This document shows positions 1 to 64,000 of a DNA stretch of 64,000 nucleotides, piece after piece (position 1 is the first letter of the stretch; every line of letters starts with the position of its first letter). Origin of the DNA: Costus lasius. Its lineage: Eukaryota; Streptophyta; Magnoliopsida; Zingiberales; Costaceae. Location: NCBI GenBank assembly GCA_027563935.2, contig CM050447.1:82755461-82819460 (forward strand). Direction: 5' to 3'. Position numbers and translations under genes: made by a program. The notes beneath the pieces were generated by a model. The model was not told where the DNA came from. It made no database searches and saw only the letters and a list, made by a program, of their open reading frames with translations.

Positions 1-245
1 AGCTCAAGTGAAGACTTAAGTTAAAATTAAGGTCTTACTTAGGGTTAATGGGCTTTTACCACATAAGATCAGCATGCTTTCTATTTATTGTTTAAATAAT
101 TAGAATTGCATGATTTTTTATCTTCTGCTATCACCATACGGTTTGCATGATAGTTAAGAAGAGAAAAAGGACCGTTAAAATCCAACGCTATAATATCAAG
201 CTCGAAAGCCTTCTGACGCGAAACCTCACTGTTCTGACTATCGTT

Positions 246-279
246 GGGGCCGTGTTGTACCCACTCAGTGGGCACGCCC
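246..279 (+). other. Leader hairpin 1 of copia-1
   Basis: Stem GGG (246-248) and CGTG (251-254) pair with CACG (273-276) and CCC (277-279). A one-sided bulge TTGTA (255-259) follows, then CCCAC (260-264), loop TCA, and GTGGG (268-272). The same structure is at 63661-63694 in copia-8, where the third outer pair changes from G-C to A-T. Confidence 0.6.
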
Positions 280-454
280 ATCTATCTTCAGACGGTGTGT
301 GATTACACCTGCGTGTTACAGGGAAGGGATTTATCGCTTCTCGTTGCTCAGCATAGCACGTGGTGGTCCAGGGAGTAGGTCAGGTCAGCTTGACCATGTA
401 GGCTACATATGGGGCATATGTTAGCTATATGGAGGCAGCCATCTGTGGGATCAG

Positions 455-488
455 AGACTGTGTTGTACCAACTCAGTTGGCACAGTCT
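455..488 (+). other. Leader hairpin 2 of copia-1
   Basis: Stem AGACTGTG (455-462) pairs with CACAGTCT (481-488). The one-sided bulge TTGTA (463-467) is followed by CCAAC (468-472), loop TCA and GTTGG (476-480). The architecture, bulge and loop match hairpin 1, but the middle pair of the inner stem is A-T instead of C-G. It is repeated unchanged at 63871-63904. Confidence 0.6.
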
Positions 489-723
489 GCTGGATTGCCC
501 AGATGAAGGCGAATCGCACGGGTTGGCGATTGGCAGGGACTGCCTACCAGAAATTAGTGCTTGTACTCTCTGTGCATCTTATCTCGCCTGAGCGGGACGC
601 GGAGACCAAGTATGAAATCTGGGTCCCATCTCACTAAAAGAGTGTTACTCTTTCGGGCTGTTTTGCTGGATTTTTCAGCCAGATAAAATAGTGAGAAAAG
701 AATCTTTCTTAAGTCCTGGATTG

Positions 724-778
724 ATTCTAAACATTGATACTGACCTTGCTGTTCTTGTATTGTTGTAGATTCCTGCAG
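724..778 (+). promoter_or_regulatory. Candidate 3' splice site in the copia-1 leader
   Basis: A branch-point-like TTCTAAAC and a T-rich stretch precede TTGTTGTAG (ends 768) and CTGCAG (ends 778), just upstream of the gag ATG at 790. Spliced leaders are known in BARE-like elements. No donor was identified, so this is tentative. Confidence 0.25.
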
Positions 779-789
779 CAACGAACACC

Positions 790-2694
790 ATGAGCTTCAA
801 TGTGCGATCCCTACTGGAAAGGGAGAAGTTTGCTGGGCCAAACTTCTCAGACTGGTACGGACACCTTAAGATTTTTCTTAAGGCTGAGAGGAAACTGTAT
901 GTCCTCGAGACGGCTATACCGCCTCAACCCGCTCCGAACGCCGCAAGGGCGGTTCGGGATGCCTATGAAAAGCATGTCAATGATAGCATTGATGTCGCTT
1001 GCCTGATGCTAGCGTCTATGACGCCACAGCTGCAGCGTCAGCATGAGGATATGTCTGCTATAGAAATTATAGCAAACCTCAAGATGCTGTATGCTGCACA
1101 GGCGAGGACTGAACGCTATAATTTGACCAAGCTTTTCTTTCAGAGCAAACTGGCTGAAGGGAGTCCAGTGGGAGCTCATGTGCTCAAGATGATTGAGCAC
1201 AAAGAGGCTCTAGAGAAACTGGGGCATACCATCAATCAGGAGCTTGCTGTAGACATTATTCTGCAGTCCCTCCCGGCCTCTTTCGATCCGTTCATTATTA
1301 ATTTTAATATGAACAAGATCGACTGTACTCCGGCAGAGTTGCTGAATATGCTCTTGACTACAGAGGAAACTCTAAAGGGCAAGCCTTCAACCTCTGTCTT
1401 GATGTTCCCTTCTAGGAACAAGAAGAAGGGGAAGAAGGGCAAAGCCCCTGTCAAGAATTACAACAAGGCTCTGAAACAAAAGGTCAAGCGGTCAAAGGAA
1501 TACAGATGTTTCCATTGTGTCCAGCTAGGTCACTGGAAAAAGGACTGTAAAGCGCTCCAAGGAGACAAGAAGGGAAGCATCGCTTCTGGCTCAGGTATTT
1601 TTGTGACTGAGGTCATGTTTTCTTCTTCTATTTCATGGGTGTTGGACACTGCATGTGGAGTTCACATTTGTTCAAATGTACAGGAACTCAAGAGAAGAAG
1701 ACAGGTGGGACAGCATGAGGTGGACCTACGAGTTGGAAACGGGGCACGGGTTGCTGCTGTTGCTGTAGGGGTTTATTACATCTCATTACCATCTGGACTT
1801 GTATTAGAACTGGACAATTGTTATTTTGTTCCGAGTATTACTAAAAATATTATCTCTATTCCTGCTCTTGTCAGGAAAGGTTTTTCCTTTGAATGCAATA
1901 TTTCAAAGTGTGTTCTTTCTTATGATAATATTGTTTATGCTACTGGATCAATTAACAATGGATTATTCATGTTGGACATGGAATGTTCTATACAAAATAT
2001 TGATAATAAGAAAGCCAAGTATGCTGATGACAGCACCTTGCTATGGCATAGTCGTTTAGGCCATATTAACAAGAAACGCATTAAGCGGTTGCATGATCAT
2101 GGACTGCTGGGATCATTCTCCTATGAGGAGATTGATACATGCAAAGCTTGTTTAATGGGTAAAATGACGAAGGCTCCTTTTCCTCATAAAGGTCAAAGGG
2201 CTTCAAGTTTACTTGACCTTATACACAGTGATGTGTGTGGGCCATTTAGTAAACATGCCAGAGGTGGCTATTCGTACTTCATTACCTTTACTGATGATTT
2301 CAGTAGATATGGGTATGTCTATCTAATGAGACATAAGAGTGAATCTTTTGACAAGATCAAAGAGTTCAAAAATGAAGTACAGAATCAGCTAGGCCGAAAT
2401 ATCAAGGCACTTCGTTCTGATCGAGGTGGAGAATACCTAAGTCGAGAATTTACCGACTATCTGAAGGAGTGTGGGATTATCTCACAGCTCACTCCGCCAG
2501 GAACACCGCAGTGGAATGGTGTGTCCGAGAGGAGGAACAGAACCTTACTGGATATGGTTCGTTCTATGATGAGTCAGGCTACTCTACCTTACTCCTTTTG
2601 GGGATTTGCGCTGGAAACAGCTGCAAAGGTACTAAACCGAGTGCCATCCAAGGCAGTTTCAAAGACTCCATATGAGTTATGGTATGGGAAATAG
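790..2694 (+). pseudogene. copia-1 gag-protease-integrase, ended by a premature TAG
   Basis: The frame opens with ATG at 790, preceded by ACGAACACC, and runs 634 residues. Gag occupies about residues 1-235. A zinc knuckle of the CX2CX4HX4C type lies at about 240-253; its first spacer glycine is Val here, while copia-2 keeps Gly. The aspartic protease motif is DTACG at about 285. The GAG-pre-integrase HHCC region begins with HSRLGH at about 419. The integrase core shows IHSDVCGP, SDRGGEY and GVSERRN, giving the D, D and E residues. The frame stops at TAG 2692-2694, where copia-2 has CAG (26101-26103); translation of the same frame resumes at once with reverse transcriptase. The single copia polyprotein is therefore split by one nonsense change. 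Confidence 0.92.
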
Positions 2695-4303
2695 CCGAGC
2701 TTGACATTTATTAAGATCTGGGGTTGCGAGGCTTATGTCAAAAAGCTCGCCTCTGGGAAACTAGAGAGCAGATCTGAGAAATGTATCTTTGTCGGTTACC
2801 CTAAGGAAACTAAGGGTTATTATTTCTACGATCCCAAAGAGAACAAGGTATTTGTTGCTCGGACGGCCATTTTTCTTGAGAAGGAATTTCTTCTGCAAGA
2901 GGCCAGTGGGAGAGAAATAAAGCTGGATGAGAATCCAGATGAAGGACAAAGTAGTCAAGCACAATTGGATGAGCATGAGCCTGTAGAACAGGTTACTGAA
3001 CAACCTGAGGCTCAGATATCACGGGAACCGCGAAGATCGGGAAGGATCCGTCGACAGCCTGAGCGCTATGACGGAGTCTACATCATTGATCATGATGAAC
3101 CCCTCACTTATGCGGATGCGGTCAGTGGACCGGAGTCAGCTAGATGGCTTGAAGCTATGCGAGCCGAGATGGACTCCATGTCAGATAACCAAGTCTGGGA
3201 TTTGGTTGATCCGCCTCCGGGAGTAATCCCTATAGGCTGTAAATGGATCTTCAAGAAGAAGATAGACATGGATGGTAACGTGGTTACCTATAAAGGCAGG
3301 CTAGTTGCGAAAGGTTTCAAACAAATCTACGGGATAGATTATGATGAAACTTTCTCTCCTGTAGCCATGTTCAAGTCTATTCGGATTCTTTTCGCGATAG
3401 CAGCATATTATGATTATGAGATCTGGCAAATGGATGTGAAGACCGCTTTCCTTAATGGAAAACTAAATGAGGATGTGTATATGACACAACCTGAAGGTTT
3501 CACTAATCCATCAGATCGTCATAAAATATGCAAGTTAAAGAAGTCCATTTATGGACTTAAGCAAGCATCTAGAAGCTGGAATATTCGTTTTGATGAATCA
3601 ATATGTGAATTTGGTTTCATCAAGAACGAAGATGACCCGTGTGTATATAAGAGGTTTAGTGGGAGCGTGATTACTTTCCTAGTCCTCTACGTCGATGATA
3701 TCTTAATCATTGGAAATGATATTCCTGAACTGCATGCTGTTAAAGCATGGTTAAGAAAATGTTTCCAGATGAAAGATCTAGGAGAAGCAGCCTATGTGTT
3801 AGGTGTGAAGATCTACAGGGATAGATCTAAGAGGCTTCTCGGGCTGTGCCAAAGTACTTACATCGATAAAGTCCTGGAGAGATTCCATTTAGAGAATTCT
3901 AAAAGAGGATATCTTCCAGTCAGACATGGTCTGAATCTTTCAAAGAGTCAGTGTCCACAAACACAGACTGAGAAAGATGAAATGGACAATACGCCTTATG
4001 CTTCGGCTATTGGGTCCATTATGTATGCGATGTTGTGTACTCGCCCAGACGTCGCTTACGGGTTAAGCGTGACCAGTCGATTCCAAAGTAATCCAGGTCA
4101 GGCGCACTGGATTGCAGTCAAGAACATTTTAAAATATCTGCGGAGGACCAAAGATATGTTCTTGATATATGGTGGTCAGGAAGAACTCAGTATAGAAGGA
4201 TATACTGACGCTTCGTTCCAATCGGACCAGGATGATTTCCGATCGCAATCAGGCTATGTTTTTAGCTTGAATGGAGGAGCAGTGGTGTGGAAGAGTTTTC
4301 AAA
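2695..4303 (+). pseudogene. copia-1 reverse transcriptase and N-terminal RNase H
   Basis: This continues the reading frame of 790-2694 after its stop. It begins with the integrase C-terminal region (IKIWGCEAYVK, GYPKETKGYYFY), then an Arg/Ser-rich linker, then reverse transcriptase with CKWIFKKK, GRLVAKGFKQ, MDVKTAFLNG and the catalytic YVDD (about 3688-3699). RNase H starts with YTDASFQSD (about 4201). At the T run 4296-4299 there is one extra base compared with the frame needed for the conserved downstream ADSTTEAEY, so the upstream frame runs out at 4320 while the true continuation lies in the next frame. Closest relative in the window: 25566-27587. Confidence 0.92.
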
Positions 4304-4672
4304 CAGTCTATCGTTGCTGATTCCACAACAGAAGCCGAGTATGTTGCAGCCTTAGAAGCATCCAAGGAGGCAGTGTGGATTCGTAAGTTCATTCAGGAAC
4401 TTGGTGTTGTTCCTTCGAGTGCAGATCCTTTGGTTATCTTCTGTGATAACACTGGAGCAATCGCACAGGCAAAGGAACCACGGTCGCACCAGAAGTCCAA
4501 GCACATACAGAGAAGGTTTCACTTGATCCGGGAGATCATTGATCGTGGTGAGATCAAAATCTGCAAGGTTCATACAGATGATAATCTGGCTGACCCGCTT
4601 ACCAAGCCTCTGGCGCAGCAGAAGCATGAGAAGCACTGTAATAATATGGGTTTGAGATTTCTCAACCATTAG
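4304..4672 (+). pseudogene. copia-1 RNase H C-terminal part, frameshifted
   Basis: After the frameshift the frame reads the RNase H core (ADSTTEAEYVAA, IFCDNTGAIA, HIQRRFHLIRE, DPLTKPLAQ) and stops at TAG 4670-4672, 20 bp before the LTR. The same tail is in copia-2 at 49842-50102. It has no independent start and was part of the single polyprotein. Confidence 0.9.
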
Positions 4673-4680
4673 ATTAAGTG

Positions 4681-4692
4681 CAAGTGGGAGAT
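4681..4692 (+). other. Polypurine tract of copia-1
   Basis: CAAGTGGGAGAT lies immediately before the 3' LTR and is repeated before the copia-2 3' LTR (50111-50122). It is the expected plus-strand primer site and has the usual copia form. Confidence 0.7.
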
Positions 4693-6371
4693 TGTTGGGG
4701 TATGCCCTTAAGGCTAATGTTTGAGGCCTTGGGATTCTTTCAGTATCATGTATAAACTCTTATGTTTATAAAGGCAATGGTTGTTATTCAGTTTGTTACA
4801 TTGTCTGCTGCAATAAGTGTGCTTCTGAATAATGTCTCAAAGCTGTTCAGCTAGGCTGACATGCTGTAATGTCCTTAGTCGAGATATCTTGGTGAATATG
4901 AGACAGCCTTGATATGATTGAGACTAATATGTGTTCTAATCTTATAGGATGCTTCGAGCATGGAATAAGATGTAGACTCATGGGTACATTGGATGTACTG
5001 GACAGACCCTACTAGGATATTCAATTGCTTGTCACAATGTGAATAATCCTTGTTTGCAACAAGTGGCACATGTCCTCTGACTTGAGATCACTTGTGTTTC
5101 TAAATGATGATTGTCATTGTTTTGAGGTAGTTCAATATCATTTGAAACATAATGGTTATAGACTATCTTGGATAATGATCATGAGTCAGGTTAGGACACT
5201 AGTGATAGATATAGGATTACCGTCTCCTTAATTGGAGTGTGATGTTCTAAAGGGGCCCCCCTGAATGAGATGATTGAGAAAGTGTATGGCCATACCCAGG
5301 TGACTATGTTCATCTGATCTAATCATGCTCATCATATTGGAGCTACAGGCTTGACACGCTTGTCCAATAAGAACATCCAGTGGCAAAGGAAATATGTATG
5401 CCTAGTGAAGTGGATTCACACTTGTGCTGTGGTTTGGGTGTAGTCTTGGAAGACTCTTTCCTTTATATCGGGAGACAGTGATGTGTTGCTTGATACCCCT
5501 CACTGATCGTGATAACGTAAGTTATCGTTACCGACATTTAAAGGAAACCCTTAGGGTCGCACAATTTGATGATATGGCTTACTTAAGTCAGATCGTGTGG
5601 ACTGAATTGTTTGGGTTCAGTTTAAAGGGAATTAAACTCTGATTGTAAGTGAGATATGGTCTGATCATGTTTGATTGATTAGGGCTTGAGATCGGTAAGC
5701 TTCGATCGAGAGATTGGATGCTAGATCGGTGAGATCAGGAGCATCAAGAGATGAACGGTTAGATCTTGAACCTTTAGGGTTTATTGTGATCTAGACCATA
5801 TGGCTTGGGTTAATTGGTCTTTGAACCAAATCGACATTGAACCAGCTCATTGAGTGAGCGCATGGTTCAAGGGAGAGAGCAAAATGCGTTGGGGTGAACC
5901 CATGAACGCATGAACGCATGAACGTTAGGCGGTTACTATTTTTGGTTTTCCAAAATAAGGTAACGCACTACACGTTCGAGAGGGTTACGCTTTCTCTCCT
6001 CTCTTCACCTCTCGTCGCCTCTTCTCTCGTGGGAGAACATCTTGACGACAAAGGAGAGATCTCGCCAAGCAAGAAATTCTTCTCTTCCCTTTCATACGAC
6101 AAGGACCTTTGAAGAACCTTGCTAGCACAAGGATCAACAAAGAGTAGGCGGCATCACCTTGTGTGCGTCACTTTTGGAGAAGATCCCTTTCGATCTTTGC
6201 TTCCAAGGCACCATCCAAAGAATGGCGATGGTATGATCCTTCTTATACTTGCAATCGGGTTTTGTAGTTGATCATATTTCATGCAATTGATACCTAGAAA
6301 CCCTTATTTCCGCTGCAAATATTATACATGCGCCACTTAGGGTTTTCGCTCCCCCTTGAAGGGGACCTTCA
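4693..6371 (+). repeat. 3' LTR of copia-1 (1679 bp)
   Basis: It begins TGTTGG and ends CCTTCA, with TG/CA termini. It aligns along its length with 10196-11864, 50123-51779, 60690-62379 and the reverse complement of 55880-57562. A conserved TTTATATC near 5462-5469 is the best TATA-box candidate. A 12-bp palindrome GTATGGCCATAC (5284-5295) and a hairpin with GATAAC/GTTATC arms (5511-5526) are kept in all copies. Short frames in it, including a recurrent antisense frame of about 64 codons, persist because the LTR is conserved and are not called genes. Confidence 0.9.
5462..5469 (+). promoter_or_regulatory. Candidate TATA box of the Angela-like LTR
   Basis: TTTATATC sits in a block (CTTTCCTTTATATCGGGAGA) that is unchanged in all LTR copies in the window. 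Its position within the LTR suits a U3 promoter; no start site can be fixed from sequence alone. Confidence 0.35.
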
Positions 6372-7932
6372 GTTTGTAGGGCATATCGTTGGCTCAGGTC
6401 AAGTTAAAATGGATGAGAGAAAGGTGGAGGCAATCAGGGATTGGCCGGCCCCTACATCTGTTAGCACCCTGAGGTCTTTCCTAGGGTTGGCTAACTTCTA
6501 TAGGATGTTCATCCAGAGCTACTCCAGGGTAGTAGCGCCACTTACTGACCTATTGAGGAAGGATGTTTCCTGGTGTAGGGGAGACAAACACCAGATGGCA
6601 TTCGATGATCTGAAGACTAGGGTGACTTCAGAACCCATTCTCAGACTTCCTGACTTCACTTTTCCTTTTGAGGTGCATACAGATGCGAGTGATAGAGCCT
6701 TGGGTGGGGTTCTTATTCAGGAAGGTAGGCCGATTGCCTACGAGAGCAGAAAGTTGAAAAATGCTGAGGTTAATTATTCTGCTCATGAGAAGGAGATGTT
6801 AGCAGTTGTGCATTGTCTGAAGCTATGGAGAGTGTACTTGCTGGGGAGCAAGTTCACTGTAAAGACAGACAATGTAGCAAATACCTTCTTCCAGACCCAG
6901 AAGAAGCTATCTGCTAGGCAGGCCAGATGGCAGGAGCAACTGGCTGAGTTTGATTTCACATGGGAGCACAAACTAGGGAGGATACATCAGGTCCCTGATG
7001 CATTGAGCAGGATAGCAGAGGTTGCTCACTGCTGTGCTATGTCTTACGCTGAGAGTAAGATTGTTGGTTTGATCAGAGATTCTGCTATGGCAGACCGTGC
7101 CTATGAGAAGCTTGTATCTCAGATTCGCATGGGGGTTGTGCGGAGATACTATCTCAGTGACGAGGGATTGATTATGGCACGAGGAGACAGACCCTATGTT
7201 CCAGCTACAGGGAACATTAGATATGGTCTGATGCGTGAGTACCATGACACGGTGTGGGTAGGACACCCGGGTGGTAGGCGCATGTATTCTCTTATCTCTA
7301 GAGCTTGGTATTGGCCGGGAATGAAAGAGGACATAGAGCACTATACCAAGACTTGCTTGGTGTGCTAGCAGGACAAGGTAGAGAGGAGGAAAGAAGCAGG
7401 GCTTCTACAGCCACTACCTAATCCTGAGAGACCGTTTGTCTCATTGTCCATGGACTTCATTACCCACTTTCCCAGAGTGGATGGGATGGCATCGGTATTC
7501 GTGGTGGTAGACCGATACTCAAAATATGCCATTTTTGTTGCTGCACCTGAGGAGTGCAAGGCTGAGACTACTGCAAACTTGTTTATGACTCATGTAGTCA
7601 AACATTTTGGCTTACCCAGAGAGATTATTAGTGACAGAGACCCTAGATTCACAGGAAAATTCTGGTCTTCATTGTTTCAGAAGATGGGTACAGATCTAAA
7701 GATGTCTACAGCTTACCATCCACAGATAGATGGACAGACAGAGAGAGTTAATGCCTTACTGGAGGAGTATCTCAGGCATTATGTCTCTGCTACACAGAAG
7801 AATTGGATTAGGCTACTGGATACTGCCCAGTTTGCCTATAACATACAGAAGTCATCTGCTACAGAGAAAAGCCCGTTTGAGTTAGCATTGGGGTGGCAAC
7901 CATTGACACCTATGGACATCGGAGTTCTTTGA
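6372..7932 (+). pseudogene. gypsy-6: chromovirus-type pol fragment (RT end, RNase H, integrase)
   Basis: Translation starts abruptly at the copia-1 LTR border with the end of reverse transcriptase ([17 protein letters not shown]). RNase H follows ([18 protein letters not shown] equivalent PDALSR), then the integrase zinc-binding region ([14 protein letters not shown]), a TAG at 7366-7368, and in the same frame the integrase core (SMDFITHFP, ISDRDPRF, AYHPQIDGQTERVN). Homology fades after PLTPMDI near 7918. The integrase C-terminus and any chromodomain are missing; gag, protease and most of reverse transcriptase lie beyond the copia-1 insertion, outside the window. The host gypsy was thus split by copia-1 and also truncated at its 3' side. 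Lineage within Ty3/gypsy was not assigned. Confidence 0.88.
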
Positions 7933-7940
7933 CGGACTAG

Positions 7941-7985
7941 GGTTAGCTTAACCATGGTTACCTTAACCAGGGTTAGCCTAACCAT
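7941..7985 (+). repeat. Three ~15-bp direct repeats with dyad symmetry
   Basis: Units of the form GGTTAGCTTAACCA, GGTTACCTTAACCA and GGTTAGCCTAACCA lie head to tail. Each can pair GGTTA with TAACC. They start right after the end of recognisable gypsy-6 pol. Confidence 0.5.
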
Positions 7986-8735
7986 AGTCTGGGCGCTTAT
8001 GGACTCTACTTGGGTTCACTCTAGAGGCTTAGGGGGGCTGATCTAGTCTTCTAAGGCCTTGGCGCAAATATGGCTAAGTATTTGAATAAGTTGCACATGT
8101 CTTGCATGTGACAACTTATGAGAACATCCAATAAGAGATTTAAGTGGGATCCAATAAGACTTAAGTGGTTTAAGTCTCCTACCCGTTTGGATCCTCACTT
8201 AGGCGACTATCCACCATGGAGGACTTGGCGGATTCATCACTTGGCGAATTGGGTCTATCCACTTGACCTAACGGGTTGGATCCCTTGGAGCTTTGGAGAT
8301 CCGACCCGCTCATTCAAATAGGCGTGAAGGTTGGCGGCAACACCATGCAACCCTAAACGCTTGAAGCTTAGGCGAAGCTCTTGAGGTGGCGAGACTTGTT
8401 GTGGCGACAAGTTCTTGAGTGTTCTTCATCCTTGCGGCGAGGAAGAAGACCTAGAGGGAGGCGTTTGGCTAAGCGGGTTCTTGAGGTGAGGGCCTTGCAT
8501 CCGGCGATCCTTCTTCCACCATCTTCATCTTCGGCAACACCTTGGAGGAGCGGCACCTTGCTGTTCCTTGGTGTTCTTGGCGTGTTCTTGAAGATCTCTT
8601 GAACTTGAGGCGAGTTCAAGAGGAGGCGACATCATCAACTACCTAGGGAGGAGACCCTAGGGTTTGGGCTCTTCATCATCTTGGTGGAGAGTGCTTGCGG
8701 AAACTTATGAGGGCGGCTTCTTGAGGAGAGGGGGC
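7986..8735 (+). other. Unclassified, possible LTR debris
   Basis: No credible gene. Short frames on both strands overlap each other and match nothing I recognise. Wording such as AACCCTAAACGC and repeated TTGGCG/AGGCG resembles the ends of other LTRs in the window, but I could not define edges. Confidence 0.3.
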
Positions 8736-9388
8736 TGTTCATCACCATCATTGTTCATACGCATCCTATTGGTATAACTCTAACTTAGATTGTTTAGGGT
8801 TGAGTGTATGAACGCTTCTAGTTGATATATATATTGTTGTGTACCTCTTTCCGGGATTAGGGAAGGGGGTCCTCTTATTCCTGAGTGTTATCACTTGGAG
8901 GGGAATCGGCTTTTCTGTTGGTTTTACGGGTTTAGCTTAGGTGGGCGCAAGCACTGTGCTTGTTACCATCCTTCGCTCACTGTGTAGTTGTGGATATATT
9001 GCCCTAGGTTAAGCAGGTCGGTAGTTGACATTATCTGCTAGGGTTTTCATTGGGTGCGATATCTGCCAGCGTCTCTTGTGTGTGGACAGGGCGCCTGAAG
9101 TGTGCAAAGAGATTGGGGTCTCGAAACCCTAATCCGCCACTCAGTTCAGTGCTTCAGAGTTTCGGTCAGATTATTAGGCTTAGCTAGAGGCAGTTGTGGT
9201 TAGGCAGATAGGAGGTTGAGTGATCTGTACTGCTGGGAGAGAGATCTTATTGTAGTGAGGCGCGCTTGTATTTCATATTTGCTTCCGCTTAGTTATTTGT
9301 GTAGGAGAGTAATTAGCTGACAGGTTACACAGAGGTTGTGTAATCTGTGCTATCACGTCCTAGTTTTAGGCGTGAAAAATTGGGGCGT
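8736..9388 (+). repeat. Candidate gypsy LTR, 3' end well defined
   Basis: The right end TTGGGGCGTGACA (to 9388) is a typical gypsy LTR terminus. A purine tract (GAGGAGAGGGGGC, 8723-8735) followed by TGTTC suggests a left edge at 8736 and a length near 650 bp. It may be the 3' LTR of gypsy-6, but intervening pol is missing and no second copy is in the window. Confidence 0.35.
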
Positions 9389-9941
9389 GACACTTAGGGT
9401 TCAATTTGGCATAAAGTCGGTTTTGGGGTTAAGTCTAAACAAGAATCGGCCAACTAGGCATATGTTAGATAAGATTCCTAGCTGTTTGAGGTCATCTTCA
9501 ATCTCAAGCTTATTGTAGGCTATCCATGATTTTTTTCTTCCTTTGGATCTCACGATTTAGGCTATTCTTAACCTACTTTGGTCTAAATTTGGTCTTTCCT
9601 AATGTTTGATTGAATTAAAAGTTCAATAAACTTGGATATACACTTAGCCATAGTGTTATTTTCTTATGTCAAAATTGTTGAGGTGTTGCCTATAATAAGG
9701 AGAAATATATTTTTCCCTCTAACTTTAGTTTCATTTTTATCTAATGGATAATTAATGGATAGTCTAACCTATGATTACGATCTTCCATGTCTATCTAGTG
9801 GAGGTGTGCAAATCCATTTTAAATCATACATGCTACATGAAGCTTGATCATGAAAAGAACACATGAAAATAACATAATGTAGTTGTCAAGCATGCTTTAG
9901 GCCACAATTAGGTGCTGTCCATTCTTAATGACGAGGACCAC

Positions 9942-9993
<52 letters not shown>

Positions 9994-10170
9994 GTAATAG
10001 TAAATTAAATAAATGTGCGCAAAATCTATACAATCGAACAACATTTTAAACGTGGAAAATAATTGGTAGAGAATAATATCAAACGATTGACGAGGGGATT
10101 GGAGCAGTTTGTCCTTTGCAACCATGCATTGTATCAAAATATGGCTATAAATAAACAAAAGAAACATTTT
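9389..10170. other. AT-rich intergenic DNA without a recognisable gene
   Basis: Nothing coding was recognised. The only structured item is the TAA microsatellite listed next. Confidence 0.5.
9944..10003 (+). repeat. (TAA)n microsatellite
   Basis: About sixteen uninterrupted TAA units, then imperfect TAG/TAA units. On the minus strand it gives an artificial poly-Tyr frame. Confidence 0.95.
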
Positions 10171-12105
10171 GGGCCTGTTTTATTAGGGTGAAAACTGTTG
10201 GGGTATGCCCTTAAGGCTAATGTTTGAGGCCTTGGGATTATATCAGTATCATGTATAAACTCTATGTTTATAAAGGCAATGGTTGTTATTCAGGTTGTTA
10301 TATTATCTGCTGCAATACATATACTTCTGAATAATGTCTCAATGCTGTTCAGCTTGGCTGACATGCACTTTTGTCCTTAGTCGAGATATCTTGGTGAACA
10401 TGAGACAGCCTTGATATGATTGAGACTAATATGTGTTCTAATCTTATAGGATGCTTCGAGCATGGAATAAGATGTAGACTCATGGGTACATTGGATGTAC
10501 TGGACAGACCCTACTAGGATATTCAATTGCTTGTCACAATGTGAATAATCCTTGTATGCAAACAAGTGGCATACTTCCTCTGACTTGAGATCACTTGTGT
10601 TTCTAAATGATGATTGGCATTGTTTTGAGGTAGTTCAATATCATTTGAAACATAATGGTTATAGACTATCTTGGATGATGAGCATGAATCATGTTAGGGT
10701 GCTAGTGATAGATAAAGGATTGCCGTCTCCTAGTTTGGAGTGTGATGTTCTATAGGGGCCCCCTGGATGAGATGATTGAGAAAGTGTATGGCCATACCCA
10801 GGTGACTATGTTCATCTGATCTAATCAATCTCATCATATTGGAGCTACAGGCTTGACACGCTTGTCCAATAAGAACATCCAGTGGCAAAGGAAACATGTA
10901 TGCCTAGTGAAGTGGATTCACACTTGTGCTGTGGTTTGGGTGTAGTCTTGGAAGACTCTTTCCTTTATATCGGGAGATAGTGATGTGTTGCTAGATACCC
11001 CTCACTGATCGTGATAACGTGAGTTGTCGTTACCGACATTTAAAGGAAACCCTTAGGGTCGCACAATTTGATGATATGGCTTACTTAAGTCAGATCGTGT
11101 GGACTGAATTGTTTGGGTTCAGTTTAAAGGGATTTAAACTCTGATTGTAAGTGAGATCTGGTCTGATCATGTTTGATTGATTAGGGCTTGAGATCGGTAA
11201 GCTTTGATCGAGAGAATGGATGCTAGATCAGTGAGATCAGGAGCATCAAGAGATGAACGGTTAGATCTGGAGCCTTAGGGTTTATTGTGATCTAGACCAA
11301 ATTGCTTGGGTTAATTGGTCTTTGAACCAGACCATATTGAACCGGCTCATCAAGTGAGCGCATGGTTCAAAAGGAGAGGAATTTGCGATTGGGGTAAACC
11401 CATGGTCGCATCACAAGTTGAGATTTTTCTATTTTTAGAAAAACATGTCTCTAAACGTGGGCACGCCTCACATTCTCTTCTTCACGCCTCTTGTCGCCTC
11501 TTTGGCTTGGTCTCTACACACATTCTCGAGAGGAGAAGTTGAGACGACAAGGGAGAGTTTTCGCCAAGCAAAGTTGTCTTCTCTTCCCTTCCATACGACA
11601 AGGACCTTTGGAGAACCTTGCTAGCACAAGGATCAAAAAGGAGTAGGCGACATCACCTTGTGTGCGCACCATTTGGAGGAGAAGCATTCGACTCTCTTCT
11701 TCCTAGACGCCATCCAAGAAATGGCATTGGTAAGAATCGATCCTCATGTATATGAAAATTTAAAGTTGATCATACTGCATGCATCGATCTAGAAACCTAT
11801 TCCGCTGCGTTAAATCCTCTACATGCGCCTATTAGGGTTTCGCCCCCATGTTAGGGGACTTTCAAAAACTAGGGAGAAAGAAGAGAAATATAATTTTTCA
11901 CCTGTTTTATTCAAGGGACTGATTTGGAGAGAGAAAAAAGGGGACCACTTTTCTCCCTTTTTGCATTCTCTCAAAAAAAAAAAGGGAGAAAACACTTTTC
12001 TCCCCTCCCTTGCTACTAACCTCATTATTTTTCTTCCCATTTATTTTTCTTCCTTTCCTCTTTACTCTTCTCTCTTTTTTTCTTACCCCCCAATAAAACA
12101 GGCCC
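10171..12105 (+). mobile_element. MITE of ~261 bp, split by a solo LTR
   Basis: Perfect 14-bp terminal inverted repeats, GGGCCTGTTTTATT at 10171 and its complement ending at 12105, enclose the solo LTR 10196-11864. Without the LTR and one TSD copy the element is about 261 bp. It is non-coding and its interior has purine and pyrimidine runs that can fold back. Flanks TTT/TTT would be a 3-bp duplication as in PIF/Harbinger (Tourist) MITEs, but runs of T make this weak. Confidence 0.65.
10196..11864 (+). repeat. Angela-like solo LTR (1669 bp), TSD AAAAC
   Basis: A complete LTR from TGTTGGGG to GGGGACTTTCA, flanked on both sides by AAAAC (10191-10195 and 11865-11869). No internal element sequence is attached. 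This is the expected product of recombination between the two LTRs of one insertion. Confidence 0.93.
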
Positions 12106-12450
12106 TTTAGTTTGCCCTCTTTTTATAAATCATCCAGCCCTGTGTTATCTATGGCTGGTCCATAGCCGGCCCACACGTGGTTGGAGCTGAGCGGGGATCT
12201 GGGATCTGGAGCTCGTGCTTGCTTGCTGGAGCTGAAATTGGAATGTGGAGGCGATGCTGAGATACGGTAGTGCTGAACAGCGGCATTGTTTGGAGCTCGG
12301 ACGAGGAGGCATTAGAGCGTCGAGGCAAAGCGTGAGAGTTTTTGAGAATCGCTGGAACAGGACGCAAGCATCAGCAAGGCAGATTCTGTGGGAAGCAAGC
12401 GGCGAGCAGTTTCTCCTGAACAACACAAATTCAGGATTGCGCCTAGTTTT
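12106..12450. other. Short unclassified stretch
   Basis: Moderately GC-rich, with overlapping short frames on both strands and no recognisable product. It lies between the MITE and the left LTR of the minus-strand element. Confidence 0.4.
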
Positions 12451-13415
12451 TGACATCAGTGCCAGATACGTTAAAGTAATAAAAAAGATATCGAACCCAC
12501 AGAGACTTATGTGTTAAGTACCAAATATTTAAATTCTTACAAGCTAACCAATCGATATGAAGTAAAAACAAAATAACAAAATAACAAATCTGTCGTCAAA
12601 AATTGGAGAGAGAAAACTGGGACTAAGGTTTCAACACTTTTTAATTCTCATGACTAGATATAATAAAGTTTTTATTAGTTATTCTAATCATGATAAAGAA
12701 AAATTTACTTAAAAAAAGAAAGTGTCTCCTCTCGGACGTCCAATTTACATAGAACCGCCTTCACGCTCGTGACTTGCTGCTCAATGGTAAATAAAAGTAA
12801 ATCAGACAAAGAAAATTAAAATCACTCTCATGGCTTAACTCTCACGGCCTGTTTCGGTGAAAGGAAAGAAATCAGCAAAGAAAGGAAATAAGGAGAGAAA
12901 GGAAATAAGGAGGGAAAGAAATCATTGCTTTCCCTTATAGGCCCTGTGTTTCAGTGGAAGGAAAGGAAATAAGAAAAGAGTAAAAAAATTTTAAATTAAT
13001 TATATTATACATAATACATAAATAATTAGTAAAATTATAAATATTATAGTTTGTTAATTATAAAAATACTATAAAATTCATATTAATTTGTATAAATTTT
13101 TATTAAAAATTATAAAAAATTATAAAAAATATAAAAGTACTATAAATTCTTATTAAAAATTATCAAAAATTTTGACAGCATTTCCTCTATATTATAACAC
13201 AATACCTGTATATACAATATAATAAATTGAACAAAATATAAATACACCACCAAAACATAAATATCATCAATTCAACACATAAGTACCATAACATAAATAG
13301 CATCAAATTCAACAACAAATAAAACATATCCATGTCTATACCATCTACACAATGATGGTTTAAAATACAATATGGATAAAGTCCAACACAAATATCTACT
13401 AACATGGATATGTTA

Positions 13416-14369
13416 TTAATTCATCAAGCGACTCAAAACATCACCCCGTAGCCAATCTGGAGCTGAGAAGAAGAGTTGTGTTTTTTCTTTGTTTGTACCC
13501 AATAAGATATATGCATTTATCAAAGTCTCTCGAGGAAGATTAAGCTTATTTAGCTCCTCAAATATTTCAGTCTTTGTGTACTCTTTTTCCACCAATTGTG
13601 CAGGATTGACAGCATTTACCAAGACATTAGTATTCTTTTCCATGGAGCTCATCAACATTTGAATGCTTTCATTTGTAACTTTCACTACAGAATCATCATA
13701 TTTTCTTTTACTAGTCCTTGACGACGTTGCAGTAGTGTTATTGCCTTGGCTTTGTGGGATAGAGGATGGACTTGCTACATCTTCAATATTATCATCTTGT
13801 TGCACATCAAATGCAATATCATCATTGCCTTCTTCACGAACAGGAGTGCTCAAGTTCATGTCGATATCTTTGGGAGTTCCAACCATGTTTCCAATTGCAC
13901 GATCATTTGAAAACAACTCCACTAGTTTGTCATAATTATTAACAGGAGTGTTTCTCCATTTTTTTCATTGAAGGATTGGCCTATAAAATGTTAACCATAA
14001 TTAGTACATATATAACAATCACCATACAACAGACTATTATAAAGGTAGACATACCGCAATTAGTTCTTCCCACACGTTGTTGTCGGCTTCAAACATTTTG
14101 GACGATGAACTCCATGCTATACCACTCTTGTTTTTGAACAACTCGTGGCATTGATTAAAATTGACTTTCAAAGTCTTAATTCTATTCTTTAGATGTTCTT
14201 TCATTAATGGTAAACCACAGCTCTCAGCACATACCACTAGCATGTTCTTATATGCGGTTGAGGTAAAGGTACCATCAACCCTAAATCCTTTATTTTGTTG
14301 GTCTAGCATTGAATCAATGAAGACATTATCCATGTCTTCAGTCCATTTGATGTGATCTCTTTTACTCAT
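13416..14369 (-). pseudogene. Harbinger ORF1, Myb/SANT-like DNA-binding protein, probable frameshift
   Basis: The partner protein of PIF/Harbinger transposases, which binds transposon DNA and aids nuclear import of the transposase. Exon 1 runs 14369-14055 and encodes a Myb/SANT-like (trihelix-type) domain: IKWTEDMDNVFIDSML, LKNRIKTLKVNF, DNNVWEELI. It ends at a GTATG donor (14054). Exon 2 starts after a TATAG acceptor at 13980 and runs to 13416, ending DWLRGDVLSRLMN. Directly after the acceptor a run of seven A (complement of about 13949-13955) puts the conserved downstream frame out by one base and creates a stop soon after; six would keep frame. Either this copy is broken, the intron ends are slightly different, or the homopolymer is a sequencing error. 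Confidence 0.75.
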
Positions 14370-14506
14370 CTTATAGGGAAATAAAAAGATTTGTTAGCAC
14401 AATGAAATATAACAATGATAAGAAACGTTCAGTACAACAAGTCTATGATAGGAAAAGTTTAATACAAAACAACAAGTCTAATACAACAATGACAAATACA
14501 AGAACC

Positions 14507-15844
14507 TTATAAGACATAATTATTCCACATTGCATCTGCCATAGCATCTCTAATAAGAACACCTTTCCTAGCATCTTCGTCTTGCCTCTCCACTATAGAT
14601 GCATCATTGTTCATTGTGTTTGATAATTCCTCATCAACTTCGGCAATAATATTAGCATCAGGATCAACACCCATTAGGTAGTTATGTAAAATGCAACAGA
14701 CTGTAATAATTTGGACATGTGTACGTATTGGGAAATGAGGTTCTGTTCCACTTGCAATAATAGAAAATCTCTTCTTTAATACACCAAAACATCTTTCAAT
14801 GACAACTCGAGCAGCTGCGTGTCGATGATTGTATAATTCCTTCGCATTTCGAGGAGCATTTCTGGAATACTCTTTCAGGTGATATCGTACTCCCCTATAA
14901 GGTGTCATAAGACAACTTTTGATACCAAAACCGGCATCACCCAAATAGTATTTCCCTATAATAAAAGTATGAAATATTAGAATTAATGGTCTCCTAAGTA
15001 GCTAAGTATATAATAAGTTTACCTTCCATAATTTTTAAGTTATCAGCTCTACTGATCGCATCTTTTATTATTCGTGAATCTGATGCCGTCCCTTCCCACC
15101 CAGCTAGGATATATGTGAACTTCATGTCGAATGAACAGGCTGTCAAAATATTTGTAGTTGGCCAGTCCTTTCTTCCCCGATACCTAGGTACATCGCTAGA
15201 CGGTACCTTAACTCGAACATGTATACCATCGATTGCACCTAGACAATCCTGCATATATTATATAATGCTAGCATTAAGTATAATTTTTATGATATTTTGT
15301 AGAAATTACTTATGATCGAACATACCTTAAAATAAGGATAAAGTCGGCTGCTATTGTATATCTCAGGAGGAACTATTGAGCCATCAGGTTGTGAGATAAA
15401 TTGCTCATGCAAGATAATGATAGCTCGCAAAACCTCATGAATGTGATAGCTAATGGTTCTAGTACCACGACGAAAGAAAAAGCATATTTCTCTGTATTTC
15501 ACATTGTGAGACACTAAATACAAGAATGTGAACACTTTTTCCTCCATTATACACCGCTTTGTATCTCTCAACCCGCGCCTCCCTTTTAGTAACTGACACA
15601 AATGCTTAAAAGCATGTACTCTCATTCTTATCATGTTATAACATTGTTCATCTGAACTAGTCAAGTTTTTTAATATTTCTATTCGAATGTCATGCTTAAC
15701 TTCATCACTAACTCGTAATGGTTTTTCGACCCATGTTTGTTGTAGTCTATCCATCATCTCTTCTATAAGAATCCATGCAGCTATGCATGTGTATTGACAA
15801 TTAAGAAAATGAATAGCTAGGATCATATTCTTGCTCGGAGCCAT
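14507..15844 (-). CDS. PIF/Harbinger DDE transposase, three exons
   Basis: The enzyme that excises and reinserts the element. Exon 1 is 15844-15326, starting MAPSKNM; it includes a helix-turn-helix region (KVFTFLYLVSH, RGTRTISYHIHEVL). A 77-nt intron (GT at 15325, AG at 15249) leads to exon 2, 15248-15023, with DCLGAIDGIH (first Asp) and GTASDSRIIKDA (second Asp). A second intron (15022-14956) leads to exon 3, 14955-14507, with KYYLGDAG and ARVVIERCFGVLKKRF (Glu). The splice phases join in frame and give 397 residues plus stop, a usual size for the family. The catalytic triad is complete and no stop interrupts it, so this copy could be active. Exon limits come from consensus and frame only. 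Confidence 0.85.
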
Positions 15845-16380
15845 AAGAACACCTATAAATAGACAAACAAATTATATCAAAGTAAAAGATGTGTATCAAA
15901 ATGTGTGTCATGCTGTATCACACATATAAAGCTAATTTAACATAAAACTCGTTGTTCAATAAACCCACGATGTACTAGTTCGATATATGTTCAATACAAT
16001 GGTACTGAATATATACTAAAAATGGCCTAAAAGGCAGAAAGAAATTAATCATGTGCAATACTGGAGAAATGTTCTGTACTTAAATGGATGCATTGCAGGT
16101 AATACATGCAAGCTTGTATGGAAAGAACATATCGAACTGAGAGTATAATTTGTATCAAAATGCTAGCTAGGACCAGGCCCGAAGAGATAGCTACTAATTA
16201 ACTTGCACATGGCTTAAAATACTTAGGAACGAAGTAATAATAGTAGGTCCAAGAATGTGAACAGCAATCGTGTTCTTGAGGATCAATCGTGAACAAGCCC
16301 TAAACATGCGCAGAATGGAATACCTTCTGAATAGCAATCGTGAGGGAGAATGGAATACCTTCTGAACAGCAATCGATCGT
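15845..16380. other. Harbinger 5' region without gene
   Basis: AT-rich DNA between the transposase start and the CpG-rich minisatellite. It probably holds 5' untranslated sequence and promoter of the transposase; no motif is decisive. Confidence 0.4.
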
Positions 16381-16905
16381 GAGGGAGGCGAGGAAGAGGA
16401 TCAATCGAAGAGGCAGTGGCTTCCGTCAGGCAGAATGGAATACCTTCCGTCAGGGCGACGACGCGAGGGAGGGAGGATGCAGCGGCGAGTCAGGATGCAG
16501 CGGCGTGCAATCGAAGCGGCAGCGGCAAGGGAGGATGCAGCGGCGAGGGATGATGCAGTGGCGGCTTCAGGTTTCCGTCAGGGCGACGACGCGAGGGAGG
16601 GAGGATGCAGCGGCGAGTCAGGATGCAGCGGCGAGAGGGTGAGGTTGCGGCGAGAGGGTGAGGTTGTGTCGCGGCGAGAGGGCGAGGTTGTGTCGCGGCG
16701 AGAGGGTGAGGTTGCGGCGAAAGGGCGAGAGGGCGAGGTCGAGGTCGAGGGCGAGGTCGGGACGAGGGCGAGGTTGGGACGAGGGCGAGGTCGGGACGAG
16801 GTCTGGACGAGGGCGAGGTCGAGGTCGGGACGTGAGTAGATTTTGGAGAGAAAGGGCGAAAGGTCGAAAGGGCGAGGGCGAGGGCGAGGTCGAGGTCGGA
16901 CGGAA
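16381..16905. repeat. CpG-rich minisatellite inside Harbinger
   Basis: Imperfect tandem units related to GAGGATGCAGCGGCGA pass into GCGGCGAGAGGGTGAGGTT and then CGAGGTCGGGACGAGGG types. Base composition differs sharply from the AT-rich surroundings. Several overlapping frames on both strands (Arg/Gly-rich or Pro/Arg-rich) are by-products of the repeat. It sits 5' of the transposase gene, where a promoter is expected. Confidence 0.8.
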
Positions 16906-18239
16906 ATGAGGTTTCCGTCGAAATAAGAGGGAACGTTTTTGGAGAGAACGGAAAGTTAATTCTTTCCTTTCCCCTTTTATTTCCCTTCACTGAAACCAAG
17001 GAAATAGAGGGAAAGAATTATATTTCTTTCCTTTCTCTCCCTATTTCCCTTCACTGAAACAGGCTGTCAATGTCAACTTCTCAAGCAAAATTAAATACTC
17101 TTGTATATTAATTTTATAGGTTTTACCTAAGAGGTTCTAACAATCAAAATCACCTCTCGGTCTATATTATCATGTCTGAAACATTGAAATCAATACTCAC
17201 ATGTAAAATAAGTATCATAAATTAGGGTTCTAAAACTTAGCTAGTCTCGTAGTCTAGTTTTCTAGATCTAATCTAAGGATTTTAAGTTTGTGAATCACCT
17301 ATCGGTCCATATTACAAACCCTAAAAATATGCAAATAATAATTTCAAAGCAAATAAATCACAGAGGCAAAATTATCGTTCAAAGAATAACTAATAAAGTA
17401 AAAATCATCTAGTCATTACAAAATTAAAAAGAAACTACTCTCTAAGTCCAAAAAATACTATCATGGAGTTGAAAACACAATAAGAATTCATTTAAAAATA
17501 ATCAGAAGTCAAAATAGGAAGAATAAAAATTTTACTAATTTCATGGGGGTGTGAAAATTTTAGTTCAAATTTCATAGCCCCACGATTTTTTGGCTGTGAC
17601 AGTAACTACTGCATTGCTGCTACAGTACTACTATAGTAATTTGCAATTTTCCCCTTCAAGCCGAATTTTGTTTCATCGATTTCTCTCTCGTTTGAACTCA
17701 TTTCGATCTGAAATTTCTAGTATGTATTCTCCTCCTCCAGAAGAAGCTCTCCTAAAAATTTTGCCACCAAAGATGGCCTCTATGCCTCTCGGCGAGAGGT
17801 TGAGCCCTAGCAGCACCCTTCTCAATTTCTCCCTTGATTCTTCATGAAAGGGGATGATTCTTGTCTTCAAATCTTCTCTTTGATTTATACAAGGGCTTGG
17901 TTTTTTTAGATTTTGAATTCGTTCTTTGGATCTCTCTAATTTTGCTTCAAAAAAAAATTAGAAATAGGGGCAGCGGAAGATTCGGCTGTGGCAGCGGCGA
18001 CTATTTCTTCTATTTAATAAATTTTCACACCCCCTAAAAATTTCAGTTCAATTTTCATAGGGGTGTGAAATAAAAAAATTTCCAAAATTGACCCCTAAAC
18101 TTGAAATTTCGTGCTAAATCTGTTTCCGCCTCTAATTTCTTCAAATCTATTGAAAATAAGCCTTTTTTATATGAAAATGATGAAAAATGAGAAGAGGTGT
18201 AGATTTTGAAATAATTGACTACGAAATTTATATTGATCA

Positions 18240-19130
18240 TTTTGGTACCATAGTGAATTAGGACTTGGAGGAATTCCTAATTAGCAATCAGAAGCATAAT
18301 GATCAAAATATCTATAAATATCACAAGTAATAGAAGATCATGACATAACAGAGTGCACATAAGAGTCTAATTTATAAGCCAAAGAATCTACCTTTTCTGC
18401 AAGATTGCACCATGAATCATTTTCATACTCACCTTGTGGTATATATACCTTACCTCTATCTGTTGCCCACGAGTTGTGATTCAAAGACATCTCCTCAAAT
18501 CAAAGCTTTTCTACACAACTTAAAAAAAATTATGATCTAAGAGTCGAGAGGAAATAAAAATTTTCAAGATTTAAGAGTCCTATGCATAAATAGATAGAAG
18601 ATTCGTTTAAACTCAGAATTTTCAGAAAGAAACAGAAAGATAAAAAGTCTCATAATGCAGATTTTCCAACACCAATCGATTAGAAATATTTTTTTTTAAA
18701 ATTTTTTTGGTGATTTTTTCAGATTCTTTTTAGTATCATAAAGCCCAGAAAACCCTAAAAAATGAAATAGCTCACAGTTTCACAGCCCCTTGAAAATTTT
18801 AGTTCAATTTTCACGGGGGTGTGAAATCCTAAAATTTTTTTAAAGATTCTCACAACTCCTGAAATATATAGATTTTTAAGAAATTTTAAAATTTTTGAAA
18901 GAATATAAAAACTAACAGAAAACACAAATAAATAGAAAATAATATAAAAATCTAAAATTTCAGAAATCACAGCCCTATGATTTTTCATCACAGCATGTGA
19001 AATTATAAAATCTGCAAAAATAGAAAACAAAGTTAAATCAAAAATGAATAAAACTTAGTCTAGTAATACTAACAACTATTTTGATATTAACAAAACTAAG
19101 GTCCCCGACAATGGCGTCAAAAACTTAATA
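18240..19130 (-). other. Internal region of the non-autonomous LTR element
   Basis: About 890 bp, AT-rich, without coding potential. It contains another copy of an LTR-like motif (near 18790-18830) and ends on the right with the primer-site-like sequence at 19101-19119. Confidence 0.5.
19101..19119 (-). other. Primer-binding-site-like sequence
   Basis: On the minus strand this reads TGACGCCATTGTCGGGGAC, twelve bases after the LTR end. It resembles the TGGCGCCGTTG primer site used by Tat/Athila-like gypsy elements. Confidence 0.5.
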
Positions 19131-20763
19131 TGTCTATAAGTACACGGATACGTCAAAGTAAAAAAAAGATATCGAACCCATAGAGACCTACGTGTTAAGT
19201 ACCAAATAATTGAATTCTTACTAGCTAAGCGATCGATATAAATCAAAAATAAAATAACGAAAATAACGAATCTATTGTCGAGAATTGGAGAGAGAAAACT
19301 AGGACTAAGGTTTCATCATTTTTAATTCTCGTGACTAGATATAGTAAAGTTTTTATTAGTTATTCAAATCATGATAAAAAAAAGTTTACTTAAAAAAAAT
19401 AAATTATCTCCTCTCGGACGTCTAATTTACATAGAACAGCTTTCACTCTCGTGATTTGCTGCTCAGTGTTAAATAAAAGTAAACCAGACAAAGAAAATTA
19501 AAATCACACTCGTGGCTTAACTCTCAATGTCAACTTCTCAAGCAAAATTAAATACTCTCGTATATTAATTTTACAGGTTTTACCTAAGGGGTTATAACAA
19601 TCAAAATCACCTCTCGGTCCATATTATCATATCTGAAACAATGGAATCAATACTCATATGTAAAATAAGCATCATAAATTAGAATTTTAGGACTTAGCTA
19701 CTCTCATAGTCTAGGTTTCTAGATCTAATCTAAGGGTTCCAGGTTTGTAAATCACCTCTAAGTCCATATTACAAACCCTAAAATATACAAATAATAATTT
19801 CAAAGCAAATACATCACAGAGGCAAACTCATCATTCAAAGAATAACTAATAAAGTAAAAATCATCTAGTCATTATAGAATTAAAAAGAAACTACTCCCTA
19901 AGTCCCAAAGAAAGTTTTACACTATCATGGAGTTGAAAACAGAACAAGAATTCATTTAAAAATAATTAGAATTCAAAATAAGAAGAATAAAAATTTTACT
20001 GATTTCATAGGGGAGTGAAAATTTTAGTTCAAATTTCACAGCCCCGTGATTTTTCGGCTGCTACAATAACTGCTGCAGTGCTGCTACAGTAATTTGCGAT
20101 TTTCCCCTTCCAGCCAAATTTTGTTTCGTCGATTTCTCCCTTGTTTGAACTCCTTTTGATTTGAAATTTCTAGTGTGTCTTCTCCTCCTCCAGACGAAGC
20201 TCTCCTAAAAATTTTGCCACCAGAGATGGCCTCTACACCTCTCGACGAGAGGCTGAGCCCTAGCAGTGCCCTTCTCGATTTCTCCCTCGATTCTTGATGA
20301 AAGTGGATGATTCTTGCTTTCAAATCTTCTCTTCAATTTATAGAAGGGATTGGTTTTTTCAGATTCTGAAGTTGTGCCCAGGATCTCTCTAATTTTCTTT
20401 GAAAAAAGTAGAAATAGGAGTGGTGGAAGACTCGTCTATGGCGGCGATGACTGTTTGTTCTATTTAATAAATTTTCACACCCTCTTGAAAATTTTAGTTC
20501 AATTGTCACAAGGGTGTGAAATCAAAAAAATTCCAAAGCTGACCCTTGAAGTTGAAATTTTGTGCTGAATCCATTTTCAGCCTCTGATTTCTTCAAATCT
20601 ATTGAAAATAAACTCTTTTTACTTGAAAATGATGAAAAACAAGAAGAAGCGTAGATTTTGAAATAATTGAGTAAATAAGTTTAAAAATAAGCAAAAAATA
20701 TAATTATGACTCATAAATATTATATAATTAATATAAAATTTACTACAAAATTTTGACTCATCA
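19131..20763 (-). repeat. Right (5') LTR of the non-autonomous element
   Basis: On the minus strand it runs from TGATGAG to AGACA (1633 bp). It carries the intact target site of the Harbinger insertion. AT-rich and non-coding. Confidence 0.6.
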
Positions 20764-21720
20764 GTTAACCTCACAAGTGACAGGAGATGCATTGATCCCT
20801 TGACTTGAGGTCATTGACATTTCTATATAGTTAGGGACATACGTTGATACAACCTAATACCTCATCGTAGTTGGGAGGTTATAACGGTTGTCATTGAGTG
20901 TGTCACAACCCATATGAGAAGATCAATGGACAGATGTAGGATTTGCCCCTTCCTGAGGGAAGCTTGATATCTACGGGCTCCCCTATGGATGCATGACTAA
21001 AAGTGTATGGCCATACCCAGGTAAAAGCCTGATTTAGTCATGACCATGAGATTGAGTATAGATAAAGTGTTGACACACTTTGTTGAATCGTATATCAATT
21101 TGGTAAAGGGATTGTAATACATTGGTACCTTATTGTGATGATGGAGATGTCAGTGTTGATATCTATTCTGAAGACTTGGGTAGCAGCGATGCACTGCTTG
21201 GTGCCACTCACTACTTGTGATGATCTTAATTCATCACTACCAACGTCAAAGGAACCTACAGGGTCGCACACCTTGATACTCGAGTTCTCGTATTGATCGG
21301 GTAGCCTTTGCATCAAGTTATTTCATAACTCGGATCTATTTGGGAGATTTCATCAGTGCCAATAGACCTGATGAGATGGAAGAAGCTTATTAAAGCCAAA
21401 CTTCATTTTTGGTAGGTTGACCCAAAATTGACTATGGTTAGCTGCATTTGACCTTGGGTTACATTGGATTGGATCCAATGGCTTGATCAATATGCATAAT
21501 GAAGTTTGGGCTAGCCCATTATCCAATGAGGCCTTATAATAAGCTGTCAAGAAGAGATAAGTGCGCTAAAGGGTATAATGAGGAAGAATAATTGGCATAG
21601 TGTGGGGTCATTTTTGGTTACATTTCAATGTAAATTGAAGTATTGAAAATATAGTGCGACTGTTTCAAATTCACCTTATAAATTATAAGGCTTTTTGTTT
21701 TAGTAGGTTCTAGCTCCCAA
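20764..21720 (+). repeat. Old diverged Angela-like LTR, 5'-truncated
   Basis: Blocks in the same order as the Angela-like LTRs are recognisable: TGACTTGAGGTCA, GTGTATGGCCATACCCAGG, TTGACACACTTTGT and AAAGGAACCTACAGGGTCGCAC. Between blocks it is too diverged to belong to the same family. The 5' part is absent, the cut coinciding with the edge of the minus-strand element. The palindrome and the hairpin found in the younger LTRs are both kept. Confidence 0.65.
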
Positions 21721-22030
21721 TGAACGCAAACATTCATTGTTAATTACCCTTAAGTAGCTTAGGGCACCTTTGATTAAGAGATCTATAACATATAACAGAG
21801 TGGAGACAAGATACAAAGTAAAGACAAATGGTTGAAAGAATATAATTTATAACTTCGTGCCACAATTTGGTACAAGAGTACATCATCTGATATAATGTTC
21901 ATGTGACATAGGTCATGGAGAAAAATTTGAGTTGCATTGTAACAACGTTGAGGAACTACGCCTTGATACGAAGTATCGACGTATGCATCTCCCAAACAAC
22001 GTAATTAATAATACGGGTCAGTAATTTACC
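21721..22030. other. Unclassified
   Basis: No gene, LTR or repeat recognised. Confidence 0.4.
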
Positions 22031-22721
22031 GTCCATGACTATGTTTGAATGAGTGGATGAATTGAGTGCAAGGGTTTGGGTGAACGAGCCGGGGGGCTAA
22101 ACGTTCGGATTTGGGTGAACGGGCCGATGGGCCAAACGTTTGAAATTTGATAAACGGGTCGATGAGCCAAGCGTTTAAAATTCGGGTGAACGAGCCGATA
22201 GGCCAAGTATTCAAAGTTGGGATGAACGGGTCATGAGACCAAATGTTCAAAATTTAGTTGAGTTGACGAACAAGCCATGTGGCTAAATGTTCGAAATTCG
22301 AATGAACGAGTCGTGGGACCAAACGTTCAAAATTGGGTGAATGGGTCATGAGACCAATCATTCAAAATTTGAGTGAACGAGCCAATAGGCCAAACGTTCA
22401 AAATTGGGTGAACGGGACATGCGACCAAACGTTCAAAATTTAGTTGAGTTGACGAACAAGCCATGTGGCTAAATGTTCAAAATTCGAATGAACGGGTAGT
22501 GGGACCAAACGTTCGAAATTGGGTGAATGGGTCATGGGACTAATCATTCAAAATTTGAGTGAACGAGCCAATAGGCCAAACATTCAAAGTTTGATGAATG
22601 GGCCTATGAGCCAAACATTTAGAGTTTGTTGAATTTAACGAACGAGCTGCGAAGGCTAGATGTTCAAAATTTGGTTAATTTGACGAGTAAGCCGTGAGGG
22701 CCGAATGTTCGAAATTTAGTC
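22031..22721 (+). repeat. Minisatellite, ~36-bp units with 186-bp higher-order period
   Basis: Imperfect units of the form GAACGGGCC(G/A)ATGGGCCAAA followed by CGTTCAAAATTTGGGT, about 19 in all. A distinctive longer unit (TAGTTGAGTTGACGAACAAG) recurs at 22255 and 22441, giving a 186-bp period. The array is cut by copia-2 at 22721/22722 and continues after it at 51780 with a degenerate unit (CAGGCCGTGGGGCCAATG). Confidence 0.9.
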
Positions 22722-24308
22722 TGTTGGAGTATGCCCTTAAGGCTAATGTTTGAGGCCTTGGGTTATTATCAGTATCATGTATAAACTATGTTTATAAAGG
22801 CAATGGTTGTTATTCAGGTTGTTGCATTATCTGCTGCTACATGTATACTTCTGAATAATGTCTCATTGGTGTTCAGCTTGGCTGACATGCAGTACAGTCC
22901 TTAGTCGAGATATCTTGGTGAACATGAGACAGCCTTGATATGATTGAGACTAATATGTGTTCTAATCTTATAGGATGCTTCGAGCATGGAATAAGATGTA
23001 GACTCATAGGTGCATTGGATGTACTGGACAGACCCTACTAAGGATGTTCGATTGTTTGTCGCAATGTGAATAATCCTTATATGCAAACAAGTGGCATATT
23101 TCCTCTGACTTGAGATCACTTGTGTTTCTAAATGATGATTGGCATTGTCTTGAGGTAGTTCAATATCATTTGAAATATAATGGTTATAGATTATCTTGGA
23201 TAATGGGCATGAGTCATGTTAGGGCATTAGTGATAGATATAGGATTGCCTCTCCTAGTTGGAGTGTGATGTTCTAAAGGGGCCCCCTGTATGAGATGGTT
23301 GAGAAAGTGTATGGCCATACCCAGATGACTATGTTCATCTGATCTAACCACTCTCATCATGTTGGAGTTACAGGCTTGACACGCTTGTCCAACGAGAACA
23401 TCCAGTGGCAAAGGAAACACATATGTCAAGTGACTTGGGTTCACACTTGTGCTATAGTTTGGGAGTAGTCTTGGAAGACTCTTTCCTTTATATCGGGAGA
23501 CAGTGATGTGTTGCTAGATACCCCTCTCTGTTCGTGATAACGTAAGTTATCGTTACCGACATTAAAGGAAACCCTTAGGGTCGCACAATTTGATGATATG
23601 GCTTACTTATGTCAGATCATGTGGACTGAATTGTTTTGGTTCAGTTTAAAGGAATTTAAACTCTGATTGGAAGTGAGATCTGGTCTGATCATGTTTGATT
23701 GATTAGGGCTTGAGATCGGTAAGCTTCGATCGAGAGAATTGATGCTAGATCGATGAGATCAAGAGATGTGGTTAGATCTTGAGCCTTTCGGTTTAATAAG
23801 GTCTAGACCAAGGCTTGGTTTGATTTGGTCTTTGAACCAAATTCAATTGAACCGGTTCATCATATGAGCGCATGGTTCAAAGGGAGAAGGAGTTGCGAAC
23901 GGTTCACTTGGAGTGAACGCTTGAACGCATGAGCGCTTACTATATTTGGAAATCGGTTTTCCAAATTGAAGTCGGCCTCCACGTTCGAAGACTCTCGGCT
24001 CTCTCTTGCTCTTCCTCGTGTGACTCGCCTCCACGAGTGTTGAAGAGGGATTCGGCCAGCCAAGGAAAGAAATCATCTCATCTCCTTCACGCATCAAGGA
24101 CACCTTGAAGAGCTTTTCTAGCACAAGGTTCACGCCAAGGGAGGAAGCCATCGCCATCTTGTGTGCGTCCACTTTGGAGGAGAGCCGCATCGCCCTCTTG
24201 CTTCCAAGTCGCCTTCCGACCAATGGCAATGGTAAGATCACAACTTGATCTTTGCAGACATTAAGTTGATCATATGTTCATGCCACATGTAATCTTCATG
24301 AAATCCTT
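22722..24308 (+). repeat. 5' LTR of copia-2, 3'-truncated
   Basis: It matches the 3' LTR from TGTTGGAG to GAAATCCTT, then runs straight into gag. The shared TCCT at 24304-24307 marks a microhomology junction. It lacks the last ~60 bp found at 51721-51779. Confidence 0.9.
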
Positions 24309-27300
24309 GAGACGGCAATACCGCCTCAACCCGCTGCGAACGCCGCAAGGGCGGTTCGGGATGCTTATGAGAAGCATGTCAATGATAGCATTGATGTCGC
24401 TTGCCTTATGCTTGCGTCTATGACGCCAGAGCTACAGCGTCAGCATGAGGATTTATCTGCTATTGAAATTATAGCAAATCTCAAGATGCTGTATGCTGCA
24501 CAGGCAAGGACAGAACGCTATAACTTGACAAAACTTTTCTTTCAGAGCAAACTGACTGAAGGAAGTCCAGTGGGAGCTCACGTACTCAAGATGATTGGGT
24601 ACAAAGAGGCTCTAGAGAAACTGGGACACACCGTCAATCAGGAGCTTGTTGTAGACATCATCTTGCAGTCTCTCCCGGCCTCTTTCGATCCGTTCATCAT
24701 TAATTTTAATATGAACAAGATCGACTGTACACCGGCAGAGTTACTGAACATGCTCTGTACTACAGAGCAGACTCTTGAGAAGGGAAAGCCTTCATCCTCT
24801 GTCTTGATGGTTCCTTCAAGGAACAAGAAGAAGGGGAAGAAGGGCAAAGCCCCTATCAAGAGCTATAACAAGGCTCTGAAACAAAAGGTGAAGCGGTCGA
24901 AGGACAACAGATGCTTCCATTGTGGCCAGCTGGGTCACTGGGAGAAGGACTGTAAAGCGCTCCAAGGAGACAAGAAGGGAAGCAAGGCTTTCACTTCTGG
25001 CTCAGGTATTTTTGTGACTGAAGTCATGGTATCTTCTTCTATTTCATGGGTGTTGGACATTGCATGTGGAGTTCACATTTGTTCAAATGTACAGGAACTC
25101 AAGAGAAGAAGACAGGTGGGACAGCATGAGGTGGACCTACGAGTTGGAAACGGAGCACGGGTTGCTGCTGTTGCTGTAGGACAATATAACATCTCTTTAC
25201 CATCTGGTCTTGTATTAGAACTGGACAATTGTTATTTTGTACCGAGCATAACTAAGAATATTATCTCTATTCCTGCTCTTGTCAGGAAAGGGTTTTCCTT
25301 TGAATGCAAAACTTTAAAGTGTTGTATTTCATTTGATAATATTGTTTATGCTACTGGGTCGATTAACAATGGGTTATTCATGTTGGACATGGAATGTTCT
25401 GTACAACAAATTGATAATAAGAAAGCCAAGTATGCTGATGACAGCACCTTGCTATGGCATAGTCGTTTAGGCCATATTAACAAGAAGCGCATTAAGCGGT
25501 TGCATGACCATGGACTGCTGGGATCATTCTCCTATGAGGAGCTTGATACATGAAAAGCTTGTTTAATGGGTAAAATGACGAAGTCTCCTTTTTCTAATAA
25601 AGGTCAAAGGGCTTCAGGTTTACTTGACCTCATTCACAGTGATGTGTGTGGGCTGTTTAGTAAACATGCCAGAGGTGGCTATTTATACTTCATTACTTTT
25701 ACTGATGATTTCAGTAGATACGGTTATGTCTATCTTATGAGACATAAGAGTGAATCTTTTGACAAGTTCAAAGAGTTCAAAAATGAAGTACAGAATATGT
25801 TAGGCCGAAATATCAAGGCACTTCGTTCAGATCGAGGTGGAGAATACTTGAGTCGAGAGTTTACTGACTATCTGAAGGAGTGTGGGATTATCTCACAGCT
25901 CACTCCGCCAGGAACACCGCAATGGAATGGTGTGTCCGAGAGGAGAAATAGAACCTTATTGGATATGGTTCGTTCAATGATGAGTCAGGCTACTCTACCT
26001 TACTCCTTTTGGGGATTTGCACTGGAAACAGCTGCAAAGGTACTAAACCGAGTGCCATCCAAGGCCGTTTCTAAGACTCCATATGAGTTATGGTATGGGA
26101 AACAGCCGAGCTTGACATTTATTAAAATCTGGGGTTGCGAGGCTTATGTCAAAAAGCTCGTCTCTGGGAAACTGGAGAGCAGATCTGATAAATGTATCTT
26201 TGTCGGTTACCCTAAGGAAACTAAGGGTTATTATTTCTTTGATCCCAAGGAGAACAAAATATTTGTTGCTCGAACGGCTATTTTTCTTGAGAAGGAATTT
26301 CTTCTGCAAGAGGCCAGTGGGAGAGAAATAAAGCTGGATGAGAATCTAGAAGAAGGACAAAGTAGTCAAACTCAGTTGGATGTGCCTGAGCCAATAAAAC
26401 AGGTTACTGAACAACCTGAGGCTCAGATATCACGGGAACCGCGAAGATCGGGAAGGATCCGTCGACAGCCTGAGCGCTATGACGGAGTCTACATCATTAA
26501 TGATGAACCCCTCACTTATGCGGATGCAGTCAGTGGACCGGAATCAGCGAGATGGCTTAGAGCTATGCGAGCCGAGATGGACTCCATGTCAGATAACCAA
26601 GTCTGGGATTTGGTTGATCCGCCTCAGGGAGTAATCCCTATAGGCTGTAAATGGATCTTCAAAAAGAAGATTAACATGGATGGTAACGTGGTTACCTATA
26701 AAGGCAGGCTAGTTGCGAAAGGTTTCAAACAAATCTACGGGATAGATTATGATGAAACTTTCTCTCCTGTAGCCATGTTCAAGTCTATTCGGATTATTCT
26801 CGCGATAGCAGCATATTATGATTATGAGATCTGGCAAATGGATGTGAAGACCGCTTTCCTTAATGGAAAACTAGAAGAGGATGTGTATATGACACAACCT
26901 GAAGGTTTCATCAATCCATCAGATCGTCATAAAATATGCAAATTAAAGAAGTCCATTTATGGACTTAAGCAAGCATCGAGAAGCTGGAATATTCGTTTTG
27001 ATGAATCAATCTGTGAATTTGGTTTCATCAAAAATGAAGATGACCCGTGTGTATATAAGAGGTTTAGTGGGAGCGTGATTATTTTCCTAGTCCTCTACGT
27101 CGATGATATCTTGATCATTGGAAACGATATTCCTGAACTGCATGCCGTTAAAGCATGGTTAAGAAAATGTTTCCAGATGAAAGATTTAGGAGAAGCAGCC
27201 TATGTATTAGGTGTGAAGATCTACAGAGATAGATCTAAGAGGCTTCTCGGGCTGTGCTAGAGTACTTACATCGATAAAGTCCTGGAGAGATTCCATTTAG

Positions 27301-27587
27301 AAAATTCTAAAAGAAGATATCTTCCAGTCAGACATGGTCTGAATCTTTCTAAGAGCCAGTGTCCTCAAACACAGTCTGAGAAAGATGAAATGGACAATAC
27401 GCCTTATGCTTTGGCTATTGGATCCATTATGTATGCGATGTTGTGTACTCGCCCAGACGTCGCTTACGGGTTAAGCGTCACCAGTCGATTCCAAAGTAAT
27501 CCAGGTAAGGCACACTGGATTGCAGTCAAGAACATTTTGAAATATCTTCGGAGGACCAAAGATATGTTCTTGATATATGGAGGTCAG
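24305..27587 (+). pseudogene. copia-2 gag-pol, truncated at both ends, two stops
   Basis: It starts inside gag (equivalent to about position 904 of copia-1) and is 90 percent or more similar to copia-1. The zinc knuckle is CFHCGQLGHWEKDC; the protease motif is DIACG, where copia-1 has DTACG. A TGA at 25551-25553 replaces a Cys codon (TGC in copia-1) in the HHCC region. The frame resumes through the integrase core (IHSDVCGL, SDRGGEY, GVSERRN) and reverse transcriptase with YVDD. A TAG at 27258-27260 stands where copia-1 has a Gln codon (CAA). The copy ends at GGTCAG (27582-27587) in RNase H, where gypsy sequence takes over. Confidence 0.93.
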
Positions 27588-29809
27588 CCAGTGTCCTTGG
27601 GCATGTGATTTCTGGTCAGGGGGTGTCTGTGGATCCAGTTAAAGTGCAAGCCATCCTTAATTGGGGAAGACCGACTAGTGCTACTGAGATCAGAAGTTTC
27701 CTGGGTCTAGCAGGTTACTACCGGAGGTTTGTTGAGGGATTCTCCAAGCTGGCGGGTCCTTTAACTAAATTGACCAGAAAGGAGGCCAAGTTTAATTGGG
27801 ATGACAAGTGTGAAGAGAGCTTTCAGGAGCTAAAGAGAAGGTTGACTAGTACACCGATCCTCATTATTCCTAGTGATGGGGAAAGGTTTACTGTCTATAC
27901 GGATGCTTCAGGCAAGGGGTTGGGTTGTGTCTTGATGTAGAAGAGTAATGTGGTAGCTTATGCTTCGAGACAACCGAAGGAGTATGAGTTGAACTACCCT
28001 ACTCATGACTTGGAGTTGGCGGCCGTAGTCTTTGCTCTGAAGATATGGCGTCACTATTTGTTGGGTCAAGAGTTTGATCTGTTCACTGACCACCAGAGTC
28101 TCAAGTACATCTTCACTCAGAAGGAGTTGAACATGAGACAGAGAAGATGGATGGAGTTGATCAAAGACTATGACTTCGCTATTCAGTATCAGGCTGGAAA
28201 GGCCAATGTAGTGGCTGATGCACTGAGCAGACATCCAGTTACTTCAGTAGCGGCACTACGGGTCAGTGAGTGGCAGTTACTGCAGGAGTTCCGAGATCTC
28301 AGGATCAGTGTTTCTCCTAGAGTTCAGTCGGGTTATGTGGCTTTCCTCAGAGTACAGTCTGTTTTGTTGCAGAAGATCAGAGATCAGCAGTCTGTGGATC
28401 CGAAATTAGCTCAGATCAGGGATAGTTTGGTTGTGGGTGAAGTTCAGGATTTTAGCTTGTCTGATGATGGTGTTCTCCGGTTCCGTGGAAGGGTGTGTGT
28501 CCCTGAGGAACCGAGCTTGAGGAAAAAAATATTGGAGGATAGCCATAACTCCAAATATTCTCTACACCCTGGTGTGACTAAGATGTATCAGGACCTTAAG
28601 AAGAGCTTTTGGTGGCCGGGGATGAAGAAAGAGGTAATCGATTTTGTCTCTAGGTGTTTAACCTGTCAGACTGTAAAGGCTGAACACCAGAAGCCTGGTG
28701 GTTTGTTGCAGCCCCTTCCTATTCCTGAGTGGAAGTGGGAATGCATCAGTATGGACTTTGTGTGTGGTTTGCCCAGAACCAGATTGGGTCATGATGCTAT
28801 TTGGGTGATTGTTGATAGACTCACTAAATCAGCCCACTTTCTCCCGATCAAGATGACTTATCCTTTAGAGAGATTGGCTAGGTTGTACATTGATGAGATA
28901 GTCAGACTGCATGGAGTGCCTGTTGATATTGTGTTTGATAGGGACTCTCGGTTTCTATCCAGGTTTTGGAAGAGTTTACAGGAGGGTTTGGGTACTAAGT
29001 TGAATTTTAGTACAGCATACCATCCTCAGTCTGATGGCCAGACGGAGCGTACTATCCAGACTTTAGAAGATCTGTTGAGAGCTTATGTGGTTGATTGGAG
29101 TTCTGAGTGGAACCGGGATCTATCTTTGATAGAGTTCACCTATAATAATAGCTTCCACTCCAGTATTCAGATGGCTCCTTATGAGGCTTTGTATGAGAGA
29201 AGGTGTAGGACTCCCTTGTGTTGGGAGGAAACTGGTGATAGATTGATTTTGAGATCTGATGCAGTACAGGAGACTACTGATAAGGTCAAAGAGATTCAGG
29301 ATAAACTGAAGATTTCTCGGGACAGACAGAAGAGTTATGCTGATGACCGTCGTCGTCCCCTAGAGTTTATGGTAGGGGATCATGTCTTCTTAAAGGTGTC
29401 ACCGACTAAGGGTGTTATGCGGTTTGGCAAGAAAGGAAAGCTGAGCCCGAGGTTTGTGGGACCTTTTGACATTATTGAGAGAGTTGGTCCAGTGGCTTAC
29501 AGGTTAGCTTTACCTCCTGCTTTGGAACATTTGCATAATGTATTCCATGTTTCTACTTTGAGGAAGTATCATCCTGATCCATCTCATGTATTGGAGTTGG
29601 AACCTCTTCAGATTCAGAGTGATTTGACCTTTGAGGAAAGACCTCTCCGGATTGTGGATAGAAAGGATAAAGTTCTGAGGAACAAGTCTATACCTTTGGT
29701 AAAAGTTATCTGGGGAAATCAGTCGGTTGAGGAGGCGACCTGGGAGACTGAAGCTGAAATGAGGAGGTTGTATGCTTATCTTTTTGATGATATGAATGTT
29801 GAGCTTTAG
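27588..29809 (+). pseudogene. Tekay-5 pol 3' part: RT end, RNase H, integrase, chromodomain
   Basis: The protein begins at LGHVISGQG (end of reverse transcriptase). RNase H follows with [11 protein letters not shown] and VVADALSR; a TAG at 27938-27940 interrupts it where Tekay-3 has Gln. Integrase shows the HHCC region ([16 protein letters not shown]) and [30 protein letters not shown] as the DDE core. The C-terminus ([16 protein letters not shown]) is a chromodomain, which in this group is thought to direct integration to heterochromatin. The frame otherwise stays open to TAG 29807-29809. Gag, protease and most of reverse transcriptase are gone. Confidence 0.92.
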
Positions 29810-29825
29810 AGGACTAAAGCTTTAT

Positions 29826-29838
29826 AAGGAGGGAGGAA
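29826..29838 (+). other. Polypurine tract of Tekay-5
   Basis: AAGGAGGGAGGAA abuts the LTR start TGTAAGATCC at 29839. Tekay-3 has AAGGAGGAGAGGA in the same place. Confidence 0.75.
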
Positions 29839-30334
29839 TGTAAGATCCAAGGATCTTAAGTCCTTGTAAGTATTATTCTTGATTTAAATCTTTGACTGTG
29901 ATATTTTATTTTTTTGATTTAAATAAAATCATTGGCTGTGATATTTTTCTATGTTTTGATTTTGTAAACGCTAGGATGGGGGAGAGTTTTATCTCTAAAA
30001 CCTTTAGGGGTTATTTATAAATTAGTGGCAAAGGGTTAGTGGATATTAATTTAAGTCTTAATGGATTTTGACCCTAGTAATTAATTAATTAGAGCTTATT
30101 GGATGTTAATTAAATCCTTATTGGATTTTCGCTTAAGTGAATAATTAATTATGGGTTATTGGGTTTACACTTAAATTAGATGGATTTTGGGTTTAAAATT
30201 TGAATTAATCAGTAAGTGGGTTAATTCATAAACCCTATTCGAATTAATTAGTTAGCGGGTTTAAAAATTTAAAAAAAAAAAAAAACGAAAATCCAAGGGG
30301 GGGCGGACGGCTAGGGCAAAGAAGTTGGCGTTTT

Positions 30335-30416
30335 GGCTTGAAGGCTTGGGCGATTTCTTGAAGGCTTGGGCGATTTCTTGAAGGCTTGGGCGATTTCTTG
30401 AAGGCTTGGACGAATT
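30335..30416 (+). repeat. 20-bp tandem repeat in the Tekay-5 LTR
   Basis: Unit GCTTGGGCGATTTCTTGAAG, about four copies, the last diverged. Confidence 0.9.
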
Positions 30417-31326
30417 TTCTTCTTCCTCTTCTTTTTCCCTTGGCCGGCGTCTTTGGTGTTTGGTGGCGTTTCTCTTCCTTTGGTGGCATCTACCTAAGAA
30501 CATCAAGGCCTTTAGACGAGTTTGTGGAGAGAACATCATCTTGGTGTTCACGGTTCAAGATAAGAGGTGAGTGGGGTGTCTTATTCGATTTATACCCATT
30601 TGTTTGTGTTAGATGATAAGTTTGATTGCTTGATAATTTTACCATGTTAAAAACCGAAACTCAAGGTGTATCTTTCATGAAAACCGAAATCTTGCAACAT
30701 GAATTTTACAATATTTCTTGTATGGAATTTAGGTAGTTTTAAGTCAGTGATTCTTGTGCATGAAATTCTTATTAACTAAGGTTTAATTTTTAAGTAGATA
30801 ATATGCTAGTAATTGTAGGAACCATGGGCTACATGTGGTATTATGTGTTTAATGTTAATTTTATGGATGCCCTGATAAATGCTAATAATGTTATAGGATC
30901 CATGATTTTTTTCTCTATGTGCAACATGTTATATATTTATGGCCATGTATCCTTGTTTGAGAAACTTGGGTGATAACTTAGCAAGGTTATACTAAACTGA
31001 TCAGCATGAAACCTAAGGACACTACACTACATTATGTGGTTATATGTGGTTTCGAATGTTATGTGTTGTGGTCTGTGTACCCATTATGGATAGGACTAAG
31101 GCTAAGTGTAACTGTGTACTCTAGGGGATAGTCTATATGTGATATGTTAGGGGTTGGAGATTTCAGCCCGGTGTATTGTGATATGTGAGGGGTTGATGTT
31201 TCAGCCTGCCTGTTGTGATTATCGTGATGAAAATGACTATCCTAGAGTCTGGTTGACACTTAGGAGTCCACTTTTGTGAAATAGGTGTGTCTAGTGGTTG
31301 TTCAGTAAAGAACCCTTTGGGAGAAC

Positions 31327-31389
31327 GAGTGATTGATGCAAAGTGCCATGTCTTGGTCGGACAGGGGCCACCTCTTGATTTCATCACTC
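31327..31389 (+). other. Structured hairpin a in the Tekay-5 LTR
   Basis: Outer arms GAGTGAT (31327-31333) and ATCACTC (31383-31389); conserved core CAAAGTGCCA then TGTC, a 7-nt loop, GACA, GGGGCCACCTCTTG. It is the sense-strand version of the four units in the Tekay-3 LTRs, with different arms. Confidence 0.65.
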
Positions 31390-31420
31390 TTAGACTTTTA
31401 GATTTTTGTGTTATGGGGTG

Positions 31421-31476
31421 GTGTAGATCAAGGTATCACATCTTGACCGGATGGGGATCACCTCTTGAGTCTACAC
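31421..31476 (+). other. Structured hairpin b in the Tekay-5 LTR
   Basis: Outer arms GTGTAGA (31421-31427) and TCTACAC (31470-31476); core CAAGGTATCA, inner arms CATC and GATG around a 7-nt loop, then GGGATCACCTCTTG. Arms differ from hairpin a but pair perfectly. Confidence 0.65.
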
Positions 31477-32449
31477 ACCGTCCATGTTTGTGTTGCATGT
31501 GATTTGCAGGCTTCTCCCAGTGCTTAGGCCAGAGCCGGGTTGGACCCTAGTGGTCACTCTTGATTTATGCTGAACAACTAAGTGGTTGGTGTGTTTAGTT
31601 GGTTTAGAGTATGGCTCTAGATCCTTTGTTACTCTATGGTGTCATTTGTGTGATGCCTTAGCAGTGTTCATCTGATTGTTTATATGATTTCCTTTCTTTG
31701 CTTTTGTTATATGTTGGCATGATGTTCTGTTAAAGGTTTTTAAAATAATCTGCATGTATTTTTAAGTGTATATTATGGATGGTCGATTAAGACTATCCAC
31801 TCACTGGGCTGTGTAGCTCACCCCTCATTATTTTCAGGTGTAGAGCAGGGGCGCATTGCCTGAGTTAGTGTATTGTGATTTTCCCTACAACTATGCTGGT
31901 TTGATGTACAAGACTTTTGTGCTTAGTTAACTGGGGTCAGTTATGGCCAAACCTTGTGAACTCGTGATGCCGGTTGTGGCAGTTTGAGATTTTGATTTTT
32001 GTGTCACCGCGAGCTTGGGCCTGGTTTCGGTGTTTGATATCATTGACGTTAGTTTTATGAAATTATAAAATCGATATTGTGGTTTTTGCTTCGAAATTTG
32101 AGTCGAATTGTATTTGCGATCGGATTTGATATAAATGTGAACTTGCATATGTCTAGTGCAAGTATTGCCTGGTGGCAGGTACCCTTACGTGATTTATGGA
32201 TTTTACGGATTTTATGTGGTTTTGATATAACTGTTGACTTGCATATGTCTAGTGCAAGTATTGCGTGGTGGCAGGTACATTTGTGAAATTATGTTTCGTG
32301 GAGATTCTATGTATGGATTCTCAAAAATTTTCAGATCGGGTTTTCCTGAACTTGGTTTTACTTAGCGTGTGCATCGATCCTGTATGATAACATCCTGATC
32401 CTCTATGACTTGTGTTGCTTGTTTGGGGTTAAGATAACGGGATGTGATA

Positions 32450-33493
32450 AAATGAGTCCAATGCAAGAAGCGCCATCTCATCCAAGCAAAGAAGGAAGGA
32501 GCCCAAGAGAATTCGGCTACAAGAAAGAAAGAATTTGAAATTCAAAATTGAGGATGGAAATGTTTTAATTGAGCATTAATTTCCTCCATAATGTTGTGAT
32601 TTGCGCCTAGGGTGAATTGCCACCCTTGCCCATGGCTTGTTGAGCCTATAAATTGTAACCTCCCCTCTCTTTGTCTATTAGTTGCCTAGATGAAAAAAAA
32701 ACCTTGTGTTAGCATTGGTGCTTGTGTCGCCTAAAGAATCTTCTACCTTCCCCTATCCTCTAAAGGGCCGAGCCCTTTCCCTTCTCCCCCTTCCTCTCAA
32801 GTCCTCAATGCATCCAACTCCTTGAAGGATCTCTTACACATCTTTGGCGAGCCCTAAAGAAGGATCTTCAACCTTGGTCTCGGCCAAGCCTTAGAAACTT
32901 CAACACTTTCGGCCAACAAGGAGACTTGCATCAAGAAGACCTCTTCGGCTAAGTTCTTTCCCCTTCACCTTCTTTAAATCTTTAGAGCTTGGTTCTACAC
33001 TAATCTGAATTTTGTTTGAAGGTGGCGCAAGAACTTGAAGGGTTCTTCCCTAAGCGTATGGCTTTTCTTCTTCCCCCTCTCTCTCTCTTTAGTTAAAGTG
33101 TTAAGGGAACTTGTGAGGCTTAACCTCCCCCTTAGTTTTAATTTGTAATATGAATCCGTGGTGTGTACGGATCTCGTTTGTCTGTGTTTGCTTGTAATGA
33201 TGCAATACCTTCCATCAGAGTAGGACCGTTGAAGACCGGGACGATACGATCCTTCTATTCTCAAGGATCGCACTGTGAGTATTCCTACTAGTCTTTCAAT
33301 TCGTAGTTTAAAGTGCTCTTTCTTTTAGTAGTCTTCAATAACTTAGTGTCGTTTTCTCTATTTATAAAATACAAAATATATTTTCCAACTCCGTTAGAAG
33401 TAAGTTCGGGTTTTATCAAAAAAATACAAAAAAATATTTTCTTAAAGCGTTGTTTGCATGTACCCTTATTTGTGAGTGATCCCACCTCCATCA
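32450..33493 (+). repeat. 5' LTR of the chromovirus, missing its first ~560 bp
   Basis: It matches 48800-49841 of the 3' LTR nearly base for base and ends CTCCATCA. Its left edge is the Tekay-5 insertion point. A TATA box (CCTATAAATTG, 32645-32655) is retained, so U3 is only partly lost. Confidence 0.9.
32647..32653 (+). promoter_or_regulatory. Candidate TATA box of the chromovirus LTR
   Basis: TATAAAT, with the same sequence at 48996-49002 in the 3' LTR. Surroundings are GC-richer and pyrimidine-rich downstream, as in plant promoters. Confidence 0.5.
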
Positions 33494-33494
33494 G

Positions 33495-36109
33495 TGTAAC
33501 GCCCCTCGATACTTAACCCCGAATTTCACGCGGAAATCATACGAGGAACGTCACGAGAAGATTAAACTAAAAAAAAAACTGAAGCCAAGATCATACTACG
33601 AACAAAGCTAGGGAATAAAAGATCTGAAAAACTTATACAAAAATCCGGCAGCATGTATACGTACATACTAGGTTCGGGAAAATTCCCATACAGGCACATG
33701 CTTTACTGATTCATAACAACAAGTAATTTCAACTTATCAAATACTGAACATAATCGAATCAGATCACAACTCCGTACTATACTTATACGGAGACAAAATC
33801 ACACATCACAGAACAGACTGAACATAAAATCCTATCAAAATGCTGACAAGATACCACAATCGAAATCTTGTAACAAAATGGGCCTAAGCCCTCACATGTA
33901 ACCAAAATACAGCATTCATCATCCAAAACAGAATACTACTAATACAGGCACGCAGGCCCCAGATAACAAAATCAAGATACAAGTATTCAAATACCAAAAT
34001 TGTTTACAAGGTCCATATCACAAAACCCAAAGCTTCATCAAGCTACTCAGTATATCTCAAAGGTGCATAACGCCGTATCAATCACTGTCTCTCACCTGTA
34101 GATTTTAGAGGGGGTGAGCTAACAGCTCCGCAAGTGAGAACCTTATGAAACCCCTCCATTAATACATTCAAAAATAGCATGCAAGGTTTTTCAAAACATT
34201 TACCAAATGCGATTATCAAATATCAAATCAAATACAGATAAGAATACAACTTACAAAATAATCCACATGGCGAAATCCAATCATAATACAACAAAACCAA
34301 AATAGAGACTTACACATCATATGGCAAAACAGAACACATACGTAGATGCACATCCCATCCTAACATATCCAAATCCAGAACAGAACGAAATGACCACAAA
34401 GGTCTGACCCTTCCCTCGTCAGGGCTCGGAGAATGCATGCATGCCAAACAGTAGGGGAGAAATCAGGAGGTGGCCCCCGTCTAGCTAAGACGTGGCACGC
34501 TGATCTCCATCTACCCACTCAGACAATGTGGTAAATCAAGAGGTGGCCCCCGCCAAGTCACGGCGTGGCACTTTGTTTCCCCACATTGGTCACACAGCAG
34601 TCAGAGAGTTCAAGAGGTGGCCCTCGCTTACCAGTAGCGTGGCACTTTGTCTCTCTTATGCTAAACTAATCACATCTGTGAAGGAAGATCAAGTGGTGGC
34701 CCCCGCCTGACCAAGGCGTGGCACTTTGCCCCACTTCACAGTATCTCCAGGGTCACACATAATGGACATGACTTACACCACACACATATAGCAAAAGACT
34801 AATACCCGGATATCTAACTTATCGAACTCACCACTCGCAATTAATTACACAGCATAAATGTTTTAGACAGGGTAGTCCTTAAGTTTCATGCAATCAGGTT
34901 AGGAAGATACCATGCTAAGTTCTCAACACATGTTCCCATGCAGGTATAATGTGTTAATCCTAGATTTCATGCAATTAGATTGTAACATCTACATTCTAGG
35001 TTATCAAACAGAATTTCCACTCAAGCAGATTAATTACAAGCATTGCACACATTACCATCACTTAATTTCAAGAGAACGATTACACATATCACTATGCATA
35101 GGAAATTCCTAAAATTAGGCAAAAATCATATTTAAGTACCATATAAACTCAATTACATGAATAACAGCTTTGCCCCAAAAGTTAACTGAACATTGACCAA
35201 AATACCCCTAGGGCAAATTTCGGCCAGCATGAATTAAGGCTCCAAAAATAGTATAAAATTCATAATAAATTCCCTTATACTTCTAATTTCATGAATCCTA
35301 AGTTTTCCCCAAAAGTTAGCATGAAATTTCATCAATTTAGGGCATGGGCGCATGTCATACTCTAGGGTTTTTCATGAATACATTATACAATCAAATTGAA
35401 GATCAAGATCATGATAACTCATCCTCCTAAGACATCTAATCAAGTAAAGAACGAAAAACCCTATGATTAGAGCCCCTAAATCTGATTTTCGAAACTTCAA
35501 CTAGGCATTCACGGTTTCATGGTAAGGGGAAACTAAACCTACTCGTTTTTCCATCACAAAGCAAGAAAAACATGGTATATACTCGGAATATAGGTAACAT
35601 AAGACTTCCACTCGCCTTGGGAACGATTTGCAAGCAAACCGTGAGCAAGAGAGTCGTCGGAAGCCTCCACACGCCGCCGCCGTCCACCACACCGGAAGGC
35701 CAAGCGCCGCCGCCGGAAAACTCGCCGGAAGAGGGGCTGGACGAAGGGGAAGGCGCGGCTGCAGTCGTCCACGAGAGAGGGGAGGAAGAAACGCAAGGGC
35801 GGCTAGGGTTGGGCTGAATTTCGAAAGCAACTTAAGTGAGATCTTGTTTTAATCTGCATACTCACATAATAAGTAGGCGCCCACATACATAACACAAAGA
35901 CTGGGCTGGAACTCTGGTAGTCAGGACAACATACACAGGAGAGGTCTCAAGTTCAAGACTCCTCCACAGCAACTTATTTTTGCCCTACAGGAGAATAATT
36001 TTTCCCTTAGCCAAAAATCCCACCAACAAGGTTAATAAATGCCTGATTATAGATAATCAAAATGAGTCACCTACCGAGGTTTAATACATCAAAATTCTCG
36101 GGTCTTACA
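33495..36109 (-). repeat. 3' LTR of Tekay-3 (2615 bp)
   Basis: Plus-strand edges are TGTAACGCCCC and GGGTCTTACA; on the element strand it starts TGTAAGACCC and ends GGGGCGTTACA. It contains four tandem covarying hairpins (34456-34740) and a tRNA-like B-box stretch near 35930-35970. Short overlapping frames at 35501-35852 occur identically in both LTRs and are not treated as genes. Confidence 0.95.
34456..34740 (-). other. Array of four covarying hairpins in the Tekay-3 3' LTR
   Basis: Four units: 34456-34508, 34525-34587, 34603-34656 and 34677-34740. On the plus strand units 2-4 share CAAG(A/T)GGTGGCCC, then a short stem-loop, then TGGCACTTTG; unit 1 has a slightly different margin. Inner stems are CGTCT/AGACG, CGCC/GGCG, CGCT/AGCG and CGCCT/AGGCG. 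Outer arms are ATCAG/CTGAT plus GGAG/CTCC, AATGTGG/CCACATT, AGAGAG/CTCTCT and TGTGAAG/CTTCACA. The arms differ completely between units yet always pair, while the core is constant. The array is repeated in the 5' LTR. Confidence 0.8.
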
Positions 36110-36122
36110 TCCTCTCCTCCTT
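36110..36122 (-). other. Polypurine tract of Tekay-3
   Basis: On the minus strand AAGGAGGAGAGGA directly precedes the 3' LTR. Confidence 0.75.
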
Positions 36123-36138
36123 AAAAGGCTTTAGTCCT

Positions 36139-39100
36139 CTAAAGCAAATCGGGAGCAGGTTCAAACAAATGTGGGTAATCCTTTCTCATATCGGTTTCCA
36201 ACTCCCAAGTAGCTTCTTCCACGGACTGATTTCCCCAAATAACTTTCACTAGAGGTATCACCTTGCTTCGAAGGACTCTCTCTTTTCTATCCACAATCTT
36301 AAGTGGCCTTTCGACATAAGTCAGATTTCCATCAATTTGCAAAGGTGTTGAATCCAAGATATGTGACGGGTCATGACAATACTTCCTAAGCACGGATACG
36401 TGAAACACACTGTGCAGATGCTCCAAGGATGGCGGTAAGGCTAATCGGTAAGCAACAGGTCCAACCCTCTCGATGATATCAAACGGACCCACATATCTAG
36501 GGCTTAATTTCCCTTTCTTTCCGAATCGCATCACACCTTTTGTCGGAGAAACCTTAACAAATACATGTTCTCCCACCATGAATTCCAGAGGTCTCCTTCT
36601 CACATCAGCGTAGCTTTTCTGCCTATCCTGTGCAGCCTTTAGCTTTTCTTGAATAATCTTTACCTTATCTGTGGCTTCCTGCACAGCATCAGACTGGAGC
36701 AAGGTCCTATCACCTACCTCCTCCCAACTCAAGGGAGTTCTGCATCTTCTTCCGTACAATGCCTCGTACGGGGCCATCTGGATACTAGAGTGGTAACTAT
36801 TGTTGTAGGTAAACTCAATCAGGGCTAAGTCTCTATCCCACTCACCATGCCAATCAATGATGTAAGATCTCAGCAAGTCCTCCAATGTCTGTATGGTCCT
36901 CTCAGTCTGCCCATCAGACTGCGGGTGATATGCAGTGCTAAAACTGAGCTTGGTGCCCAAATCTTCCTGAAGCTTCTTCCAAAACCGAGATAAGAACCTG
37001 GAATCGCGGTCAGATACAATATCCACCGGAACACCATGCAATCTCACAATCTCGTCAATGTACAACCTGGCAAGCCTCTCCAAAGGATAAGTCATCTTGA
37101 TAGGCAAAAAGTGGGCGGACTTAGTAAGTCTGTCCACGATAACCCAAATAGCATCGTGCCCTTTTCTGGTCCGAGGTAATCCACAGACAAAGTCCATGCT
37201 GATATTTTCCCATTTCCACAGAGGAATCTGAAGTGGTTGGAGGGATCCACCCGGTCTCTGATGCTCGGCTTTAACCGTCTGGCATGTCAAACATCTAGCC
37301 ACATACTGCGCCACATCATTCTTCATCCCTTGCCACCAGAAACTTTTCTTCAGGTCCTGATACATTCTGGTACTACCAGGGTGAATAGAATACTTAGAAC
37401 TGTGGCCTTCAGCTAAAATCTCCTGTCTCAACTTAGGGTCCTCAGGGACACAGACCCTTCCATGGAACCTAAGCAAACCATCTGTGGATAGGTTGAAATC
37501 CTCAATCAATCCCATCTCCAGTTTTTCTTTCCATTTCAAAATTTCAGGATCAACCAACTGTGCTTTGCTCAACTTTTGCAAAATATCAGACTCAACTCTA
37601 AGTGCAGCAACAAAACACTTATTACCACGAGGTGTCACATCCAATCGAAGTCTACTGAACTCATCAAGCAAGCGCCACTCCTGCACAAGAAGTGCAGCCA
37701 TAGAAGTCACAGGCCGCCTGCTCAATGCGTCTGCAACCACATTTGCCTTACCCTCCTGATAGTGAATAGTAAAATCATAATCTTTGATCAGTTCCATCCA
37801 CCGCCGCTGCCGCATGTTGAGTTCTTTCTGGGTAAATATGTATTTGAGGCTCTGATGGTCGGTGTACAAATCAAAAGTCTGACCCAGCAGATAATGACGC
37901 CAAATCTTCAATGCAAACACCACTGCAGCCAACTCCAAGTCATGGGTAGGGTAGTTGGACTCGTATTCCTTTAACTGCCTGGAAGCATAGGCAACCACCT
38001 TACCACGCTGCATGAGTACACAGCCCAAACCTTTGCCAGAGGCGTCCGTGTACACAGTGAAACCTTCACCGCCACTAGGTATAGTGAGAATCGGTGCACT
38101 AGTCAAACGCTTCTTCAGCTCGAGGAAACTTTCCTCGCACTTGACATCCCAGATAAAATCAGCATTCTTCCTGGTCAACTTTGTTAAAGGGCCCGCCAGC
38201 TTGGAAAACCCTTCAACAAATCTGCGGTAGTAACCTGCTAAGCCCAAGAAACTTCGAATCTCAAATGTATTTGTTGGTCTTCCCCAGCTAATAATAGCCT
38301 CTACCTTAGCTGGATCCACAGACACACCCTGTCCAGATATCACATGTCCCAAAAAGTTAATCTTCTCCAACCAGAACTCGCATTTACTGGCCTTGGCATA
38401 CAACCTTTTACTTCTCAGAATTTCCATCACCTTGCGTAAGTCCTGTGCGTGATCTTGAGCACTCCGCGAGTAAACCAAAATGTCATCGATAAATACAACC
38501 ACGCATTTATCCAGGAGATGGTGAAACACCCTATTCATAAGATCCATAAAGACGGCAGGGGCATTCGTTAGTCCAAAAGGCATAACTAAAAATTCATAAT
38601 GCCCATACCTTGTCCTGAATGCTGTCTTAACTACATCCTCCTCCCTGACCTTCAGCTGATAATACCCAGACCTTAAGTCAATCTTGGAGAAGACAGTAGC
38701 GCCCTGTAACTGATCGAAGAGATCATCAATACGGGGCAGAGGGTACTTGTTCTTAATTGTTACCTGGTTCAGCTGACGGTAATCGATGCACATTCTCAGT
38801 GATCCGTCCTTCTTCTTTACAAACAACACAGGCGCTCCCCAAGGAGACGCGCTAGGCCTGATGTACCCTTTTTCTAGCAATTCTTCCAGCTGTTTCTTCA
38901 ACTCAGCCAATTCAGAGGTGGCCATGCGGTACGGGGCTTTAGAGATTGGGGCAGTGCCAGGTATCAAGTCAATACTGAATTCCACTTCCCGGTCAGGTGG
39001 TAAACCAGATAACTCATCAGAAAATACATCTGAGAATTCATTCACCACAGGTATATAAGCCAAATCAGATACAGGTTCATCCTGAACCTTTACATGTGCC

Positions 39101-40746
39101 AAGTAGCCTTTACAGCCGCCAGCCAATAACCTTTGAGCATGTAGGAAAGAGATCACATGTAACCCCTGATCTGCAATCAAACCTTTGATATGCAATTGAT
39201 GACCATCACTCAAATTCAGAGTCACCAACTTTTCAAAACAATCTAGGGTGGCATGGTAAGAGGACAACCAGTCCATCCCTAATATCACATCATAGTCAAG
39301 CATGTCAAGCAATATCAAATCAACAAACAAGTCATATTCCTCTATCCTAAGCATGCAACCAGGATAAAGCACATCTGTTACCAGGGAATCACCCATAGGG
39401 GTGCAGACAGATATAGCACAATCAAGAGTCTCAGGTGCCACAGGCAAATAACGAACAAAATGAACTGATACGAAAGAGAGATTGGCACCAGGATCAAATA
39501 AAACACGTGCTAACTGATCGAAAACAAAAAGAGTACCTTCCACAACTGACTTGGAAGCCCTGGCGTCCTTCTCAGCAATAGCATATACTCGAGTCTGCAC
39601 TGTGGGCTTATCAGTACCCTGAGATGAAGACTTCAGCTGTGGGCAGTCTTTGATACGGTGTCCGGCCTTACCACACCTGAAACAAGCCCCTGACTTCTTA
39701 TAGCAGTCCTTGATCTCGTGACCACTGCTTCCACAATGATAGCACTTTCTGCCTTCCACGGTATCACCTCGGGCAGATTTAAAATTCTTCTGATAGGGAT
39801 GATGCCTACCTTTCTTATCCTTGTGCTTATATTGTTTCTTTTCATGACTCTGGGGAACTGGAGCAGCAGTCTCCACAACAGGGGTTGGGGCAATCACCAC
39901 TGCCTGCTCAGAAATTGACCTCTCCACTGTGAGAGCCCTCTCTAAAACCTCAGCATAGGTCTCTAGATGCAGTGCCACAATCCGATCTCTGATATCTTTT
40001 CTCAAACCCCTCTGAAACTTCCTGGCCCTTAGTTCCTCAGTGCTGACCAAATGGGGAGCATACTTGGACAACTGGGTGAACATAATATCATATTGAGCCA
40101 CAGAAAGGTCACCCTGCACCAGGTGGATAAACTCCACCTCCTTCTCTTCATTCATGCTAGGTGGAAAGTACTTGTCATTAAATTTTCTCATGAAGTAAAT
40201 CCAGTCTACAGTATCCCCTTTTTCAGTTGCTAGCCTCTTAACTCCTTTCCACCACATCTCAGCATTCCCCTTCAGCATATATACTGACAGGCACAGTTTA
40301 TCCTCTTCGCTACATCGCATCACCGCAAAAATCTTATCTAAGTCAGCAAGCCAGTCCTCAGCTGCTCTAGGCCCTGGGCTCCCATAAAAAGCTGGAGGGT
40401 TCATACGCTGAATTTCCTTCACCAGTTGAGCATACCTCTTATGCACATTCTCCTGAGAACTCCCCACATTCTCAGCCGGCTGTGACTGGGAATGAGACTG
40501 TGACTGCATCTGCTGCTGCATCTGCTGGTGAAATTCTTGTTGCTGATCGCGGTTCTGCTGTAAGAGTTGCTGCTGAAACTCCTGATGCTGCTCACGCTGT
40601 TCCCTCATCATCTGTTGCTGTTCTTGCATAGCCTGAGCCTGCTGCTGAATGAGGGCACCCTGTTGTTGAATCATACTACTCATAGACTCTAAAGCCCTCA
40701 TAAAGCCAGCCATCTGATCATCAGCATTACCCTTGGGTCGTACCAT
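36139..40746 (-). CDS. Tekay-3 Gag-Pol polyprotein, 1535 residues, intact
   Basis: Encodes everything needed for retrotransposition. A Gln-rich, probably coiled-coil N-terminus (about 25-95) is followed by the Gag domain (about 105-270) and two CX2CX4HX4C zinc knuckles (about 337-350 and 355-368). The protease has FDPGANLSF near 417, with Pro where D(S/T)G is usual. Reverse transcriptase has FIDD near 752; RNase H has YTDASGKG near 898. Integrase has the HHCC region from about 1114 and the DDE residues near 1183, 1244 and 1279. A chromodomain (about 1485-1530, [12 protein letters not shown]) ends the protein and presumably guides integration to heterochromatin. Start ATG 40746 lies about 155 nt after the primer site. 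There is no internal stop. The Tekay/Del lineage is inferred from the integrase and chromodomain wording. Confidence 0.96.
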
Positions 40747-40881
40747 TCTTACCTAGCAAAAACACCTTGCAAGTCAAGACAAACAATAATTTCCTTATCT
40801 TACTAACAACCAATTCCTTACTTGGTTTATTTCTATGCAATACACAAACAATGTTTTACTACCCAGATCTAATATTCGCTA

Positions 40882-40900
40882 GAAACTCGCTCTGATACCA
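40882..40900 (-). other. Primer-binding site of Tekay-3
   Basis: On the minus strand TGGTATCAGAGCGAGTTTC, two bases after the 5' LTR. The first 12 bases complement the 3' end of plant initiator Met-tRNA. Confidence 0.85.
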
Positions 40901-40902
40901 TA

Positions 40903-43517
40903 TGTAACGCCCCTCGATACTTAACCCCGAATTTCACGCGGAAATCATACGAGGAACGTCACGAGAAGATTAAACTAAAAAAAAAACTAAAGCCAAGATC
41001 ATACTACGAACAAAGCTAGGGAATAAAAGATCTGAAAAACTTATACAAAAATCCGGCAGCATGTATACGTACATACTAGGTTCGGGAAAATTCCCATACA
41101 GGCACATGCTTTACTGATTCATAACAACAAGTAATTTCAACTTATCAAATACTGAACATAATCGAATCAGATCACAACTCCGTACTATACTTATACGGAG
41201 ACAAAATCACACATCACAGAACAGACTGAACATAAAATCCTATCAAAATGCTGACAAGATACCACAATCGAAATCTTGTAACAAAATGGGCCTAAGCCCT
41301 CACATGTAACCAAAATACAGCATTCATCATCCAAAACAGAATACTACTAATACAGGCACGCAGGCCCCAGATAACAAAATCAAGATACAAGTATTCAAAT
41401 ACCAAAATTGTTTACAAGGTCCATATCACAAAACCCAAAGCTTCATCAAGCTACTCAGTATATCTCAAAGGTGCATAACGCCGTATCAATCACTGTCTCT
41501 CACCTGTAGATTTTAGAGGGGGTGAGCTAACAGCTCCGCAAGTGAGAACCTTATGAAACCCCTCCATTAATACATTCAAAAATAGCATGCAAGGTTTTTC
41601 AAAACATTTACCAAATGCGATTATCAAATATCAAATCAAATACAGATAAGAATACAACTTACAAAATAATCCACATGGCGAAATCCAATCATAATACAAC
41701 AAAACCAAAATAGAGACTTACACATCATATGGCAAAACAGAACACATACGTAGATGCACATCCCATCCTAACATATCCAAATCCAGAACAGAACGAAATG
41801 ACCACAAAGGTCTGACCCTTCCCTCGTCAGGGCTCGGAGAATGCATGCATGCCAAACAGTAGGGGAGAAATCAGGAGGTGGCCCCCGTCTAGCTAAGACG
41901 TGGCACGCTGATCTCCATCTACCCACTCAGACAATGTGGTAAATCAAGAGGTGGCCCCCGCCAAGTCACGGCGTGGCACTTTGTTTCCCCACATTGGTCA
42001 CACAGCAGTCAGAGAGTTCAAGAGGTGGCCCTCGCTTACCAGTAGCGTGGCACTTTGTCTCTCTTATGCTAAACTAATCACATCTGTGAAGGAAGATCAA
42101 GTGGTGGCCCCCGCCTGACCAAGGCGTGGCACTTTGCCCCACTTCACAGTATCTCCAGGGTCACACATAATGGACATGACTTACACCACACACATATAGC
42201 AAAAGACTAATACCCGGATATCTAACTTATCGAACTCACCACTCGCAATTAATTACACAGCATAAATGTTTTAGACAGGGTAGTCCTTAAGTTTCATGCA
42301 ATCAGGTTAGGAAGATACCATGCTAAGTTCTCAACACATGTTCCCATGCAGGTATAATGTGTTAATCCTAGATTTCATGCAATTAGATTGTAACATCTAC
42401 ATTCTAGGTTATCAAACAGAATTTCCACTCAAGCAGATTAATTACAAGCATTGCACACATTACCATCACTTAATTTCAAGAGAACGATTACACATATCAC
42501 TATGCATAGGAAATTCCTAAAATTAGGCAAAAATCATATTTAAGTACCATATAAACTCAATTACATGAATAACAGCTTTGCCCCAAAAGTTAACTGAACA
42601 TTGACCAAAATACCCCTAGGGCAAATTTCGGCCAGCATGAATTAAGGCTCCAAAAATAGTATAAAATTCATAATAAATTCCCTTATACTTCTAATTTCAT
42701 GAATCCTAAGTTTTCCCCAAAAGTTAGCATGAAATTTCATCAATTTAGGGCATGGGCGCATGTCATACTCTAGGGTTTTTCATGAATACATTATACAATC
42801 AAATTGAAGATCAAGATCATGATAACTCATCCTCCTAAGACATCTAATCAAGTAAAGAACGAAAAACCCTATGATTAGAGCCCCTAAATCTGATTTTCGA
42901 AACTTCAACTAGGCATTCACGGTTTCATGGTAAGGGGAAACTAAACCTACTCGTTTTTCCATCACAAAGCAAGAAAAACATGGTATATACTCGGAATATA
43001 GGTAACATAAGACTTCCACTCGCCTTGGGAACGATTTGCAAGCAAACCGTGAGCAAGAGAGTCGTCGGAAGCCTCCACACGCCGCCGCCGTCCACCACAC
43101 CGGAAGGCCAAGCGCCGCCGCCGGAAAACTCGCCGGAAGAGGGGCTGGACGAAGGGGAAGGCGCGGCTGCAGTCGTCCACGAGAGAGGGGAGGAAGAAAC
43201 GCAAGGGCGGCTAGGGTTGGGCTGAATTTCGAAAGCAACTTAAGTGAGATCTTGTTTTAATCTGCATACTCACATAATAAGTAGGCGCCCACATACATAA
43301 CACAAAGACTGGGCTGGAACTCTGGTAGTCAGGACAACATACACAGGAGAGGTCTCAAGTTCAAGACTCCTCCACAGCAACTTATTTTTGCCCTACAGGA
43401 GAATAATTTTTCCCTTAGCCAAAAATCCCACCAACAAGGTTAATAAATGCCTGATTATAGATAATCAAAATGAGTCACCTACCGAGGTTTAATACATCAA
43501 AATTCTCGGGTCTTACA
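40903..43517 (-). repeat. 5' LTR of Tekay-3 (2615 bp)
   Basis: Identical by eye to 33495-36109 except one base. It should hold the promoter of the element on the minus strand. Confidence 0.95.
41864..42148 (-). other. Array of four covarying hairpins in the Tekay-3 5' LTR
   Basis: Same four units as 34456-34740, shifted by 7408 bp. In this copy the array lies in the LTR that would drive transcription. Confidence 0.8.
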
Positions 43518-43524
43518 ATCAGTT

Positions 43525-43536
43525 TGGTATCAGAGC
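43525..43536 (+). other. Primer-binding site of the chromovirus
   Basis: TGGTATCAGAGC complements the 3' end of initiator Met-tRNA. It originally stood three bases after the 5' LTR end and is now separated from it by Tekay-3. Confidence 0.85.
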
Positions 43537-43704
43537 CTATCTTAGAATAGAATTTTAGCCTTAAAACTAATTTTCAACTTCTAAGACTTTTCTTGGACCT
43601 AGGTGTTTTAAAGAAGTGGTTTTCATAATCTGCTACTATACTTATCATAATACTTTTAGTAGCCTTATTTTTAAAACTACTCTTCTTTCAAAACTACTAC
43701 CACA

Positions 43705-46700
43705 ATGACTACTAGATCTGGTGCAAACTACAGTAACCACCCTGAAACTGAACCTGACAAGCTTGATAGGATGTATCAAATGATGATAGAAAGGTTTGAC
43801 CAAATGGAAAATAGGATTAATGACTTAGAACATCATAGAGGTTCTAGAACCCCTAGTCACACCTCAAATGGACCCATCTTAGAACCACCCACTCAAAACA
43901 ATAGAGATCTTCCTAGGGAGGACCAAGGACCTGAATGGGAAGAGCCACGTGCTCAACCCTACCACAGACCTAGGGAGGATGAAGTGCAACGCAACATCAA
44001 ACTCTCACCCCCAACCTTTAGTGGTTCCCTTGACCCTAGAGAGTTCTTAGATTGGGTAGACAAGCTCGAACGATATTTTGACTGGAGCATGATGCCTAGC
44101 CGGTCTAAGGTTAGGTTCACCCGATGTCTTTTAGAAGGTACTGCTAGGTTATACTGGACAAGCATAGAGAAGAACATAGAATTGTTTAGGCGCCCTCCTA
44201 TTGAGAGATGGGAAGAGATGCGAGACAAACTTAGGGAAAAATATGTCCCTCCCTACTTCCAACTTAAAATAATTGATGAAGCCATGAGCCTAGTCCAAGG
44301 TAGTCAAACTGTCACCGATTACACCACTAGGTTTGATGAGCTCCTTTTAAGGAGTGGCATCCATGAAGAATCCCATGTCTCCCTTAGCAGGTACAAGAAT
44401 GGACTTAGACCCGAAATCAAAAAAGGAATGACCTATTTCCAAATAGAGTCTAGGGAAGTCGCCTACCAAAGAGCCTTAGAGGTAGAAGAAAACATAAAGA
44501 GAGCTTTTAGGAGAGAGTTAAGTTCCCCTAGAACTTATCCTGAGGCACCCTCCTCAAGCCCCTCAAGCTCTCAACCCAAAGCCCCAACATCAACACCCTC
44601 TAAACCTAGGACTATCCAAGAACCCAGAGTCACTTGCCATGCTTGCCGCCAAGTAGGACACTATATGAAAGACTGCCCCAAGAGAGTCCTGTACTTAGGT
44701 GAAGAAAAATGTGAAGAAACCTATGAGGAAAACCATGAGGAAACCCATAACCCTGACTCTGGATGTATGATTTGTGAAGAACTAGTTTATGATAGTGGTG
44801 AAGAGCAAACCCCCGACACCTTAGGAGTGGTTAGGTGCACCCTAATCAAACCTACCCCAACCGAGGACTGGCGTAGGACCAGTATTTTCCACACCTACAC
44901 GAAATGCAATGGCAACATGTGCAAAGTAGTGATAGATGGGGGAAGTAGTCTAAACGCGGTCTCTCACACAGCCTTAGTAAAATTCAACCTTAAGGCAGAA
45001 CCGCACCCCAATCCCTATAGCATATCCTGGGTCAATCAGTCTAGTGTCCCAGTCACCCATAGGTGCTTAGTGCCCCTTCAGTTTGCCGTCTACCAAGGCA
45101 AGATTTGGTGTGACGTCATAACCATGGATGTCGCCCAAGTCTTACTCGGTCGCCCGTGGTTATTTGACATGGATGTTATCCACTACCGTCGGACTAACAC
45201 CTATGTCTTCAGCCATGATGGGCAAAAGATCAAACTGAAGCCTTCCATGCCTAAGGAACTTAAGGCTTCCACCAATAAAGGTAGGATAGAAGAACCTAAG
45301 GAACCCAAACCTACCATCCAACTCATAAGGCCCCATGCCTTTACCCAGGACTGCTTAGAGTCCAAGCAGGTGTACTCCCTAGTCATTAAGGAAACCAACC
45401 CAGATGATGAGTCGCCCATACCTAAAGAAGTTGAGACCCTACTCTCAGGGTACTCTGAGCTCACTAGAGATGAACTTCCCAATGGGTTACCTCCCCTTAG
45501 AGAAATCCAACATGCGATAGACCTTGTCCCAGGTTCTACTCTCCCACACTTGCCCCACTATAGGATGAACCCCACTGAGCATCAAGAGCTCAAAAGACAA
45601 GTAGATGAACTTTTAGACAAGGGTTTCATTAGGGAAAGCCTTAGCCCGTGTGCAGTACCCGCCCTTCTTACCCCAAAGAAGGATGGAAGCTGGCGCATGT
45701 GCATAGACTGTAGGGCAATGAACAGGATAACCATCAAGTATAGATTTCCCATCCCAAGATTAGATGACATGCTTGACATGCTGGTAGGTTCTAAGTGGTT
45801 TAGCAAGCTAGACCTTAGAAGTGGATACCACCAAGTTAGGATAAGACTTGGGGATGAGTGGAAAACAGCTTTTAAAACTAAGGATGGTTTATATGAGTGG
45901 CTAGTCATGCCCTTTGGTCTTTCTAATGCCCCCTCAACCTTTATGAGAGTAATGAATCAAGTCTTGAAGCCTTATATAGGAAGATTCTTAGTAGTTTACT
46001 TTGATGACATCCTAATCTATAGCAAGACCCAAGAAGAACACATGGAACACCTTAGGAAAACCCTAGATCTACTTAAGGAAGAAAAGTTATACCTTAACCT
46101 GAAGAAGTGTTCTTTCCTCTCCCCTAGGGTTGTCTTCCTAGGATTCATAGTGTCTGACCAAGGACTCCAAGCTGACCCTAGCAAGATCCAAGCCATTTTA
46201 GACTGGCCTGAACCCAAAACTTTGACTGAGATTAGGAGCTTCCATGGTCTAGCTGCTTTCTATAGAAGATTCATTAGAAACTTTAGCACCATAGTAGCCC
46301 CTATAACCAATTGTATGAAACAAGGTGAGTTTAGTTGGCCTAAGTCTGCTGGTAGAGCTTTTGTGGAGCTTAAGTCTAAGATGACCACTGCCCCAGTCCT
46401 AAGATTACCTGACTTCTCTAAAGTTTTTATAGTGGACTGTGATGCCTCGGGAGTAGGAATAGGAGGTACCCTTAGTCAGGAAGGTCACCCCATAGCCTAT
46501 TTTAGCGAGAAATTAAATGAGGCTAAACAAAGATATACCACCTATGATAAGGAATTCTATGCTGTAGTTCAATCTTTAAGGCATTGGAGACACTATCTTA
46601 TACATAACGAATTTATTCTAAATAGTGATCACCAAGCTTTATCTTTTCTAAATGCTCAAAAAAAATTAAATGCTAGACATGCTAAATGGGTAGAATACCT

Positions 46701-48318
46701 TCAACAGTACACCTTTGTTTTGAAACATAAGTCTGGGATTGAAAATAAAGTTGCTGATGCTTTAAGTAGAGTAACTTTACTTGTGCAAAAATTATCTGTT
46801 GAAGTAGTTGGATTTGATCGCATGAAGCATGAATATTTAGAATGTCCTGATTTTTCTAGCATATATTCTGAGCTTAGCATAGACCCCTTGAGTCATCCCC
46901 TCTATACTCTAAGGGATGAGTTTTTGTTTCTTGGGCCAAAGTTGTGCGTTCCCAAGACCTCAATCCGAGACTTCCTTGTTTGGGAGATCCACAGAGGAGG
47001 GTCTGCCGGGCACCATGGCCGGGACAAGACTCAAGCCTTAGTGGAGGAACGGTTCTTCTGGCCGAACCTCTATAGGGATGTGGCTAAGGTTGTTAAACAT
47101 TGTAGGACCTGTCAGACCAGAAAAACTCAGAAACATAACTATGGTCTATACACACCCCTACCCATCCCTCAAGCACCATGGCAAGACCTTAGCATGGACT
47201 TCATCTTAGGTTTACCAAGGACTCCCTCCAGACATGACTCTATTTTTGTCGTAGTGGATAGGTTTACCAAGATGGCACACTTTATACCTTGTTACAAAAC
47301 CACAGATGCATCTCATGTGGCAAGGTTATTCTTTAAAGAGGTTGTTAAGAATAGAGGTACCCCTCTGACTATAGTTTCTGATAGGGATTCCAGGTTTGTT
47401 GGACATTTCTGGAAGACCCTGTGGGCGATGTTGGGAACTAAACTCAAATTCTCCACGGCCTATCATCCCCAAACGGATGGGCAGACCGAAGTGGTCAATC
47501 GATCACTAGGGAGCATTTTGAGGAGTTTGGTAGGAGAGCATCCAGGCACATGGGATAAGCTGTTACCCATTGCCGAGTTCTCCTATAATAGTGTTGTCAA
47601 CAAAACCACAGGATTATCCCCTTTTCAGGCCAACTTAGGGTACCAACCTAGAAAACCTGTTGATTTATTTCCTTTACCTGGGCACTTTCATGTTTCTATG
47701 TCTGCTAAAGATTTTGCTACTCACATGTCCCATTTACATCACGAAATACATTGTCAAATGCTTGATGCTGTAAATTCCTATCGCAAGAGTGCTAACAAGA
47801 AACGCCGAGAAATGAAATTCTCTGTAGGTGAACAGGTTATACTGCGGGTCAGGGAGGAGCGCATCCATGGATCTGGCCGCAAGTTGGACGCCAAAGGACT
47901 CGGACCATTCACCATTGTAGAAAAGATCAATGACAACGCCTACGTCTTAGATCTACCACCGGACCTGGGGATCCCCACCACTGTCAACGTGGAGGATCTC
48001 ACACACTATGAGGAGCCGGTACTCATCGAGGAGTTGACTGATAGGCTCGAGCCACAGAGCATACTTGAAGATCAGACCCGACTCACCCCAGATGAGGTAC
48101 AAGTGTTTTATCGTGTTAAATTTGTGTCGGGTGAGGAGGCTTGGCTTCCCGAAAAAGAGTTGGCACAGGCCGCTCCGGAGTTACTCCAAGGGTACAAGGA
48201 TAATTCTCCAGAGGAGAATTCTTCCCACCCGGGGAGAAATGATGGAGAGGCCAACCCTGCCCCAAGAAGGTCTGGAAGGGCTAGGAGGAAGCCCATCAGA
48301 TATGGCTTTTCCTCCTAG
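43705..48318 (+). CDS. CRM/Galadriel-like Gag-Pol, 1537 residues, end overlapping the 3' LTR
   Basis: A single open frame from ATG 43705, about 170 nt after the primer site. An N-terminal coiled-coil-like segment and Gag domain are followed by one zinc knuckle (CHACRQVGHYMKDC, about 311-324). The protease has IDGGSS near 409; DGG is the form I know from CRM-like elements. Reverse transcriptase has YFDD near 765, RNase H DCDASGVGIGG near 910, and integrase an HHCC region from about 1095 with DDE residues near 1163, 1225 and 1260. A diverged chromodomain-like segment (YRVKFVSGEEAWLP, about 1468) is followed by a basic tail (RRSGRARRKP). The last ~25 codons lie inside the 3' LTR. No stop interrupts it, but its LTR and primer site are split by Tekay-3. 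CRM versus Galadriel is not settled. Confidence 0.94.
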   Translation: MTTRSGANYSNHPETEPDKLDRMYQMMIERFDQMENRINDLEHHRGSRTPSHTSNGPILEPPTQNNRDLPREDQGPEWEEPRAQPYHRPREDEVQRNIKLSPPTFSGSLDPREFLDWVDKLERYFDWSMMPSRSKVRFTRCLLEGTARLYWTSIEKNIELFRRPPIERWEEMRDKLREKYVPPYFQLKIIDEAMSLVQGSQTVTDYTTRFDELLLRSGIHEESHVSLSRYKNGLRPEIKKGMTYFQIESREVAYQRALEVEENIKRAFRRELSSPRTYPEAPSSSPSSSQPKAPTSTPSKPRTIQEPRVTCHACRQVGHYMKDCPKRVLYLGEEKCEETYEENHEETHNPDSGCMICEELVYDSGEEQTPDTLGVVRCTLIKPTPTEDWRRTSIFHTYTKCNGNMCKVVIDGGSSLNAVSHTALVKFNLKAEPHPNPYSISWVNQSSVPVTHRCLVPLQFAVYQGKIWCDVITMDVAQVLLGRPWLFDMDVIHYRRTNTYVFSHDGQKIKLKPSMPKELKASTNKGRIEEPKEPKPTIQLIRPHAFTQDCLESKQVYSLVIKETNPDDESPIPKEVETLLSGYSELTRDELPNGLPPLREIQHAIDLVPGSTLPHLPHYRMNPTEHQELKRQVDELLDKGFIRESLSPCAVPALLTPKKDGSWRMCIDCRAMNRITIKYRFPIPRLDDMLDMLVGSKWFSKLDLRSGYHQVRIRLGDEWKTAFKTKDGLYEWLVMPFGLSNAPSTFMRVMNQVLKPYIGRFLVVYFDDILIYSKTQEEHMEHLRKTLDLLKEEKLYLNLKKCSFLSPRVVFLGFIVSDQGLQADPSKIQAILDWPEPKTLTEIRSFHGLAAFYRRFIRNFSTIVAPITNCMKQGEFSWPKSAGRAFVELKSKMTTAPVLRLPDFSKVFIVDCDASGVGIGGTLSQEGHPIAYFSEKLNEAKQRYTTYDKEFYAVVQSLRHWRHYLIHNEFILNSDHQALSFLNAQKKLNARHAKWVEYLQQYTFVLKHKSGIENKVADALSRVTLLVQKLSVEVVGFDRMKHEYLECPDFSSIYSELSIDPLSHPLYTLRDEFLFLGPKLCVPKTSIRDFLVWEIHRGGSAGHHGRDKTQALVEERFFWPNLYRDVAKVVKHCRTCQTRKTQKHNYGLYTPLPIPQAPWQDLSMDFILGLPRTPSRHDSIFVVVDRFTKMAHFIPCYKTTDASHVARLFFKEVVKNRGTPLTIVSDRDSRFVGHFWKTLWAMLGTKLKFSTAYHPQTDGQTEVVNRSLGSILRSLVGEHPGTWDKLLPIAEFSYNSVVNKTTGLSPFQANLGYQPRKPVDLFPLPGHFHVSMSAKDFATHMSHLHHEIHCQMLDAVNSYRKSANKKRREMKFSVGEQVILRVREERIHGSGRKLDAKGLGPFTIVEKINDNAYVLDLPPDLGIPTTVNVEDLTHYEEPVLIEELTDRLEPQSILEDQTRLTPDEVQVFYRVKFVSGEEAWLPEKELAQAAPELLQGYKDNSPEENSSHPGRNDGEANPAPRRSGRARRKPIRYGFSS
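48230..48239 (+). other. Polypurine tract of the chromovirus, inside the coding frame
   Basis: GGGGAGAAA lies directly before the LTR start TGATGGAG at 48240 and is itself translated as part of Gag-Pol. Confidence 0.7.
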
Positions 48319-49841
48319 GTCACCTCTCTTTCCTTATTTGCACTTTCCTTATTTGCCTTGAATAAAGCTCTAGTGCACTGTGTAGTTTCCTTATTTGGTC
48401 ATACATTACCTCCTAGAATAGTCTACTGGTCTTTGTGTCAATAATTGGGCAGGTTATAGCCCAGCTCAAGGGAAGCTAGGAAGCTCAAGCTAAGCCACTC
48501 AAGTAGAGCTCCAAATATGGAAGGAAGCGCTTCAACACTTAACTAGAGACTTCAAGGGGCTTACATTAAATGCAACTCCACCTTCCAAATCAACCCAAGG
48601 CGCCATATAATATGAGGATTAATTCGAATTGAAGAATCAGCCCACACTTACCAATTGAAGAGTCTTCAATGCGCCTAGCCATCAAGGATCAATCAAGATC
48701 CACAAATCAAGGGATCACCATCTAGATCCCCAATTTGTGGAATCACCTTTGGAAACCTCTTAGCCGCCCATGCATCTTGAAGGAAGGTTTTCGAATTCAA
48801 ATGAGTCCAATGCAAGAAGCGCCATCTCATCCAAGCAAAGAAGGAAGGAGCCCAAGAGAATTCGGCTACAAGAAAGAAAGAATTTGAAATTCAAAATTGA
48901 GGATGGAAATGTTTTAATTGAGCATTAATTTCCTCCATAATGTTGTGATTTGCACCTAGGGTGAATTGTCACCCTTGCCCATGGCTTGTTGAGCCTATAA
49001 ATTGTAACCTCCCCTCTCTTTGTCTATTAGTTGCCTAGATGAAAAAAAACCTTGTGTTAGCATTGGTGCTTGTGTTGCCTAAAGAATCTTCTACCTTCCC
49101 CTATCCTCTAAAGGGCCGAGCCCTTTCCCTTCTCCCCCTTCTTCTCAAGTCCTCAATGCATCCAACTCCTTGAAGGATCTCTTACACATCTTTGGCGAGC
49201 CCTAAAGAAGGATCTTCAACCTTGGTCTCGGCCAAGCCTTAGAAACTTCAACACTTTCGGCCAACAAGGAGACTTGCATCAAGAAGACCTCTTCGGCTAA
49301 GTTCTTTCCCCTTCACCTTCTTTAAATCTTTAGAGCTTGGTTCTACACTAATCTGAATTTTGTTTGAAGGTGGCGCAAGAACTTGAAGGGTTCTTCCCTA
49401 AGCGCATGGCTTTTCTTCTTCCCCCTCTCTCTCTCTTTAGTTAAAGTGTTAAGGGAACTTGTGAGGCTTAACCTCCCACTTAGTTTTAATTTGTAATATG
49501 AATCCGTGGTGTGTACGGATCTCGTTTGTCTGTGTTTGCTTGTAATGATGCAATACCTTCCATCAGAGTAGGACCGTTGAAGACCGGGACGATACAATCC
49601 TTCTATTCTCAAGGATCGCACTGTGAGTATTCCTACTAGTCTTTCAATTCGTAGTTTAAAGTGCTCTTTCTTTTAGTAGTCTTAAGTAACTTAGTGTCGT
49701 TTTCTCTATTTATAAAATACAAAATATATTTTCCAACTCCGTTAGAAGTAAGTTCGGGTTTTATCAAAAAAATACAAAAAAATATTTTCTTAAAGGGTTG
49801 TTTGCATGTACCCTTATTTGTGAGTGATCCCACCTCCATCA
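48240..49841 (+). repeat. 3' LTR of the chromovirus (1602 bp)
   Basis: Bounded by TGATGGAG and CTCCATCA, a perfect 8-bp terminal inverted repeat. The first 79 bp encode the end of Gag-Pol. From 48800 on it matches the remaining 5' LTR; A-run length and a few substitutions differ. Confidence 0.92.
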
Positions 49842-50102
49842 CCTTCGAGTGCAGATCCTTTGGTTATCTTCTGTGATAACACTGGAGCAATAGCACAAGC
49901 AAAGGAACCACGGTCGCACCAGAAGTCCAAGCACATACAGAGAAGGTTTCATTTGATCCGTGAGATCATAGATCGAGGAGAGATCAAGATCTGCAATGTT
50001 CATACAGATGACAATCTAGCTGACCCGCTTACAAAGCCTCTGGCGCAGCAGAAGCATGAGAAGCACTGTAATAATATGGGTTTGAGATTTCTTAACCATT
50101 AG
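49842..50102 (+). pseudogene. copia-2 RNase H C-terminal fragment
   Basis: Copia sequence resumes here with SSADPLVIFCDNTGAIAQ and ends NNMGLRFLNH at TAG 50100-50102, almost identical to 4412-4672 of copia-1. The ~227 bp of RNase H expected between 27587 and this point are missing. Confidence 0.93.
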
Positions 50103-50122
50103 ATTAAGTGCAAGTGGGAGAT

Positions 50123-51779
50123 TGTTGGAGTATGCCCTTAAGGCTAATGTTTGAGGCCTTGGGTTATTATCAGTATCATGTATAAACTATGTTTATAAAG
50201 GCAATGATTGTTATTCAGGTTGTTGCATTATCTGCTGCTACATGTATACTTCTGAATAATGTCTCAATGGTGTTCAGCTTGGCTGACATGCAGTATAGTC
50301 CTTAGTCGAGATATCTTGGTGAACATGAGACAGCCTTGATATGATTGAGACTAATATGTGTTCTAATCTTATAGGATGCTTCGAGCATGGAATAAGATGT
50401 AGACTCATAGGTGCATTGGATGTACTAGACAGACCCTACTAAGGATGTTCGATTGTTTGTCGCAATGTGAATAATCCTTATATGCAAACAAGTGGCATAT
50501 TTCCTCTGACTTGAGATCACTTGTGTTTCTAAATGATGATTGGCATTGTCTTGAGGTAGTTTAATATCATTTGAAATATAATGGTTATAGATTATCTTGG
50601 ATAATGGGCATGAGTCATGTTAGGGCATTAGTGATAGATATAGGATTGCCTCTCCTAGTTGGAGTGTGATGTTCTAAAGGGGCCCCCTGTATGAGATGGT
50701 TGAGAAAGTGTATGGCCATACCCAGATGACTATGTTCATCTGATCTAACCACTCTCATCATGTTGGAGTTACAGGCTTGACACGCTTGTCCAACGAGAAC
50801 ATCCAGTGGCAAAGGAAACACATATGTCAAGTGACTTGGGTTCACACTTGTGCTATAGTTTGAGAGTAGTCTTGAAAGACTCTTTCCTTTATATCGGGAG
50901 ACAGTGATGTGTTGCTAGATACCCCTCTCTGTTCGTGATAACGTAAGTTATCGTTACCGACATTAAAGGAAACCCTTAGGGTCGCACAATTTGATGATAT
51001 GGCTTACTTATGTCAGATCGTGTGGACTGAATTGTTTTGGTTCAGTTTAAAGGAATTTAAACTCTGATTGGAAGTGAGATCTGGTCTGATCATGTTTGAT
51101 TGATTAGGGCTTGAGATCGGTAAGCTTCGATCGAGAGAATTGATGCTAGATCGATGAGATCAAGAGCATCAAGAGATGTGTGGTTAGATCTTGAGCCTTT
51201 CGGTTTAATAAGGTCTAGACCAAGGCTTGGTTTGATTTGGTCTTTGAACCAAATTCAATTGAACCGGTTCATCATATGAGCACATGGTTCAAAGGGAGAA
51301 GGAGTTGCGAACGGTTCACTTGGAGTGAACGCTTGAACGCATGAGCGCTTACTATATTTGGAAATCGGTTTTCCAAATTGAAGTCGGCCTCCACGTTCGA
51401 AGACTCTCGGCTCTCTCTTGCTCTTCCTCGTGTGACTCGCCTCCACGAGTGTTGAAGAGGGATTCGGCCAGCCAAGGAAAGAAATCATCTCATCTCCTTC
51501 ACGCATCAAGGACACCTTGAAGAGCTTTGCTAGCACAAGGTTCACGCCAAGGGAGGAAGCCATCGCCATCTTGTGTGCGTCCACTTTGGAGGAGAGCCGC
51601 ATCGCCCTCTTGCTTCCAAGTCGCCTTCCGACCAATGGCAATGGTAAGATCACAACTTGATCTTTGCAGACATTAAGTTGATCATATGTTCATGCCACAT
51701 GTAATCTTCATGAAATCCTTATTTCCGCCCATGCAAAATTTTAGAAGTGCATGCGTTTAGGGTTTCACCCCCTTTTTCA
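50123..51779 (+). repeat. 3' LTR of copia-2 (1657 bp)
   Basis: From TGTTGGAG to CCCCTTTTTCA, preceded by the same polypurine tract as copia-1 and followed by TSD TAGTC. It is complete and gives the reference for what the 5' LTR lost. Confidence 0.95.
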
Positions 51780-51784
51780 TAGTC

Positions 51785-52430
51785 AAGTTAACAGGCCGTG
51801 GGGCCAATGCTCAAAATTTGAGCAAAGTGTTCGAGTCAAATATGACAATGTGGTTAAAGCCATATAGGATTTAACGTTCATTTGAATTTGAGCTGAATCT
51901 AATTGGGCTAGAGGCCATAGCTAACCACCTTCATATGCATATGCATGTTTGATTTAGAACTTGGGAGACAGGGAGATTAAATTTGGGTTTTTAGCCTGGA
52001 TATCGAATCAAATCAAGTTTGAAACGTGGACTTGATTATATCCAGAGTTAAACTTGGGTTGACTAGGAGATATCAAATTTGAGTCCTCAAAATGATCTGA
52101 TGGGGTAATAATGTGCGCATCTTAATATCGAGACTACCCAAATCCCAGAGAGAAACTTGGTCGAAGACGATATGGAAGCCTTTACTAGCGGACCTCTTCC
52201 TGGTGACAGATCCAGCGGCCAATTCGCCTTCGCACAGTGAGCTTGATAAGGGCACACTTCGCCTTCGCACAGTGAGCAGGTCCTGGCAAATTTATGATGC
52301 TTCGACGATGAGAAGATCGGCGACGGATTCCTTCTGGGATCTGGACTTGAAGTGATGCTGACGACAAACCCAGCGATGGCCTTCCAATTTGGGCTTACTA
52401 CTGGGCTATATTGGCAGCCCGCAAGTATTA
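51785..52430. other. Right remnant of the minisatellite, then unclassified DNA
   Basis: To about 51860 there are decaying units of the 22031-22721 array. Further on there is no recognised gene. A 20-bp direct repeat (TTCGCCTTCGCACAGTGAGC) occurs twice between about 52220 and 52280. Confidence 0.5.
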
Positions 52431-53950
52431 TATTAGGTCAAAGTTTCCGATTTTTAAATTATCTTGACTTGGTCCTCAATGAATCTTGAGTTACGTACGC
52501 ACTATTTGTATTATTCTAGTTTGCTACCCTGCTTATTTTCACAAAATCCATCAATTTGCTTACCTTCGCAGCATCCAACGATCTTTTCTCGCATCAAGAG
52601 GTATGTTGTGAATTCGTTTGTCTTGTAGTCTCATATCGAATGTCGTCTTTGCGTTTTTCAATGATTTTGGGGCGTGATTTTACTCTATGTCACAGTCCTG
52701 GTTCTGTGTTGCAGTCTGAATTTCAGCAGATTTTCTTCATATACTAAAACAAGATTTTGAATAGAGATTTTTTAAACAACTCTCGCACATCTTCGGAGTG
52801 CAGAATTTCTATCTTCTGTGCAATTATCAAATTCCACACGGAAATTTCTTTTACGACAAGATTTCCCTCAATTTGCTTTTTTTTTTCTCTTTACCGAGAA
52901 CTTCCTGTCATGAACTGAATGGTTTGAAGGATTTTTTTTTACTCAGATTTCATCTTCTGGATTTTGCCTTTCTGCCGAGAAAATCTTATAACTGAGCGAA
53001 ACATGTTCTTAATAGAACATGAACTTTAAAATTACGATGAATCACTATTTTGCACCAGGTGTAGATTTTTTTATATTTTTTGAACCCGTGACCAGGATTT
53101 CACCTCTAGAAAGATTTGCAGCTTTGCACATTCACATTATTTCTTTTTTTTTTTGTTTGAATCTTCAACGAGGATTCCAGGAATCAAGCTTTTCTTGGAT
53201 CATGGTCAGGATCATGGTCGAGAGTTTTAATTGAGATTTCAATTAGTTGACTCTCCTTAACGTGCCAAGGAGATAAAGACTTAGATTTGATCGTTAACGA
53301 AGATCAAAATTCTGTCTTCTCAAAGCTAGGAGATTTTATTCTCTAGCTTTCACCGTTCAGTCGAGACCTTTTTCATTTTAAACCGAGACTTATACACAGG
53401 CTGCAAACTTTGTATAATTCTCAGCCAAAACCCATACAAACACAGCAGTTATTAAAATTTTTTTTGATTCCAGCCGACCTTCCAAGCATTCTTTTACTCT
53501 CTTTTTCTTTTTTTATGTCTCCGCTGCCAAGCAGCCCTAAAGAGGCAACAGCTTCAGAAATTCATTCATGTAGCAGCTCTATGATATCATTATTATTATT
53601 TTTTGTTTTTTTTTTTGCATGACTTCAGCGAAGGGCTAATACTACAACAACACTTTTTTTTCCAGACTCTCTTTTCTCATCAAAAGCAGATATTTTTTTT
53701 ATAATTCCAGCCGAGTAGATAGCCTTGGTATTTATTCTCCATCTCCAATGTTTCTCACCGCACAGCAGCCTCTCATTATTTATGTATATGATTTCAGCCA
53801 AGGCTTATACAATGACAATTGTATAATTCTGGCCGAGCCTCCAGGATGTGCTATATATTGTTCTAGCTAAATAAGACATTTTCTCCAAATTCAGTTGATA
53901 TTTTTTTTTTATTAAGATTTAATCTGGAGTTTACTCTATGTGAAAATAGG

Positions 53951-54181
53951 TGTTTATTTTGGAGTTGTCTCTCCATTCTTTATTTTGGAGTTGCCTTTTC
54001 CATCATTGGGGTATTTGTTTTGAAATTGTCTCTCCATCAGGGAGTATTTATTTTGAAGTTGTCTTTCCATTGTTTATTTCGGAGTTGCCTTCTCCATTAT
54101 TGGGGTGTTTGTTTTGGAGTTGTCTTTCGAGTTGTTTTTTCTATTATAGAGGTGTTTATTTTGGAGTTGTCTCTCCATTAG
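53951..54181 (+). repeat. Irregular minisatellite around TTATTTTGGAGTTGTC
   Basis: Seven or eight imperfect units built on TTATTTTGGAGTTGTCTCTCCATT with variable spacers of about 28-45 bp. Confidence 0.75.
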
Positions 54182-54998
54182 GATAGATCTAGGAAAGAAG
54201 AAAAGATAAGAAATTATACCTGTATAGGTAGCAATATCCTCTCTTAGGCAGTGTTTTTTTTTGTCAACGTCCGATTGTTGTGATCTTTGTGTTTTCGTCA
54301 GTGTCTTGCCTTTACGCTAGTTTCAGCAGAACAGAGTTTTTTTTTTTGCTTCTCCACGTTGAGTATTTTCGTCAGTGTCTGGCTATCAAAAGAAGTTCTT
54401 TTTTTTCGCAGCTTCCCTTCTTATATAGTCCACTTCACTATTTTTGCTTGCCTCGTCTGCCTAACGTTGCCCCGTCTTATTCAGATTGTGTACATGAATT
54501 TCAAAGGCTTTTTCATATTCGGCTTTCCATAAGCAATATTTTATTCGTCTTCCTTGTCAATTTTAACCACGACGTATTTGATTGGGATTTGGCAGGCGGC
54601 TATATAAGAATCGTGGCTTTTTTTTTTAATATTTTATTGGCTCCCACGTTGAAGATTTCATCCCATTATCATTTGTTTTCTTTGCCAAGTTTTGCTGCCA
54701 CGTCTCCTGCCACTTTCAGTTTACTACATGTGGCATTTGTTCTGCGATTAGCTTCGCAATCTGGTTCAGATGCAATTTTGATCGAATAAAATTAGAGGTA
54801 ATTTTGACTAAATAAAATCGGCTGTAATATTTTACTTGATTGCAATTTTGACCCTGTCCTCCAGATTAATTTAGTGATCAAAATGGATCCTCATGTAACC
54901 AATGCCCTTGGGTTAAGAATTTCCAAAATCCAATTCGCTTTCAACCTTATAGGTCAAAATCAAGCTTTTCAATCAAAATTAAATTGCTAAGCGACTTG

Positions 54999-55034
54999 AA
55001 TTAATTAATTAATAACTAGTTAATTAATTAATTA
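54999..55034. repeat. TTAA-rich near-perfect inverted repeat
   Basis: ATTAATTAAT-type arms around AACTAGTT, with one unpaired base. It could extrude as a cruciform; arms are simple sequence. Confidence 0.6.
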
Positions 55035-55080
55035 CTTTTTTTTCATCAACAAAACTTTTTTTTTTTTTTGCTGTCAACAC

Positions 55081-55879
55081 ATAGGCGCCTGAGGACTCCT
55101 AATTGGATTAGGAGTGGCGTCTATGGCCTTGTTTGATATCTTTCAAGTGATTAATTCAGATTGGATTTGATTTAATCACATGAGACATTAATTAGAATGT
55201 CTTGGGCGCATCTGGGCTGATCATTAGCATAATTAGACTCCTAATTGGATTAGGATTTGTGCCCATGCCTCATTAGGCAATCTATCATAATGCTTTGACT
55301 AGGTCTTGGCGCATGCATGGAATATTTGCCTTATTAGGTATGGATTGCACGCATATGACATAGGCTTGCTTAGGCATGGCTTAGACGCATATGGGATTAC
55401 GAATTTGATCAAGAAAATTGTTTGAATAATTCCTTTGAATTATGCCCTAAACACCCACACCTTCCTATTAGCCCAAATCGCCTATACCTCCTATATAATG
55501 GACTCTAGCCAAACCCCTCTTACACACATCTTCCTCTTGGCGTGAACAACAAGTGGGGCAAAAGCTAGGGATGCTTTGGAGCTTCTTCTTCCATCAAGGC
55601 CAAGAGTCATCCCCTTCGTCTTCCTTGGCGCAAGTAAAAAGGCATTGGTGGCTTCCTCTCATCCTCCTTCTTGTTGGTGCCTCTTCTTCCTATTGGGCGG
55701 TGCAAGTGATCAAGAAGAACTCCCTTGGCATGGATTTTTTTTTTCCGATGCTAGCATTGGGCATGGAAGAAGAGAACTCAAGCATCGGTTGTGTGCGAGA
55801 TTGCAGAGGGCGCACACTTGGGTGCCTACAACACTTCTCCATCTATTGCTTTGAGATACTATCTCTTACTCACCGTGTC
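55081..55879. other. Possible LTR fragment with a TATA-like site
   Basis: Two copies of GACTCCTAATTGGATTAGGA about 145 bp apart, each able to form a hairpin. CTCCTATATAATGG near 55490 resembles a TATA box. Tone and composition resemble LTRs, but no termini were found. The solo LTR interrupts it at 55879. Confidence 0.35.
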
Positions 55880-57562
55880 TGAAGGACCCCTTTCATGAGG
55901 GGGGCGAAACCCTAGATAGGCGCATGTAAAATATTTGCTAGGGTTTCAACAACAAGATCGCATATATGCTCATATGATCAACTTGTATAGATAGATTAGA
56001 TCAAGAAGGAGATCATACCAATGCCATCGATTGGATGGTGCCTTGGAAGCAAAGACGCAAATGCTCCTTCTCCAAAGGTGACGCACACAACAAACGAAGA
56101 TGGCTTGCTCCTTTGAATCCTTTGTGCTAGCAAAGCGCTTCAAAGGGTCCTTGTCGCATGAGGATGATGAGAGATCAAGCTTGGCGAGGCTCAACTTCCT
56201 TCTCCTTTCGTCAAAAACTCTCCACACCGAAAGAGAAGCGTTGGGATGAGAAGAAGCGAACGTTGAGACGTTATTTGGCGTTGAGGGGAGTGGCTAGTTA
56301 TGACATTCCAAAAATAGAAGACATGAAGCCATGCGCCCACAAACCAACCAAAACGCCTACAAGCATTGAACCAAGCGTTCACCCATGTGAACCGGTTCAT
56401 GCCAAATCGTTCCAATTGAATTTGGTTCATAAACCAAAATCAAACCAGCCCAAGCCATGGTCTAGATCTTATTGAACCATTTGGTTCAAGATCTAACCGT
56501 TCATCTCTTGATGCTCTTGATCTGACCGATCTAGCATCAATTCTCTCGATCGAAGCTTACCGATCTTAAGCCCTAATCAATCAAACATGATCAGACCAGA
56601 TCTCACTTACAATCAGAGTCTAAATCCCTTTAAACTGAACCAAAACAATTCAGTCCACACGATCTGACTTAAGTAAGCCATATCATCAAATTATGCGACC
56701 CTGAGGGTTTCCTTTAAATGTCGGTAACGGTAACTTACGTTATCACGATCAGTGAGGGGTATCTAGCAACACATCACTGTCTCCCGATATAAAGGAAAGA
56801 GTCTTCCAAGACTACACCCAAACCACAGCACAAGTGTGAATACACTTCACAAGGCATACAAGTTTCCTTTGCCACTGGATGTTCTTATTGGACAAGCGTG
56901 TCAAGCCTGTAGCTCCAATATGATGAGCATGATTAGATCAGATGAACATAGTCACCTGGGTATGGCCATACACTTTCTCAATCATTTCATCCAGGGGGTC
57001 CCCTTTAGAACATCACACTCCAATCAAGGAGACGGCAATCCTATATCTATCACTAGTGTCCTAACCTGACTCATGATCATTATCCAAGATAGTCTATAAC
57101 CATTATGTTTCAAATGATATTGAACTACCTCAAAACAATGACAATCATCATTTAGAAACACAAATGATCTCAAGTCAGAGGACATGTGCCACTTGTTGCA
57201 TACAAGGATTATTCACATTGTGACAAGCAATTGAATATCCTAGTAGGGTCTGTCCAGTACATCCAATGTACCCATGAGTCTACATCTTATTCCATGCTCG
57301 AAGCATCCTATAAGATTAGAACACATATTAGTCTCAATCATATCAAGGCTGTCTCATGTTCACCAAGATATCTCGACTAAGGACAATACAGCATGTCAGC
57401 CAAGCTGAACAGCATTGAGACATTATTCAGAAGCACATTTATTGCAGCAGACAATGTAACAAACTGAATAACAACCATTGCCTTTATAAACATAAGAGTT
57501 TATACATGATACTGAAAGAATCCCAAGGCCTCAAACATTAGCCTTAAGGGCATACCCCAACA
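55880..57562 (-). repeat. Angela-like solo LTR (1683 bp), minus strand, TSD GTGTC
   Basis: On the minus strand it starts TGTTGGGG at 57562 and ends GGGGTCCTTCA at 55880. GTGTC flanks it at 55875-55879 and 57563-57567. No internal sequence is attached. Confidence 0.95.
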
Positions 57563-57567
57563 GTGTC

Positions 57568-60400
57568 AACTCCCTCGCATGACTCGATCTTCTGAGTCTT
57601 TGGGACTAGCCTGTTTCGGGGATTGCTTCCGCTGTATGTATGTAATAAAATTTTAAAATCCCTGGGATTTCCCAACAGAAAGTGATGAATGTAGTTGTCT
57701 CTGATTGTCTGTCCACCTCGCCTCGCCTCTCTTTGCCGGATGTTGCTGATTGGTTCAGAACCCACGCCGCCGTCATTTACCAAGCACTTCCTACTTGAGC
57801 GACAGAACCCTTAATCGGGCCATTGCTATGATTCATCTCCGCCAATCATTGCCTCACATTGAGAAGAGCTCGCAATGCAAAGAAGGGCTCACCTTGGTCA
57901 TTGTCTAGTCACTCATAGATGTGGATGACGGAACCCTAGAGGCCACGGTAGGAACTGCCACCAAACGTTGATGGACACTACTGTTGCCTGGCTTCATCCA
58001 CAGGACGTGACGAAGGAGACAAGTGCCACCTACTCTTGTCGGACAATGGAGGAGATGGAGGAGACACTACTGGTCATTCAGGAAGCCGTTGCTCTCATCC
58101 ACCGACACGAGCAAGGATGGATGCCATCGCTAGCTTCCCTCCACTGCCGCACAATGTCACTCACATGTGAGAGGGTTGTTTGCATGCACAAATGCCTCTC
58201 ACAGTCTACTACCGTCATATGACACCCCGATGGTGCGTACATGTGTGTGGAATCGAAGAAGCACACCGCACTTCCCTCTCCCTCGTCTAGGTCTCTAACC
58301 ATTAGCTCAATATGCTGTAGGGAAAATCTAGACTTGAGTCTTGACGCCACCTCGAGGCCCCTGAGGTTTATTTAAACCTAAGATGCCGCCCATACACATG
58401 CCATGTGTTGCCACCTAAAGCATCATGTACGTGCCACTAGAGCCTGCTCATAAGTCAGACCATGGGCTCGCCAATGGTTCAATGTGAACCTTCGGTGTAG
58501 ACCCATAATTACATGCACACCCTTCACATGTATTAGGGTGAGCCCCTGCACTTCCCTTGTGCGTCTTTCGCTGAAATCCCCAAATTAGGGTGACCAGTCG
58601 AGTCAACCCTTGGTGGATTTAAACTCAATTAACCACTCCGAGCTCAAACGATCTCTATGCTTGTCCACCACTCCAAATGATCATGGATCAACACTATATA
58701 TCGCGCTCGATATGCCTCGAGATTCATGCTAAATCCTAGGGCATCACATTTATTATCATGTGTTGCATGGCTAGTGATACAAGTAACATCTCCAACATTC
58801 TAGTAGTGAACACCAAAATAAAAGAGCATATAATTCGTCATCTATTATTGTTATTGTAGAAGATAAATGGCTAATTTGGTTCATATCACTGAATTCTCTA
58901 CTTAATTAAATAAATAAAAAATTATGGTTATTTATAAATGCATGAAAAAAAACTATGAATTAAAGTGCTTTGTACTACCTCTCCCACTAATCGGATGATT
59001 TTTATTTTTATTTTTATTGTTATTATTTATTATTTATTAGTTGGAGGATCACTTTGTGGTTGCGTATAGAATTATGCAAACTTAGTCAAAAGAAAACGAC
59101 ATGACGTACAAGTACAACTAATCTTTATGTTGATAAATCTTCATCGTTGAAACTCTTTAAGAAGCAGATTAATGGCGTTGTTGACCAACAATACTCAAAG
59201 AAAAAGTTGAGATTTAAATGGGTAGTTGGCAAGCTGTGATAAATTTAGACATAATAACAGAACATCTATTTCATATTGAATTCATGTGCAATTCAAGAAT
59301 CAACTCGGAAACTCTGTTAATAGCATGAGAGGTTGAATGTTTCTTCTCCTCATTTTTTCTAACAGTAAGAAAATATGTGAATTGCCGATTAGCATCAATT
59401 GACAAAGCATATGATGCTCTCAGAGGACGTATCATGTATAATAACTATTTTTCACATTAGAAGAAATTGTATTGAACCAGTGGAAATTGTATTGAACTAC
59501 TCAATTTCACAGTAAATTTAGCTAGAAAAAGACTTGAACATGCAATTACTCTTAAACTAGAGATCATCTAGGAACAAGCTTGGCACTATTAGATAGGAAA
59601 TTTTCTTAGCATTCTATTGACTACTTGAAAGGACATGGTTCAACCAGAATAGAATCAGGTCGAGCTAGCCTAAAAACTCTACCTAGGTCAAATTTGAAAT
59701 TAAATCGCCCAATATGTTGGGCTGGTCCAAATCATCATCTGACCTAGAATTGGAATTAGGCTCTATCTATTCCAATTAAATCGTGCCCAACCTAGTTCTC
59801 CCCCAACTAACCACTCTGCCTCTATGCCGCTAGAGCACCGCCTTGCATGGCCACTTGACCTGAGGTCTATAGCTACTCTAGCAAGCTCTATAAGGGCCGT
59901 CAATCATCCATTCGCCGCCAAAATATCACAAATGATTGTCGGTGGTGCATCACGACCAGAACTTGTCTCACAGCAAGCTTCAACCTCTGATTTAAGCTTT
60001 CATCACAAACAACATGATCTGATAGTAGCGATGTTGCCATCGATCTCCAAAACAACATAGAACTACACGTAAAGTCAGGGAAAGGACAAAATACCTCAAG
60101 GCAATGTGGGCAAATATCAAAGGTGAAGGAAATTATTCACCAACCACACTAGAAAATGAACCATCGCTTGGTAGCATAACAACCCCGGCTACCATCTTCG
60201 AACCAATCCGACCATGTCTCCACTCATCTCAGGTGACTCACAACATCAAAGGGAGTTTTGAGAGATGAGGTATAGTTGTCTCAATGATAAAACTCCTCAC
60301 CCCACCCCCCCCGAAAAATATCCTAGGCATGGCTCGTGCCAGCTCGTGCCTAGGCAGCTTATGCACGGCAAAGTATGCACCGTTCAACGAATTGCAAAGC
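57568..60400. other. Unclassified region without a recognised gene
   Basis: Frames of 60-90 codons occur on both strands with no recognisable motif. There is a TTTTTA/TTATTA-rich stretch near 58997-59040 and a C run near 60300. Composition varies, suggesting old repeat debris or host intergenic DNA. Confidence 0.4.
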
Positions 60401-60689
60401 TCATCTACTATGCACACGTCCCAAAGCACTTCATGCTACTTCAGAATAGGAAATGATGCCACCACCGTCGACTTCTGTTCCGCGCCGTCTACTGTTCCGC
60501 TCCGTCTCATGTTTCGCTCTGTCTCTCGTCCCATTGCGCTCCGTCTCCGTAATCCGCCCGTAACTCAACCCAACCATAGTTTATCTCTCTCCTCTTTTCT
60601 TTTCATCACCTCACTCTCGTCTCATCCCGCTCTTTACAATTTCCTGCTTCCGGCCCGCTCTTGCCGAACCGAAGCAAAAACCCTAAACC
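60401..60689 (+). promoter_or_regulatory. Possible host-gene 5' flank with telo-box
   Basis: C/T-rich sequence, repeated CCGTCT/CCGCTC words, and AAAACCCTAAACC just before the copia-8 LTR. AAACCCTAA (telo-box) with pyrimidine-rich DNA is common around transcription starts of plant ribosomal-protein and translation genes. No coding exon is visible because copia-8 follows at once. Confidence 0.35.
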
Positions 60690-62379
60690 TGTTGGGGTAT
60701 GCCCTTAAGGCTAATGTTTGAGGCCTGTGGGAATGTATCTGTATCATGTAATAAACTGTTATGTTTATAAAGGCATGGTTGTTATTCAGTTAGCTACATT
60801 GTCTGCTGCAATATATGTTCTTCTGAATAATGTCTCAAAGCTGTTCAGCTAGGCTGACATGCAGTTAAGTCCTTAGTCGATGTATCTTGGTGAACATGAG
60901 ACAGCCTTGATATGGTTAAGACTAATATGCGTTCTAATCTTATAGGATGCTTCGAGCATGGAATAAGATGTAGACTCATGGGTACATTGGATGTACTGGA
61001 CAGACCCTACTAGGATGTTCAATTGTTTGTCACAATGTGAATATTCCTTGAATATGACAAGTGGCACATTTCCTCTGACTTGAGATCACTTGTGTTTTCT
61101 AAATGATGATTGTCATTATTTTGAGGTAGTTCAATATCATTTGAAACATAATGATTATAGACTATCTTGGATGATGAGCTTGAGTCAGGTTAGGGCACTA
61201 GTGATAGACATAGGATTGCCGTCTCCTTGTTTAAGGAGTGTGATGTTCTAAAGGGGCCCCCTGGATGAGATGATTGAGAAAAGAGTATGGCCATACCCAG
61301 GTGACTATGTTCATCTGATCTAATCATGCTCATCATATTGGAGCTACAAGCTTGACACGCTTGTCCAATAAGAACATCCAGTGGCAAAGGAAATATGCAT
61401 GCCTTGTGATTTGATTCACACTTGTGCTGTGGTATGGGTGTAGTCTTGGAAGACTCTTTCCTTTATATCGGGAGACAGTGATGTGTTGCTAGATACCCCT
61501 CACTGATCGTGATAATGTAAGTTATCGTTACCGACATTTAAAGGAAACCCTCAGGGTCGCACAATTTGATGATATGGCTTACTTAAGTCAGATCGTGTGG
61601 ACTGAATTGTTTGAGTTCAGTTTGAAGGGATTTAATCTCTGATTGTAAGTGAGATCTGGTCTGATCATGTTTGATTGATTAGGGCTTCAGATCGGTAAGC
61701 TTCGATTGAGAGATTGGATGCTAGATCGGTCAGATCAGAAGCATTAAGAGATCAACGGTCAGATCAAGAACCTTGTGGTTTAATTATGATTTGGACTAGT
61801 TGCTTGGCTTATTTGGTTTGTGAACCGAACCAAAGTGAACCAGCTCAAATGAGCGCATGGTTCAAAAGGGTGAAGAGAGATTTGCGACTTGGTGTGCGCA
61901 TGTGAACGTTGAGAGGTGGTTTGCTATTTTTAGATAGCAACTCCCTAAACGTGACCACGCTCCACGCTTCTCTTCTTGACGCCTCTTCTCGCCTCGCCTC
62001 TCCACTAGTCGAAACAAGTTTTCTCTTGTGTCGTGAAGAAGGTGGACGAAGAAGGAAAAGAAAATTTGCCAAGAAGTTTTCATCCCTTTCCATTCGATCA
62101 AGGACACTTTGGAGCCTTGCTAGCACAAGGAGCGACAAAGAGTTTGCCATCATCCTCTTGTGTGCGAATCCCTTTGGAGAAGAAGCAATTGACTCTTTGC
62201 TTCCAAGGCAACATCTAGGCTATGGCGATGGTATGATCGTTTTCATTAATCTTTATTAGCCTTTTATCGAGTTGATCATTTAACATGCAAGTTAATCCTA
62301 TAACCCTAATTTCCGCAAGACAAAGTTTTATATGCGCCATCACTTTAGGGTTATGCTCCCCCTTGAAGGGGACTCTTCA
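60690..62379 (+). repeat. 5' LTR of copia-8 (1690 bp)
   Basis: Runs from TGTTGGGG to GGGGACTCTTCA and is closest to the copia-1 LTR and the minus-strand solo LTR. It keeps the TATA-like block, the GTATGGCCATAC palindrome and the hairpin. Confidence 0.93.
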
Positions 62380-62381
62380 AT

Positions 62382-62398
62382 TGGTATCAGAGGAGGTT
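62382..62398 (+). other. Primer-binding site of copia-8
   Basis: TGGTATCAGAGGAGGTT, two bases after the LTR. The first eleven bases complement the end of initiator Met-tRNA. Confidence 0.85.
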
Positions 62399-62986
62399 CT
62401 TAATGTATGTTATGTTGATTGCTTGATGCTTTACGTGATCCATAAATGTGCTAGTCAATAGATCTAATGTTTTCATGACATGCGTAACTACATACTTGTT
62501 GTAGAACATTTGTTGTATTTTGACGCATGTACATAGTATGCGCTTGTAATAGTTTTGTTTCTTTAAAACTTAAACACTTGCGCGAATATCATTAGATCAA
62601 GGCCTTACAGTAAACCCTTAGACGGGTTATTAGGGTTGAAGTCACCCCCTAGGTTGGATCCAAAAGTCTGATCAGATCATCTGACAGCCTTGATGGGTTG
62701 ACCAGGTAGCACCTGTGCGATAGCACCTGGTGGCTACAGGTCGACTGCAGACAGGCGTGTAGCGATGTCTGATTGAGACGACCCATGAACGCACCTAAGT
62801 TAGGCCCGGGGTCACACCCGCTTGCCAGACCTCAGTGTGGTTGTTCAGCCCTGGCGCATGCATGGTTGACCTTATGGTCGACTCAAGTCAGTTAGGACTT
62901 GGTGCATGCAAGGGCAGTGGATCTGACTAGGATGGATGAGTGGATCCCTAGTAATGGACCGTTGTAAGGTTGTAGGGCAAATAAGG

Positions 62987-63033
62987 AAAAATTAAAATTG
63001 ATCCCATGGGGTTTTTCGAAAATTTTAATTTTT
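62987..63033 (+). other. AT-rich hairpin in the copia-8 leader
   Basis: AAAAATTAAAATT (62987-62999) pairs without mismatch with AATTTTAATTTTT (63021-63033); the 21-nt loop contains CCCATGGGG. Confidence 0.6.
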
Positions 63034-63271
63034 TATGATGGATCACATGATTGCTGATTGGATGCATATGTTTGTCTATTTAGTCTTATGTGGGCTGCCC
63101 ATATTAATTGTGTGCTGTGCTGGGGCCTGCGAGCCTGGATTTATTGTTGTAAATTAATTATTGTGATCTGCGCATCACATTGCTTTAATTTATAAAATGT
63201 AATTGACTTGCGTGTCAATCTTGTCTAGATAGTTAAATTTGTAATTTAATTAGACAAGAGCACAGAGCACA

Positions 63272-63341
63272 CTTGGCAGAGGCGCTTGCAGCAGTGGCTG
63301 GACCAGGTGGGAGGTCTAGGGTTCGACCCTAGGACCAGGCG
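63272..63341 (+). other. tRNA-like (SINE-like) segment in the copia-8 leader
   Basis: A perfect 5-bp T-arm, CTAGG (63316-63320) with CCTAG (63328-63332), holds the 7-nt loop GTTCGAC, giving B box GGTTCGACCC. TTGGCAGAGGCG about 45 nt upstream resembles an A box. Acceptor and anticodon arms do not form a proper tRNA. Confidence 0.4.
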
Positions 63342-63660
63342 CATTTTCCTGGTGGGCGCACCAGAGCTGCAATTGGCGCTTGGGCCCTGGTATGGGCCAG
63401 ATGAGCAGCAAAAGACCCATGAAGAGCAAGTAAAGACTTAATTTAGGTTAAGGTCTTCTAGGGCTATGGGCTTTTACCACATAAGAACCATGCTTTCTTT
63501 TATTGCTTATATAAATAGAACAGCATGTTTTAATTTATCTTCTGCTATCACCATAGGAATTGTATGATAGTGAAGAAGATAAAAAGACCGTGAAAATCCA
63601 ACGCTAAATATCAAGCTCGTAAGCCTTCTGACGCGAAACCTCACTGTTCTGATTATCGTT

Positions 63661-63694
63661 GGAGCCGTGTTGTACCCACTCAGTGGGCACGTCC
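63661..63694 (+). other. Leader hairpin 1 of copia-8
   Basis: As at 246-279, with outer stem GGA/TCC instead of GGG/CCC. Confidence 0.6.
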
Positions 63695-63870
63695 ATCTAT
63701 CTTCAGACGGTGTGGGATTACACCTGTGTGTTACAGAGTAGGGATTTATCCCTTCTCGTTGCTCAGCATAGCACATGGTGGTCCAGGGAGTAGGTCGGGT
63801 CAGCTTGACCATGTAGGCTACATATGTGGCGCATATGGTAGCACATGGAGGCAGCCATCTGTGGGGTCAG

Positions 63871-63904
63871 AGACTGTGTTGTACCAACTCAGTTGGCACA
63901 GTCT
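63871..63904 (+). other. Leader hairpin 2 of copia-8
   Basis: Identical in structure and sequence to 455-488, while neighbouring leader sequence differs at scattered positions. Confidence 0.6.
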
Positions 63905-64000
63905 GCTGGACTGCCCAGATGAAGGGGAATCGCACGGGTTGGCGATCGGCAGGGACTGCCTACCGGAGATTAGTGCTTGTACTCTCTGTGCATCTTATCT

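Follow-up and report, generated by a model that had tools for sequence, protein, structure and literature searches.

The long terminal repeats (LTRs) of the Ty3/gypsy retrotransposon Tekay-3 and of its relative Tekay-5 carry tandem hairpin units that very probably represent a selected RNA structure, in which pairing is kept while the sequence changes, and this structure is probably read on the sense RNA. Both elements lie in the window, a 64-kb stretch of the 1.28-Gb host genome (G000:C2:82755461-82819460). Tekay-3 is located on the minus strand, with a 3′ LTR at 33495-36109 and a 5′ LTR at 40903-43517; each is 2615 bp long, and the 99.96% identity between them indicates a recent insertion. 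The open reading frame (ORF) between them (36139-40746, minus strand, 1535 amino acids) matches gag, zinc knuckle, protease, reverse transcriptase (RT), RNase H, integrase, and SH3-like domains. Tekay-3 thus has the paired LTRs, the Gag, protease, and RT, and the RNase H ahead of integrase that define a Ty3/gypsy element. Just past the end of the 5′ LTR, at 40900, starts TGGTATCAGAG, a primer-binding-site-like sequence. "Tekay" is a provisional label from the initial sequence reading; at a Pfam threshold of 1e-3, Tekay-3 gave an SH3_Tf2-1 match and no chromodomain row. Tekay-5, on the plus strand, is missing its 5′ part and has retained its 3′ LTR (29839-32449, the 3′ end being an approximate estimate). 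The LTRs of the two elements are homologous and can be aligned at 61-77% around the array.

Read in the sense of the ORF, the unit of both elements consists of an arm, CAAAGTGCCA, a 15-nt hairpin, RGGGCCACCTCTTG, and a second arm, with a few core changes from the CAAAGTGCCA/RGGGCCACCTCTTG form (in T3u1, T3u4, and Tekay-5 unit 2). A preliminary description of this DNA had placed four units at 34456-34740, the same set at 41864-42148, and two Tekay-5 units at 31327-31389 and 31421-31476, and we found the units at all of these places. The covariance model that it had proposed was built from the six units, aligned over 70 columns with 25 modelled pairs (alignment A1). On the 64-kb window, this model recovered ten copies, its own members included, at 69.1-80.5 bits (E <= 2.7e-20), and the next best of the 41 matches listed reached 13.9 bits (E 0.087). 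The units of the Tekay-3 3′ LTR are, in sense order and all on the minus strand, T3u4 (34675-34744, 80.5 bits), T3u3 (34596-34665, 69.1 bits), T3u2 (34522-34591, 73.2 bits), and T3u1 (34449-34518, 73.3 bits). The same set occupies 41857-42152 of the minus strand in the 5′ LTR (41857-41926, 41930-41999, 42004-42073, and 42083-42152), and the two Tekay-5 units are found on the plus strand at 31323-31391 (70.5 bits) and 31413-31482 (73 bits). The Tekay-5 core had been described as the complement of the Tekay-3 core. This was an error, since Tekay-3 lies on the minus and Tekay-5 on the plus strand, and so the same sense-strand unit is present in both.

Within the unit, columns 5-16 pair with 57-68 (P1), CAA/UUG joins columns 17-19 and 53-55, GUGCC pairs with GGC-AC (columns 21-25 with 44-46 and 48-49), and the inner stem P3 pairs columns 27-31 with 37-41. 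The inner stems had been presented as switching between units; P3 indeed varies with its pairing kept, and it is now modelled uniformly as 5 bp with a 5-nt loop, the fifth pair being absent in one unit. Likewise, the supposedly constant core has one length (39 nt in 6 of 6 units of Tekay-3 and Tekay-5), but it is mostly paired itself, interrupted by one bulged C and by two internal loops that are asymmetric, and it covaries too. Unpaired letters that are constant in the six units are A26, G43, bulged C47, C50, and C52, and the motif presented is CAA-A-GUGCC-A opposite RG-GGC-C-AC-CUC-UUG.

Two-sided changes were observed at 19 of the 25 modelled pairs of A1, compared to 9.0 ± 1.9 pairs in shuffled controls (0 of 500 as high as 19) and at most 9 in slid controls. 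Further pair types were less telling (28 versus 24.1 shuffled; 46 of 500 as high). The inner helix was 98.3% paired and showed two-sided changes at 7 of its 10 pairs, and the outer helix was 72.2% paired. The core changes were compensated as well: Tekay-5 unit 2 has GTATC/GATCAC in place of GTGCC/GGCCAC, and in T3u1 core pair 19-53 is G-C, not A-U. The outer arms, which had been reported to be unrelated and yet to pair, behaved in this way, as the assignment of left to right arms within their own unit ranked 1 of 720 permutations and the own partner was best in 6 of 6 units. For a larger test, 56 distinct arm pairs were reduced to 14 mutually different representatives; of 20,000 permutations, 0 equalled the true pairing, with the own partner being the single best in just 6 of the 14. 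The statement that common descent alone hardly accounts for the kept pairing calls for qualification: the units do share descent, because the LTRs can be aligned around the array, and an independent origin of the units was therefore rejected; descent alone, however, gives no account of pairing kept under two-sided change.

Applied to the window and to 44 of 74 loci of the host genome, near-identical loci being mostly omitted, model R1 gave 151 matches at E <= 0.001, of which 150 were aligned (alignment A2; 92 distinct rows). Covariation was kept with these additional copies: two-sided changes occurred at 20 of the 25 pairs, and the covariation score of 0.387 exceeded that of the shuffled (0.194 ± 0.008) and slid controls (at most 0.149). 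Counts of additional pair types in A2 were at the shuffled level (54 versus 53.9; 291 of 500 as high). A2 is fitted to the model, its copies are related, and some loci overlap, so that these counts are not those of independent events. The covariation evidence comes from one genome, that of the host.

The wobble pairs carry information on the strand. G·U folds in sense RNA, A·C equals G·U in antisense RNA, and DNA accommodates neither as a pair; since a palindrome in DNA is strand symmetric, it should be depleted of G·T and A·C alike. In the 92 distinct rows, the core pairs included 82 G·U and 15 A·C (shuffled means, 107.7 and 59.4) and the arms 118 G·U and 19 A·C (shuffled means, 191.8 and 96.2). 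A·C was thus about four- to fivefold rarer than in the shuffles and G·U about 1.3- to 1.6-fold, and the ratio of G·U to A·C was five to six to one, compared to about two to one from composition in the shuffles; base composition accounts for part of the surplus of G·U. A C·A pattern had been used to fetch seven of the loci, and this selection could only have increased the A·C count. When the 70 rows matching any fetch pattern were set aside, 80 rows (42 distinct) remained, including the window rows and those fetched by DNA similarity. Wobbles in these 42 distinct units (98 G·U versus 13 A·C) were more lopsided than in the shuffles, with 164 Watson-Crick, 41 G·U, 3 A·C, and 2 other combinations in P3; 333, 3, 0, and 0, respectively, in P2; and 311, 54, 10, and 118 in P1. 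At pair 29-39, C·A had 7 exact matches genome-wide, one of which is the divergent unit of locus L083 with P3 in another register; U·G was present there in 26 of the 92 distinct rows, a count that has the A2 sample and not the genome as its base. Unpaired A26, C50, C52, and A56 were constant in 42 of the 42 units, whereas C47 was T in 3, G43 was T in 2, and unpaired A20 was C or G in 11 of them.

The summed folding energy was unexceptional under dinucleotide shuffling (sense z-scores of −0.80 and +0.27), and the antisense strand was lower by this measure (−2.23 and −1.06). Minimum energies of single units were lower for sense than for antisense in 64 of 78 distinct units, for which G·U pairing alone is a sufficient cause. 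P3 was present in 6 of 6 single-unit minimum-energy folds, and the lower core helix departed from the model in two of them (T3u4 and T5u2). In the minimum-energy fold of the full Tekay-3 array, the outer stem was open in one of the four units (T3u2), and it was closed in the centroid. The asymmetry of G·U over A·C favors sense RNA over a DNA-level cruciform or protein-binding array, and the DNA cruciform was rejected as the leading reading on this strand bias. The earlier proposal of a structured LTR-transcript module under selection is supported, in its structural part, by the covariation in A2 and by the G·U excess over A·C.

The unit is very abundant in the host genome. One strict form of it alone (first P3 base not C) had 6293 + 6727 = 13,020 exact matches in the 1.28 Gb, and the reversed control had 0 + 0; among the 100 places listed, all were on contig C1 and all had T at the first P3 base. 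A or G at this base gave 9 matches genome-wide, with a compensating partner in 0 of 9, and these are taken as decay. For the Tekay-3 array, 40 of 1199 candidates were scored, and at least 40 copies, among them the two of the window, are 100% identical over 285 bp. One to four units each were found in 38 loci (L011-L048), some of which overlap. Grouping of 49 LTR sequences, including those of Tekay-3 and Tekay-5, resulted in seven groups; the Tekay-3 and L054 groups are 95% alike over 1445 bp, which leaves about six families. Five of these showed 73-80% identity over 0.9-2.0 kb, and Tekay-3 could be aligned at 70% with three of the five, over 213-286 bp, and at 86% with the other two, over just 42 bp. 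Across six LTR families, two aligned cores had mean column identities of 0.93 and 0.83, compared to 0.51 for all Tekay-5 LTR columns, which include ends outside the fetched loci. The best 20-nt windows within units reached 0.97, 0.90, 0.88, and 0.82, a TAGCTCACCCC block beside the acceptor-like site described below reached 0.95, and other blocks reached 0.88; the core therefore ranks with other blocks among the best-conserved parts of the LTR. In viral contigs, the pattern CAAAGTGCCAN{13,19}GGGCCACC matched 10 stretches, seven with one recurrent sequence, and inspection by eye found the unit in none; a search of viral contigs with the Tekay-3 ORF returned 25 stretches and no relative. Prokaryotic genome contigs had 0 matches, and plasmids had no match.

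The array core recurs in two further lineages, represented by loci L083/L085 and L019/L086. The first precedes a Gag that is 42% identical to the Tekay-3 Gag over 170 amino acids; with the Tekay-3 LTR it could be aligned over 51 nt of the array alone, and with the Tekay-5 LTR it gave no alignment at E 1e-3. The second is a repeat (L019:2709-2884, minus strand; 6 kb fetched as L086) without a polyprotein match. It has only the array sequence in common with L085 and nothing in common with Tekay-3 or Tekay-5 besides the end of a neighboring L019-family LTR, which makes any assignment to an element type provisional. New P3 stems appear in these lineages (CACTC/AAGTG, CACCC/AGGTG, CATTA/TAATG, and CGTTA/TAATT), and two of the loops, GCAA and GAAA, are of the GNRA type. 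The motif also appears to be stacked in them: AGTGCTACATGGAG, a complete inner unit, and AATCCATGGGAGCCACC follow one another (as a pattern, AGTGCTA..GGAGCCACC), which would give two motifs per stem, whereas each hairpin of Tekay-3 and Tekay-5 contains a single motif. In the outer stacked motif, the sequence has U-A in place of C25-G44. This stacked reading (L019:2709-2884 and L083) combines the sequence with minimum-energy folds that agree in part alone: in two contexts they share the inner motif and GCU/AGC with an A/GG loop, and they differ further out.

The position of the array within the LTR suggests when it would be present in RNA. It lies about 0.85-1.25 kb before the LTR end, after which the primer-binding-site-like sequence follows (Tekay-3 and L085). 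In Tekay-3, a splice-donor-like AAGGCGAGT, a GC variant, is found upstream of it (35610-35618, minus strand) and an acceptor-like CTACAGGT downstream (34094-34101, minus strand); the Tekay-5 counterparts are AGGTGAGT (30565-30572, plus strand) and TTTTCAGGT (31831-31839, plus strand). Sites resembling AGGTGAGT and TTTTCAGG flank the array in 6 of 6 aligned families, the Tekay-3 versions being AAGGCGAGT, which is displaced in the alignment, and CTACAGG. Among 54 oriented loci, some of them overlapping, a donor-like motif was present upstream in 48, an acceptor-like motif downstream in 51, and both in 46, and the antisense strand of these loci had 0 and 1, respectively. The motifs searched for were absent around the array of L085, and the splicing part may thus be lineage specific. 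The four sites are putative splice sites, judged by their sequence, and they may be used in the RNA of the element. With its location some 1 kb ahead of the primer-binding site and, for most loci examined, within the span from the donor-like to the acceptor-like site, the array would be carried by unspliced RNA alone.

The structure, its selection, its sense-strand bias, and its position are supported by the data; from these we infer a function that would involve transcription, splicing, and a protein partner. In a large group of plant Ty3/gypsy LTR retrotransposons, the array would act in cis as an RNA element. Each unit in the sense transcript would form a hairpin presenting one conserved asymmetric internal-loop motif, in which the unpaired A26, C50, and C52 are fixed and a C is usually bulged, between helices that are free in sequence as long as they pair. 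Fixed unpaired letters, free paired helices, tandem or stacked repetition, and sense wobbles together point to a protein-binding RNA motif. Its repetition (one to four per fetched LTR and two per stem in the divergent repeats) would create a multivalent binding site for a putative partner, either the element's own Gag or a host RNA-binding factor. Retained in unspliced genomic RNA and lost from spliced mRNA, the array would single out full-length RNA for packaging or for export from the nucleus. We give this reading as a whole, a multivalent protein-binding array on unspliced genomic RNA serving packaging or export, somewhat less than an even chance; taken singly, a role in packaging is possible though doubtful, and one in export is rather unlikely.

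Next in rank, and unlikely, is that the array affects RNA stability or translation. As part of a long 5′ leader, the hairpins could steer ribosomes by shunting or internal entry, or those in the other LTR could protect or terminate the 3′ end. The location about 1 kb before the primer-binding site makes a leader plausible, and the sense-strand bias would fit as well. However, a generic hairpin needs neither fixed unpaired letters nor a stackable motif, and use of the splice-like sites would leave the array out of the translated mRNA. The hairpins could otherwise be substrates or decoys for the host small-RNA machinery, in a microRNA-like manner, and not a replication signal. Short bulged hairpins in multicopy elements, as seen here, are typical sources of small RNAs; yet variable helices would yield different small RNAs from each unit, the conserved part is the internal loop, and the element would presumably gain little from processing. 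We therefore regard this explanation as improbable.

A DNA-level element, either a cruciform or a protein-binding array, was the alternative offered in the preliminary description; it would consist of inverted repeats in the LTR and act, for example, as an enhancer or integration mark. For it speak the capacity of inverted repeats to extrude, the strong conservation of the core, and folding z-scores that do not favor the sense strand. This alternative nevertheless appears very improbable, because G·U and A·C are not depleted alike, asymmetric loops and GNRA loops are features of RNA, and a DNA-binding site has no need for arms that are free in sequence and yet paired. Structural selection might also be absent altogether if template switching during reverse transcription or replication copied one arm onto the other and so renewed the palindromes. 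Template-switch events can mimic compensatory change, and the arms do change blockwise with pairing kept. Arm copying would, however, wipe out bulges and wobbles, whereas the asymmetric loops and G·U pairs persist, and the counts so far point to G·U pairs as the intermediates of change; moreover, the core changes are compensated transitions, and homogenization alone predicts no strand asymmetry. We consider this the least probable of the explanations. Multivalent protein binding on unspliced RNA thus remains our preferred reading.

Several known systems resemble the array in part. The MPMV constitutive transport element consists of two equal loops in one long stem, to which the putative stacked form of L019 would be similar, and it is a cis-acting retroelement RNA with a repeated internal loop, as the array would be; as the array would, it travels on unspliced RNA. 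This likeness is one of layout, and the array differs in that its motif is set in separate tandem hairpins within plant LTRs. Retroviral psi lies downstream of the splice donor and is therefore found in unspliced RNA only. The array is similarly predicted, from the sequence, to be a structured RNA downstream of a donor-like site and restricted to unspliced RNA, and Tekay-3 has a zinc-knuckle Gag; unlike psi, it does not lie between the primer-binding site and gag but within the LTR, some 1 kb ahead of that site, and its core is repeated. Retrozymes and hammerhead-ribozyme LTR elements occur in plants and share with the array a conserved RNA fold in LTR-type repeats, but the conserved part of the array is a helix with internal loops. 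No ribozyme model of Rfam matched window positions 30000-43600, L083, or L086, and a self-cleaving ribozyme, hammerhead or other, was rejected. Overall, Rfam 15 gave four chance-level matches in 30000-43600 (best E 2.5, all well under the gathering scores) and no match at E <= 1 in L083 and L086. This agrees with the earlier statement that no such family has been described, as do literature searches for unit sequence strings, which, in the mostly open-access papers covered, returned chance matches in unrelated papers alone. According to PMC10309623, retroelements must export unspliced RNA from the nucleus and package it, and an NXF1-binding MPMV structure is named there; an LTR-derived transport element is described in PMC11379458. 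Excerpts of PMC3601003 link residual LTR conservation to stem-loops in structured R regions and name a Sushi chromovirus model (fungi and fish), with 0 occurrences of "tekay." The array resembles these R regions in that LTR conservation is tied to stem-loops, whereas tandem copies of one motif with free arms are not part of the description in those excerpts (PMC3601003). Topic searches found no such array described in titles or the opening parts of abstracts.

To our knowledge, the marking of genomic RNA for export or packaging in plant LTR retrotransposons is largely unmapped. A compact, covarying, and strand-biased motif with many natural variants provides a handle for probing, deletion, and use as bait in isolating its putative protein partner, and it may serve as a classification marker for large-LTR Ty3/gypsy elements whose LTRs are too divergent to align. 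We suggest, tentatively and with more doubt than confidence, that very abundant plant Ty3/gypsy elements carry in their unspliced RNA a multivalent array for protein docking, built from this undescribed, stackable internal-loop motif and retained across lineages that blastn otherwise cannot align. With at least 13,000 copies in one genome, it may be a plant counterpart of the retroviral packaging and export elements.

Tekay-3 appears to have inserted into another Ty3/gypsy element (window 32450-33493 and 43518-49841), which carries an open reading frame of 1537 aa (43705-48318) and whose LTR-like pieces (32450-33493 and 48799-49841) are 98.9% identical to each other. The covariance model search of the window detected no hairpin unit in these two pieces at an E value of <1. 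Tekay-5 is truncated at its 5′ end near 27597 (window 24408-29857) and adjoins copia-type open reading frames at 24408-25553 and 25566-27260. A repeat of ~1.1 to 1.6 kb was observed in six copies within the window, five direct and one inverted (4688-5772, 10196-11388, 22722-24308, 50123-51720, 56405-57567, and 60690-61887).

Downstream of the array, TAGCTCACCCC and the acceptor-like CAGG site after it (34094-34130 and 31810-31839) showed between-family conservation similar to that of the hairpin cores. Elsewhere in the host genome, one core with C·A at the inner-stem pair 30-38 was found in seven of eight places within G000:C1:19432964-19587326; the eight places are arranged in pairs, with steps of ~49 kb. 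This series probably reflects segmental tandem duplication rather than transposition. At L083, a locus of a divergent lineage, three consecutive copies of the motif 5′ half (AGCAAAGTGCTACATGG, AGCAAAGTGCTACACGG, and AGCAAAGTGCTACACCCC) lie opposite two 3′ halves (positions 1700-1800), as if the array had grown within a stem.
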